The translations under genes and the position numbers were made by a program. Positions 1 to 64,000 of a DNA stretch of 64,000 nucleotides are shown here, piece by piece. Origin of the DNA: Xestospongia muta (lineage: Eukaryota; Porifera; Demospongiae; Haplosclerida; Petrosiidae); contig OY848919.1 of NCBI GenBank assembly GCA_963693285.1, positions 8,675,461 through 8,739,460 on the forward strand, read 5' to 3'. Below the pieces are notes generated by a model. It had not been told where the DNA came from. It saw only the letters and a list, made by a program, of their open reading frames with translations, and did no database searches. The first letter of the stretch is position 1. Each line of letters begins with the position of its first letter.

Positions 1-385
1 ACATAATTTCATTAACATACCATAGTATGCAGCCAATAGCAATAAGTATGTAAGAAGAAAAACCCAAATATATTCCATAAGAAATTGTACGATATCTTCC
101 ATATCATACATCAGCTATAAGACCACCTACTGGATAAGCCAAGGAAGCAAAAGAGTAGAAGTCATTGGAGCCTTTTGACATAATCATTGTAGATTGATGT
201 CTATTGAGTACTGACAGGAATAGTAAAGCAACACGAAATAAGAAGACTTCATATGTACTCATCAAGATGCTCCAGACTAGAACAAGTGTGGCTTTTTTGG
301 ACTTAACAATAGGCAATCGATGATAAAATTCTGTATACCATTTCTTGCCTGCATTATTTCTCTTTATTAGTTGAGAGGTTGACAT
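1..385 (-). pseudogene. POT/MFS-like transporter fragment with nonsense codon
   Basis: Reading the minus strand from 385, an ATG opens a frame with a basic N-terminal segment, a hydrophobic membrane helix (KATLVLVWSILMSTYEVFLF) and a conserved-looking loop ending in YPVGGLIADV. The next codon is TGA (104-106), after which the same frame continues with YGRYRTISYGIYLGFSSYIL to the window edge. In transporters of the POT/MFS type a tryptophan commonly follows the ADV, so the TGA is probably a mutated TGG. The gene is cut by the window start. It could be a pseudogene, a polymorphism or a sequencing error. The family call rests on the loop motif and helices only. Confidence 0.5.
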
Positions 386-945
386 CTTATCACTATCATT
401 TGAAAGAGATGACTGTTCATATACCTATACAATTTTAGTGGATAATCAATGACCACCTGTGCCATCATAGTAGACAGAATTAAAAATAACATAAGATGTT
501 TAAGTGTGTTTCTGTACTATCTACTACATCAGGCAGCCAATAATGCTACCTATGTAAGAATGACACGATGTTTTTTCTTCTTAAGTAGTGCCAATAACAT
601 GTCAAGCACAAAGTCACATTTTGCTGTGTTGTAGGAGGTGTGGATCAGTTTAATACACCACACTTTCTGCTGGACTGTATGTCCTACCTTCTTATTCCTC
701 TTATTTTATTTGTCTCCCACAACTGTAAAAACATTTTAAAGATTATTTTTACATTGAAACTTATTATTTCACATAAGGTATCTGCTTTCAGAAATATTAC
801 TTAAACAAATTTAAGTAGTGATTTGCCAGAGCTTGAAAGTATATCTTATTCCAGAGATTTTGTTTTGCAAAAGACAACCGAGACAATACTAGAAACAAGA
901 AGATATAAAGGAAAGGTGACATTGCCTTCTAATAAACATATAACC
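386..945. other. Intergenic, nothing recognised
   Basis: AT-rich sequence on both strands with only short chance frames. It contains the probable 5' flank of the transporter fragment. No repeat or RNA gene was seen. Confidence 0.4.
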
Positions 946-949
946 TATC

Positions 950-1230
950 TTATTATAATTTTGACAAGATTGTATCAGCTAAATCTTGTTAATCTAAGTT
1001 AACTCTCAAAATATCTATAAATTTCATCACAATGTTAGCATCATACTTGACACAACTCCTAAGATCACTGAAAATAGCTTTAAGACATTCTTCATTTCTA
1101 TTCCCAGAGGCTTGTCTTTCACTCTCTCATAAACATTGTCAGACAGATTTTTTTGTACAGACCTTCCTTTCAAGAACAAGATGGTCAACACTTGATTCAA
1201 TAACAATGTCAATTCTTAGACTTAAAAATA
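950..1230 (-). pseudogene. Decayed death-fold (CARD-like) domain
   Basis: Combining two minus-strand frames gives a run resembling the death-fold exon at 50376-50702: a start like IVIESSVDHLVLERKVCTKK, then YERVKDK, then LKAIFSDLRSCVKYDANIVM, then QDLADTIL. The order and spacing of hydrophobic positions match that exon, but the frame changes at least twice and stops interrupt it. No ankyrin/ROCO part is present next to it. It is most simply a relic of a partial gene duplication. The match is to another gene of this window; assignment to the death-fold superfamily is inference from helix pattern. Confidence 0.5.
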
Positions 1231-2060
1231 TCTTAGTCATGCTACAGCACAAAGGAAAAGAATTATCTATAAACAGGGGATATGGTATTTAAAAGATATA
1301 GTGTTTACACCCCAATGAGATGATGACTGACTACTATTGTCTTTTACAAAATCATGAAGACATTAGCAAATCTGAAAAATGACAAACTCAACAACTATAT
1401 TACAAGGCAAGACTATGAATAATATTATCATAATTCAGTTCCATACAAATAATATAGTAGTCAATTGTCATGTCAAAACTACTATACATGTCATCTGAAG
1501 CCAAGACTTTTAAAAAAATCACACACATGTAACTTTAAATGCCATGCTTCTAATTTAAATAAATATGTATTTATGCATGAAGTTTAAGTGACAATTTAAA
1601 TATTGATAGCACACCTATGATTAAAACTGTCAAATTCACTTAATTTCTTTCCTTGGATATTTCTTACAGCACTGCAGGATATGATTAATATGTGTCGTAG
1701 ACAAATGCAACAGAATAAATTGACCATATAGCCTCAAAGAATATAATAAGGGACTTTCATGACACATTTATCTTAAATATGTAATATAACTGTTTAGTAT
1801 TAAAGTAGATTTATAGTTATAACAATAGTTACAACTATCACTTCCTAATTAGTAACACTGTTATAAACAACTTATGCAAGTTGATGCTTTTAAAAGTGCA
1901 AAACGTAGGCAAAATGGGAATACTTCAATAAGCCACACTCAACATAAGTTATTGTTACTTCATCCACAATGTTGGTTGTGACTTTAGTTAGTTATGTCAT
2001 GCACTACATGTTCAAAAGCAACATAGATGAGAACTGTTCATTTGTGGTTTTCACCTCTAT
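1231..2060. other. Intergenic, nothing recognised
   Basis: AT-rich, no convincing coding frame, repeat or RNA gene seen. Confidence 0.4.
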
Positions 2061-2066
2061 CATAAC

Positions 2067-2165
2067 ATGTGTGAAGCAGTTGTTGTAGAGGTTTTAGAAT
2101 GTGATAGAGAGCCACAAAACAAAAAGGACAGACATGCTCTTACTATGAAAAGGATCTATGAAAAG
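2067..2165 (+). pseudogene. Possible HIRAN-like domain remnant
   Basis: A plus-strand frame reads CEAVVVEVLECDREPQNKKD followed by RHALTMKR. This resembles the first strand and loop of HIRAN-like domains common in sponge and cnidarian proteins (pattern L.C.RE..N..D.YAVAV). The following sequence does not continue the domain (no VGH.P motif seen), so at best it is an exon stub. Low confidence; it may be chance. Confidence 0.25.
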
Positions 2166-2698
2166 GATCGGAAGAATCACTGGACACTTACAAAGAAAAA
2201 TATGATAAGTTGGTATGTTGCAAAGAGGAAGATGTATCTGTTGTTGAGTTACTGAGATGTGCTGTTGACTTATCTCAAGGAAGCATTGACCTATTATTTT
2301 CTGTACTATTGCATGTTCCTCTTATAATAATATTATTATTCATATTTTCTACAATTCATTAATGATTTATATATTGTTAAAATATTTTGTGCAAACTATT
2401 TTCTTGATTAGGGGCTACTACAGAAATATTTTTACTAATAATACAGTTCACAATATACATTCATGTCACCAGCAAATACATCTACAAATAACCATTTAAT
2501 CCTTTGTTTATGAACCTAATATTCAGTTAAAAAACTTACTCTATTAAAACCTCAGTACTTAGCATTAGCAAACTAACTAAAATGTTTTCACCACTATGGT
2601 CACAATGTACTCACGAAGGAATACTATACTTACTGGCTGTTCTGACAAAACAATCAAAAACATTGCTAAATAATTTATTATTATTTTGTAGCTCTAAG

Positions 2699-2982
2699 AT
2701 ATGGAGTGCCATTTGTGTCAAAATTGATTTACTTTTAATGCACATTATTTGTTAAATAAATTGTGATTTACTAAATAATGCAAGAACTTTTTAATAAATA
2801 ATGACTTATTTAATATATCAGCATAATTTTCCAATTTTGACACAAACGGCGACCCATAACCGTTTGTGTCAAAATTGGAAAATTGTCATGATTCATTAAA
2901 TAATGTATGATTTACTAAATAATGTATAATTTATCATATGTCATGATAATTTTCCAGTTTTGACACAAACGGCACCCCATAT
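2699..2982. mobile_element. MITE with long central palindrome
   Basis: Terminal inverted repeats read ATATGGaGTGCC..TTTGTG on the left and end GGCACCCCATAT on the right. The centre carries a perfect 25-base inverted repeat (2825-2849 against 2860-2884, 10-base spacer) that repeats the terminal sequence TTTGTGTCAAAATTG. This suggests two elements head to head, or one inserted in another. The interior is rich in AATAATG.AT tracts. No coding capacity. Confidence 0.7.
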
Positions 2983-3423
2983 TACCTATCATTCCATAGG
3001 ATGGATTTCTAACTCCAATGTTATGAAGGTCATGCATAATATGCACCTAGATTATCAACACGTCACAAAGTAGTATATGATGATTCAAACTTTTAGGACT
3101 ATATAATGTCAAAAGAACCTTAGCAAATGGAAAAATTTGATGATGATGAATGTGAGAAAGAAAGAAATTTGATGGAAGAAGACTACTCTACATCTCTTAA
3201 AAGACATATATCAAGATTGATGTACAGAAATGAAACATGAGGTATAAGGTAACATATACAGCATTAAGTTATCTTGTCTCCGTTTTCAGGTAAGCTGATA
3301 GACTACTAAAGAAAGTATTTGAATAAGAACAAAAGAACATTTGCAAAATAGGTATATAAACGTTTACATATTTGGCTGAGTTAACTAAAAGTGTTTGATT
3401 CACCAATAACTGCCTGTGTTTGG

Positions 3424-3665
3424 TATGGGGTGCCATTTATATAAAAAATAAATGCATTCAGTTGGTACAATTAACAACTTATGATTTATTGAATGATGCT
3501 TGATGTATTAAACAATGTATTATATACTAGATAATGCATCATTTTTAGATAAATAATGCATCATTTATTAGATAAATAAGATGTAAATGAAAAGCTATTT
3601 AATAATTAATGACTTATTTAATAGATTATGATAATTTTCAAACTTGCTACAAACAGCATCCTATA
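3424..3665. mobile_element. Second, decayed copy of the same MITE family
   Basis: The left end TATGGGGTGCCATTTATAT and right end GCATCCTATA are degenerate versions of the ends of the 2699-2982 element. The interior has the same AATAATGCATCATTTA-rich tracts. The terminal repeats are diverged, so this copy is older. Confidence 0.55.
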
Positions 3666-4137
3666 GTTAGGACCAACTTTGGCTGCCAATAATGGTCTGA
3701 CTTAGGACAAGTTTTAGTAAGGGACCAGAAGACCTTAATCAGTCAATAACGTTTTTGTTTGGGGGACCATTTTAAACTTGCTCTAAAACAGTCCTTGCCA
3801 TTATCACTTTTGCTGAATTGAGGTAAAAGATGAATGTTCATCTGGCCTTAACCTTAATTAAAAACTATATCGTTCATTTAAAGAATAGTGCCTTATATAT
3901 AAGTGAAGTTTGTGAATAATGCTAGTGACTACTTAATAACAAAATATTCAAAACAGAAAATATATATCATATTCCATTTGCATGTACAATATAAAGGTTA
4001 CTATTATGCATGAAGGACATTAATTATATTGGTTTTTAATTATATTATGGGTATTACAATCAATTATATGCATGATATTATTATAATAACAAAAAAAAAG
4101 AAACATGATATTGTATTTGTGCATGGAATTAGGAACA

Positions 4138-6553
4138 TTATATCAATGTAGCCAATTTTATGTTTGATAGATCAGCTTCATATTGAATGGAACCATAATC
4201 TTCATATAACCTAAGTAGGCTCTCCCATGTTTTATCATACTTTAACAAAGTTGTGTTTCCTTAAAAATATAAAAATGGTCTTAATAACAGCTACATCATT
4301 TATACCAGCTACAGTCACAATAGCATTATGTCTATAGATAATCACTTTCTTGTATGTGCATATATAATGAAATGCCATATCTTTTTTCTATTTTGATGTT
4401 TCATATTCTGGCTGCTTATTAAATTTAACATGCAATAAAGTTACTACTTTTAGTTTAACAAATACTAATACTCTTACCTATAACAATTAAACCATGTTTA
4501 GCACGTGTAATTGCCACGTTAATTTGATGTTCATCAGTAACAAACCCAAGATTCTCTGTCATCCACTTGTGATCAGGTTGAACTAACTGACGATCTTTGA
4601 TATCATTGATTGGCAATGACCGTACTGTTGTTAATATGACAATGTCATATTCATCACCTATGTATTAAGTGACAACGTTAATCAACATTTTGACAGGCAC
4701 TGACCTTGGCTATCTGTGATGGTTGCAACCTTAGGTTTTGTTTTTTCACTTCTGAGTTTTGAATTTTTCCCCATTAAGTCAATGATTAGCTCTTTCTGGG
4801 CCTTATAAGGAGTTAACACAGCCATACTTTTGTATGATACATTATATTGATTATGTAATTGTTGTATGACTTCCAGCTAAATAAATATATAGCTACAGTA
4901 AGTTACATACAAAATACCAACTTACAACTTTCCAAGCTTCACTGTTGTTTGATTTTGAATGAATATCAACCTTTCCTGTGAACTGTTGACCACTAGCGTT
5001 AGAGTCTTCTACAATATCATAAACAATAATAGGAGACTTCGATTGCCAAAATTTATCAATATTATCACTCAAAGGACGTCGCTCCTTTACAGCTTTATCA
5101 GTCCATAGTTTGTTTTTATAGAAAAGTTCTGAAGGTGGGCGACAAATCATCTCATGCTATATAATAAAAAATTAGCATCTTGTCTTGTTTTTTATATATT
5201 TTTATTTTACAGTATTTTAAAATCTTTAATTTGCCTTAACTTAAGGTCACATCATCAATATACAAGTTTCTTAGTGGTATAAATGTCAGTCCAACAACTC
5301 ACCATTCGATACTGTTTATTTAAAGTTATCATCATGCCTTGTCTTGATTCTGCATATCTTTCAAATAGGGAAATTCCCATTCCACACTCTCTAGCCATGT
5401 GATATTTGATAATTGGCTGAAGTTGTTTATGATCTCCAATAAGTACAACATGATCACATAGACTGGCTGCTGCAATAGTCTCAGGTTCACTAGCCATGCC
5501 ACACTCATCTATAATGCATTGTGCTATTCTTCCCATCTCTGCTAACTTGAGTAGTCTTTTGCTACATGTTTCATTACATGTACACAGAATGATATCATGA
5601 TGATGACTTATCAGCTCTTCATACTCAGCAACTTTGATAGCGCTTTTGTACCTAGATATATATGTATATACAATCAACATAATTTAGTTTACTTTAAAAT
5701 ACTACCTTTCTTTTTCATATGAAGAGGGAATAATATCCATTTTTTCAACAAGTTCTTTATTTTTTAGTCTCATCTCCTCAATTTCTCTGTTGGTTTGTCG
5801 TATTTTAAAATGTAATGCATCATCTCTCAATTCAGGTAAACAACGACTATCAGTATCTTCTTGTTTGGGGTGATCTTCAATTTCTGTTTGCAGTAATGCA
5901 TCATGGCATGGATCAGGATGGTCTACTTTCTCATGAGCACGGCCGTAAAGGCGAATAATTTGAAGCTGTTGACTTTTGGGAAACATAAGATCATTCAATT
6001 GTCTTAGTTGCTCTATTTTTAAGATAGTTGTATAAATAAAGATTTACTAGATACCTGTACTTACTGTGAACAACATCAACTGCTTTATTTGAAGGACAGC
6101 AATAAAGAACACAATTTCTTGAGCTAGCATTTATTTTTGAAAAAATGTATGCTAAGTGTGCTCCTACAACACTTTTACCAGTTCCTGTATTAGAGGAACA
6201 TATAATAACAATAATATTACTGTCTTACCTGGTGGTCCTTGAATTAACTGGAATTTATTTTTAAGTCCAAGATGTATTGCTTGTTTTTGTGCCTCATTTA
6301 GAGAAACATTGCTTCCATCCCAAAGTTTTAGAGCTAAAACATCATGATGAAGGTTTAATTGGTCAGTATTATCTAAAGGATGTTTCAATTGAATTTTATT
6401 GTGTAATAATTATGATTAAAGAGCTGACCTACGATTGGAGAAAGAATGTGACTTAAACCTATTGCAATTTCATCAGCCAGCATTGACCACCATAGATTTA
6501 CAGTAGGATCTTGCAATTCAATAGAACGACATTGCAGACGTTTGAAGACTCGA
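4138..6553 (-). CDS. Helicase C (canonical UPF1-like SF1 module)
   Basis: Nine small exons: 6429-6553, 6229-6372, 6065-6184, 5706-6012, 5303-5651, 4926-5156, 4705-4876, 4478-4657 and 4138-4259. Walker A spans an intron as QGPPG/TGKSVVGAHLAY; motif II is IIDECGMASEPE followed by VLIGDHKQLQP; then LNKQYRM joins HEMICRPPSELFY across an intron; motif V region is GDEYDIVILTTVRS, and motif VI is INVAITRAKHGLIVI. It ends GNTTLLKYDKTWESLL and a TAA at 4138-4140. This module is more UPF1-like (GPPGTGKS) than A and B, and corresponds to the C-terminal helicase of HELZ2. The exon-rich structure contrasts with the large exons of A, B and RNB. Confidence 0.85.
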
Positions 6554-9500
6554 CTGCAAAAAATCTAAATTTAAGTCATAGTTCAAATTGCTTACCTAAA
6601 AGAAACTAGCATTTCAATAATTTGTATTTCACATAATGGCTGCAGATCCAAGTATGGCTTTAGCTCTTGTGATATCCAACAATGACTTCCCATTGCCTTC
6701 ATCTCTAGCAAAACAGTCTTAGTAGTAGCATTCATCCTTTCCTGATACTTCTTTCTGGTGACAACAAAATGAAATACTGCTGTGAGGTCCTTGTTCTGAT
6801 CAGTTATATCATATCGAGCACATACTAAGTCACCTGTCTTGATTTTAATAAAGTCAAAAATATGAAGTTTATTTGATGGAATCTCAAGAGTCAACTGGCC
6901 ATCTGGTTCATAATGTATATCATCTATACAATTACTTACAAGAAATAGTTTTGGCCATTTCAAATTAGCGTTTTTGACTAGTGTAATAACTCGAGTGTTA
7001 ATCCCCACATAGGCAGCTTCAGCAACTAACACCTTACTCCATAACTCAATGTATTCATAAATAGAATGATAACTTTCACGAGATGCTTGTTGTAAATGAA
7101 CCTCACAAAAGCACTCCACTGGATTCTGGTTGTGTTGTATGCAAACTCTAAAAGTTGGTGCTATTTCCAATAGATGTAGTTCAGGAGATGGCAGTGCTTG
7201 CTTAAATGATTTCCCTAACCACACATTAATAACTTCGTCAGTCTGGAAAGTCCTTGCAATGTTATATATCACTATAGGGCTTCTTGTAAATTCTAAATTT
7301 AGTAAATGACTCTGCTTTTGTTTTTGATGAGGTAAATCAGGAAGCTTCTTTATTAAGCTAGAAATTATTTCACGGGAAGGTGATTTCAGACATTGATGTG
7401 CTAAATCCCACAGATCTGAATACACTTCAATTGTATTACTAATGACAGAAGCATTGTATTTAACACACTTCATTTGCTTTTGTGTATATTCTAATGACTG
7501 AGAAATATAGTGAAATACACTTGCTTGAATATGACAGTAACTTCTGCCCCTTGTTACTAGTGATTCTTGACTATTAGTAAAGTTAGCCACTCGAGGATCA
7601 TTAAGTAAGTCATTAGGGCTATTATCTAATGAAGCTAATACAATGTGCCATTTTGGCTCATTTTCATTATCATATCGGTTTATGTTTAGGTCAGAATATT
7701 CAAACTCAGTATTTTCATCAAAGACGACATTATAGCTGGATAAAGGAATATGCAGCTGATAGACTTGATCCTTGACCCTTGGAAAAGGTTGAGATACAAA
7801 TGCTTCCATTTTGATTAAAGCAGTTTCACAGTCCCTTGCTAAACGAGCTTTATGCATGCTTTGCTCATATCTATCAGCTAATTTTCCTTTTAAGTTTAGG
7901 TGACGACATATATCTTGAAGCTCTTTGTGTGTGTAGGAGATAACATCTTTATCGAGTAATGCTAAAACTAGTCTTTGCACTAATATGTCAAAATAACATT
8001 GGATTGGAGAAGTGAAATGAGTATATACATGAACATTTAGGCTATCATGTGCAAAAACACAGATGTTTTCCTCTTTTAGAGTCTCATCAAATTTAGCAGA
8101 AACATATTCTGATCGTTGGACAATCTTTTTTAATACAGCTTCTGCTCTACTCAATTGTGGATACAAATTATTATTCGATAATGCCCAAAGGATGCTTTTT
8201 TGGTGACAATTTTCATAGGCCTTCTTTATTAAGTGAATTACAGAACCTGTAACGATCAATGGCCTGGGAAGCATATTTTCCACTACAGAATACTTTTTAA
8301 GTGCCAAAGAGTAGTCCAGAGTTTCTTGAAAGATGTTTCTAAATTTAGATAAGTTTCCTGCAAGAGGTGGTAGTTGTCTACATAGAAGAGGCATTTGCAT
8401 CAGGTTTTGGCTCAAATATTCAGCTATCCTCAAATTAGCCCAAATCATAATTTCTGTAACAAGGAAATGGGACTGCCAACAGTCATGGTGGTCCCCAGCT
8501 GAGTCTAATACTCCATAGGACTCTATTAGTAATCGTTTTTCTCGTAAAAATATTGCAATTTTATAGAGTAATTTAAGTGTATCAGCAATACCCATTCCAC
8601 CTGTCTTTGCATTAAAGTCAATCAAGTGTTTTTTAATTTCATCATCTTCAATTGGTTTATCATCTAATACGTCCTGAACTACTTTGTATGTTAAACAAGC
8701 TTGTGATGTAACATGTGCCTTTTCAGGATCATTACACACTATTTCATTTATCTCTCCATCCTTTAATACTATAGTAGCTGTTACTGCTAATACATCATGA
8801 GTTGTATTGTAATTGAGACTGAAGATTTGTGTTGCTAACTTCTGTGGTAACATATGAATAGCACTGTCACCCCCATAAGCAGATGTTCCTCTTTTTTTGG
8901 CTATTTTGTCAAGTTGACAATCTTTGGGAATGTACTTGGCTACATTGGTAATAAGTACAGCTAATCTGTAAGTACTACCTTCTTGTAGAGGAACTAAGCT
9001 AATAGCATCATCAATAATAGTTTGATTTGGAAAATCAATAGTAAATGCCTGATCATAATGCAGACCAACGTGTTCTTCTGGTGATATTTGAAATGGTGTA
9101 ATGGTAAACTCATTGTCATCGCTTTCTTCAATATCATGTACGATTCTGAAAAGTCTTTCAGTAAAAAAAAGGCTTGAAGTAAAAGGCAATACTTCAACTA
9201 CAGCTCCTAGTGGCTTCCAATACTTTGGTGACCATCCAAGAATTTGGACAACAAATAAAAGATTTTGTGACACATCAGATGGAATCAATTCTTTAATTTG
9301 AGGAAGTTGGTCTGACTGCAAAGATGACATTTTGAAAATGGTAATGTAATCAGTAGGCATGTAATCTTGATATTGTAATTGCTCTTTTGAAATTTTGGGC
9401 AAGTTAACAATAGCAGGAACTGATTTATCCAAGGGATAAAAGTATATCACGTTATATCGGTCAGCTCTACAAATGTACTTGGTTGGATGCCTTGCTTCTT

Positions 9501-12500
9501 TTAAGAATACAACTTTTCCACACTCTTTATCATCCTGTGTGGAAAACACATGAATACCAACTATATCCCCATCAAATGCACCCCTTCTGTGATTAAATCC
9601 ATTAATTATGATTGGCTTAGTATGCTTTGACATATCAAGAGGAATAGCTTCAGCAAGGTGCTGATTTTTAATGGATAATTCACATATGATTCCTTTCTCT
9701 TCACAACTAGTATCTTTGTGATGGGTCTCAATTTCATTAATCTTGACAATTCCCCACCTGCTTTCTTTCTGTACCTGTGAAATCTGAAGTTTACAGTTTT
9801 TGTATTGTGGTATTTCCTGGATTGTCTTTTGATATGATTTTAAGATGCTATCTTTTGTTATTAATTGCATGTCACTTTTAAAGTCACTTGGTGTAAAGAT
9901 ATCTCTTTGTAGATCTTTTAAAGACTCACATAGATCTTCTAAATTTCTAGACTCTGTGGTTGGTACATAAAATGTTTTAGATAAAACACATCTCCTAATG
10001 TATTCCTTCCAACTAAAACAATGCTTGTCTATTTCTTTTTCTATCTTCATTAAAAGAAAAGGATTACCAGCACACACTACAAGAGATTTAGCACGTGTTA
10101 GAGCAGTGTTAAAGACATATCGACTACATGGAGTCTTAGTACGGTTTGTAGACATCCCATCAGTTGTTAGGGGCTCAGCTGTACTCAAAAATACTGCTTC
10201 AAATTCACGACCTGAATATGTGATATTAAAACTGACTGCATAAAACTACAAGTATAAATCACCTTGAATATCAAATATTGGCAGTACTTCAACTGATTTT
10301 AGTTCTCTGTATTCATTTCTAAGTTTTTTAATGAAATGAGATTTCTATATAAGATATAACATAGTAGCACATAAATAGAGAGTGTACTTCATTACTTGAT
10401 AGGCTGTTGATGCCATTATACAGACTTCTTTGAGAACTGTTTCCCCCCATCCTTGTCTCTGCCGGTATTCATCAAGATGTTTCAAAAGCAAATCAGCTTC
10501 ATAATGATAACGCTGGTCATCTTTTTCTTTCAAAACACCTTTGTCTAAGCTTGAACATAAAAAATGAAGTGGATATTCAGCTTCAAGATGTGAACATTTA
10601 GCAGCTGTTATCAATGATGAGTCATAAAACAGGTAGGAAGGTAATGAAAGCAATGCATGACTACATCGATAATTAGTGATAAGTGTAGCAATGTGTGTCA
10701 TTGAAATGTCTGTGAGACATTCTGTATAGGTTAAGTGTAATCTTTCAAGAAGTGATATCTTCAGGCCATGTTTCATTGCTAATTCACCCAAAACAAGTAC
10801 AGAAGGACCAACCTACAGATAAAAAAATTGATTTATTGGATTAAAGGAAGTACTGCAATTAGCTTACTTGTTTGTGGTCTCCTGCTATTACAATCTTAGT
10901 ATTCCAATTGGCAAGGCACAATGGAGCTATTGATTCTGGTTCCCGAGATTGTGCACCTTCATCAAGTAGAATGTGAGTGAAAAAACCGTTTTGGATACGA
11001 TCAATGAGGTGAAGGGAGGTTAAAAATGTTGTGACAACCAAGTGAGTCCTTTGAAGTTCATGGTTGAAAAGATTCCTAGCTGTACAATAATAAATATTAT
11101 ACTCTGGATTGGCCTTATAATTCTCATTAGGAATAAGACGTAGGGGTTTTGGACACCATCCTTTTTCATACATTTTTCCAAAATAACTTTCAATAAATGT
11201 GTCAGCAGAGGTTTGATGATGGGCACAGATAAGCACACGTGAATTACAATCATGTTGGAGAATTTGGTAGGCTGTTCGAGCCAATAGTCGAGTTTTACCA
11301 GTTCCAAAAGAACCAATGACTAAAACAGGAGCTGTACAAGATTTACAATTCATTATGGTCTTTAATGCCTTATTTTGACATTTATCAAGATGTATTAAGT
11401 TAGGAAGTGAAGCAATTGGTTTGAGTGGTTTGTCGATGACAGACATATGTGTAAAGTCTTCCACAGCTACTGGTATAACCCTATTCAAAACCTCTAATGG
11501 TAATTTATCAATGGCTTTATGAAGATTTTCAAAGTAAGACCATTTGAGTGTGAAACTCACAAATATGGAGTTGCCCAGGTCAAGTTGTTCTTCCTTTATT
11601 CTAAAATTATGTACAGTTATCTTGGATATTTCTTCTTCAGTAAATGCTATCAATAACGCATCCACACCCCATTTCTTTGGAATATTTCCAGTCACTATGT
11701 CTGCTTTAACTGCTCCAAATGATAAATGCAAATTAACACTCCCTCTGTCTGCACTAGATTGCTTAGCATATGATACTTTGTCACTATTAAGTGTATCACC
11801 AGAGATGATACCAAATCGTACATGGTCTTTTTCATATGGATCTTTAAGCCAATCAATTACAAAGCCAGGTTTTAAGATAGTCACAGTGTATTGGCCATCA
11901 CATCTAAAAGTAACAGATTATAAATAATACCAATGTTGAGTATTTACAGTATTCACAACCTTTTAGAAAGAACACGATCATGTTCTTCTTCTTCTTGACA
12001 TAACAGCTGATGAAATTTTGCCCTGTAGTTTTCTCTACTAAAAGGATCTTCCAACAATTCTTTATCTAAAGTTCTGTGTACATGTTTAAATGCCTTCCCT
12101 TGTAAAGCATTGATTGATGGTCGTATGAAAATATGCTGTTCTGTTTCCTTTTGCACATGCAATGAAGTTGATAGTTTGTCTTCAAGAGTCTGCAAAAATA
12201 GTAAATTCTACAATAAAATTAAAATTGATTTATGAATGCCTTTTAAATGCTTTATGTTTAGTTTCATGAAACCTATCAGGCACATGATCTGGCTTGTCTT
12301 ACAGTGTCTTGTTTATTGCATAAGGAAAGTTTATCAACTATCTAACTTGTGTGTAGGTTTAAAACTTTAAATGAAACAAACTTGAAATGAAGAAAATGTT
12401 CTTCAAATTCAATGGTTTCATTTTTATATTGGAAAAGATATTTTACAGAAACTTTGTAAGAATATGTACTTATTTACTTACAACAGTACGAGCGGTTTGT

Positions 12501-15500
12501 ATTGACTTAAATCTAGAATGCAATGCTTGTCTTGCAGGTATACGGTTTATTGTAACTTCTTTAATCTTTGGCTCTTCCATTACTAACTCTTTCTTTTCTT
12601 CACAAAATGGTACAAAGTTCATTGGTGTCATCTTACTCATCTTGTCAGTAAATACATTGTCTGAGTTCAATTTGACTTTTTTACGACTTCTCTTTTTTGG
12701 TTTACTAGACAGCATGGCTGCTTTTCCTAACATCTTAGTGTTGGCTGGAGTAGATAGAAAAGGACTAGCAGCATTTTCAGATAATAAATATCCCTCATTT
12801 GATGAGTCCATTCTAGAAAGGGGTTGCGTGGCAAGTGGCTTTGCACAAAATTTATCATCACCTTGAAATAAAGTCATTATGTCTGTAAAGTAAAATACAA
12901 ATTAAATATGTAACTGTCAATTAAATATTTACCTGATGTCTGTCGGCTCTTTAGCAACTTTTGAAATAGGTTTTCAATTTTGTCCGAGAGACTTTCAAAA
13001 GCATGTGGAATGATAAAAGTGTCTTCATTCAGACACCTTGTGATGAATTCTCTCCAACACCATTTTGGTTCATTCATTGTACCTTCAGACATCATTAAAA
13101 CTATTGGATTGCCAACAGCAACAACAAGAGATTTGGATCTTGTAATAACTGTGTTAAAAACAGCAGGATGACAGAAACTTTTGACAACATCAAAAGGTCT
13201 TCCTGAAGGTTCTAGACCTTCCACAGTACTAATAAAAAGTAGTGAGTATTCCTGACCTACAAATAAGTCAAAAAAAATAAAACTTAATTGCACATACCTT
13301 GCATTTGAAAGCTAGTACAAACTTTGACACCTCTCAAACAAGTGTTTTCACTTGATTTATATATTTCTCTATGTATCACATTTGCCTTTAGTAGGAAAAA
13401 ATGTCTATCAAAACTTTTAATGTTATATTGTAACCATACCTGGTTTAAACTGGCTGTCATGATACAAACATCATTAGTGCACCATTCTTTATATTTCAAC
13501 AATTCTTTTACTTCATGAAGAATCAATAGTGCTTCATTTAAACTTTCTGGAGAAGTAGGAATGCTATTATCAAAACTAGAGCAAATAAACATGAGAGGAT
13601 ACTGAATGGAAGAACAACACTTTGTATCACCACAAGACTCTAAGGCAGAATCATAGAACAACGTTGAAGGCAGTTCTAATAGTTCGGCTTGGCAACGATA
13701 GTTGCAGTTCAATGACACTATGTATTGAACAGCTGGTTCACCAAAATGTTGGTATTGTTTGTGTAATCTCTGCAGTAGAGACACTCCTAAACCATATCTT
13801 TGAGGCTCATCACCTAATACTACAAGTTTGGGACCCACCTAAGCAAACAAATTAATAATAAAAGTTGATACTGTACACATACCATACCTGTTGACTGTCA
13901 CCAGCTATTATAATACGAGTATGTTTATTTGCCATTATAAGTGGTGCAATAGTCTCAGGTTCTCTTGTTTGTGCTCCTTCATCAATAAGAATATAGTTGA
14001 AATATTCTTTAGCAAATTCAGACATCCACAATGCAAGACCACATGTAACAACCACAATGACGTGTTTCTTGCTTTGGTAGGAATGAAAAGACTTTTTAAA
14101 ACTATTGACAGTTATAAAACAAGTGGTATTTTTCAGAGCAGCTAAGCGTTGCTTAGTGGTTACACGAACAACTTCAACATCTAATGGATTTTGTGGATTT
14201 AGAAAATAATCATTCATGAAGATGTCTGCTGAATCTTGCTGATAACAGCAAATGAGAACATGACTATCATTTTTGTTCTCTTTGCTATAACGGATAATTT
14301 CTTGAGCAGCAACAGCTAAAAGACGAGTCTTGCCAGATCCAAATGGACCAGGAATTAAAACAGGAGCTGATGATTGACTAAATAGCATTGTCTGCAGACC
14401 ACGGAATTGGTCTTTATCCAATTTTAGTTGAGGGAATCTTGTTTTTGGAATTGGTCTAAGATGCAAGCCTTCATCAAAGTCTTCTCGAATGGGAATTATT
14501 CTTCTCAAGGCTTCATCAGATATTTTAAAAATTATGTCATTCAAATTTTGAAAATAGGAGTGGTCTACTTCAAATTTTACATCAACACTCAATTTATGGG
14601 GAAATACGCTAGAGTGACTCACATTCAAACCAATATAGAGTGAGTCAATAGATGTGTCACGGTTGCACTTCAATAACGTAGCCTTGTATACGACTTGAGG
14701 CTCATCACAAGGTGTGATAATTGCATGATTACTTGCCTGCAAAGCATATGTTATCTGACTTGCGCTCATTCCCTCAAGATAAGCATATGAACTGTAGTAT
14801 TCAACAGGTTTTTTGGATGGAATATGTTGTCGGTGAATATGAGCAAGTTTGTATTTGCCATCACACCTATAGTTAATAAAAAGAGCTCAAATAAACAACA
14901 ATAACTTACTTCCTGTGAAGAACTTGACCATGTTCTATTTCTTCATAGTACAGTAATGCTGAAAATTTCCTCCTGTAGTTTTTTAAATTGACAGGTATTG
15001 TCATGTCATTTTTGGGTGGAGGTTTTTTATGCTTTTTCATTGATAAATCCTTTTGTAGAGCTTCTTGAACTTCTTGGCTAGTTTTGGCTTGTGTCTTGTA
15101 AGTTTTATCCTATAATAACAAAAATTGAATATACATGTAGACAAAACTCTAAGCTTTTAACAAGATATCATATTATTCCTGAGATATTTTAAATTACTAC
15201 ATACCAGCTTTGTTGAAACAGATTTAGGCTCATTAACAATTTTAGTGATTTGTACCGGAGGTTTCACTATAAAAAGAAGTATCAATAAATAACTACCTTA
15301 TTAACAGTAAATTTTAAACTTTTATTGTGATCTAAACCTTGTTCAAGACCATGCATTTTAACTTTCTCAATACTATTATGTCAGCCTTAAACATTATAAT
15401 TTTAATAACAATTTATAAAATTAGTTCTTACTAGAACTTCGAAGTTGAGATTGAGATGAACTTCCACTTTGTACATCTTTGAGAGCATTTTCAGTTGTAA

Positions 15501-16766
15501 GATATGTTTCCCTGACATAGTTTTCAGCAACAATATCTAAAAATGTGATAACCCAATCATTTCTCTTTAAACACTCTATACCTTTTTCTCCTAATTTTAG
15601 TAACTTAGTGAGGATCAACACTTCTGGTTTCTCAGAAAATGAGCTATGTAACAATGCATAAAATGAATTTTCTAAATCAAGTAATACTTACAGTACAGTA
15701 ACTAGATCAACATTAACTTTATAACACTTTCGTGACTCTTCCCATTTAATGTATACAAAGAGCTGCGAATTATGAGAACTTTCATTAAGTATTACTGTGG
15801 GAAGACTGAATACCAATTCAATACACCCTACATTGTAATCTTGAAAATGCAAGATGGCTCCATTAGGAAAACCCAACAACTTAGCAAGATTTCGTTGAAT
15901 AGCTTTGACTTCACTCCCAGTTATGCAGAGATCTTCAGATATTTTAAAAAGGAGATTAGTACGCTGAGATTGATCCTCAGAAGGATCACATGGTATTTCA
16001 AAAATAGAATGTTTTAGATAAGGAATGAGATGTTCATTTTCGTATGTCTTTAAATACGTCTTCTCAGAGTCATTTCCTGCAATCTTAACGATAACTTGCA
16101 TCAACTCATAATTAAACCATGAACAGTGCTTAGATAACTCAGAAAACACAGTAGTGATACGGTCATCTTTGCTGAAATCAAAAACTAGAGAACGATGTAA
16201 ACTTCGTGAGGTGCCAAAACTAGTTGCAAGGGACTGAATATACATTGGGTCAACATTACGTTCTTTAAATGAAGGTATAATTTTCCCAACAAAGAAAGTA
16301 TAAGCTTCACGCACATCTCGATTTTCATCCATCAGTGTATTTATCACTTTCTCTTTGTCACTCTCTGTGAACTCATCCCAGTTAGGGTAACGATCTTTTG
16401 CTTTCTGTGGAGCAAATTTACATGGCATTTGATGTTTAGCTGAGGTAAATTTAATTGAAAGATACTTCAATATGGATTCTGCGACAAATTTGTCTTCCAT
16501 TTTCAAGAAAACTTTTACTAGCTCTCCAAAAGTAGCAGCACTGCCATTTTTCCTCTTCCAGGACCATAATACAGCATTTTTTTTCTCAACATCCCCACTT
16601 TTCTTTGTTGAAATATTTGTCAACGTTTCTTTAGATAAATCAAGACAATGTCCTAGTTTCATGTAGTCTTCGATTTGCTGTGAAACTTCAATAAAAAGAC
16701 CATCATCACACTCTTTTTCCAACTGCTCATCCGATAGACAATACTGCTGCAAGAGATTTGGAAGAT
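4138..16766 (-). CDS. HELZ2-like triple-helicase/RNB protein with death domain
   Basis: Twenty-three exons on the minus strand can be joined with GT-AG introns in consistent phase: 15692-16766, 15432-15643, 15205-15266, 14910-15109, 13888-14866, 13440-13838, 13298-13385, 12933-13256, 12482-12882, 11960-12189, 10868-11903, 10396-10812, 10263-10344, 6596-10211, 6429-6553, 6229-6372, 6065-6184, 5706-6012, 5303-5651, 4926-5156, 4705-4876, 4478-4657, 4138-4259. The first begins at an acceptor in phase 1, so an upstream exon must exist; 29815-30160 fits. Order: death domain, UPF1-like SF1 helicase A, helicase B, RNase II/RNB domain, helicase C. Vertebrate HELZ2 has helicase, RNB, helicase, so this protein has an extra helicase unit and an added death domain. 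No stop or frameshift was seen. Likely role, by inference: RNA binding or degradation tied to death-fold signalling. Confidence 0.85.
6596..10211 (-). CDS. Large exon: helicase B end plus RNase II (RNB) domain
   Basis: A single 3,616-base exon. The first ~60 codons finish helicase B (VFNTALTRAKSLVV). After a ~320-residue region with OB/cold-shock-like strands (for example GAFDGDIVGIHVF), the RNB domain starts near 9040: FTIDFPNQTIIDDAISL, then a barrel core with LDKIAKKRGTSAYGGDSAIH, MLPQKLATQIFSLN, LTYKVVQDVL, and LKLLYKIAIFLREKRL. This is the HELZ2 arrangement, where the RNB follows a helicase. Of the four acidic residues in the RNase II D.....D.DD motif, the first, third and fourth are present but the second is isoleucine (codon 9016-9018). 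Activity may therefore be reduced or lost. The rest (to 6596) resembles the post-RNB S1/linker region. Confidence 0.85.
10263..11903 (-). CDS. Helicase B (UPF1-like SF1 module)
   Basis: Exons 10868-11903, 10396-10812 and 10263-10344; the module finishes at the start of the next large exon. It opens with CDGQYTVTILKPGFV. Walker A is GSFGTGKTRLLA, motif II is LLDEGAQSREPESIAPL, then IVIAGDHKQ. The second exon gives VGPSVLVLGELAM and LITNYRCSHALLSLP. The third contains LKSVEVLPIFDIQ, leading into REFEAVFLSTAEP. Motif VI, NTALTRAKSLVVCAGNP, is encoded at the high end of 6596-10211. Intron positions equal those in helicase A at several points. The motifs look complete, so an active ATPase is expected. 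Confidence 0.85.
11960..12189 (-). CDS. Exon 11: helicase B lead-in
   Basis: Encodes TLEDKLSTSLHVQKETEQHI and ends YRAKFHQLLCQEEEEHDRVL, parallel to the YRRKFSALLYYEEIEHGQVL end of exon 5. The donor leaves AG, completed by A of the next exon to give an arginine before CDGQYTV. The parallel exon pair (lead-in, then CDG-starting helicase exon) shows that modules A and B duplicated with their gene structure. Confidence 0.75.
12482..12882 (-). CDS. Exon 10: basic linker between helicases A and B
   Basis: The exon encodes a low-complexity linker starting DIMTLFQGDDKFCAKPL. It includes the strongly basic run KPKKRSRKKVK, which looks like a nuclear localisation signal, then an acidic/charged stretch (CEEKKELVMEEPKIKEVT). 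It is flanked by good acceptor (TTTACAG) and donor (GTAAGT) sites and keeps phase. No folded domain recognised. A plus-strand frame over the same bases is its shadow. Confidence 0.7.
12933..14866 (-). CDS. Helicase A (UPF1-like SF1 module)
   Basis: Four exons: 13888-14866, 13440-13838, 13298-13385 and 12933-13256. It starts with CDGKYKLAHI, a barrel strand repeated in helicase B. Walker A is GPFGSGKTRLLA, motif II is LIDEGAQTREPE, followed by IIIAGDSQQ. The next exon gives VGPKLVVLGDE and LNCNYRCQ (motif IV region), then VCTSFQMQGQEY (motif V) across an intron, and NTVITRSKSLVVAVGNP (motif VI). All catalytic signatures needed for ATP binding appear present. DEGAQ instead of the UPF1 DEAAQ is seen here and in helicase B. 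Similarity of modules A and B, including exon boundaries, points to an internal duplication. Confidence 0.85.
14910..15643 (-). CDS. Exons 3-5: linker and helicase A lead-in
   Basis: Three exons (15432-15643, 15205-15266, 14910-15109). The first follows a 48-base intron ending CATAG and encodes an alpha-helical segment with a serine-rich end (SGSSSQSQLRSSS). The second is a short linker. The third ends in YRRKFSALLYYEEIEHGQVL, the conserved segment that leads into the beta-barrel of HELZ2/MOV10-type helicases. All phases agree with the neighbouring exons (1, 0, 2). Confidence 0.75.
15692..16766 (-). CDS. Exon 2: death domain plus uncharacterised region
   Basis: The acceptor TTGTTGTAG precedes 16766. 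Roughly residues 15-100 of the exon are a death domain: LGHCLDLSKETLTNI, then VLWSWKRKNGSAATFGELVK, then AESILKYL, matching the usual helix 2-3 and helix 4-5 signatures (W.. KNG..AT...L). The remaining ~250 residues (for example FNYELMQVIVKIAG and VGCIELVFSLPTVI) resemble a conserved but unnamed region that I believe accompanies death domains in other sponge and cnidarian proteins (from memory, not checked). The exon ends ACT GTA CT before GTAAGT. The TTG codon near its start is not a true initiator; the exon is internal. Death domains normally mediate homotypic assembly of signalling platforms, so this region probably couples the helicases to partners. Confidence 0.8.
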
Positions 16767-17167
16767 CTACAACAAAATATGTATAAAATCAATAACAATA
16801 ATATTAACTTGCATGGTCAAATATCTATGCATTATAATCAAAAGTACAGTATCACAGAAAAGGCAGCAAGATTGTAATCATTGCCTTAGCTTATAGTAGA
16901 GGTTGCAGGAGACTACTAACAGACATAATGGAGTTGGCAGGACTAACATATTTCTGAATTGTTTGTTTAAATTGGAGGTTAAATTAGTGTAATAATTTGT
17001 GTGTTTAATTACTTATTATTCATTATGTAATGATTATCTAATGATTATGTTTTTGTGAGCATGCGCTTAGAGCATGTGTCGAGCTAGTCAGTTCTTTCTT
17101 GTAAATAAGTTGTTGTCAATCTTCTCTAATTTTGGTTGATCGTTAGCGTGGTCTCAGGTTACCTCAT

Positions 17168-19519
17168 TTGGCAATGAGGATAAAAACCTATTCGATGCCT
17201 GTTCACAGGAGAGTTGAGTGTTTTGATCCAGCAACCGACGATTGGTCTACTTATGTTGAGAGGTTAGAACATTACTTTATTGTGAATGACATAATAACAG
17301 AAGCCAAGCGTCGATCAACCTTGTTAACAGTAGCTGGTCCAGAGGTATATTTGTTAGCTTGTAATCTGGTAGCACCAGGCAAAGCAGGTGATAAATCATA
17401 TGATGACTTTGTGGCACTTATCAAGAAACATTACTCAACCACACCATCCATTATTGTTCAGCAGTACAAGTTTCATACGCAAGTACAAAATCAAGGTAAA
17501 TCGATAGCGAAATTTGTTGCCGACTTACACAACATAGCCAAGCATTGTGAGTTTAACGATGCTTTGGACAATATGCTCCATGACTGATTAGTTTGTGGTG
17601 TTAATGAGCCAAAGATACAAAAAAAGACTTCTGGCTGAACCTAAATTAACTTTGACGTCAGCATTTGATTTAGCACAAGCCTTAGAAACAGTCAGCAAGG
17701 ACCTTTTAGATATACAACCGTCACAAGCTCAGCCCTTAGTTGGAGATGTTTCCATTCACCAGATGCAAGATAAAAAGCAAGGAACTACCTGTTATCATTG
17801 TGGAGGTCAACATCTTCCTACAGGTTGTCGATTTAAGGACTACCAATGCCATTATTGTGGTAAAACAGGACGCTTACAGAAGGTGTGTCATAAGAAGAAG
17901 AATGGTCATAGGAAGACACAACAAAAGCGTTCACAAAAAGAACAGCAACGTGATCTAGAGACCAAAACACTTAGTGTTGTATCAGATGATGGTGAGCCGG
18001 AAACAGAGTTTCTCACTATGTACCCAGTGAAAACGACATCTGTGAAGCCAATTCGGGTGTCAATGGTGATTAATGGTCAAAGTAAGGACATGGAACTCGA
18101 CACTGGTGCATCTGCATTACTTATAAGTGAGTCAACATACTTCAAATTGTGGAATTCGGATAGCCGACCAACACTCAAGCCATCAAAAGTTCGTTTAAAG
18201 ACGTATACAGGAAGCGTGGTGGAAGTTGTTGGTGTACTAAATGTTAAAGCTAGTTACGACGGTCAAAACAAAGTGGTACAACTACATGTTGTAAAGGGGG
18301 ATGGACCTAGTTTATTAGGCAGAGACTGGCTCCAGGTGATCAAATCGAATTGGGCTCAAATAAATCTAGTACCAAGCCCCTCCTCTGCTTTAGACAAGTT
18401 ACTGGACAAGCATGCTGCACTATTTCAGGAAGGACTAGGTTTACTTAAAGATGTCACTGTAAAGTTACATGTTCGTCCAGATTGTGTTCCCAAATTCCAC
18501 AAGCCTTGTCCAGTGCCATTTGCACTTAGAGAAGAAGTTGAGAAAGAGTTGGAAAAACTACAGAGTGTGGGAGTAATCAAGACAGTTGCCACATCAGGCT
18601 GGGCAGCACCAATAGTGCCTGTGGTTAAAAGAGATCATTCGATTAGAGTGTGTGGAGATTACAAACTGACTATTAATCAAACTAGTAACACAGAAACTTA
18701 CCCTCTACCTCGTATAGAGGAAATATTTGCATCACTTTCAAGTGGTAAAACTTTTACAAAGTTGGATTTGCAGAATGTGTACCAACAGCTGTAGTTAGAG
18801 AAGAGTCAAGAACTGGTAACAATAAACACACACAGGAGGTTGTTCCAACATACATGGCTACCCTTCGGGATAGCTTCTGCACCGGGAATTTTCCAAAGAA
18901 CTATGGAAACAGTGTTACAAGGCCTTCCAGGTGTATGTGTACACTTGGACGACATTCTAGTTACAGGAGCATCTGAAAAGGAGCACCTGAAATTAGTGTT
19001 GCAGAGATTGGAGGATGTTGGTTTGTGGCTAAAGAGAAGTAAATGTCAGTTTATGGTGTCTCACATAGAGTACCTTGGCCATCACATTGACCAAGAAGGA
19101 TTACATCCAACAGCTGGACGATACAAGTGATCCAGAAAGCTCCAGCTCCAACTAACAAGACTCAGCTCAAAGTATTTCTCGGTTTGATAAATTATTATTG
19201 CAAATTCTTACCTCATTTGTCTTCTAGGTTGTCACTGCTCTATTTGTTGCTCAGGAAGAACAGTCGGTGGTATTGGACTAAAGCACAAGCGAATGCATTT
19301 CAAGCTGTCAAGTCAGGATTGTCTTCAGATCTTTTGTTAGTTCATTTTGACCCAAACAAGAAGATTGTTTTGATCTGTGATGCCTTACCATATGGTGTGG
19401 GGGCGGTCCTATCTCATCTCATGAATGATGGCACAGAACATCCAATTTCTTTTGTCTCTAGGACATTGTCACAGGCAAAGTGTAACTATGCTCCTATAGA
19501 GAAGGAAGGATTATGGTAG
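17168..19519 (+). mobile_element. Truncated Ty3/gypsy retrotransposon (gag-PR-RT-RNaseH)
   Basis: Plus strand, split over four frames. Order: gag-like (FDPATDDWSTYVERLEHYF), zinc knuckles (CYHCGGQH and CHYCGKTGRLQKVC), aspartic protease (LDTGASALLIS), reverse transcriptase (YPLPRIEEIFASLSSGKTF, LPFGIASAPGIFQRTME, HLDDILVTG), and RNase H (LICDALPYGVGAVLSH). It stops at 19519 without integrase or a 3' LTR. Stop codons separate gag from PR, interrupt RT (18792-18794) and follow RT. The second knuckle has arginine where histidine is usual, and the YxDD box is H-L-D-D. A dead element, cut by the next retroelement. No clear LTR pair was found. Confidence 0.85.
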
Positions 19520-19787
19520 CTGTCATCCCCAAAAAACTAAATTTGAACATATCATCACCCCACTGGCACCTGAATTTGCACAGGAATTTTAAGACTACAT
19601 CCTATCTCCACCAACCGATTCGTACTATGATGTCCTAAAAAATCAAATTGTACAACGTATTGCCGCTTTGGAGCAACATCAACTTCAACAGGTATTTAAT
19701 TCTGAAAAGCTTGGAGATCGTAACCCAACACAGCTACTTAAAAAAGGCAGTGGTACTGATCCCTTATTCTTATGTAAATTATTAACC

Positions 19788-20946
19788 TCGCTGTGCGTGG
19801 GCGCATAGCGAGGGTACTGTAGTCTGTTTGTGTGTGTGTGTGTCTGCACTGCCTGTTTTTTTTGAACTGCTATAACTTGGCAACCGAAGCATTAGCAGCT
19901 ACCAACGTTTAGCAACGAATAGAAAAGCATGTGGACTTTACAACAGTAGTGTCAAGAACATCGTCAAAGAAAACAGAAGCTTAAAACTCGCAAAAGAATT
20001 TTCAGGCTGCAGAGGTCAAGTGCCGTTTCTCGAAAAGTAAAAAACTTAACGTGGAGATTTTTTAGTATGTTGTAAACAATCTCAGAGGAATACGGATCAG
20101 CAAGACAGAAGGCCGTTGGTCGAAGTAATCGTTAGAAAAGTTCTGAAAAATGTTTTGTGGACTTGGAGCGAAGTAACTCATTCAGGAAACGTCTCCAAGC
20201 ACTGAAAAGACTGCTACTAATAGATAATATATCGATTTATATTTGTACCACGGGACGTTTCCAAAGAAGGTTTCATCTTCAAGTTACAATAAATTTTGTA
20301 TATGAAATATTGATAGATTTTTTCAGGCTGCAGAGGTCAAGTGCCGTTTCTCGAAAAGTAAAAAATTTAACGTGGAGATTTTTTAGTATGTTGTAAACAA
20401 TCTCAGAGGAATACGGATCAGCAAGACAGAAGGCCGTTGGTCGAAGTAATCGTTAGAAAAGTTCTGAAAAATGTTTTGTGGACTTGGAGCGAAGTAACGC
20501 ATTCAGGAAACGTCTCCAAGCACTGAAAAGACTGCTACTAATAGATAATATATCGATTTATATTTGTACCACGGGACGTTTCCAAAGAAGGTTTCATCTT
20601 CAAGTTACAATAAATTTTGTATATGAAATATTGATAGATTTTAAAGGGTCATGTAAAGACTCAGAGAAACTTTTCATCACGAAAGTAGCACTTAATCTTG
20701 CTTGGGAATTGAATGATACTATCACTTATTCAGTTACTGCTTCACAAACATGACAAAGCTAGAAATCAAGCAACAATTAATGAGCATATACAGAATGACA
20801 AAGCTTGCCATTTTATAACCACACCTTCTGGAATGTTAATAAATTTTTTTGCAATAACAACATCATAGCTGGGCCTAAGCTGGCATAGAATTTATAAATA
20901 ACTTAGAAACTACAGCGAGGTTCGGCACTTTAGTGCCTTTCATTTT
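19788..20946. mobile_element. Hairpin-ended repeat, copy 1, with internal 321-bp tandem duplication
   Basis: Inserted in the gag frame of the gypsy element. The left end forms a hairpin (CCTCGCTgTGCG, loop, CGCATAGCGAGG). The right end carries ACAGCGAGGTTC, the inverted complement of the left AACCTCGCTGT, followed by a small hairpin GGCACTTTAGTGCC. The interior contains a near-perfect tandem duplication with a period of 321 bases, starting about 20000 and 20321, and a segment (~20645-20830) that copy 2 lacks. The two short frames starting MDLERSN in it are the duplicated unit read twice, not genes. Target duplication looks like a short TTA/TA. Class unknown. Confidence 0.65.
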
Positions 20947-23279
20947 TACAGTGATTACCTTCTAATGTACGCATGGTACTTGCCTCCACTAATGCCACTA
21001 ATTTCGATGTATTGCACAACTGCCTGATCAAATTATGGAAGTAGCCAAATCTTGAATTTCAAATGTTACTGCTTCCACTGAAGTAGAGCAATTAAGGGCA
21101 AAGAGAGAAGATCTCAAGAGAATAGTACACCCACTGCTCACCCCAAACTACAACATCAGTACCGATCACCCTCTCGGCAACAATCACAAGGATCACTTTG
21201 CCATCTATACCGAATAAAGAGATGTGGTGGTATCATTGATTTGGAAGTTCAGCACCCAAATGTCAACCACCTTGCAATATGTCGGGAAACATGCAGGCCG
21301 GCCACTAGTAGCAGTGAGTGTTACTGGCCAATCTCAAAGTCGTTTATTTTATATTAGAGATCATAACAGTGGATTTCACCTGCAAGAAGATACTTGTGCA
21401 GAAGTAAGTGTAGTTCCATCTAGAAATACTGAACACAAACACCAACATGATGGATTTACACTACAAGCAGTTAATTACACTCCAATCAAGACTTATGGCA
21501 TTCGGCTTATCACACTCAATTTCAACCTCCGTTGAACATTTTGATGGCCCTTCATTTTAGCAGATGTCCATAAGCCAGTCATTGGTGCTGACTTTCGCAG
21601 GCACTTCCATCTGCTAGTAGATATGCATCACAAAAGATCAGTAGATGCTGTCATACAACTCAAAGTGCAGGGTATTTCTTCTTAGTACACATCTATGAAA
21701 TTAGTTTGGCAATTAACTAAACCCAAGACTGAATTTGAAACTGGACTCACTGAGTTCCCTTCTATTACTCAGCTGAACACACATGACCATCCAATTAAAC
21801 ATGATGTGACTCAACACATCAAAACCAATGGCCCACCAGTACACTCAGAAGCACGTCGATTTTCCCCTGAGAAACCTAAAATTGCTCATCAAGAGTTTGA
21901 ACATATGCTACAACTGGGTAATCATCCAACATTCATCTAGCAACTGATCCTCATATCTTTATATGGTTCCCAAAAAGACACCGGGGGATCGGACCCCTTG
22001 TGGAGGTTACAGAGATCTCAATAATGTAACAATTCACGACCGTTATCCCATCCCTCACATTCACAATTTTTCTCTGCTAACTTACATGGATCTACTATAT
22101 TTTCTTAAATTGATCTTGTCAAAGCTTACTACCAAATACCAGTACACCCATATGATACACCCAAAACTGCAATTACCACCCCCTTTGGACTATTTGAATT
22201 TACTCATATGACCTTTGGCCTCGAAAACGCAGCATAAACGTTTCAAAGGTTCTTTGATCAGGTCTTTCAAGGACTTCACTTTACATATGCTTATATTGAT
22301 GATGAACTTATACCTAGCCACTCTTGTGAAGAACTTTTACCATTACATTGAAGGACGTACCTTTTACATTGCCACTGATCATAAACCCCTAACCTTCTCT
22401 TCACCAATGAACACAAACAAATGCTTGCCACGACAAATCTGACAACTCAATTTCATCTCAAAATTTATTTCTGATATTAGACATATCAGTGGTAGTAACT
22501 AGCCGGTAGCTGATGTACTCTTTCGACTACAGATACAAGCAATCCAGCAAAGACCTTCAATGATAGACTTTGCAGCAATGGCAATCTCCCAACAATCTGA
22601 CCATGAAGTCCAAGCAATACAGTCATCATGCTCTTCATCACTCAAATTTGCTGATATCTCTATTGAAGGCACAGAGACTACTTTAGTTTGTGATACTTCA
22701 ACTGGTGTACTCTGATCATATGTACCTAAATGTTTCTGATAACAAGCTTTTGAGTTATTACATTTACTTTCTCATTCGGGTATACGTGCAACACAATATC
22801 TGGTTAATTCATCTTACATTTGGCCAAATATGAATACAGATGTCAGGAAATGGACACCTTCCTGTGTACAGTGTCAAAGAGCTAAAGTGCAACAACACAC
22901 GGTATCTCCTCATTTTACATTCACTATTCCAGATGCTTGATTTGATTAGATTCATATTGATACACTTGGACCATTACCCCCTTCTAATGGTTATTTATAA
23001 ATACTTACTTGTATTGACAGGTTCACACATTGGATACAGGCCCTGTCCTTAGTCGATATTACAGGTGCAACAATCCCCAGAACATTCATAAATGGATGGG
23101 TTTCAAGTTTTGGAACACCTTCCACTATCACAATTGACCATGATCAACAATTTGAGTCCATCCTTTAAAAACATCTCATTGTACTATTGGGTTCTGGTTG
23201 GATATGTACTACAGCTTACCATCCTATTTCAAATGATATGGTTGAACGTTTCCACAGACAGTTCAAAACAATGTTTAAA

Positions 23280-25482
23280 CATAGGCATATCTAGGTCTCT
23301 AAAAGTACTAGTGCTCATTAATTATTCATCATTATTAGTTAGTAGTTATTAATAGTTATTGTCAATATTTAACCTTTACTCAACCAAAAACAAGTTCATT
23401 TAAAAAGAAGGGTTATCTTAGAATTGTTGTGTTTACAAGCAAACTTTATGAAGAGCTCATCCAGACAATCACATAGATGAGATAACAGGCTTCTTTCTAT
23501 TGACAGTAATGCTAAACTATCCAACCTTTCCTGAGACATAGTGGAACACAAGTACATCTTAATGCGACGAAAAGATGAAAAACTGCATTCGGTTGCAGTA
23601 GAGGTACCAAAAGTCATTGCTACCATTAAGCACTCTCTCAGAAGTGGAAATGCTTCCTTTACAAGGTCTATGTGCTCCAAAGGGTAACCAGTGTCCTTTT
23701 TGTCCTCAGGAATTGGGTTTCATACAAGAAAATTTCGGAAAGTCATAATTTCATTCTGTAAATTGCCAGTGGGAAGACTTTCGTGGTATTGATCAAGAAG
23801 TGGAATAAAGGAGTCAGCTTTAAGATAATTCTTTCACTTGGGATTCACACAATTGATTGATTTTATCAAAGATGTGTTGATGTCACTAAATCTGTCCCTC
23901 ATTTCTGTGAGAATCACATCAATAGTGGGGAAGTATACATCTACTTTGTAGCTATCACTTGATGCTGAATTTGAAGTAGTGCTACTGCCTTATTGTCTTA
24001 GTTGTCATTACATAGTCATTCATTGCAGCAGTAGGTTGCCTCTGTTGTCTTCTTCTAGAAGTAACTATCTTTATTTCATGGTGTCTAGCAAAGGCAATAG
24101 CTTCTTCCCGGAGCAGATTCCATACAATATCAGTACGCAAGCTATCAAAGGTGTCAATTGTTGCTTGGATAAGGCTAGCAACACTCCCAAGGTCTAGTGA
24201 ATCCTTTTGGAGTGAATCTGAAAGATTAGCAGATATCCCCATTACCTTTTTAAAGATTGTAAGGCTGACTACAAATCTGAACGTCTTTACCCCAGACAGA
24301 ATTCCACTGGCTTCAACAGTCCTGTTTCTGTCCGAACCATTGACTGTTTCTTTAAGAGTTTCAAGAATTGATGAATAGATTGCCATGAATGCCACAATTG
24401 AATTATAGCAACAAGACCATCTGTTATCAGACAGTTTCTTCAATCTAATCTCCCTACCACCACTAGCCTTCTGAATTGAAAGGAAGCGTTCATGACATTT
24501 AGATGCAGTGAATAACACATATAATGCCTGCAAAAGAGTGAAAAAGTCAGAAGCCTCTCTAACATGTTTTGCCACATCTACTAACACAAGATTCAGTCTA
24601 TGAGCAGAGCAGTGGACATAAATGGCTTGAGGACACTTTTTCTTCAACAAGATTTGAACTCCTGAGTTACAGCCACTGATGACAGAGGCACTGTCATAAC
24701 TCTGTGAAACCAGATAATTAAGGTCAAGACTAAAGTCAGATATTTTCTGAAGGATATAATCAGCAAGTGCTCTAGCTGCTAGTTCAGAAGCTAAGATGTA
24801 ACCACTGAACCTCTCTACAATTTTAAAACCATGGACATACCTGAAGGTAATAGACAACCATTCCCTTTTGCTTGTATAATTGTTTCGTCAGCTAAGACTG
24901 TGAAATAGTTAGCTTCATAGATCTCTTTTTGATGTATTCTTGAACTTCATTTGCAAGGAAGTGGACGATTTCATTTTGAAGACTTGGTAAAGCCATGTAG
25001 CACTTTTGCTGCGGTGTTTAAACAATCTCTGACTTGTTGGCAATGTTGAGAGATGAGCATCATCAGTGACTTCAAATTTCCTGGATTTAGTGCATTGTTA
25101 CCTTGATCCTGTCCACGAAAGGCTATTCCATGTTGTGAACAGTACAGAATACAACACTCCATCAACGCAACTGTATACTTTCTGTTTTGACAGATGACTT
25201 CTGTACCCATTTGATCCAGCTGTTTACCAATTGATTGTCCTGTCACCACTTTCTTCTGGTATTCCTTCCAAGCTGTCATGGGATTAATTACTAAGTGTGA
25301 AGTTATACATGTGAACTGGGATGTGTTAGTGGTTAATCTTTGTGTAATAAACAGATTATGAATTTCATTTTGGTTAAAGTACAAAACCAATGAATTTACT
25401 TTTGAAAAAAAATAATTAATTTTGGTCTGGGTAAGTTTACCTAGGCAAAGCCCATACTGCCCCTGGTCTAAATACGCCTATG
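23280..25482 (-). mobile_element. hAT transposon with decayed transposase, inserted in integrase
   Basis: Ends are imperfect inverted repeats, CATAGGCATATCTAGGTC on the left and GGTCTAAATACGCCTATG on the right. The flanking octamers TGTTTAAA (23272-23279) and CATTTAAA (25483-25490) fit a diverged 8-bp target duplication. On the minus strand a transposase of the hAT type (DUF4371/ZMYM-like) is spread over three frames: HGIAFRGQDQGNNAL (about 25130), YFTVLADE (about 24910), QSYDSASVISGCNSGVQILL (about 24700), LSDNRWSCCYNS (about 24420) and the C-terminal dimerisation part TATECSFSSFRRIK...LDSLALLSIERSLL (23400-23610). Stops and frameshifts make it non-functional. Confidence 0.8.
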
Positions 25483-25535
25483 CATTTAAAGTATACCCTA
25501 ATTCAAATCAGTGGACTGAAGGTCTACCAATTACT

Positions 25536-26146
25536 AACCATGCTATGTGTGGGTTTATAGCGAGTGTACTGTAGTCTGTGTGTGAGTGTCTGCATTGCCT
25601 GTTACTGGGGATTGTTTTTGAATTGCTATAACTTGGCAAGCAAAGTGTTAGCAGCTACCAACGTTAAGCAACGAATATAAAAAATTGTTGTCTTTACAAC
25701 AGTAGTAGTGCGTTTCTCGAAAGTAAAAAACTTAAAGTGGAAATTTTAAAGTGTGCTCAAACAATCTTAGAGGAATATGCATCAGCAAGACAGAAGGCCA
25801 TTGGGCGAAGCAATCGTCATAAAAGTTCTGAAAAGTGTTTTCAAGACTGTATATGGACTTGGAGTGTAGTAACACATTCAGAAAATGTCTCAAAGCACTG
25901 AAAATCTGCTACTAATATAATATATTGATTTATATTTGTGCTACGGGACGTTTATAAAGAACTTTTCATCTTCAAGTTACAATAAATTTTGTATATGAAA
26001 TATTGATAAATGTGACCACGCCTTCTAGAATGTTAATAAATTTTCTTGCAATGCTACCTAGCAATATCATAGCTGGGCCTAAGCTGGCCTAGTATTTATA
26101 AATAACTTAGAAACTGCAGCGAGGCTCAGCACTTTAGTGCTTTTTT
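25536..26146. mobile_element. Hairpin-ended repeat, copy 2
   Basis: About 610 bases, the same family as 19788-20946 without the tandem duplication. It starts near AACCATGCTATGTGTGGG and ends GCAGCGAGGCTCAGCACTTT plus AGTGC. It lies in the integrase reading frame of the second gypsy element; removing it restores LPI-(I)-LLGIR coding. The flanking TTA is present on both sides (CCAATTA left, TTATTC right), suggesting a TTA or TA target duplication. Confidence 0.6.
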
Positions 26147-26339
26147 ATTCTTCTTGGCATCAGAGGACTTAGCCAGTTCTGCAGCCGAAATGGTTTATGG
26201 TACTACTCTTTGTCTACCAGGAGCATTTTTCAACCCACAAGCAAATGAAAACCTTGATTTAATTAATTATATACCAAATCTAAAAAAAACTTATTAAAAA
26301 CCTCTAAACAGTTCCTCCTCGCTCCAATCAACATCAACC

Positions 26340-27400
26340 AGTACATGTTCCTTCTTATCTCCTTGTTTTAGTTACAACCCCCATATGACAGCCCATATAG
26401 AATCATTAGTTGTACAAAGAACATTTTGCAAACTCAGTATCCACTATGTTACTAATTATTATTCAATACTAATTTTTGGTATCACATGATATAATAAAGT
26501 TATCAGTTTGTCTAGGGGAAAATGAAGCATGTCTTTGTAGTTAATTTGCACCTCTTCAGACTGTGCAGTTGCAGTAGTAGTGAGTCATAATATTAGCTAC
26601 AATAGCACAGAACTAACTACACTATGAAAGCATTTATTGTGAGGGTTTAGACTTTAAATCATTATAGGTGCATGTGGGTGCAGTTTCTAGCTGTTTTGTG
26701 GATGTGTGCCCATTTAATAACTTTGTTAATTCTTATATGAAATGTTGTTGTCTGTGTTGATCTTGTTAAAGCTTATTTGACTTTGTAGATTTAATCTGAG
26801 TTTTATTAGAGACCATGAGTAAGTAGGGAAATTCCTTTCAAAAGGCCACTACATTAAATTTTAGTGGTATTGTAAGCTGAACGTAATTCCATTAATAACT
26901 ACACAAATGTGTAACAATAACTCAGTCCATCTTGTGGATACCTGATGTCCTCATAATATTTCTTTGTAATGGCACCCTATTTTTTCTATCTTAGTGATGT
27001 CTGTCAACTTTGTCATTTGTTATAAGAAAGAAGTAAAAAATATTTTTATGTCAGAAATTTGATATAAATTCTTTGTTTTTATTATTAACATATATTTTAC
27101 CACATGCATTTAGGTGATTAGGTAACAAGATATAACTAGAATTTATAGAAATCTATTTGTACAACTTGGGTATTGTGTTGCCTCCAGACCCTTTGTTCCT
27201 ATAACGAGGAGGTTGGGTATAAATAGGCCCTGGCCAGGGCAAGTTAATTATTTATTTTTCTTCTTCACGTGTGAAAGTTACTCTTCACTATAGCACTTGT
27301 AAGTCCTAAATAGTAGATCTGTGCTTATAAAAGTATTTATCAGGTGTAAAGGATGTCAAATTTGTGTCTTTTCATTTGAAAAACTAAAATTGCTATTTCT
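26340..27400. other. Intergenic within proposed intron, nothing recognised
   Basis: AT-rich sequence with no coherent coding frame. A GC-richer stretch near 27180-27250 (with GGCCCTGGCCAGGGC) immediately precedes the transposase-like remnant and might be its promoter or element end, but no partner end was found. Confidence 0.35.
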
Positions 27401-27429
27401 GGTGAGACTTGTCCTCCCAAGAAGAAGCG

Positions 27430-29290
27430 TGTGAGACATAAAGTTCACTACCAAATGAAGCTGAATTTCTTGAGTGAGGCTGACAAAAAGAACTTTCTTT
27501 GATAACTAGAATTAATGAAATTGTCGTCAAAGGAGTCATGACCACTCGACAGTCATGAGCTCCTTGGATTGTTATTGGACTTGGCGGGTATGGGTGATGA
27601 TGGTGACAATGAGACAGTCAATGAAAGTAGTGGTGGACTTCAGAGGATATTGTTAAGCCAATGTTGGAATATTCAGGTAATATCTAATGACAAGGAATGA
27701 CTGGCAATATTTAAGACATTATAGGGTATTTTACTGGTGGTGATGATGAAGACAATCAGTTGTTGTTTGTTTGTGAGCAAAAAAAAATTCATGAACATGA
27801 AGTTGTAGTAGGACTGACGCAACCATGTGATTGTCGCGTGGGCGACATCATCTATAGTTCAATTACAATGGCTTCATGTGTATTATAACATATTTGTGAT
27901 TTTGTGACTTGTAGATTGGACATGTACTACAAGTTGAATTTCAATGTCAGACTTGTTGATCTAAGCAATGGTGGGCCAGTTCAAGAGTATTTGGAGGGTG
28001 TTACTTGGTCAACCAAAAGTTAGTTCTTATTAAAAAGTTATAACAATCAATGTTTTCGTGTACTTTCACATGTGCTGGAATTATACCTAGTCAGTACATT
28101 AACTTAAACTGCTTTTCAGGCATTGGAACTGTTGGCAAGTTGTACATTAGATCATGTATATTACATAATATACTACAAGTCTAGTGATTGTCTGGATTTA
28201 GTTTATAAATCACAAACATATATAGAAGTCGTTAGACGCTGTGCTGAGCAGTCTATGATGAAAGCAATCAATGAAATTAAAGACCTACCAGAGTATTCAG
28301 CAAATGGAGAGGTATTGTTGATATAATGTAATTGTTTTGACAACTCTCACAAGTTTGGTTACTGTGTGTCATAACTGATACATTACATGACTCAACAGCT
28401 AACTCTTACCACACAACTGTACCTTGCTTTCAGGAAGCTTATATTAAGCATTGCTGCTATAGCTTTATGATATATTGGTATAGTACTCAGAGGATCATTA
28501 GCTGTGTGACTCTGTCAAGGAAGGAGCATGCTGTAGCCCAAACAAGGGAATTGGAAGCTACAAAAATTGTTGTTCCCGAAGTTAATGAAAAAGGTACTCC
28601 TTCAAATTATAACAGCAAACAATTCAATAACTATTCTTTAGGACTGAATGTGGTTGAAGTAGCTCATGATAATTGTTTTTCTGTGAAAACATTTATCATT
28701 GATGACCTCAACATAGTCAACTCTTTTGATACATGGCATGGTGAGATATACTTTACAAGGCCATACACTTTCAACATTCCTCAGGTACTAAAAACGTTGC
28801 TAAAGCTATGAAACCAATTGCTTGTGGAGCAGTAAAGAAAGCAGGACTAACTTGGTTTCCATAATTAGCTGATAAAAGTTAGTTCATATGATAATGTATT
28901 TATTGTGTTTATGGATGCTTTGGAAACAGCACAAAGGTTCATTTGTATTATTGTATGAAGAATTGTGCCCAGTCTGGTGACTTTTCGTCAAAACATCTTC
29001 AATATCATACAACATTATCAGGTTACTCTTATTCATATTTATTTAACATCACATATTGTACAGGATGAACATTCCAAATGCCACGAAGAGTCAGCTTGTA
29101 AACGTCCTGGACACTGTCCCAGTAAGATCAAGTTAACAACACCAGCTGCAATTATAGTATATGAGATGTTGAAGGGGACAGTAATTTACAGAAAAGTTGA
29201 CTCTTACTGTAGAGTAAGTACACATATTGTCCTGGTCTCTATTTATGACTTGCTTTATATAATGTCGTGACACTTACTGGGTAGAGTCCT
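27430..29290 (+). pseudogene. Decayed DDE-transposase-like gene
   Basis: Plus-strand exon pieces with stops: KLNFLSEADKKNFL and LLGLLLDLAGMGDDGD (27450-27600); IGHVLQVEFQCQTC and WWASS (27915-27990); EVVRRCAEQSMMKAINEIK (28230-28300); SVKTFIIDDLNIVNSFDTWH (28680-28738), spliced over GTGAG...CAG to GTKNVAKAMKPIACG and TWFP (28790-28860); DEHSKCHEESACKRPGHCPS and VIYRKVDSYCR (29060-29215). The D..........D.WH..K pattern and the following C/H-rich part match a large uncharacterised transposase-like family known to me from cnidarians, sponges and fish. The element class (possibly Kolobok or MULE-like) is uncertain. In-frame stops, for example after TWFP, indicate decay. Confidence 0.5.
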
Positions 29291-29814
29291 TTAATCACCA
29301 TGTACTGACATATATACCAAAGAAAATGCTGATGGAGGGCTCTATTAATACTCTATATCAACCTAATCTTTTTTTCATGAATGTATGTGTTAAAAAACTA
29401 AGTTGCTAACCTTTAATTTTGTTTGGTAGGAACCATTTGCTACCATGCTTTTTTTTGGTTTATAATGAACACGTGGTGTTAAATATACTGAGCTTGTAAA
29501 AAAGGCGTAGTCATGCTGATAAACACAAAAGTCTACTGACAGTATTGAAGCCATTTTCATTTTGATTATACCTGCCATTTTGTGCTCTGGGCACACCCCT
29601 TTTAAATACTCCTAGAGGAAGCATTCAGAATATTGCAACATGATGCACATTTACGGTTTATACCTGACCTTCTCCTTTAAGTAAGAGTCAGGTTCACAAG
29701 AATAATGGCACACATATTCACATATACATACACACATGATCAAAATGATTGTTAGGACTGTCTGGCTTACAATGCAAAATGAATATGTATTGTATTGAAA
29801 GTAATGTCACATAC

Positions 29815-30160
29815 CTGCTTTAGTAGCCTCACGAAATAATTTAGCCATCACATCACTACTGACAATTGCTGCTGGTCCACCAAGGTCTTCAAGAATTTCA
29901 ATAAAACATTTGCAGTGTCTTTTTATCTCAGAAACACTAGTTCTTAACTCCAATCCAGTTTTAAAATCGTTATAGATACTAGTAAAATTTTTCTCTTTCA
30001 TGACCTGATTGGATATTAACTTTGCTTCAAACGCTTTTTCAGCAAGTTGTGTGATACATCCCTCCGTTGCTGAGCTAAGTTTGGCATAGTAGGAGGTAAA
30101 AACGTCAACAACAGCCTTCCTATAGTCTCTTAGACTGCTAGCTTCACAGGTCACGGCCAT
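29815..30160 (-). CDS. Candidate first exon, death-fold-like domain
   Basis: An ATG at 30160 opens 115 codons ending in GCA G before a clean donor GTATGT. The product begins MAVTCEASSLRDYRKAVVDV and contains helices such as AEKAFEAKLISNQVM and HCKCFIEILEDL, a pattern like the death-fold exon at 50376-50702. The exon ends in phase 1. The next minus-strand exon that clearly lacks its 5' partner (acceptor at 16767) needs phase 1 and would complete a GAT codon, giving ...ATKA-DLPNLLQQ. Adding these 346 bases makes the summed 24-exon length an exact multiple of three (3,738 codons plus stop). The join is inference; this could instead be an orphan exon of a lost gene. Confidence 0.6.
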
Positions 30161-31625
30161 TAATAGGACTGTGTTCGATGAACTTCACGTATCACGTGAT
30201 TTAGTATCATCTTTCTATTGTATCACTTAATAGGTCAAAATTGATGATGCAAGTTGTTTCGCTCTTCACTTGTTTGACTGCGTCCTTTTTAATTTTTCTT
30301 AAAAAATTTAAGTGAATTATAGATTAAACTATGCTCGAAATATATACATGGCAGCGAATAACGTAATAAGTTAAATTATGTGAAGCTGTTATCAATAGTC
30401 ATAGGTTGACACAGGCTACATTCAGATAGCCTCTGTGAACGAGTCTCGCGTAGCCAGCCCTCCCACCTGCGTGAAAGGAGGGCAGAACGAAGGAACCTTC
30501 CGAGCTCATTTACATGGAAAAGGTACTAAAAAGCTTGAGAAAGCGGCTAGACGTATCTGGTATTGTGCCTCAGATAAGTCAGCAATTTTAAAGTGAGTGT
30601 TTACCCTACCTCTTCACATGACCTATCGACTGACTACCTTATTCTATCTTGTATGCATATACTTCCATATTTTCATTAAATTTAGTATTTTTCGGACCTA
30701 GTTATGCATTGCTTTCGGGCTGTTGTATTATTTAATTAAAAGTTAACTTGGTCTTAAACTAGGGCTTACGTAAAAACTGCAATATATTGAAACTTAACAT
30801 AGTCGAGATGGTGTTGTGAGATGTCTATATGAATGTCTACAAAAGTGGATAGATAGAGCAGATGCAGTTGACAAATATGGTTAATGCTATTAGAAGTATA
30901 GGATTAAATGCTATCATTGATTGGATATTTTCTACTAGAAAAAAAATTGCCTGATAGCAATTGAAAACATCATCTAATACTTTATTTCATACTCAATAAG
31001 GTATATATGCATTCATGCAATAGATATGACTGTAACCTTAATAACACATACATTTCAGACTTTTCATTTGTGAAATAAGGATAAATATTCAAGTTAGATA
31101 AACTCTATTAAATTCTGATATTTGTACAAAAGCATATATTCTTCAACAATAAAATGTCTACATAGCACTTTATCAGATTTACTTGGGACATTACATGAGA
31201 GTTTATTCACCACTACATATCTGACAAATAACATTAATAGTAATGAATTATTTTTGTTTGAGAACAGGTTCCTCATAACTCAGATTATTCACAGAGTGAG
31301 TTTCATTGTGCTGCTGAACAGCATTTAATCTAATTAACCTTGATAATTCTAATCTTTAGCAAAAATAGAATTAATAGAATTGAGCGTGTGTATTAACACA
31401 TAGTGAATATTGTTAGTTATGTAAACACTACAGTTAATTGGTTGTACATATCCTATTGTTTCTAAGGTCCTGTCTCTTATGTTCTAATAACTTCAAAACT
31501 TCCTGGTGTTGTAAAGTTGATACTATTAAATATTTCATGTCACTATATGTGACTATCATATCGGTGCTAAAAGGAACAATTATTAGTCAAGAAAAGATTG
31601 GAAATAAGTAACATATAATCTTTTT
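30161..31625. other. Putative promoter side of the HELZ2-like gene and intergenic DNA
   Basis: Upstream of the candidate first exon are two CACGTGA-type E-box-like sites (about 30185-30200). A short GC-rich stretch, CTCGCGTAGCCAGCCCTCCC, is followed by GAAAGGAGGGC, which pairs with it as a hairpin. From 30600 to 31625 no gene or repeat is recognised. Confidence 0.35.
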
Positions 31626-31631
31626 ATAAAC

Positions 31632-32678
31632 TCATTTTACGTATATTTCATAGTAATTAACAGGGACATCCTCATCGCTTGTACTTTCATCTGCACAATC
31701 TCTCATCTCAATGTAGTCAGTAGTAGGAGAGGTAAGGACTTTGTGGAACCATGGGAGACCAGGAGCTTGACAACACATTTGTTCAAGAGAACCACACCCT
31801 TTACCATCCCAGAGAGGATCAGCTGTGTAGAATGTAGAACTATCAATGTTACCGTTAGTACTTGGGTTTCCAGACTCGCAAAAATAGTCATTTCCAATAA
31901 ATGAAGGTATAGTAGAATTTTGAAGACTACCTTGAGAACAGGGACAATTGTAACGACCATCTTTATAAATACTAGCCTCTATAAGTCCAGCTACGTATGT
32001 CCAGATATGTCTACGAGGAGAACCATGTGTGAGACTAATACCATCAACATAGTAGGAGTTAATGTTGTTGCGATGATTATCAATGACACTGCCATAAGAT
32101 TCACTTTGATATCGACCAGGGTAAAGAGCATCAGTAGTTCCATACTGATACCCCACTACCCTACCACACACCTGAGAGTAATTAACACAAGAAGGGAACT
32201 TAACTGACTGACAACCAGCATTGTTTGAACTCTGTCTCCCACAAGCTCTAAAACCTCCTGATTGGTATAGTCTAAACCCAGGAGGACACTCCTCTGTAGA
32301 GTCAGACATATTCAGATATGCTATTCTTGTCCATCCTCCTCCAGAACTACACAACTCCTCCATATGACAATAGACATACATTGGCCCTTTCTTACAACCA
32401 ATAAGGTAATATCCAGATACGCCATGAGGCCACTTGGTTTTAATTTCTTTACATGAAGTAGGGAGAGGAGAAGGTTCAGTGAGGCAACAAGTTGTTGAAG
32501 CACTACCAGAACAACTGGTTTGACTATTTACTAGAAGAGCATTAGCAATTCCTTGAAGAGATTGAGCTAAAGAGAAAGCTATAGAATCAGTTGTACCATT
32601 ACGACCAATGGGGGTAGAGTGACAGGTAGCTTCAACATAGAGGCAGAGGAAAAACACCAACATTCCTTTATCCAACAT
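31632..32678 (-). CDS. Secreted fibrinogen-like/intelectin-like protein (intact)
   Basis: A single 348-codon exon. An N-terminal hydrophobic segment (MLVFFLCLYVEATC) is a signal peptide. A linker with CCLTEPSPLPTSCKEIK leads to a fibrinogen-like start: SCKEIKTKWPHGVSGYYLI and GGGWTRIAYLNMSDS. The rest is cysteine-rich and not standard fibrinogen C-terminal: CPPGFRLYQSGGFRACGR, VCGRVVGYQYGTTDA, DGISLTHGSPRRHIWTYV, FIGNDYFCESG, PLWDGKGCGSLEQMCCQAPG and EDVPVNYYEIYVK. I recall related unnamed proteins in cnidarians and sponges. Probably an extracellular lectin-like or recognition molecule. The second methionine (32663) is an equally good start. A TATA box lies at 32726-32734. Three decayed paralogues follow at 39-42.7 kb. 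Confidence 0.8.
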   Translation of the reverse strand: MLDKGMLVFFLCLYVEATCHSTPIGRNGTTDSIAFSLAQSLQGIANALLVNSQTSCSGSASTTCCLTEPSPLPTSCKEIKTKWPHGVSGYYLIGCKKGPMYVYCHMEELCSSGGGWTRIAYLNMSDSTEECPPGFRLYQSGGFRACGRQSSNNAGCQSVKFPSCVNYSQVCGRVVGYQYGTTDALYPGRYQSESYGSVIDNHRNNINSYYVDGISLTHGSPRRHIWTYVAGLIEASIYKDGRYNCPCSQGSLQNSTIPSFIGNDYFCESGNPSTNGNIDSSTFYTADPLWDGKGCGSLEQMCCQAPGLPWFHKVLTSPTTDYIEMRDCADESTSDEDVPVNYYEIYVK

Positions 32679-32725
32679 ATTTTGTTAAGATAGCGGTATG
32701 ATAGTGATAGTGGACAGTGTCTCCA

Positions 32726-32734
32726 CTTTTATAG
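32726..32734 (-). promoter_or_regulatory. TATA box of the fibrinogen-like gene
   Basis: Minus-strand CTATAAAAG lies 48-56 bases upstream of the ATG at 32678. The same sequence sits at the same kind of position before the first decayed paralogue (41097-41105), which supports a conserved core promoter. Confidence 0.6.
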
Positions 32735-32749
32735 AGGTCTCTAAGTTTT

Positions 32750-33650
32750 CAATTGTTAAATATATTAGTAACAATTGTGAGTTGAGAGGTTATGTACATT
32801 TTCTCAAGATGCCTGTCATTGCTGAATAAACTGATAGGACACCAACAAAGACACTGATAACCCAGTATTCACTGTTAATAGAATTACTAACAATTGCGAA
32901 TTGAGAGGTTATGTATATTTCTCAGAGATAACAATTACTTGAAAAAATGAAGTATTCATACTTGATTATTAAACTGATTTTCAATTGATTCTGTAATTGA
33001 TTTTGTATTGATCTGACAATAATTGATTGTGCAATTGATATCTGGAGAGGGCATGGCCACCTACATGATCCTGACAATATTAGACCTATGGTTAAGAGTT
33101 TAGGGCTTAGGAAACACTTTCTGTTGTTATCAGCTGAAATTATTCCCTAAACCCTAGACCCTAAGTTTCCAGGCTGAACATTGTTGAGATGATGTAGATG
33201 GCCACACCTACTCCAAACATAAATTAAAGAATCGATTGAGAGTCAATTTAAGAATCAAGTATATACAACAAGTCTAAGTTACTCTAAATCAATAAAATAT
33301 TGAAAAATTTTCAGTTGTTAATTATATTAGTAACATTTATGAATTGAGAGGTCATGTACATTTCTTCAAAACAGCTGTCATTACTAAATAAACTGATAGG
33401 ACATCAACAAAGACACTGATAAAACAGTATTCACTGTTAAAAGAGTTAATAATAATTGTGAGTTGAGAGGTTATGTACATTTCCTCAAGACATCTGTCAA
33501 TACTAAATAAACTGATAGGACATCAACAAAGACACTGATAACTCAGTATTCACTGTTAAAAAAGTTAGTAACAATTGTGAGTTGATAGGTTATGTACATT
33601 TCTCAAGATAACAATTACTTTGAAAAAACTTAGTGGGCTATTTATGGAGT
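32750..33650. repeat. ~120-bp tandem units upstream of the fibrinogen-like gene
   Basis: Units carrying GAGTTGAGAGGTTATGTACA and AAACTGATAGGACA..AACAAAGACACTGATAA recur at about 32770, 33325 and 33445, with partial units at about 32887 and 33566. A MITE is inserted in the array and another follows it. Similar GGTTATGTCTATTTCTCAC sequence appears upstream of the paralogue region at ~41360, so the array seems to belong to the gene-family promoter. Confidence 0.6.
32945..33270. mobile_element. MITE, CTAGAGGAC family, copy 1
   Basis: About 325 bases, diverged copy of the element at 33654-33998. It shares the AAGTATTCATACTTGATT left end, the GGGCATGGCCAC centre and the GTTTAGGG..CCCTAAAC hairpin. 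Its outer terminal repeats are decayed. Confidence 0.6.
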
Positions 33651-33653
33651 ATT

Positions 33654-33998
33654 CTAGAGGACAAAAATAAAGTATTCATACTTGATTAGTAAACTGATTC
33701 TCAATTGATTCTGTAGTCGATTTTGCTATTGATTTGACCATTGATTTTGCAATCAATTATTTGGAAAGGGCATGGCCACTTACATGATCCCTACAATATT
33801 AGACCTATAGTTAAGAGTTTAGAGTTTAGGGAACAGTTTCTGTTGTTATCAACTGAAACTATTCCCTAAACACTAGACCCTATGTTCATAGGCCTAACAT
33901 TGTTGGGATGATGTACACCTACTCCAAACAATAGATTAAAGAATTTATTGAAAATCTGTTTAAGAATCGAGTATGAATTCTTTATTTTTGTCCTCTAG
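33654..33998. mobile_element. MITE, CTAGAGGAC family, copy 2
   Basis: 345 bases with ~34-base terminal inverted repeats (CTAGAGGACAAAAATAAAG on the left, CTTTATTTTTGTCCTCTAG on the right, minor differences further in). An internal hairpin pairs GTTTAGGGAACAGTTTC (33824-33840) with GAAACTATTCCCTAAAC (33855-33871). No coding capacity. Confidence 0.75.
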
Positions 33999-34790
33999 GG
34001 TCAATATTATCCAACGATGATTATGATAACTACAATATAATAACATTATATCAACAGTACTTACACAAATTAGAAGTCATCAGAGACAAAGATGTTTGGC
34101 AAGTTAAAATTTTGTGATTCTGTACTCCAATTATTAAAATCATGGCAAGAATTGTAAGGATGGCACAAAAATATTACAATTGGCAAATACAACAGTGATA
34201 TCATGCTGCCAGCATAGCAACAACAGATGCACCCCACACAGTATGACAAGACTTAGAGTGATTCTACTGTTAAAAAAATCATTCAACAATAACCTCTATA
34301 TTATTGACATTATTGTTTCTAGTAATACTTCCCTCAAAAAGGGAACTTTACTGAAAGGGGACCAATTGTTTCAGTATTTCAGTATCTAAAATTTGACTTA
34401 CCATGGTAACCAATGCATTGGGGGAATTGCCATGTAATATTTGTTCAGTGTTTCAGCTAATGTACCCTATTATTAAAATAGATTACAAAATTAATTACCA
34501 AAGTCTTATTAAAAATAGCTAAATAGTAGTTATTAACACTATAACAATTACTTTAACATGATGACAACGTGTAAATTACATTTTCATTATCATAAGTTAT
34601 CATCCAAATAGTTCAAGCTAAATATTTTCTACTTTTGGGTTCACTCTGATGTCGACAGGCATGAAGATAACAAGTTAAAGCTGAAGCTCCCAATGTAAAG
34701 TTTCTATTAAAAGATAAACAATAGTATCTCATAGTGGTAATATAATAGAATCTCTTATAAAGGAAATAGTCCTATCAACACTGTTTGTAC
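33999..34790. other. Intergenic, nothing recognised
   Basis: AT-rich sequence between the MITE and the TRRAP-like pseudogene. No convincing frame or repeat. Confidence 0.4.
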
Positions 34791-34797
34791 TCACTTA

Positions 34798-35830
34798 TCT
34801 TGAGTGAAGAGTTGGTTCAGGAGCCCAAGCTTTGACCAATCTATCATGAAGTTGTACAGCAGCACTAAATGATTTGTTAGCATCTTCAGATCTATTGTTA
34901 ACAAAAGATATGAACAATAACATAATAAGGATATATATATATATAATTATATATATATATATATATAATATTAGTAGTTTACATAAATATACCACATAAG
35001 GGCATTGATAGTTCTATAATTATATTAAAGGAGATAGTTGTTTTGACAGTCTGTGCCAGAAAAGTACCTTTGAGAGCTAAAAATTCAGAAACCATTTCTT
35101 TAGAGAAATGTTTCAGATTAGTTGACTCAATAAAGTCCATACCCTATAGACACAATACAACAGATAATGTAGATGGCTATAGAATAGGTACCTCTTGTAA
35201 TTCAGTTGGTTCCATGACATGAGCTGTCATGAGATAGCATTTCACTTGTTGTCTAATCGTTTGAAAGAGATCTACTACAGGTACACTGGGTATACTATGA
35301 ATCCTGTATAAGAAAGTAACAAGAATTAGTAGCTAGTATGTGTGCTCATTAAACAGTAGCTTAACCTGCTGAGAGAGTCCAGACTGACTGTAGCTAAATT
35401 CTGTTTCCTTGCAATACTACCACTGGCAAGATGGTTGACAGCAAGCATTCCTTGGTTACTCTGTATAAAGAGAGATTGATAAAGATAGTTGCATTTTTAG
35501 AATAGTAGTACATGTTCTCCAAGAGTAGAGCTATCATAAGCTTTGATAATACTTCTAAATGTTGTTCTCTCCAAAGGAACACAACACTTCAGTAGCTTAG
35601 ATCATCAAAGTGGTTTGGTAGATGATTCCTACATCGTCACATTTTAATCTTTAAAATAACTATATTGTTTTGCTTACTTCCATGTTTTAAAGATAGTTTT
35701 GACTTCATTTATAAAAGTTTGACGACTCAGTGATCCAGATTGTAGACCACTGTGTATTTGAGTGGCTTCTTGAAGTTCAATAATTTGTAATACACTGGTA
35801 AAACAGATTATACCTGTTTGTGTCTGTCTG
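34798..35830 (-). pseudogene. TRRAP-like FAT-domain exons
   Basis: Minus-strand exon pieces in order: VLQIIELQEATQIHSGLQSG and TFINEVKTIFKTW (35700-35815); SVVFLWREQHLEVLSKLMIA (about 35520-35590); IHSIPSVPVVDLFQTIRQQV and KCYLMTAHVMEPTELQE (about 35195-35310); STNLKHFSKEMVSEFLALKG (about 35060-35140); SEDANKSFSAAVQLHDRLVK followed by AWA (34822-34890). These match consecutive segments of the FAT domain of TRRAP, the pseudokinase scaffold of SAGA and NuA4. After AWA the frame diverges and stops. These exons lie downstream of the C-terminal exons at 36.1-38.1 kb, so the piece is displaced; this is not an intact gene. Confidence 0.75.
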
Positions 35831-36089
35831 AGAGTGCTCCCCACAAGTTAGGAAACAAAGTAACCCAAACTGCTCGAGGTAGTGTATTACTTTAATGACA
35901 TAACTGACCTAGGGCAATAAGAAATTGTCATGTCTGAACTTTGTATTGTCTGAGAAGGTGATATAGCTTTAAAGGGTTAAATTAATTTCTAATTCCCAGC
36001 TGCAATAAAGGCATGACAATGATGATGATGATGATGACCAGATATTCTCTTAGCATTTTAATTCAAGTTTGTTTATTTCAATGTTTCTC

Positions 36090-38066
36090 AGTTATTCACA
36101 ATCCAGGTTGTTAGATTCAGGTCATTATTGGATACAATGTAGTGGTCTTGGTTCCCTGGCACAAGTCTACTGTGATATGGAATATGTTCAAGGAGGTTGG
36201 ATGAAAGTCGCCAACAATTTGTTTCTAAAAGCAAAGTCTTAAATTCAATAATTATAAAATAAACCACAAACAACAAGTTGGTAGGAACTATATTATTACT
36301 ACATTATCATCAACTTACATTACACCAAACAATGAATTCATCTCTAAATAGAGCTAACAATGTACTCTCTATACTATATTGTGGTTGGATCAATGCTCTT
36401 GCACCGGCTAACATACTCATGTAGAGTGGACCATTGATACTGATAGAAGAGAGGAAAAACTGGAGATTAGGAGTAAGATGAAATGGAACAAGTCAATTAG
36501 CATCTAAAGCCCCTAAAGAGGGAAAAATAAAACAGTAAAAAGACAAATATGTAACAACAACAACGACAACAACAACAGAATGAGGCTCTGTACCTTCACA
36601 ATTTTTCAGACAGCCTGAGTTATGAGCAATCTGAAATATTTCTGAATCTAGTTGAGTTAAATGAAATACAAACTCAGCCAGATCATTTAAAGAAAGTTGT
36701 CTGGTCATCTGTAATAATAAAAATATGTATTAATTTAAAATCATTGTTCAATTTCTGTACATAATCGAAAAGTCTCGTTATAAAAATTTCTTCAATAAGT
36801 GGAAGAAATGTTTACTATGATAATTTCTTCTAATTTGGGAAGGAAATTACTTCTTGCCATACAATTCCAATTTGTTGTATACAATGTCAAAATGTACGAA
36901 ATAATAATTTTATATATTGTTCAATTTCTATTGTTATTTAGTACATTTCACTTGTGCTATATACCTGTTTACTAAGGGTCCAGAAATCTGATAAAGTGAC
37001 ACATGTTCTCTGTCCCTATTCTCTCAAAATACTGGTAGGAGAATACGTTGCTTGGATCTAAAGAAAGACCACATCAGTCAGAGAACTACATCTTCATTTT
37101 CTCCTCACATGTGAGAACATATTCTTAATAGTTGTGAGAATCTTATCTCCTCGAACCTGCAGTCTAGCTAATCTCTCACAATATGGAGTAATGTAATGTA
37201 CAATAAATACGATGTAATGTACAATAAATACATTGTAGAGGATAATACTCACTTTGTAATGACTTTGTTTTTAAATCAAGTATTTTGATCCATCTCTTTA
37301 GTTTAGCAATAAGGACACTTAGTCTCTTGGGACTAGGAGAACTACAAAAGAGATAATGACCATTACTAACCAGTACTATATAGACCACTGTACTTACCTC
37401 AAGTCAAAATCTGTAGCAAACTGGTTCTTAAGTCTTTAAAATGCTTGGTCCTGTATTGCAGCTTGAGCTCTCTTGGCAAGTGCCTCTTGTGACATAGCTC
37501 CACCTCCTGATGAGATATTGGACTGGTCTACTGTGATACCAAATGATCCAACTAGTCTCTGAACATACTGTAACATTTCTGGTTTGATACAAGTACCAGC
37601 CACTGTGTACCAGAAGTAAGAGAACTGTTTATTGTCATCAAACATAAACGAGCTAGTCCTTCCTTCAATTGTCTTAAAAGATCTTCATACCAACTCTCTC
37701 TGAACCAGATCAACTACAGAAAAAAGTATCATTGTTTCTCTATCTCTCCCCAATTATATTACTTGATCTACAATTCCTTCAAGACCAGAAAGAAGTGTTG
37801 AATAAAAATCTCATAGGAGATGCATAGTCCGACTACATCGCCACGATGAGGCTGGTGCTCTTGTAGGTGCACTCTCAGATGGCAGAGAGTCTAAAACACA
37901 ATATCCATGTAATTATACTACAAAGAAGATACTTCAAACAAACCTCCTGAAGGAAGAGGAGGTACACTAGCTCCAGGTGTTGTGGAAAGTTTAGGTTTTA
38001 TGTCTTGGCCATCCCCACTTTTCCCATCTTGATAGGTGGAGTCAATTTGCATAGGTTCTATCCCAT
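36090..38066 (-). pseudogene. TRRAP-like C-terminal exons, kinase N-part deleted
   Basis: In order on the minus strand: TRAPASSWRCSRTMHLL, stop, DFYSTLLSGLEGIVDQ (about 37780-37900); WFRESWYEDLLRQLKEGLAR (about 37650-37710); YVQRLVGSFGITVDQ and ALAKRAQAAIQDQAF (37439-37570, shifted frame); LIAKLKRWIKILDLKTK (about 37250-37310); ERLARLQVRGDKILTTIKNM (about 37115-37185); DFWTLSKQ (~36970); LNDLAEFVFHLTQLDSEIFQ (~36640); VPFHLTPNLQFFLSSISING and IQPQYSIESTLLALFRDEFI (~36310-36480). These match TRRAP from the end of FAT through the pseudokinase to near FATC. About 150 residues of the kinase N-terminal region are missing at ~37190-37240. A TGA and a frameshift add to the decay. Confidence 0.75.
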
Positions 38067-38166
38067 CTGTGATGGAAGGGTGAAGGAGTAGGTGTGTTAG
38101 GTTGTGAGGAGGAACGCATGAGAAGAGGATAAGAAAGCTGAGTCTCAGCTTTGTCTGAATGAATGA

Positions 38167-38170
<4 letters not shown>

Positions 38171-38200
<30 letters not shown>
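38171..38200. repeat. (GA)n microsatellite
   Basis: About 15 AG/GA units in a row. Confidence 0.9.
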
Positions 38201-38204
<4 letters not shown>

Positions 38205-39050
38205 TTGTTTGTAATCAGTAGTATTGAATGACTTACATTTTTTTATGTTTCATTTTTAATGTCAAATAAAGTGTTCTTATTGGAAAGTAAACTGCTTATG
38301 GATATGCTTTACCAACCGAACAGAGTAGATTAAGAATTTAAGTACCTTCATTGCGTACTAGAGATGTTAGAAATTGAGGAATCCCTCAGTGACAACAAGC
38401 AGATAACTCGCTAATAACAACAAATAAAATTAACTGTATATAATTATATATACAGTAATTAAAACTTCCAATATTATTACTTGTATTTTAATCCACAGTT
38501 AGTGCAATGAATAATATAATATGAAAAGATACTGTCATTGTCACCTTGAGGTCATTGCTTAAGTCAAAGTATACAATTTAAAATGGATGGACTACTTTGT
38601 TAATTCTTACAACAATTGTCTTTATTACAATTGTTATAATTATCATAATTATCATACTAATAACTGATATACTAGTATGAGACAATTCATTTAATCTGAT
38701 CAGTTAACAGACATAATCACTAGTAAAGTTATAACAAGGAGACATTTAACAACCTTTAGCATGAAACAACTCTGATAGTAAACGTAGTCAACTATAAATT
38801 AATTGAAAGAGGAGTTTAGAAAAATTGAAAACATTTAACAACTTGTCTGCCAATTATATACATATTTTACCAATGGAAAAGGTTAATAGAAATTGAAAAT
38901 ATAAATTTTACAGCAAATAAAACAAATCACAATTTATAATCTTAAGTGGGATATTGAAACATACGCAGTGTAATCATTACTTCTCATGACCACAGCCACA
39001 GACATAGTAATGATGTTGTATTTAACATATATCTCTCCTACTACTGACTA
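38201..39050. other. Intergenic, nothing recognised
   Basis: AT-rich with short palindromic AT stretches (for example TATAATTATCATAATTATCAT near 38640). No gene seen. Confidence 0.35.
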
Positions 39051-39079
39051 TATTGAGGTAAGAGTTTGTGGAAATGAAG

Positions 39080-39660
39080 GCACAAACAGTGAGGATGTCC
39101 CTGTTAATTACTAAGACTGAATGGTCTTGTGGAACCATGTGAGACCAGTAACTTGCCAATACGATTGTTCAATTGTTAAGCATCCCTTCTTGTCCCAGAG
39201 AAGATAAGTAGCATAGAGTTTAGTTTGACATTGAGTATCTTATCTGGCCATGGGCACAGTATCTGGTAAGGCATACTGATAACCCACTACTCTATCACAC
39301 ACTTGAGACTGAGAGTAATTAGTAAGGAAACTTAATAGACTCACAACTATCACTGTTTGAACTCTGTCTTCCAATCCTTGATCATTTTCTGACTAGTATA
39401 CTCTAAACCAGGCCAGTAGGACACTCCTCTGTAGAGTCAGACATATCCAGATATGCTATTCTTGTCAATCCTCCTCCAGAACCACACAACTCTTCCATAT
39501 CACAACAGATATAGGATGGTCCTTTCTGATTACCAATGTGGTATTATTCCTTGGTAGTACAAAGGGATACTATGAGGCTTGTTCAAGAGTAAGCATATGT
39601 GAAATTGACACCATCAGTACAGAGTAAGAATTAATTTTGTTATGATTAGGAGCAACAGTT
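39080..39660 (-). pseudogene. Fibrinogen-like paralogue, rearranged fragment
   Basis: Minus-strand pieces of the 31632-32678 gene: a C-terminal part (EDVPVN, LTWFHKTI at 39090-39150), CGRVVGYQY-like sequence near 39280, the RIAYLDMSDSTEECP block at ~39430-39460, and at 39580-39650 a piece matching NNINSYYVDGISLTH. The middle region is missing between ~39230 and 39260, and the last piece is out of order. Clearly dead. Confidence 0.7.
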
Positions 39661-39890
39661 AATATTGACAAGGATAGATTTTGTCTGGTAATCTTTGCTG
39701 ATAACTTAACTATCCTAGATCATTTCACTAGATCACAGAAATAACCAAAATATTATCCCAAGCTTGAGCTAATGTAAAAGAAATGGAAGAAAATCTACAA
39801 AATAGTAATCATCAAAACACTATTGCTACAAAACTTTTTGCATAGACTTAAAAAAAAGGAACTCATTTCAAATTAATTCAATCAAAACTT

Positions 39891-41045
39891 TTATTTAATG
39901 TATATTTCATAATAACTAACAGGGACATCCTCATCCCAAGTAGTCTGATCTCCACAAACCCTCATCTCAATGTAGTCATTAGTGGTATAGTTAAGAATCT
40001 TGTGGAACTATGGGAGTCCAGGAGCTTGACAACATGTTTGTTCAAGAGAACCACAGTTTTTACCGTCCCATAGAGGATCAGCTGAGTAGAAGTAACCCAC
40101 TTGAACTGGCCACTATGATCTTGATCGCCAGACTCACAAAAATAGTCATTTCCAACAAAACTCTGAAGATCAAAATTATAATTACTACCTTGAGAACAGC
40201 GACAGTTGCCTTTACCACCATCGAGGTAAAGGTTTAAAACTATAAGTCCACACATAAATGTCCAGATATGTTGACGAGGAGAACCATGTGTGAGACTAAC
40301 ACCATCAATATAGTGACTACTGATATTGTTATGTCCTGTTCCATTAACCGTATCTATAACATCTGGTGAAGTGTATTGATAACCAACTACTCTACCACAC
40401 ACCTGAGAGTTGTTACCATATAAAGGGAACTTAAATGATAACAACTAACACTGCTTGAACTCTGTCTTCCACAAGCTCTAACAACTCCCGACTTGTAAGG
40501 TTTAAACCCAGGAGGACACTCCTCTGTAGAGTCAGACATATTGAGGTAGACTACCCTCATCCATCCTCCAGAACCACATATATTTTTTATATTACAATAG
40601 GTATGACGAATGTGACTGTGGTTATCAGTCTAAGGGACTATAAGGCCAATAGATCTTGATCTCCTCACATAAATGTAGAAGAAGAGAGGGACGATAACCT
40701 TGAAGAAGTTGGTTGATATTTTTGGTAAGGTTTTGAATATCCTCTTGATTATTGAGTGCAATAGTAGCTACATTATCTAGCTTGTTATCAAGTTTAGTAA
40801 TGGAAGACATGCAAGATAGCTGTCCCTTGTTCAGTAACATCTCTATGTAATGAAGTACATGTGGAACAGTTTAAGATATTTCCACAATGTGAAGAGGAAC
40901 ATGTGTTTAGTACATGAGCAGCCATTTTGCTGACTTGATCGCTAACTTGTACTAGGTCAGTGTAGAAAGAGGATGAGGGACATCCAGTATGAAAATAACC
41001 TATCACCACATTAACCAACAGTAGAAGAACAAATCTTGTCTACAT
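39891..41045 (-). pseudogene. Fibrinogen-like paralogue with stop at codon 2
   Basis: Full-length relative of the intact gene. The ATG (41043-41045) is followed at once by TAG (41040-41042), then a good signal-peptide sequence (RFVLLLLVNVVIGYF). Later segments sit in different frames: VTEQGTAILHVF, TKLDNKLDNVATIALNNQED, CEEIKIYWPYSPLD, VCGRVVGYQY, DGVSLTHGSPRQHIWTFMCG, FVGNDYFCESGD and ADPLWDGKNCGSLEQTCCQA, ending EDVPVSYYEIYIK. Its middle linker (TKLDNKLDN...) is a coiled-coil-like stretch that differs from the intact gene. A TATA box is kept at 41097-41105. Several frameshifts. Confidence 0.75.
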
Positions 41046-41096
41046 TTTGTTTTGTCTTGTTGTGAAGGATATAATGATCATCAACCTGGTCCATTT

Positions 41097-41105
41097 CTTT
41101 TATAG
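41097..41105 (-). promoter_or_regulatory. TATA box of the decayed paralogue
   Basis: CTATAAAAG on the minus strand, 52-60 bases before the ATG, as in the intact gene. Confidence 0.5.
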
Positions 41106-41639
41106 GTTTACTGATTTTAAACTAGTTAAACCAGATTGACATGTTTATCATAGTGTATTTATTAATGTTTTTTTACATTTTTTGGGGTGGAGTATGCAAT
41201 AGACCAGACACAATTATTTCTAAATAAACTGATAAGTATTGAATAGGAGAAGAAACTAAATATTAGCTTCATAGATAAGTCTCTATCTAATAAATACAGG
41301 ATGGGAACACTGATAATTCACTGAGCTTAGATAACTGTTAATAGAACAGACAATAGAAAGGTTATGTCTATTTCTCACTACTTCAAGAAATGGAGACTTG
41401 AATTAAAATCTATTTTTCAAGTAGCAGACATGAGGTTATTTATCCTTATTAAAACAAACTATAATTTGGAAACAAGAATTGAATCATGTGTGGTCATGAA
41501 ATTACTAAACAAGTCACAAATTTTTAAATTGCTAAATTTGCACCAAATAAAACAAATCACATTATTTAGATTTTAATGGACATACTATAATATCCATTAA
41601 GTAGTCACTAATTATTTCAATCACAGTCATAATGACATT

Positions 41640-42665
41640 TCATTTCACATAGATCTCATTGTAATTAACACTGACATCCTCATTGCTTGTGCGTTAATCT
41701 CCACAAACTCTCATTTCAATATAGGCAGTAGTGGGAGACTGAATGATTTTGTGGAACCATGGGAGACCAGTGATTTGAGAACATGATCGTTCAATTGTTG
41801 AGCATCACTTGTTGTCCCTGACGGGATCAGCACTATAGAATTTAATAAGTTGCCAATTTAGTATCTGGATTCCCAGGTTCTCAGAAGGCGTTATCATAAG
41901 CTCCAGCCATAAATGTCCAAATATGTTGACAGGGAGAACCATGTGTGAGACTAATTCCATCAACATAGTAATGTTGATGTTGTAATGTCCTGTTCATGAC
42001 CACCAATTTTATTACTGCATGTTTTGATCCAAACTGATACCCGACTACCCTACCAAACACCTGAGAGTAACTGATACTGTAGGAAGGGAACATAAACTGA
42101 CTTACAACTACCACTGTTTGTACTCTGTCTTCCACAAACCCTAACATCTCCTGATTTGTACAGTTTAAACCCAGGAGGACACTCCTCTGTAAAGTCAGAC
42201 ATATTGAGGTAGGCAAACCCTCATCCACCCTCCAGAACCGCATATATTTTCTATCTGACAATAGACATAACGAATATGACGATGGTCATCAGCTATGATG
42301 TAATAGTCTGAGGGACTATGTGGCCAGTAGGTCTTGATCTCCTCACATGAGTGGAGAAAAGGAGAGGGACAATAAAGTCGAAGGAGAAGTTGGTTGACAT
42401 TTTTGGTAAGGTTTTCATTACTCTCTTGATTCCCAAGTGCAATGATAGCTACATTATCTAGTTTAGTATCTAGTTTAGTAATGGCAGACAAAATAGCTTT
42501 CCCTTGTTTAGTAACATCTCTATATAATGAACCACATGTGCAATAGTTTAAGATAATTCCACAATTTGAGGAGGAACTAGTGTTTAGTACATGAGCTGCT
42601 AAGGAACTGATGGTGAATGACAGTGAGGCAATATCTTTGGATTAGTTAGCACCCATTTTGCTGAC
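41640..42665 (-). pseudogene. Fibrinogen-like paralogue, third decayed copy
   Basis: Reads from about 42660 (AKMGA-like start region) through TKLDTKLDNVAIIALGNQES, SCEEIKTYWPHSPSDYYIIA, YVYCQIENICGSGGWMRV, ECPPGFKLYKSGDV-like sequence, VFGRVVGYQFGSKHAV, DGISLTHGSPCQHIWTFMAG, to LPWFHKI and the DVSVNYNEIYVK-like end at ~41650. The frame changes at ~42200 and ~41880, and stops are present. It is closer to the 39891-41045 copy than to the intact gene, sharing the TKLDxKLDNVA linker. Confidence 0.7.
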
Positions 42666-42669
42666 TTGA

Positions 42670-44300
42670 TCGCTAACTTGTACTATGTCAGAGTAGAGAG
42701 GTGATGATGTTGTATTATAACACAAAGGTAAACTATAAAGACAACAGTGGTAGAATAGTGAAACTTATAAAAGTAGTGATTATAGATTGACTTAGAACAA
42801 CATAAGAAAGTGAGTTGTCTCTTTGTAATGTGTGTGTGTGTGTGTGCAAATAGCTCGAGTAAGAATAAAAAGCAAAAACAGTGCAAAAACAGCATACATG
42901 GATCAAAGTTGGTGAAAAAGCTGAAACCATCAACAATTTTGGAATATTTTTTTGACATTAATAAGCTCAATAAATAAGAATTTGTATTGTTTGAGCAAAG
43001 TGATTCATAAATTTACTTAAATATCCATCTACTGTGATGATTCTATAATTTCAATCTATTATTTATGGATTAGGATATGGTCAGAACAGGGTTAGCAAGA
43101 CTATTAACATATTTAAACTGTCTGTGCAAAGATTAAAGGTTCTTTCTTAAGTATTCATAATTTTCCATCACAGACCTCACACTTTTGGCAATGAAACTAT
43201 CTACCAACAACAACTTTACAGTTACAAGATTTGTGGATAATGAAGCGTAACTAACTCAAGTGGTTCATTCATGCAAAACTAGTCTCACTCATGTTAACAT
43301 GACCTTGGTTTTTCCAATATTGAGCATTATTCTGGAGAATTATGATAAGCTGTTTGCAATGATCATGTAAGTTTTCATCTGACACTAAAAATGTATCTAC
43401 AGCACCTCTTCTACATGACGTCAGTGGCCACACCTACGTTGTCTTAGCTCCAACAATTACTTCGCAGATCATGTATGATAAGAACGTTTTTCTGAACATT
43501 ATAAAATGTATGGGAACACTACATGTGTCCATTTTAATATTAACTAAATAATGTATGTATGTTTTACTTTTAACTTTTTAATAATAGATAAACAATATAA
43601 AATACGAACCATTGATAAAAATATACATATTTTGCATAAGTGATATATAGCCTTATCTTTCTTTGAAATAAAACTGATGATGATCCTGCTAGCACACATA
43701 ACAGTATATAGTCTCCAATTATCCAAATGTTATTAGTCCTATAAAGTAATAATATAATTAATAATAAATATAGAATGCAACCAGTACATTATTATACTAC
43801 TTTATCGAAGTACCTAGCTTATATACTTCCTACTGAAACCATTCTTTATACATTTTTACTAGAATGTAAAATATTGTGGGGTGAGTGTGAGTGATGTGGA
43901 ATAGTCTGGGTAGTAGATAATTGTGTCATTGCTTGTGTGTAGAGGTTCATCTATTCTTTTAAATGCTACTCATTTTCTAGTTCCTAGGGCTAAGAGAAAG
44001 ATTGAATTTGTTGAATTTGATCGTCTAAGTGAAGGTACTACTACATTGTGTCTGCTCTATTATCTCCCTCCTTTCCCATTCTCTTTGACACTCTCTTTGT
44101 TGTTCCAGCCTTCTTTTTCATCTGTGTCACTACCAGACAGTTGTTTGAAGTGTGTTATTTTATTATTAACATTTTTCCACAAGTCTTACAAATAGAATGT
44201 AAACAAAGCATAACAACATTTAAACAAAAACAAACAAAGCAAATGGTTTGACCAGAACACTCAGGGTGAGCTTGCTCATGTTTGCCAATTAACAATGTTA
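42670..44300. other. Intergenic, nothing firm
   Basis: AT-rich. A (TG)n run lies at 42830-42846. At 43978-44035 a short acceptor/donor-bounded stretch reads VPRAKRKIEFVEFDRLSEG on the plus strand and could be an isolated exon, but no neighbours support it. Confidence 0.3.
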
Positions 44301-44339
44301 TAATTATGATGGATGAAGTCAAAGCATATAACATTTGAC

Positions 44340-44560
44340 TTGATTTTTTAATTAACTATAGCTAGAAGAAACGTATTTTCAATGCTAGAACATACTGAAA
44401 CTATGGACTTCAGTAAAAGTTTTCAATTGTTTGGCATGTAACTTAATTATTTATTTATTATTACTGTTTCCATGGAGTTTGTTGTGATAGTAACAGAGAA
44501 AGGTTAACCACAATACACATGTATTGTAACATGTACTGTATTGTTTGGATATGCTACAGT
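44340..44560. repeat. Dispersed repeat, copy 1
   Basis: Shares CCATGGAGTTTGTTGTGATA and flanking sequence with 63315-63500. Probably a decayed MITE or a segmental duplicate. Confidence 0.45.
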
Positions 44561-44611
44561 GATATTACGTATAATTGTAAAATGTAAATAATTTCTTGTG
44601 AGCCATATAGT

Positions 44612-44967
44612 ACAGAAGCCGCAGACGGACATTCCTATTCCTATTTCCAATTTCTTCTGTGCACCTTATATTCCAATTAAAGATGCAATTGATGGGTTCC
44701 AATAACAATATACATCCAAAATCAGGAACCCAACCCAACTGCAAACATCTTGCTGATGCTCAATGCTAAGAGACAGACTATGGTACTTGCACACCATGTT
44801 TATTAAGAAACAAGAAAAGCCTAGAAATGGTGCACATATCAAAAATGGAATTAGAAATAAGAAATTGGAACTCATCAACTGGGTCATTAATTGGAATTTT
44901 TAATATGCGAAGGTGTGTGGAAGATATAGGAAATAGGAATTGGAATGTCCATCTGCGGCTTCCATAA
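44612..44967. mobile_element. MITE with long terminal inverted repeats
   Basis: The left arm AGAAGCCGCAGACGGACATT and TCCTATTTCC matches the inverted right arm ending AATGTCCATCTGCGGCTTCC. Pairing continues with gaps for more than 100 bases on each side (AATTCCAATTAA, GATGAGTTCCAAT and so on), so most of the element can fold on itself. A TATAG is present next to both ends. No coding capacity. Confidence 0.7.
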
Positions 44968-45010
44968 TATAGACTAATAGTCATAAAAAGGCAAGCTAAC
45001 AAATTGGGAG

Positions 45011-45011
<1 letters not shown>

Positions 45012-45066
<55 letters not shown>
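45012..45066. repeat. (AT)n microsatellite
   Basis: About 27 uninterrupted AT units; the frame with repeated Ile-Tyr over it is not a gene. Confidence 0.95.
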
Positions 45067-45068
<2 letters not shown>

Positions 45069-45533
45069 CACATTGAATATAACATACTGTATATTGAATA
45101 CTGTATACTTACTTGTTGTTATAATTAGGTTTTCATAATACTTAACATACCACATGAGTGCTACTAAGTGAGAAAAAGAAGATAATTGAATATGAGTATT
45201 TTGTTAACAACACAACTCTAACAAAAAGAAAATAAACATTATCTATTATCATCTACATGTATATACTACATACTGATAGCACATAATACATGTACAATGT
45301 AGTACATGAACATTGTATTGGATAATGTATGTATGTACTTAACATGCACATTCTATTTAATTCACTTTTACAAAACTGTATAAATCATTTTAAGACTATA
45401 TGTTATATCACAACTACTTGTTTAGAATAGTGTGATAGGAGGATGTGAGGAAATACCATTTCAAACTAAACCAAAACTTATTGATTCACTAAAAAGAATA
45501 TATTTTGGCACTGTCATTATTTTGCTATTAGTC

Positions 45534-46855
45534 TCAGTCACTTTCAGATAAAATTTCTTGATACCTAGATGAATGTTCTCCATCACTTTCAAAATCACTG
45601 TCCTCTGCTTTTAGCTTTTTGTCTCTTCTATAACTGTGGTATATAACATGAAATGTAACGTATTAATTAATATACCGATTCACCTTTTTGTTTTCTTTTC
45701 CTCTTCATGGGCAGGAAAAGTTTACCTTTTGATGGTATTCCTTTCCTCAAGTAAGATATACCATTTGCAGGTTCCTTACCATGTCCAATGAACCCATTGT
45801 TAGGCAGTGTTGAGTCAGAATATTTATGCTTTTCAGAAAGCCAACATTTTCTGGATAAATAATCTGCATCAGACCAATCATTGTTTTTTACTTTTTCTCT
45901 CTTGTCTCCTATGAGAAGCAAATTAATATAAACTATAACAACCCATGACTTCAATTACCAATATGTCTCTATGTACTACTTGTTATTTATGATGTGATGA
46001 ATTATGTGACTTCAAATTGTCATTAAGTGATGGATGATGACTGGGAACACTCGTTTCTCTGACCCCTATATTCATGAAGTGGACATTACAACTTATGTTG
46101 TTGTATATAATATAATTATATACCTTTGTTTAGTAATTCATTATTTCTGCATTTTCCACTAGTTCTTCCTTACCATATTTAAATTTCTTAGGTATAATAT
46201 CAGGTCTGAATCATCAGATAATGACTCTGATAGTTTAGAATTCACATTCATTAACTCAGTCTCTTTTGCTTTGCAACTTTTCCTATTGTGAATAACTATT
46301 AGTAAAAAAGACATATAAAGTTCCTAATTTACTTCTTTCGTTTCTCATTTTCTTTTGTTTATCAAATAATCTTGAATGTTTCTTTGATGACACAGACATA
46401 CTAACATCTGATCTCCTTTTCTGTCTTGCTTTATGTAATTCTTTACCAGGTCCTTTAAATTCATCTTATGGCAGGAATCTACCTAATAAAATGATTATTA
46501 AGAAATGATCTTCATACACTTTACTAACTTTCCTAGTTGGTTCTTTTTGTAATACATTTCCTTCCATAACATTTTCATTCTGTGTACTATTTTCTAATTC
46601 TAAAATATAAATAATTAGGTCATTTCTGGTACAAACAATAACACATTCTATTAAGTATATATTCTATATAGTACATACCTTTGTATTTTCTTTTAAAAAC
46701 ATCAGCTAAATCATTCCGGTTTAAACCATTTAAAGTTTTAAGGAGGGTTGTCAAGATACTGGGGCTGAAAAGGACATGATCTTGTATCTCATCAACAATC
46801 AAGATGTTCTTTATTCGAATCTCAACTTTAACTTGCTTGTAAAGTCTAAGTAATT
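45534..46855 (-). pseudogene. Partial paralogue: half death-fold domain plus charged tail
   Basis: Minus-strand relative of the 3' half of the ankyrin-ROCO gene. It starts abruptly with LYKQVKVEIR and ILIVDEIQDHVLFSPSILTT, LLKTLNGLNRNDLADVFKRK (46676-46850), matching the second half of the death-fold exon at 50376-50702. Charged tail exons follow: SDADYLSRKCWLSEKHK, GFIGHGKEPANGISYLRKGI, and MKRKRKQKGE (45667-45900). The end KKLKAEDSDFESDG...ILSESD and TGA at 45534-45536 parallels the end of the full gene. No ankyrin or GTPase exons precede it. Tail exons keep reasonable splice sites, so a short transcript is possible. Confidence 0.6.
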
Positions 46856-46859
46856 ATGT

Positions 46860-47440
46860 AAAGGAAGCATGACTAATATCTTTTATGACTGCAAACTAAA
46901 GAAAATTGCCAACATAACAAAGACAACATAAATACAGCTTGCTTGATAGATGATATATTTCATAATATATAATAATAGTTTATAACAGTGCACATGAACC
47001 TGATAATAATGATTAAGTTCTTATGATATATTGAATTATGTGGCTTCAAATGAACAAGTGATTTATTAAAACTTTGTGAGTTTCCAGACAAATGGTATCT
47101 TTTATGAGACTGATTGATTAGCTGATTGGAAACACTGGTTTCTCTAATCCCTCTAACTAGGAAGTGGGTATTACATTAATCTTAATAAGTATGAACACTA
47201 ACCACAACACACACATATATATATACTTACACACACACACACACATTAAAACTTACATATAAGGTTGTCTTTGACTGAAAATATGGCTACACCAAATCAA
47301 GTTATGACTGATACAGACTATCGATAACTCTCTGTAAGTAAGATACAAACAATCATATTACATACTGTACATGTATATAATACATTGAACATCGCACTTT
47401 ACTTACTATTGATAAATCTAAACAACCATAGATACATCAT
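46860..47440. other. Spacer with tail-like repeat and CA/AT runs
   Basis: Contains a piece (GGAAACACTGGTTTCTCTAA at about 47130-47150) that resembles tail-exon sequence of the neighbouring paralogues, and (AT)/(AC) runs at 47211-47247. No gene. Confidence 0.4.
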
Positions 47441-47449
47441 TAATAACCC

Positions 47450-49150
47450 TTCGTTTGCGGAAGGCTCCAACGGAGCCCCACCCAATTTCATTGCAAAACG
47501 CGGAAGGCTCTTTTAGGCACCTGGAGCTGTTATAATTTATAAAAACGCTTTTTTGATCGATTTTTCTTTTGAAATGGCTCGTTTTCTAAGTTCAAATGAT
47601 CCCGAGGCTTTGTTACAATTGATGGAAGAAATAGATAGCGATTTTAGCGATGACGATTTTGATGGCTTTGTTGATGAAAATGATGAAAATGAAAAAAAAG
47701 ATGATGATTGTTTTTGTAAAGAAACTAGTAATGTTACTACAACTTTCTTTTCTTCTGGTACCACCTCTTCTCCAACTCCTCCTACTAATTATCCTGATAC
47801 TAGTATTCCTCAGTATCAAGAAAAACCGGGACCAACCACTCAATTGTCTGGAGCAGAACCAGTAATATATTTTAAACATCTTTGGACAGACACTCTAAGT
47901 AACGAAATATTAAAACAAACTCACCTCTATGGTCAGCAGTACTTACAATCTCATGTAGACTATCTCCATGAACACCCCAGAGCTCGAGCTCATGATTTTA
48001 GTAAACGTACATTCACACTAGGAGAGTTATACAACTTTCTATCTTTAGTTATAACTATGGGTATTGTCAGCTTACCAAGTATTCCAAGTTATTAGCGCAC
48101 ATATTGGCCACTTCTTAATGATGGCTTTCGTAAAGTAATATCTCGTGATAGGTTCCTGCTTCTATTGAAATTTCTCCATCTCTCTGACAATGAGAAGTAC
48201 ATCTCCTTTGGCCAAGCTGGGCATGATCGTTTGTATAAAATTCGGCCAATTATCACTCACCTCATTGCTCAGTTCAAATCATCATATAGACCAAACCAGA
48301 ACTGTAGTGTAGATGAGAGCATCATCAGTTATAAAGGTCGCCTCTCATTTCTTCAGTATCTTCCTAAGAAACCACACAAATGGAGAATCAATTGCAAGGC
48401 TTGGGTACTGGCTGATGCCAAAAGTGGCTATACATGGAATCTGGACATCTATACGGAAGATCTGATGAACAAGATGGTAATTTACCATTGTCAAGTCATG
48501 TTGTTCTCTCTCTAGCAGCTGACCTTCTGGTTAAGGGGTACAACTTCTTTTTTGACAACTTCTACACAAGTCCAGACCTGTGTAAAAGGCTCTATCAAAA
48601 TGGCTCTGGAAGCTGTGGTACAGTCAGGCTAAACAGAAAGGGGATACCTGACTGGATCAAGAGGAAACATGTAGAAAAAGGTGAAGTGATAACATACCGT
48701 GATGGATGTATATTTGGAATCAAATGGATGGATAAGAGTTGTAGCTGCCCTTTCTACCATTGATGACGACTCTATGATAGAGATCCAAAGAAGAACTAGT
48801 GCTTGTCGAAACGGAATAGAGACCATCAAGAAACCAGCAATAATTCACAATTACAAACTTACATGGGAGGTGTGGACAAAGCTGATCAGCTGGTAACGTA
48901 CTATGGATTTCCTCACTTTTCCAAGAAATGGTGGAAACGAATATTTTTCCACATGCTAGATACCACCCTTGTAAATGCTTATATCATGTACATAGAATCT
49001 ACACCTGGTCATTGTCTCTCTCATATAGATTTTCGGCTTGAGGTAGCTCGAGCTCGAGAAAAAGTGAGGACACAGTACTATTTGAATATCAATTTTCATT
49101 TTATTACAATTAGCCACAGTTGGAACTGGAATATCCAAAAAACTTCATAA
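47450..49150 (+). mobile_element. piggyBac transposon with disrupted transposase
   Basis: The left end reads CCCTTCGTTTGCGG, typical of piggyBac termini, but the adjoining tetranucleotide is not a clean TTAA. The transposase starts at 47553 or 47574 with an acidic N-terminus (DSDFSDDDFDGFVDENDE). The DDE core follows: VDESIISYKGRLSFLQYLPK with KPHKWRINCKAWVLADAKSG (48310-48430), FFFDNFYTSPDLCKRL (48548-48595) and YMGGVDKADQLVTYYGFPHF (48858-48917). The aspartates expected of the family are visible. It is broken by a TAG at 48093-48095 and at least three frame changes (about 48460, 48740 and 48830). The C-terminal cysteine-rich domain and right end were not recognised. Confidence 0.85.
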
Positions 49151-49212
49151 CTAAAATAATAATCACACTAACATTTCAATTCATTGTCTCCATCACCATT
49201 GTCTATTTTCAA

Positions 49213-50336
49213 TCACTTTCAGATAATGATTGTTCTGAGCAGGTTCCTTGAGTCTTGGATGAATTGTCTTCATCATCATCATAATTAGTTTCTGCTTTCA
49301 GCCTTTTGTCACTTGTCACTGATGAGCATAAAATAAAGATATTAAAATCAACACACTGCATTTACCTTTCTGTGTCATTTTTCTTTTTGTAGGCAATGAA
49401 GACACACATTCCGATGGTATTCCTTTCTTTTGGTAAGTCTTTCTATTTGCAGGTTCCTTACCATATCCAATAGATTTGTCATATGATGGTGCTGGTTTAA
49501 ATGATTTATGCTTTTTGGTCACTTCTTGTTTTTGAGGTTGATGATCTTCATCAGATTGATCTGAATCATTACTTTCTGATCTTTTTTTTCTATTTTCTCC
49601 TGTAACAGGTAAACATAAACAAAAATACCTTTTTGACTGTATTAATATACTCACTGTTTTTTCTCTTCTGTACATCTTGTTTTGTATAATTATGTGCTGA
49701 TTGATTATAAATTTGTCGTCTTCTCAACAAATGGTCCCTTTTATCAGACTGACCAGAAATACTGGCTTCATTTCTTACTCTCTTGTCATCTGTTTAAATG
49801 AAGTAAACATTCAAACCTGTGCCATTTAAGAACACGTACCTTTTTTAAATATTTCTTTACTCCTGTAAGATGTTCCACTGGCTACGTCCTTAGCATGTTT
49901 ACTTGATGTTTCATTAAACTCTGAGTCATTACCAGATGATGACCCTGACTGCTCTGAACACACTTCCATTAACTTTGGCTTCTTTAGTCCTTTCTTTTTT
50001 CCTGTTGTAACTGACTATAAAAAAGACATGATAAGTAATTTCTAACTTACTCTCTTTGTTCATCATTTTCTTTTGTTCATCATGTTCTTTGAATTGCTTC
50101 TTTGAAGAAGTTGGTATACTCTCATCTGTTCTCCTTTTCAATTTGTGTAGTCTTCTTTTTGTTGTCTTCTTACCATTGTCCTGATTTGTGTTGGTAGTAG
50201 TTATCATCCTACTTAATAGTTAAAATGTGTACTTCTACAATTTTTTTCTAACTTTCTCAACAAGAACATCTTGAATTGTGCTGCCTTCTATAATGTGCTC
50301 TTTCTCTGAAGTCCTTTTTAATTCTAAAGGAAGTTA
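49213..50336 (-). CDS. Charged C-terminal tail exons of the ankyrin-ROCO gene
   Basis: A series of small exons with GT-AG borders follows the death-fold exon: ELKRTSEKEHIIEGSTIQDV (50285-50330); a basic segment GKKTTKRRLHKLKRRTDES with KKQFKEHDEQKKMMNKE (50060-50200); KKKGLKKPKLMEVCSEQSGS; DDKRVRNEASISGQSDKRDH (49730-49795); RKKRSESNDSDQSDEDHQP and KKHKSFKPAPSYDKSIGYGK (49430-49600); and SDKRLKAETNYDDDEDNSS to ESD and TGA at 49213-49215. The tail is Lys/Ser/Asp-rich and likely disordered, with several possible nuclear signals. Two partial copies exist (45.5-46.9 and 60.8-61.2 kb). Exact exon borders were not all resolved. Confidence 0.6.
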
Positions 50337-50375
50337 CCACTACATATTATAACATAACATTCTATATAACATACC

Positions 50376-50702
50376 TTTATATTTTCCTACAATTAAAACA
50401 GATAAATCTTGTTGTGTCAAATCATTCAAAATATTGAGGAAAGATATGAAAATACTAGCATTGTGTGTGACACGACTTTTTAAGTCATCAAGAACTAGTT
50501 CAAGGCGGTCTTCATTTGAGTCTCCAGTTTTCTTATCTCTCACTCTTTTATATAGACCCTCTGAAATGACTTCCTTTGAATAGAGCCTCCGTGCTAGGGC
50601 AAAGGCATCAATATTTGATTCAATAATAATATCAGTACATTGAACCAGAGCTCTCTTTGCCACACCAGAGTCCATTGATGATATTAGATCATATCCTAAC
50701 TC
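50376..50702 (-). CDS. Death-fold (CARD-like) exon of the ankyrin-ROCO gene
   Basis: Acceptor TTTTTTCTTAG precedes and donor GTATGT follows. The exon reads ELGYDLISSMDSGVAKRALV, then IESNIDAFALARRLYSKEVI, then RVRDKKTGDSNEDRLELVLD, then ASIFISFLNILND and QQDLSVLIVGKYK. A six-helix pattern with LY.K..IS..LY.RV is like CARD-type death folds found in many sponge immune-type proteins. It joins in phase to the small exon 50962-51015 (EISKKQVKDEGDDNL) and through it to the ROCO exon. Related, decayed copies lie at 950-1230 and 46676-46850. The superfamily assignment is by pattern. Confidence 0.65.
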
Positions 50703-50961
50703 TAAGAAAAAATTCAAAGTAAGAATTGATAATAACAATGGTTGTAGGTACATGTACAATTGAAATTATCAGTCAATTTCATAATTTTAAATGCAAAATA
50801 CATGATGAACGTTAATATATAGTATATTGTTTGTGGGTGGTCTCATTATCTGCTGTGAGTTTAAACTTGATTGTAAAGTCAAGATAATTATGTAAAGTAA
50901 GAATGATAGATGGTATATTCCATATTATATTAATAACCATTTATAACAGTGCACATGTACC

Positions 50962-51015
50962 TGATGACATTAAATTGTCATCACCTTCATCTTTAACTTG
51001 TTTCTTAGAAATTTC
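50962..51015 (-). CDS. Small linker exon of the ankyrin-ROCO gene
   Basis: Acceptor TTTTTCTAG, then EISKKQVKDEGDDNLMSS, then donor GTACATG. It connects the COR-like end (VIWFDK, donor at 51064) to the death-fold exon with a G carried over to form GAG. Confidence 0.6.
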
Positions 51016-51064
51016 CTAGAAAAATACTGTAGTTAAACTTTGCTAAGATTCTAAAACTCTATAC

Positions 51065-54000
51065 CTTATCAAACCAAATAACATGTTGTTCTTGTAGAGG
51101 TACAACATTTGGTCCATACACACATTGAGCAACAACAGGATCTTCATATTCACATATAGCAGGATGTGGTGTTGAAAACTCACAAGCAGTACATGGAAAA
51201 CCAAATAAATGACGAGACTTGTATGTATAATGTAGAGAATCAGTTACTGTCTTTATACCGTTGTCAATCACATTGTAGATAATAGGGCAGAGACTTTTTA
51301 ATGGCATAGCTTTACTAACATCAGGTATACGATCAATCCAAATCTCTAAATAAGTAGTTCGACTAACAAGTGTGATTTGATCACAACATTTACCAACTTT
51401 GAAGGTGATCTTGTTGCGATACTGATGTAGCTTGCTTAATGTCCATTCCAGTCCTGACTGTGATGTGGAACTTAACAAATAAACTACTAGACAACAGAAC
51501 ACACCTACAGGATTATAACCACACTCAAAGTAGATCAACAAAGGTGGAGGAGATATTGACTGCTCTCTGTGCTCTACTTCTTCTGCTGTAGGCTTAAGGG
51601 CACAAGGCATGAAGTAGCATTTCTCAGTTTTATGACCAACGTTTGATTCAGTAGGACCAACCACAATGTGAAGATGCGTTAGTAAGGAAATAAGTCTTAA
51701 AGGAGTCAAAGGGTCCTTTTTTCTTGAAGATAGCATGTGAATGTGTTTCTCTGTAAATCGACATGTGGTACAAAATTCTGTGGCAATTGCAGCACTTTTT
51801 GTTGCTTCAAAAGTGAAAAAAGATGTGATGAGTTGTGTGATACGATCAAAAAGCTGTTGAAGGTCAATTATAACAATGTTTTCTAATTCTTTAACCCCCG
51901 GATAGTGCATAATACTTCCTACTCTGTGATGTAAAAACCATAATGCTGACTTGAAATCATCTCTGTCTTTTATGCCACAGCCTTGAGCAAGCTCATAACA
52001 GGTTTCTAATTTGTCAATGATTTTTTTCCTTTTTTTCAATTCCAAACTGAATGCACACCAAGATACAGGAATAGGAAGCTCCTGAAATCTAGAGATTATG
52101 CTGTGAAGAGAGATTCGTAAATTTTCAATTTGGGCTTTGTCATTTATTGTGTCAAGAGGAAAAATAGCTTGTTCTTTGTTTGAAAATTGGACCAAATTGT
52201 CATGAAATAGATCAGAACTGTTTTGTATCTTCAATTTGAGTTCTTCATTAACTTCAGACACTTTACTTTCATCAACACAATCTCTGTGAGTAGCAATGAG
52301 AAATGCAGCAGGTTCTGAATCATCTTTAATTGGCAATTTATCAAAAGTCCATCCAACAGTGTTGTGTCTCAAACATGCTATGCTGGCTAATGAACGAAAA
52401 ATGACTTCTTCATGTGTAAAACATGTTTCATAAGGTTCTGATTGCCCTTCATCAGAACGATACGTGATCATTGAATGTTTTCTTAAGTCTTCGTTTAGTT
52501 TAAAAACAACTAAATTAACAGCAGGACCAGTGATTAGAATTGGTAAGATCTCATGGAATTCAGGTTGCCCTCCTGTATCAATAATGTGCAACATAGCATG
52601 GCTATCTTCAATGATCTCTTGTGTCTTGTTGTTTTTAGTGAGAAAAGCATGTCTACATGCTCCTGATATTGTTTGAATAGCCTTTTCAGTTGAGGAACTT
52701 GTGTAGTCATCATTTTCAATAGATTTCTGATCAAAGTCTTTAAGTTCTGTTGTTGAGTTGGAGAAAATGTTAGTTTCATAGCTGTCACTGCATTCTTCAA
52801 TCTTTTCATTAATTTTGTCATTCTTTTCAGGGTTAACGCCATTACCATAAAATTCTTGTGATTTTTTCTGGACTATTTTTTCTGAGTTATTTTCGGAAGA
52901 GTCTGAAATCTTGTTAAAAATAAAAGCAGCTTCTTCATTTTTACTTTGCCTTTTCCAATCAATGACATCTTTCACTCCAGACACTACAACATCTTGTTGA
53001 TGTAGTTTACGAAATCGTTCAACTGGTATAGTTTCATTCATCACACCAGTACTTAGACAGGGTTCTGTAAGGTTCTCATTAAGGAGTCTTCTCAGCAAAG
53101 TGCTTTTACCAGCACCTGGCGGTCCTGTTAAGACAAACTTAACATTTCGTAAATGTACCACTCCACTACTTTTCAATGCTTGTTCATATTTTTCCAAAAA
53201 TAACTTGTCATTGACACTAGTTAACGACAATTGATGACCACCACCACAACGAAAATAGTTAAAAATTTCCCAGGCACGATGTTTACAGGCTGTATTCAAA
53301 GGAGTGTCACCATGAATATTTTGAGCATTGGTATCACATCTAACAGCTTCAACTAGATATTTGACAAGTTGTATATTTCTAGAATCTCTGGTAGCTAAAT
53401 GAACATTGTGAGAAGCTTCACATGCTATGTGAAGGGGTCTGTCACCATCATTATTTTCAGATTCTTTATCACATTCGGGTTTAGATGCCAAAAACTTAAC
53501 AGCGTCAAAATGATTCTTTTGACAAGCAATATGTAAAGGTGTGAGGCCATGGTCTCCCTTAGCATTAATTTCACAACCAGCTACCTCAACTAGATGTCTT
53601 ACCAACTCAACATCATCAGAAGCTTCACATGCTATGTGAAGTGGTCTGTCACCATATTTGTGTTTTGCTTCTTTATCACATTGGGGATTAGATGACAGAA
53701 ACTTGACAATATCAAATTGATTTACCAGACAAGCTATATGGAGTGATGTAGCACCATCTTTACTTCGCTTAGCATTAATGTCACAACCTGCTTCTTCTAC
53801 TAGATATTTAACAAGCATAACATTGTTAGAATATTGACAAGCTAGGTGAAGTGGCCTAGTACCATTCTTGTCTTCTGCTTCTATATTACATTCATCCTTC
53901 GAAGACAGAAATTTTACAATTTCAAAACAATTATTTTTACAAGCTATGTGAAAAGAGGTCACATTATCAAATGTTCCAGCATTAATATCACAACTTGCTT

Positions 54001-54767
54001 TTTCCACTAAATATCTCACTATATTTATGTTAGTGGGAAATTTGCAAGCTATACGAAGAGGTCTAATACCATCACTGTATTTTGCTTCTTTATTAATACC
54101 AACTTCAGTGATAAGAAAGTCAACAATATTTACATAACCCAAGGAAACAAAGTAATGCAAAGGATAGGGTTATTTATTATCTAGCCATTGGACAACATTA
54201 TCTTTTACAACAAGCTTAGCTAAGTCTACTAAACCTTCTTGAATTACTCTGTCCATAAAATCTTTAAAAGATATTTTCTTAAGCATTAGTACCATTACTT
54301 CCCAAGTTGAAATCTTAGCACATTGATAGATATCATCAGGAGACAATATAATATCTTGGTTACATATAAATACAACAATGTCTGAATGTAGATTCTTACA
54401 AGCATAATAAAGAGGGGTGTGTCCACATACATCATGATGGAACACAAAACTATCTGGATGTTTAGAGAGCAAGAATCTAACAAACTCAAGTTTACCAGTG
54501 TCACACACTAAATGAAGCAGAGTTGAGCCTTTATCATTAACTAAAGCACTATAATCCACAATATCAGAGACACTAGTAAGGTACACTAAAACTTCTAACC
54601 CACATTGAACAGAACTACAGCACAAGTGAAATAAAGTGTTCTCTTCATCATCACGTATCAAAGGAGAAGCTCCTAGTTTAATAAGTTTCTTGACATTATC
54701 CAGATCACCTCTAGTACAAGCAGTACAAAGTTCAGTTACTAAATATGACTCCAATGTTGATGTCATG
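51065..54767 (-). CDS. Ankyrin-ROCO (Roc-COR) protein, one in-frame TAA
   Basis: One 3.7-kb exon after an acceptor TTTGTTTTACAG; ATG at 54766. Ankyrin repeats occupy the first ~560 codons, with a ~69-residue double-repeat period (DRPLHIACEAS...). The frame is continuous except for a TAA at 54170-54172, in an ankyrin turn between WLDNK and PYPLHYFVSLGY; the downstream part has no ATG nearby. Walker A is LTGPPGAGKSTLLRRLL (~53110). A ~190-residue acidic insert follows, then HIIDTGGQPEFHE (G3), IATHRDCVDE (G4), and a COR-like region (LPIPVSWCAFSLELKKR, FLHHRVGSIMHYPGV, VIIDLQQLFDRITQLI). ROCO proteins use this GTPase for dimer-dependent signalling. With the death-fold exon 3' of it, the gene is a likely immune-type signalling scaffold. 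The TAA makes it a pseudogene, a polymorphic allele or an assembly error. Confidence 0.8.
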
Positions 54768-54769
54768 CT

Positions 54770-56030
54770 GTAAAACAAAAAAAGTAAAAAGGTTGTACTT
54801 TTAAAAATCATCCTAAAATAATCTTGATGGTATGTATTGCTGGGGCTTTTAAGGTTGGATTATTTTTAAATTGTAAGTTTAAAGAGTTAGCAGAAACTAC
54901 AGAACTGATTATACATCTTTTCTCAACTCAGAAACTTCATATAGTTGTGTACATTTCAAAGCGTTTAAAGCAAAAGTAATGATATTAATTAGTTATTATG
55001 TTGCTAAATAGTTAGTTCATGTTAATTAACTTAATTTGTTGCTCTGAAAAGTCACATACAACGATAGATTATTATTGTGAAATGGACACATCAATATCTA
55101 TTGCACACGTGGTGCTAACTATCCTAGGATTGCCTGGCACAACTAACATGCTATATTGTAAATTGTCTTGTGGTTTAATATTAGTAATAAATCTCTTACA
55201 AAATAATTGTTCATTAAATATTTAAATTATGCAGGCAAAATTCTAGGCTTTTCAAATAAACACAGTGCTATCAGAAAGTTTAATTAGTTGTATATACATG
55301 TTGTTCATTCTTAATTTTAACATTATAAATAAAAGAGACAGAGATTTGAAATGAAACTTGACTCACAAAACCTTTGTTGTGTTTTTAATATTAATAAAAT
55401 TTAAAAAAATAAAATTTAGGTGAATTAATTGCTTAGTGACGTGGTCAACAAATTTGTTTTCGCTAATTGATAGTGTATTAGATTTACTACTCAAGAGGTT
55501 TGTATGATCAGGTCTATACTTGGATTATGGGATTAGCAAAACTGCCTATTAAGTAAAAAGTAAGTATAGAATTAATATTACCATATTTCCTAGATTAAAG
55601 ACCCTGCATTGATTTCTTCCCCAACATTAAAATGAGGCAAATTTTTATTCAAGAAAGGCATTATTTCTTTTAGAAGACTTGCATGTTTTTACTACGCACT
55701 CTACTTGTTTCTGGCATTTATTCAAGGTTGGCATTCATTGAAAGTAGGTGTTTAGTCAAGTAGTTACGGTATATGTGTGAAAATGCACCAAATTCTTAGA
55801 CAAATTTTAAACAAATGCTTGAGTATAAACAGTTGCTATGCAGCAATGTTTAACAAGAAGTCAATGAAATTTAGTATGCAATTATTTTCTCTCATACCAA
55901 ATTTTAATATGTTTAAATTAGTGTAGTGATCGTGAGAAGGGGACGGTCTAGTTTATGTAACAGATTATTGTTTTGATATCAATAAAAGCATCAATAAGGA
56001 TAACCTTCGCAACTACATTCTGTGAACTAG
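54770..56030. other. Upstream intergenic DNA, nothing recognised
   Basis: A 5' untranslated exon of the ankyrin-ROCO gene must lie here or further out because 54768 is an acceptor; it was not located. Otherwise AT-rich and featureless. Confidence 0.35.
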
Positions 56031-56031
56031 A

Positions 56032-56169
56032 TAATGAATATATAAATATAGGCTGCATTGTAGTGTAGCAACAAAAGACAATCATATTATTGCTATATTC
56101 ACTACATTTTGCAACTCAAAAAGATTTTTTAAAATTATTGACATTTGTTAATATCAAAATAAGAATTAA
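56032..56169. repeat. ~130-bp direct repeat, left copy
   Basis: TAGTGTAGCAACAAAAGACA and CTACATTTTGCAACTCAAA are repeated at 58298-58440. The two copies flank the MITE plus hAT block. Confidence 0.65.
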
Positions 56170-56758
56170 GGTGGGTTCACAAAACTATGCTTGTATATGC
56201 ATCACATTGCGTTCTTGGCATCGCATAGCATAGTGTCAATGCTGTTCATATAAACAAGCAGGCTCATATGAACTAAAACCCTGCCCTCATTATTATAAAC
56301 ACTATTAGTGCAAAATGGAGACTGAAGTGTTACTGATTGCTTTTCTTTACAGACAAAAAAGAAGGCAATAGAAATGAAGAACAAAATGGGTCTGTCCTAT
56401 ATTTATTCAATGGCACCAATAAGGAGAGTTTCACTGTTTCAGTTACCTGGCTAGCCATTTATTTTTATGAGTTTTCTCTTGGCTTGGATCCCTTTGGCTA
56501 GATACTTGCTACAAGCAAAGAAAACAAACAGCCTCAACAACTTTCTCGTCTGCCATAAAACACATTGGTATGTAAGCACATGGCTATTGAAATCTGAGTG
56601 GCTGAACGCACTGGTTGGAACATCAAGATAGAAATTGATTCTGTCCTTGCATTGTGACACATCACATTTGTGTGTCACGCATGCACTGTGTTCATAAATT
56701 GATGTATGTATGCAACGTGACGTGAGGCAAGTATTTGCATTGTGATGCGAACAAGCTT
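56170..56758. mobile_element. TTAA-flanked MITE, copy A
   Basis: 589 bases bounded by TTAA on both sides (56166-56169, 56759-56762). The ends GGTGGGTTCACAAAAC and the inverted right end (GCGAACAAGC) are imperfect inverted repeats. About the same sequence recurs at 59093-59660 (GTGTCAATGCTGTTCATATA and others). TTAA target preference points to piggyBac or Kolobok-type transposition. No coding capacity. Confidence 0.7.
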
Positions 56759-56763
56759 TTAAG

Positions 56764-58298
56764 CAGAGCTGAAATGAATAGCATGATATTCGAATATTCG
56801 ACCGTTTCACTGCTATTCTATTCGGTATTTTGTCTGGCGAATATTTGGTTATGCCCACTTTGATAACACGTAGTGCTAATAGGACATATGAGCGAAAGTT
56901 GCATTTCTCAAGATGACTTCAAGGCAAACAAGAAGTTCAGTGTGGGAGTTTTTGTTAAAGAATGTGCAAAAAAAGTTCATTAAAAACTTTGCTCTGCTCC
57001 TGGAACTGTTTTGGCATTCCATGGAGGTACTACATGTATGAGAAATCATCTCTCGAGCCATCACAAAAAGGAGTACTCTGCATTAATGGATGCTTCAACA
57101 AGTCAACTCGTTCTGGACTTATTCATGAAGAACAAAAGCTGTTTGATACAGCGTGCAAACGAAATTACTCAGCTGATTGCAGAGATGGTGGCATGAGATC
57201 TACGTTCGATTAGCATTATTGAGGGAGAGGGATTTATAAAAATCTATTGAACTTTTTAGAACCTGGCTACAAGGTAACGTCTCATACACATATTACTAAA
57301 GTTTGTCATGACATGTATGCTGAACAGAAGGAAAAGTTGAAGCAAGATGTTAAAAGTTGTGGCCATGTAGCCCTTACCTCTGATATCTGGACCAGTGCAG
57401 CCATAGATAGCTATTTGACAATAACTGCTCATTTCAGAAACAGTGATTGGCAGCTGTGCACCAGAGTACTAACAACAGCTAACATGCCAGAGCATCATAC
57501 TGCGGTTAACATAGCTGACAGGCTAACTAGTACTGTGGAAGAGTGGGGTATAGCTAGCACACAGGTGAGTGCTCTCGTACATGATAATGCTGCCAATGCT
57601 GTCAATGCTGCTGAGCTAACTGATTGGCCCAATTTTGGTTGTGTGGGTCACACACTACAACTGGCCATAAAGTCAGGGCTTGAAATTCCTGTCCTTCCTT
57701 AGTGAAGAACAGAGAAAGATCACCCTTGATGAAGTGATTGACCAAGCAGAAATGCTGAAGTTAGAAAAGTTGGATGGTTGTGCAGTAACAGAACCTCCTG
57801 TTAAAAAGAAAAGAAGTGCAATGGATTTTTTGTTGGGAGAAACTGGCGAAGCAGTAATTTTGACCAACAAAGATGAAATGGAATACTTCAGCCAAGAACC
57901 AGCCCTGGACCACAATTCTGATCCATTAGAGTGGTGGAGAAAGAATGAAGAACGATTTCCTGCACTTTCAAATTTAGTCAAAGAAGCTATTCTGCATCCC
58001 GGGAACATCTGTTCCCTCAGAGAGGATTTTCTCTGTTCCTGGAAATATTGTTACTAAAAAAAGATCAAGCCTAAAGCTAGAAAATGTAGACATGTTAGTT
58101 TTTTTGCACAAGAATCTTCCTCCAGTTTCATTGAAACTTTGAACCCTTTGAACTTTGAAGTACTTTGTTTGTTTATTCACTTATTGTATAAAGTGTCACT
58201 ACGTGTTGAATGTGTCATGCCCACCCAATATTTGAATATTCGATCGTTAATTTCACAAATATTCGGATATTAATAATCACTATTCGTTTCAGCTCTAG
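56764..58298 (+). mobile_element. hAT (ZBED-like) transposon, internally deleted
   Basis: Ends CAGAGCTGAAATGAATAG and CTATTCGTTTCAGCTCTAG are inverted repeats. The plus-strand transposase relic reads VWEFLLKNVQKKFI, then FLEPGYKVTSHTHITKVCHD, GHVALTSDIWTSAAIDSYLT, TQVSALVHDNAANAVNAAEL and NFGCVGHTLQLAIKSGLEIP (57247-57690). It then jumps to the C-terminal part: FLSEEQRKITLDEVIDQAEM, SDPLEWWRKNEERFPALSNL, and IVTKKRSSLKLENVDMLVFL after a frame change (to 58130). The central transposase region between GLEIP and FLSEE is missing. It belongs to the ZBED-type hAT group. It begins one base after the right TTAA of the MITE. A matching 8-bp duplication on the right was not found. Confidence 0.8.
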
Positions 58299-58440
58299 AA
58301 TGTATAAAATTCAATATAGGTTGTATTATAGTGTAGCAACAAAAGACAATTATATTATTGCTATATTCATTACATTTTGCAACTCAAAGAGATTATTAAA
58401 AAGTATTGACAATTATCAATATTAAAAAAAGAAGCAAGCA
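58298..58440. repeat. ~130-bp direct repeat, right copy
   Basis: Right-hand partner of 56032-56169, about 85-90 per cent alike by eye; starts directly at the right end of the hAT. Confidence 0.65.
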
Positions 58441-59088
58441 TAACAAGAAGTATTTAGAGCTGTTGGATACTGATGCAGCAAATTTAACATAGATGTATAT
58501 ATGCTAATATTGCTTAGCTTATGAATTTATCATTTATATTTAATTTTTTGTGTCATTAGACTGATAGCTACTTTGTCAAAACTTCCATATTCCATTTAGT
58601 GGCATTATTTGGATAAGTATAGGTTTTTAAAAGTATGCATATTTTATATCAAAGATAAAAACCTCCTTCATTCAGGTTTAAAATTGTTCAAATATTCAAA
58701 ACAAGGTATTTATTACGTTGAAAGGAATAAATCTTGATATTAAATAGGCTGGACAAGGTAGCCTGCTGTTGCCAAACCTTTCCAAAGAGAGGAAGGCTCT
58801 GGATAAAATTGTACATATGACTCATTTAGCAAGAATGCGAAAGTTGGTAGCACCATCTTATATCTGACTATGTGTTAAGAGAGTGAAAAGTGTAAAATGG
58901 CTGTTGTGTAATGTACTGGTTATGGTGATGATCTTTTTCAAATAGAAGCACAGACTGTCCTTTATTAACTAGCATTGTCTTGTATCACATACTGCCTTAA
59001 GGGCAAAGTTTGAAGCAGCTTCAAGGACATTACTGGCCATCATTGACTCATGTGGAATAAGTGTTGTTAAGTGAAAAGGAGGAACTTG
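58441..59088. other. Intergenic, nothing recognised
   Basis: AT-rich, with short frames only. Confidence 0.35.
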
Positions 59089-59092
59089 TTAA

Positions 59093-59660
59093 GGTGTATA
59101 TGTCACGTTGCATTCTTGGCATTGTGTCGCATAACATAGTGTCAATGCTGTTCATATAAACAACCACTCATGTCAACTAAAACATCACCCTCATTATTAT
59201 ACTCTATTAGTGCAAAATGGAGAATGAAATGTTGCTTTGCTTTACAGATAATGAAAAAGGCAACAGAAACAAAGAACAAGGTGGGTGTGTCCTATTTATT
59301 TAATGGCTCCAACCAAAAGAGTTTCACAGTTTCAGTTACCTGGCTAGCTACTTATTTTTATGTCTTTTCTCTTGGTCTTGGGTCCTTGTAAGCTTTGGCT
59401 AGATACTTGCTACAAGCAAAGAAAACAACAAACAGCCTCAATGAGTTTCTGGTTTACCATAAACACATTGATATGTGTAAACAAGTGGTTATTGAAATCT
59501 AATTGGCTAAACACACTGCTTGCAGTGTCAAGATAGAAATTGATTCTATCCTTCGTTGTGACACATCAAGTTTGTGCGGTGCGCATGCCTTGTGTTCAAA
59601 AATTGGCGTACATACATGAAACGACGTGATGCAAGGCTTTGCGTTGTTATGTGAACCAGC
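59093..59660. mobile_element. TTAA-flanked MITE, copy B
   Basis: 568 bases between TTAA at 59089-59092 and 59661-59664, the same family as 56170-56758 and in the same orientation. The right end GTGAACCAGC pairs with the GGTTCAC of copy A's left end better than copy A's own right end does. Confidence 0.7.
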
Positions 59661-59664
59661 TTAA

Positions 59665-60780
59665 ATGCACGAGGTATTTCTGAGACCTACAAGATTTCTG
59701 CTGATTATATGATCCTGATAGATGTGCATGTACTCAGACCCTTCCTTTCTTAGTAAACGGTTAGCAATGCTATATAGGATCAAATTTCCTGCCAAATGCA
59801 AGGGATTTTTTATTGTTAGTTAGTTCATTAACGAGCACTTGTTGCGTGTGTAACAGATCCCACCCCTAAATTATTGAGTTAAGAATTTACAATATATAGC
59901 AAAATATGACTTTGAGTCCTGGCAGTGACTATTGATTATATGTTTGCTAAAGTAGCAAAACATAATTTCAAATAACAAAGAAAATTTAGGTGAAATCATT
60001 TAAGAAGTCCTTGAGAGTGAACATGTACATTAATTTAAATTATAATGGAGCCTAAGTTAAGTTAACGAACTAGTCACATTATTAAGCTTAATCTCTTACC
60101 TGTAATATTAATCAATATGACTTGAAAGTAGTTTTAGGTTTTTTTTGGAAGCCAAAGTTTAATCTGTTCCACTCGTCAGAAGAACAAGCAATAAGAGCAG
60201 GACCTATTCACACCCCCATGACAGCTGCGTGATTATCACGTGCATTCTCTTGATTATTAATTGTTACTGTTCATAAAAATTATTAAGTATTAATTATGAA
60301 TAAAAAGTAATACAAATTATTAATATTAAACAGCTCTTTAGTTGAAGTAATTGAGAATTGAGAAGGTTTTCATAAAAACATTCTCAATTCATCCATTCAG
60401 TTAATTAGTTTATCAATATTTGTAAGGCATGTATTTATAAAAAAACTGTTGCATATTCATTGGTACCTAAATCTATAATAAATAATGATCAATTATACAA
60501 ATACAATGACCTCTAACTGGTTTAATATTTTAATTAATTAGATGTGTGATTGCTTAGCTTCTATTCTTGAGCAAATAATAAAATCAATATCTTGAAAATT
60601 AAGCACACAAATATTTTATTTACTATTAGCTCATTCTTATTCAGTGAATAAAACTAAGTGTCTTGAGAGTAGACGTATTGATTGAGAAATAACATCTCAA
60701 TACAATATGACTTCTGTAATATAATAATTGCAATGGGAGTATGGCTACACATATAAGATATATATGATTTAATCAATACA
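59665..60780. other. Intergenic, nothing recognised
   Basis: AT-rich and low in structure, except a short CTTCTCAATT/AATTGAGAAGG inverted pair near 60355-60395. Confidence 0.35.
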
Positions 60781-60784
60781 AAGC

Positions 60785-61215
60785 ATTTATCTTTCTGTGA
60801 CATTTTACTTTTTGCAGGCAATGAAGATACACATTCTGATAGCATTCCTTTTCTCCATTTGCTGGTTCATTACATTATCAATGGATATGTCAAATGGTGC
60901 TGATTGAAATGATTTATGTTTCTTGGACACTTCTTGTTTTTGAGGTAAATGATCTTTATCAGACTGATCTAAATTATTAGTTTTAGATATTTGCTTCATT
61001 TTTCCTTTAACAGGTAAATATGAATGAAAATCAAATTTTTAACTTCATATTTCACCTCTTATATATTTCTTGTAGCATATAATTATAAGGGAACTGTATT
61101 ACAATCTGGTTGTTTTGTTGTCCCTCTCTACCAGAATAATCAAAATATTGACTTCATTTGTTTGTCGTTTGACCTTTACATTTATGAAGTGAAGATTCTA
61201 ATTAATGCTACTTTC
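60785..61215 (-). pseudogene. Third partial copy of the charged tail
   Basis: On the minus strand ISKTNNLDQSDKDHLPQKQE followed by VSKKHKSFQSAPFD (60890-61000) matches the DQSDEDHQPQKQEVTKKHKS tail of the ankyrin-ROCO gene. The adjacent 61070-61170 piece matches another tail exon (QIVIQFPYNYM against IYNQSAHNYTK). The GYGKEPANRK part is damaged. Only tail exons are present. Confidence 0.6.
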
Positions 61216-61584
61216 TTTCATGCCTTTGTTTTAACTAAGTAAACATATTGCATACATTATAGTAGCATTGCGTCACCTGATTAAGGTAGACATAAATGTT
61301 AGTGTAAAGGACTACATTTAAAGTCGGTTATGTTGGAATGGATGATGTGAATAATATTAAGGAGTAGAAAAGTATTAAAGAATAAAGATCAAAGTTAATT
61401 GCAGTGCAGTGCAGTGTCAATACCAAACAAACTAGTGAGACATACTAGTGACAAATTGTTAACTACATACAGATTTGAGTTTACGACATTATCAATGATC
61501 AGTGTGGTTTACTTGATTAAAACAAAGGCATGAAAGAAAGTACCATGAATTAGAATATAATATGTTATAATAAAAGCATATAAT

Positions 61585-61972
61585 ATTGTTTTATTATAGG
61601 GAAGAGCCATATATATTAGTGAGCAAAAATGGGACATCTTTGAGGCATCTGAAGATAATATTTGTTATGGGTGAGAGAAGATATATTGGTGCTTTTGGAA
61701 GTTGGGGGCTGAACATATTTGTACACAGTTTCACATGCAAAAGCATACATTTTAAAAATAAGAATTAAAATGCACCAAAATTTTTTCTTCGTTCATCATT
61801 TTTTTGAACAAACTCCTTGGCAAGTTCTTGCAGGTCTACTAGTAATAAATGTTAGAATGCAAAATAAGTTACTCTATGTAAATTTGGGGAGGCTCTGTCC
61901 TCCATTTATAAAAGTTGGGGGGGCATCAGCCCCCTTCGCCCCCACCCTCAGACGCCTATGTTTCCAATATAG
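61585..61972. mobile_element. Probable hAT-type MITE fragment
   Basis: The right end reads AGTTGGGGGGGCATCAGCCC, then CCTTCGCCCCC and CAGACGCCTATG, like termini of hAT elements (compare the CATAGGCGTA end of 23280-25482). The left end was not identified. Confidence 0.35.
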
Positions 61973-62104
61973 TAAGATAACTGGTAGCTAAATAAATAAT
62001 CTGTACAATAATATGCTTCATTTAACTATGTGATGGTGCTAATGTCATTGTAATAGCTGTTTGTAGTCATTGAGTGTAATCTAATGAATTTGATATCTAA
62101 GTCA

Positions 62105-62138
<34 letters not shown>
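62105..62138. repeat. (CA)n/(TA)n microsatellite
   Basis: About 13 CA units followed by TATATATA. Confidence 0.9.
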
Positions 62139-62139
<1 letters not shown>

Positions 62140-62142
62140 GCA

Positions 62143-62476
62143 GTGGCTACACCTATAGGAGATGTGATTCTCACTGATCGTGGATTTACTGTTGCAGATG
62201 ATCTTGCCCTTTATGGAGCCAAGTTAGAAATTCCTGCATTTACTCGAGGCAAGCAGCAACTATCACAAAGGACATTGAGTACTCAAAGCAATTATCCACT
62301 GTCAGAATACATGTTGAAAGGGTCATAGGCCAATTAAAGAAGAAATACAGAATTTTAAAAGCCCCCATTCCTGTTAATGTACTGAAGCATAAGGACGATA
62401 AAGATTTTGCAAATACTGACAAAATATTGACTGTTTGTACAGCCCTAACAAACCTTTCCAAATCTGTTGTGTAATC
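62143..62476 (+). pseudogene. ISL2EU/Harbinger-like DDE transposase fragment
   Basis: Begins TPIGDVILTDRGFTVADDLA and LEIPAFTRGKQQLS, then (after a frame change near 62268) KDIEYSKQL, HVERVIGQLKKKYRILKAPI, and ends TDKILTVCTALTNLSKSVV with TAA. This is the C-terminal half of a DDE_Tnp_4-type transposase; the DRGF aspartate and the HVER glutamate of the catalytic triad are visible. The N-terminal half and first aspartate are missing, so it is a fossil. Confidence 0.75.
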
Positions 62477-62479
62477 TAT

Positions 62480-63310
62480 AATTATGAAAAAAATGTATTA
62501 TCAATTATGCAAATTAACTTTGTTCTATAGCAATCAATTTTGCATGTATAAGATTCAGAATTGTCAAGACTTAAAATTTAAATATGCTCTTCTTTGTCTA
62601 GAAGAATCAGCTTATCAATATACCGCTTTCTAGCAACAGGGTCCAAACTTGGAAAGTATTCGCTCATTTTAAGTGTTTGCTTCGTGGTTCACCTGTAGCT
62701 CAACTACCACTACGAAGTTTTCCCACTAAGAGGCTTGGCAAATAGCACTTCCGTGACGCATCTCATTATAATTCTGTGCAAACATTCCATTCCGCCTACG
62801 CACGAAAGAGGTCTATATCACATGCATGGTCAATGAGGCCAATTTGTGCTTGGTAATTATTAACAACAATAATTTGAACAGATATAGATTCTATGTCAAA
62901 TGTGGAATTTCAATATGTAGCAATAATGTGTGTTTGCCTTCATTTTTGGAATTAAAAAAATAAATAAGGAATATGATTATTAATAAATTAAGAAATAAAA
63001 TTATTGAAAGATTACTGTTTAAAAATAAGTGATAGATGGTGTCACATTTCTTAACAATGAAACTGATCTTGCCAGTAACACTTGAAGGGTGTGTATACAG
63101 TTTCTAATAGTCCAAAATGGTATTACTTGACAATTCTATAAGGTTGAAATTATATGACATGTCACACCTTCATTAATAAAAAGTGTATTTTAAAATAAGA
63201 TCTATGACTGAAATAATTTGTTTCACTACAAATAAAATTCTCTCAAAGTATATATGATGTAGGTGGAGTTAATACATAACATTATACCATGTATAATCAT
63301 AATTGTATTC
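62480..63310. other. Intergenic, nothing recognised
   Basis: AT-rich; a slightly more GC-rich stretch near 62690-62800 shows no gene or RNA structure I can name. Confidence 0.35.
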
Positions 63311-63314
63311 CAAC

Positions 63315-63500
63315 AGGAAGAAGATATTTTAAAGTCAAAACATACTCTAACAAACGAATAATAAATTTTAGTAAAAGCTTGTAATTGCTTGCCATGTCAT
63401 TTGTTATTTAAATTATTATTATAGCTTCCATGGAGTTTGTTGTGATAGTAGTTAATCTAGGTAAACTACAACTCTATAATGACATGTACAAGCAGATTAG
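63315..63500. repeat. Dispersed repeat, copy 2
   Basis: Same sequence family as 44340-44560 (TTCCATGGAGTTTGTTGTGA). Confidence 0.45.
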
Positions 63501-64000
63501 ACAAGTGTCATTCAAACCATCTAAATTAATGACACTACTTAATACTTACTTCCTGAGGTCAGTCAACTAAACTCCTCCCAATATTATTACTGGGATTGAA
63601 TTTCAATGTCAGATGGATCTCTTGTAGTAGAAAATAAACAGTCTGCAGAAGCTTACCTATTGAGAATAATATCAAATGAACTTAATTTATAGTTTATGTT
63701 GTACTATAATATGACACTGCCAGGTTAATTAGCACGGGATACTCAACATTCTTTAATTATAATGTCAACAAAATGAGATAAGGATGAATATCAAATTATC
63801 ACAATGTAAAATACATTCTATACTCTACATGTACAGTAACCAATATTGAAAGTGAAAGTAACAAACAGTATAGTTGTAACATGTTATTGACAGTGCTTTA
63901 GTTAGGGCTCACCTATTAACATCAAATCCTTCCCATTAATATGGATTACCATAGTTGAGTTTGTGATATCATAATTACCATAATTTAGAGAGACAAATTT
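63501..64000. other. Intergenic, nothing recognised
   Basis: AT-rich to the window end, no feature seen. Confidence 0.35.

Follow-up and report, generated by a model that had tools for sequence, protein, structure and literature searches.

In animals, viral RNA is sensed mainly via SF2 helicases (RIG-I-like receptors, RLRs) and toll-like receptors. Fusions of death-fold domains with RNA helicases are already known in kind, with sponge RLRs containing death and helicase domains described in PMC8998645 and fusions of TRADD-N to Mov10, DDX60 and RLR-like receptors described in the main text of Kaur et al. 2021 (PMC8195603). The sponge Death-like and TRADD-N proteins in the latter text form a large family with N-terminal death-fold and TRADD-N-like domains, a variable C-terminus and nearby transposons. 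HELZ2, a 3'-5' exoribonuclease that is interferon-induced in human, has been termed poorly characterized (PMC9839780). Here, a 64,000-nucleotide stretch of contig OY848919.1 from the sponge Xestospongia muta (the window) was analyzed, in which a HELZ2-type gene begins with a Death/TRADD-N-like head. No report of this combination was found in the literature, and the main text of PMC8195603 contains "helz" 0 times and names no HELZ2-type C-terminus. The initial annotation, which considered the architecture undescribed, agrees with this search for the combination with HELZ2, but not for death-fold/RNA-helicase fusions in kind (PMC8195603, PMC8998645).

The gene was rebuilt on the minus strand. 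As initially annotated, 23 GT-AG exons from 16766 to 4138 join in consistent phase, stop-free until one terminal stop, into a product of 3,622 residues. The gene does not start at 16766, however, as a first coding exon with an ATG at 30160-29815 joins in phase, extending the model to 24 exons and 3,738 residues. The predicted domain order is an unclassified domain, a Death domain, a TRADD-N-like domain, helicase A, helicase B, RNB and helicase C. From gene structure and phase in the sequence, all 24 exons are predicted to be a single spliced unit, and we infer a single transcript. The model is the best splice path at 21 of 22 junctions; from exon 9 to 10, a different acceptor was favored. The features are as follows (window positions, all on the minus strand).

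29815..30160 (-), first coding exon: ATG, 115 codons plus one base, donor G|GTATGT, no Pfam family
16767..29814 (-), intron 1 (13,048 nt): broken, transposon-like frames
15692..16766 (-), exon 2: Death domain (16671-16462), helical region, TRADD-N-like domain (about 15975-15694)
15432..15643 (-), exon 3: helical linker beginning "SFSEKPEV...", its initial part common to the adaptor family
15205..15266 (-), exon 4: short linker required for phase, the weakest exon of the model
14910..15109 (-), exon 5: start of the HELZ2 body ("...NLKNYRRKFSALLYYEE..."), from alignment to Amphimedon P0001
12933..14866 (-), helicase A (SF1): exons 14866-13888, 13838-13440, 13385-13298 and 13256-12933; Walker A at 14349-14326
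11960..12882 (-), linker exons 12882-12482 and 12189-11960, preceding helicase B
6596..11903 (-), helicase B and RNB: exons 11903-10868, 10812-10396, 10344-10263 and 10211-6596; Walker A at 11314-11291
7951..9048 (-), RNB domain (PF00773): Pfam E 2.2e-46
4138..6553 (-), helicase C, first exons: 6553-6429, 6372-6229, 6184-6065, 6012-5706 and 5651-5303
4138..6553 (-), helicase C, later exons: 5156-4926, 4876-4705, 4657-4478 and 4259-4138 (stop)
6238-6171 (-), Walker A of helicase C: interrupted by an intron; the best AAA_11 and AAA_12 stretches fall in helicase C

Some of the frames in intron 1, from about 17147, resemble a Ty3/gypsy-type element and others, at 23982-24887, a DUF4371/hAT-like transposase; both labels were given partly by eye because both Pfam matches are below the cut-off. 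The matching gap in adaptor-family loci is roughly 0.3-1.4 kb, compared with 13 kb here. Scans for tRNAs and Rfam families, and scans of viral contigs and further genome contigs, gave nothing of use.

The exons of the head are those that open the genes of a large Death/TRADD-N-like adaptor family, to which the sponge genome has 114 exon matches. The Death domain noted in the initial annotation is present, exceeding the Pfam cut-off (E 4.8e-7 on the joined product, 1.1e-8 on the exon alone) and having the Death fold, but the head also comprises the upstream exon domain, a helical region and a TRADD-N-like domain. The first coding exon has 150 scored matches in its own genome, and in 20 of 28 other loci of the family a counterpart precedes the Death exon by at most 1.5 kb; it matches nothing in Pfam, and a PDB search with it gave nothing of use. 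The TRADD-N-like region was modeled with a beta-alpha-beta-beta-alpha-beta order, the last helix being short and broken, and the beta2-beta3 turn carries a tiny residue-Ser/Cys motif (GC in the window gene) that occurs in 88 of the 91 family sequences that the regex matched, out of 111 with 20 unmatched. The label TRADD-N-like is a putative one based on fold order and motif; Pfam TRADD-like_N matched one of 36 family members (E 0.08) and none of seven trimmed family sequences, and little of this part was covered by the fold search. The head splice donor is kept in all 30 loci inspected. In 26 of 28 other loci of the family, the head exon is likewise followed, past a short intron, by a SEKPEV-type exon, the counterpart of exon 3. 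The coding score of exon 3 itself is 0.189, compared with a 95th percentile of 0.174 among 86 control segments, and its single-sequence structure model is helical (pLDDT 75.5). Coiled-coil frames follow other adaptor-family copies.

The Death, AAA_11/AAA_12 and RNB domains expected from the initial annotation were all matched in the joined product, with AAA_11 in five stretches, AAA_12 in three and RNB at E 2.2e-46. The predicted chain contains an SF1 helicase, RNB and another SF1 helicase, as in HELZ2, and the helicase (ATPase) motifs are retained, including three Walker A boxes (GPFGSGKT, GSFGTGKT and GPPGTGKS). Homologs are HELZ2 or HELZ2-like proteins of Amphimedon, Dysidea, lancelet, coral, urchin and fish, and the window protein falls inside a sponge clade with Amphimedon proteins that groups with HELZ2 (the Dysidea row being long-branched). 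The likeness to HELZ2 lies in the helicase-RNB-helicase body, a sub-threshold OB_HELZ2 match (PF25049; E 7.9e-6, 26.0 bits against a cut-off of 29.3) and homology, whereas the window gene differs in its extra helicase A, its Death/TRADD-N-like head and its lack of both a Cys/His-rich start and the RNB Arg-Arg pair. RLRs, including death-domain RLRs (PMC8998645), likewise carry a death-fold head on an RNA helicase and are compared here for how they work; they belong to the SF2 helicases and carry a RIG-I C-terminal domain, whereas the window protein combines SF1 helicases with RNB and does not fit the RLR type, without a RIG-I domain among 25 of 37 Pfam families listed (best families AAA_11, AAA_12 and RNB).

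HELZ2-type genes number seven in the 158-Mb sponge genome, and each combines helicase A, helicase B, RNB and helicase C; the three helicases singled out in the initial annotation are therefore ordinary in this genome; the outside relatives P0001 and P0005 also have three Walker A boxes. A counterpart of exon 5 is present at all seven loci, and the linker exon 12189-11960 also occurs in the third C3 locus and the four C9 loci. All four C9 copies have a Cys/His-rich N-terminal exon, a zinc finger by eye with no Pfam zinc-finger match. This exon, with its ATG, has no match at the window gene or its 99%-identical twin, which is why the window gene is called HELZ2-type rather than full HELZ2. The window gene and its twin instead both begin with the Death/TRADD-N-like adaptor exons. 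The third C3 locus has a Death exon just upstream of the body, but this exon does not pair with that of the window in the tree and its link to the helicase is unconvincing, which leaves one near-identical pair as the only place where the fusion is seen. In addition, no Death domain was among the Pfam matches listed for 21 full-length homologs, residues 1-411 of the 23-exon product had no match better than E 2 in these homologs, and a search of residues 1-450 against 3,677 HELZ2-length candidate proteins revealed no second full-length fusion at that sensitivity.

The locus could be read as two adjacent genes. In this view, a Death/TRADD-N-like adaptor would terminate within exon 3 or shortly beyond it, and a separate HELZ2-type gene would begin at an ATG of its own in exon 5. 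The frame of exon 3 read past its donor stops after three codons (SSSKN*), the following intron holds an AATAAA at 15326, although such signals are common in AT-rich sequence like this, and the 62-nt exon 4 is weakly coding, its score of 0.038 being like that of control segments. Linking exons 3-5 differ from the twin by one synonymous and four nonsynonymous changes, which are few, yet give no coding signal, and an adaptor gene that has coiled-coil frames lies directly upstream of a HELZ2 body at the C3 11.58 Mb locus. Against this, the best path of in-frame splices leading from the Death exon to the first HELZ2 exon, a path with one extra 45-nt intron within the second linking exon, scored 40.2, whereas the highest score among 400 dinucleotide shuffles was 21.5. 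The initially annotated joining of a Death domain to a HELZ2-type protein is supported. Singly, the three linking junctions were matched by 10, 17 and 2 of 300 shuffles, and the 19 other junctions by 0-28 of 300. When the shuffled stretch was shorter, 78 of 1000 shuffles matched junction 1 alone, which is weak by itself, whereas junctions 2 and 3 together were matched by only 3 of 1000. Moreover, the coiled-coil frames that follow other family copies were not noticed by eye between exons 3 and 5, and the gene lacks the Cys/His-rich first exon and the ATG that it carries. Two genes are unlikely.

A fused protein might still be an RNA-degrading effector activated by death-fold assembly, as human HELZ2 degrades RNA in vitro (PMC9839780) and the variable C-termini of TRADD-N proteins are predicted in the main text of Kaur et al. 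to be effectors (PMC8195603). The window RNB keeps three of the four active-site Asp and its core has no broad decay. However, the four Asp and Arg of an active RNase II/RNB exonuclease are not all there: the second metal Asp is Ile (codon at 9015), and the Arg-Arg pair, kept in all 21 outside relatives in the alignment, is Gln-Cys (codons 8001-7996). Which RNB Arg corresponds to E. coli Arg500 is an assumption on our part. Among the seven HELZ2-type genes, only the window gene and its twin lack the pair. The second Asp is also changed in five of the 21 relatives (N in four, A in one), all keeping Arg-Arg, so its loss alone proves no inactivity. On these residues, the window RNB is predicted to be nuclease dead, and an active effector is quite improbable. 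The lost residues could also mark a functionless, decaying duplicate or an uncollapsed haplotype pair. Positions 3670-24632 of the window align with the twin region in two blocks of about 99% identity, which could be allelic, and transposon-like frames occupy much of intron 1. The RNB core is 57, 59 and 51% identical to C9 copies, compared with 61, 61 and 55% for the third gene, and this slightly lower likeness may hint at relaxation. Yet the window gene and its twin align gap-free over 10,871 exon bases with a synonymous excess, and each has one terminal stop and intact splice sites; the comparison shows a coding sequence under purifying selection, and a functionless duplicate or haplotype pair is very unlikely.

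The reading that we somewhat favor is that of a HELZ2-type gene that exchanged its Cys/His-rich start for adaptor exons and whose RNB is predicted dead, the protein probably being a pseudonuclease RNA receptor that would signal cell death or immunity via death-fold assembly. The immune RNA-handling role proposed in the initial annotation would be the likeliest one, whereas RNA degradation is unlikely because the RNB lacks the otherwise invariant Arg-Arg and one metal Asp. In such a receptor, RNA of foreign or retroelement origin would be bound and threaded by the three SF1 helicase cores together with the preserved RNB/OB fold, and it would be held, not digested, because the catalytic Arg pair and one metal Asp are gone. 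Yeast Ssd1, a non-enzymatic RNase II-family protein and likely translation suppressor, likewise binds RNA with an RNase II fold without catalysis (PMC8934651). RNA binding would gather several receptor copies, whose N-terminal, Death and TRADD-N-like domains would nucleate an assembly drawing in other death-fold partners with kinase, caspase or NF-kB-type outputs. Ssd1 is not known to have a helicase or a death-fold head. The fusion itself may have originated by exon replacement beside an adaptor-family copy.

More tentatively, an RNA exonuclease may have been made into an immune receptor, with a Death/TRADD-N signaling head replacing the HELZ2 start and the nuclease disarmed but with its fold and helicases preserved, while catalytic paralogs would remain to destroy RNA; this would be a second, independent death-fold and RNA-helicase sensor besides RLRs, made of SF1 helicases and a pseudonuclease. 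If true, an RNA receptor would have been invented separately in a sponge, with a death-fold head on a HELZ2 body whose nuclease was disarmed, and HELZ2 would gain a link to cell-death signaling. The locus would then record how a receptor was born when exons were replaced, and both of its parts can still be recognized in the same genome, as free adaptor genes and as HELZ2-type paralogs that keep the usual start.

The HELZ2-type gene of the window was rebuilt on the minus strand as 23 exons (16766..4138) with GT-AG introns, consistent phase throughout and a single stop, in agreement with the exon count of the initial annotation; 16 of the 22 introns of this part are 41-56 nt long. Because the exon at 16766 starts within a codon, another exon had to precede it. 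An ATG exon with a phase-1 donor is often found ahead of the Death/TRADD-N-like exon in the sponge's own genome, at most 1.5 kb away in 20 of 28 other loci. An identical copy of the first exon found in the window lies at C3 8608582, near the twin, a ~99%-identical copy of the gene on that contig, and the predicted model including this exon comprises 24 exons and 3,738 residues. Features of the window beyond the 23-exon part are as follows.

30160-29815, minus strand: first coding exon, window copy, placed by own-genome family copies upstream of the Death exon
Intron 1 (13,048 nt), minus strand: broken frames resembling Ty3/gypsy and hAT-type elements (Pfam matches sub-threshold)
31632-32684, 39962-40444 and 41881-42641, minus strand: related, secreted-looking, Cys-containing frames by sequence ('SQVCGRVVGYQ...GISLTHGSPR'); a Pfam scan of the 31632-32684 frame gave no match
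47517-49150 and 57223-58057, plus strand: by eye, transposase-like broken frames of piggyBac type and hAT type
50340-54859, minus strand: frames with ankyrin repeats and Roc, plus COR-A below the Pfam threshold
50340-50765, minus strand: frame after ankyrin/Roc, death-fold-like by eye, with no Pfam match

For the join from the Death exon to the HELZ2 body, a splice-and-codon path search scored 40.2, on a path including an extra 45-nt intron within exon 3, against a highest score of 21.5 in 400 shuffles. Junctions 2 and 3 were jointly reached in 3 of 1000 shuffles and junction 1 by itself in 78 of 1000. When all 22 junctions of the 23-exon part were tested with 300 shuffles each, the three linking junctions were reached by 10, 17 and 2 shuffles and the nineteen others by 0 to 28. 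Among the linking exons (3-5), exon 3 has a coding score on par with the helicase exons, and that of exon 4 (62 nt) is without distinction.

The twin, separated from the window gene by about 96 kb, has all splice sites intact and a single terminal stop. Over 10,871 aligned exon bases the two differ by 62 substitutions and no gaps; 29 of these are synonymous, an excess over the neutral expectation. The linking exons carry 1 synonymous and 4 nonsynonymous changes, numbers too small to judge. Window 3670-30160 corresponds to C3 8583500-8608881, and 20 kb or more of it is about 99% identical (compared as far as window 24632, the first exon also being identical), and about 1.2 kb (19784-20941) is missing from one copy. 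Either the region was duplicated recently or two haplotypes were left uncollapsed; in the latter case, with the twin as the other haplotype, the synonymous excess would mean purifying selection within the species.

The HELZ2 body has 21 full-length outside relatives, from sponges, lancelets, corals, an urchin and fish plus four JGI records, and most of the named ones are annotated HELZ2 or HELZ2-like. Seven HELZ2-type genes are present in the own genome, all ordered helicase A, helicase B, RNB, helicase C. A Cys/His-rich ATG exon, resembling by eye the zinc-finger beginning of HELZ2 in Dysidea and shark and giving no zinc-finger match in a Pfam scan, lies upstream of all four genes on contig C9; it is absent from the window gene and twin. 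In the third gene (C3 11.57 Mb) this exon is likewise missing from the expected position, and an adaptor gene, whose link to the third gene is uncertain, sits directly upstream. The tree branches in the sequence C9 pair (3.00, 3.85 Mb), third gene, then window gene and twin (support 100/100). Death/TRADD-N-like exons, HELZ2-like helicase exons and Cys/His-rich start exons lie intermingled at C3 11.42-11.75 Mb, in a cluster that is possibly a nursery for such fusions.

Walker A and motifs III, V and VI are kept in all three helicase cores, a stricter motif VI pattern giving no match; helicases A and B match the Walker B pattern, and helicase C carries DECG, as read from the product. The RNB domain has Ile at the second metal Asp and Gln-Cys for the Arg-Arg of YTHFTSPIRRY. 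This pair, whose first Arg is presumably Arg500 of RNase II, aligns with SPIRR in solved DIS3-like 2 structures. It is kept in 21 of 21 relatives in the RNB alignment, and among the seven own copies is missing only in the window gene and twin. The second Asp is Asp in 16, Asn in 4 and Ala in 1 of the relatives, and D, D, N, N, V, I, I across the own copies. RNase II catalysis relies on four Asp and Arg500 (PMC3293843). Window 8001-7996 reads CAA (Gln) and TGT (Cys), each possibly one CpG-kind transition from an Arg codon, judging by the window codons alone. Judged from sequence, the RNB fold is free of broad decay, because 13 of 135 otherwise invariant sites are changed, similar to other copies. 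The third gene's RNB is 2-4 points closer in identity to the C9 copies, and the 163 bits of the window RNB are, with the twin, the lowest among the own copies (range 163-207).

A literature search on HELZ2 with a death domain, covering sponges and domain architecture, found no report, the supplementary architecture list of PMC8195603 lying outside it. In human HELZ2, action on LINE-1 RNA depends chiefly on the helicases, with a lesser contribution of the nuclease (PMC9839780); an RNase II fold that binds RNA but does not cleave it has a precedent in Ssd1 (PMC8934651); two HELZ2 genes of the sponge Dysidea are lower under symbiont than under seawater microbes (PMC11229196); and double-stranded RNA induces apoptosis in a sea anemone (PMC11251625). 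From what is known of SF1 helicases, RNase II enzymes and death-fold adaptors, we infer that the product is probably an RNA receptor, in which RNA would be held by the helicases and the disarmed RNB, and the head would assemble and then signal.
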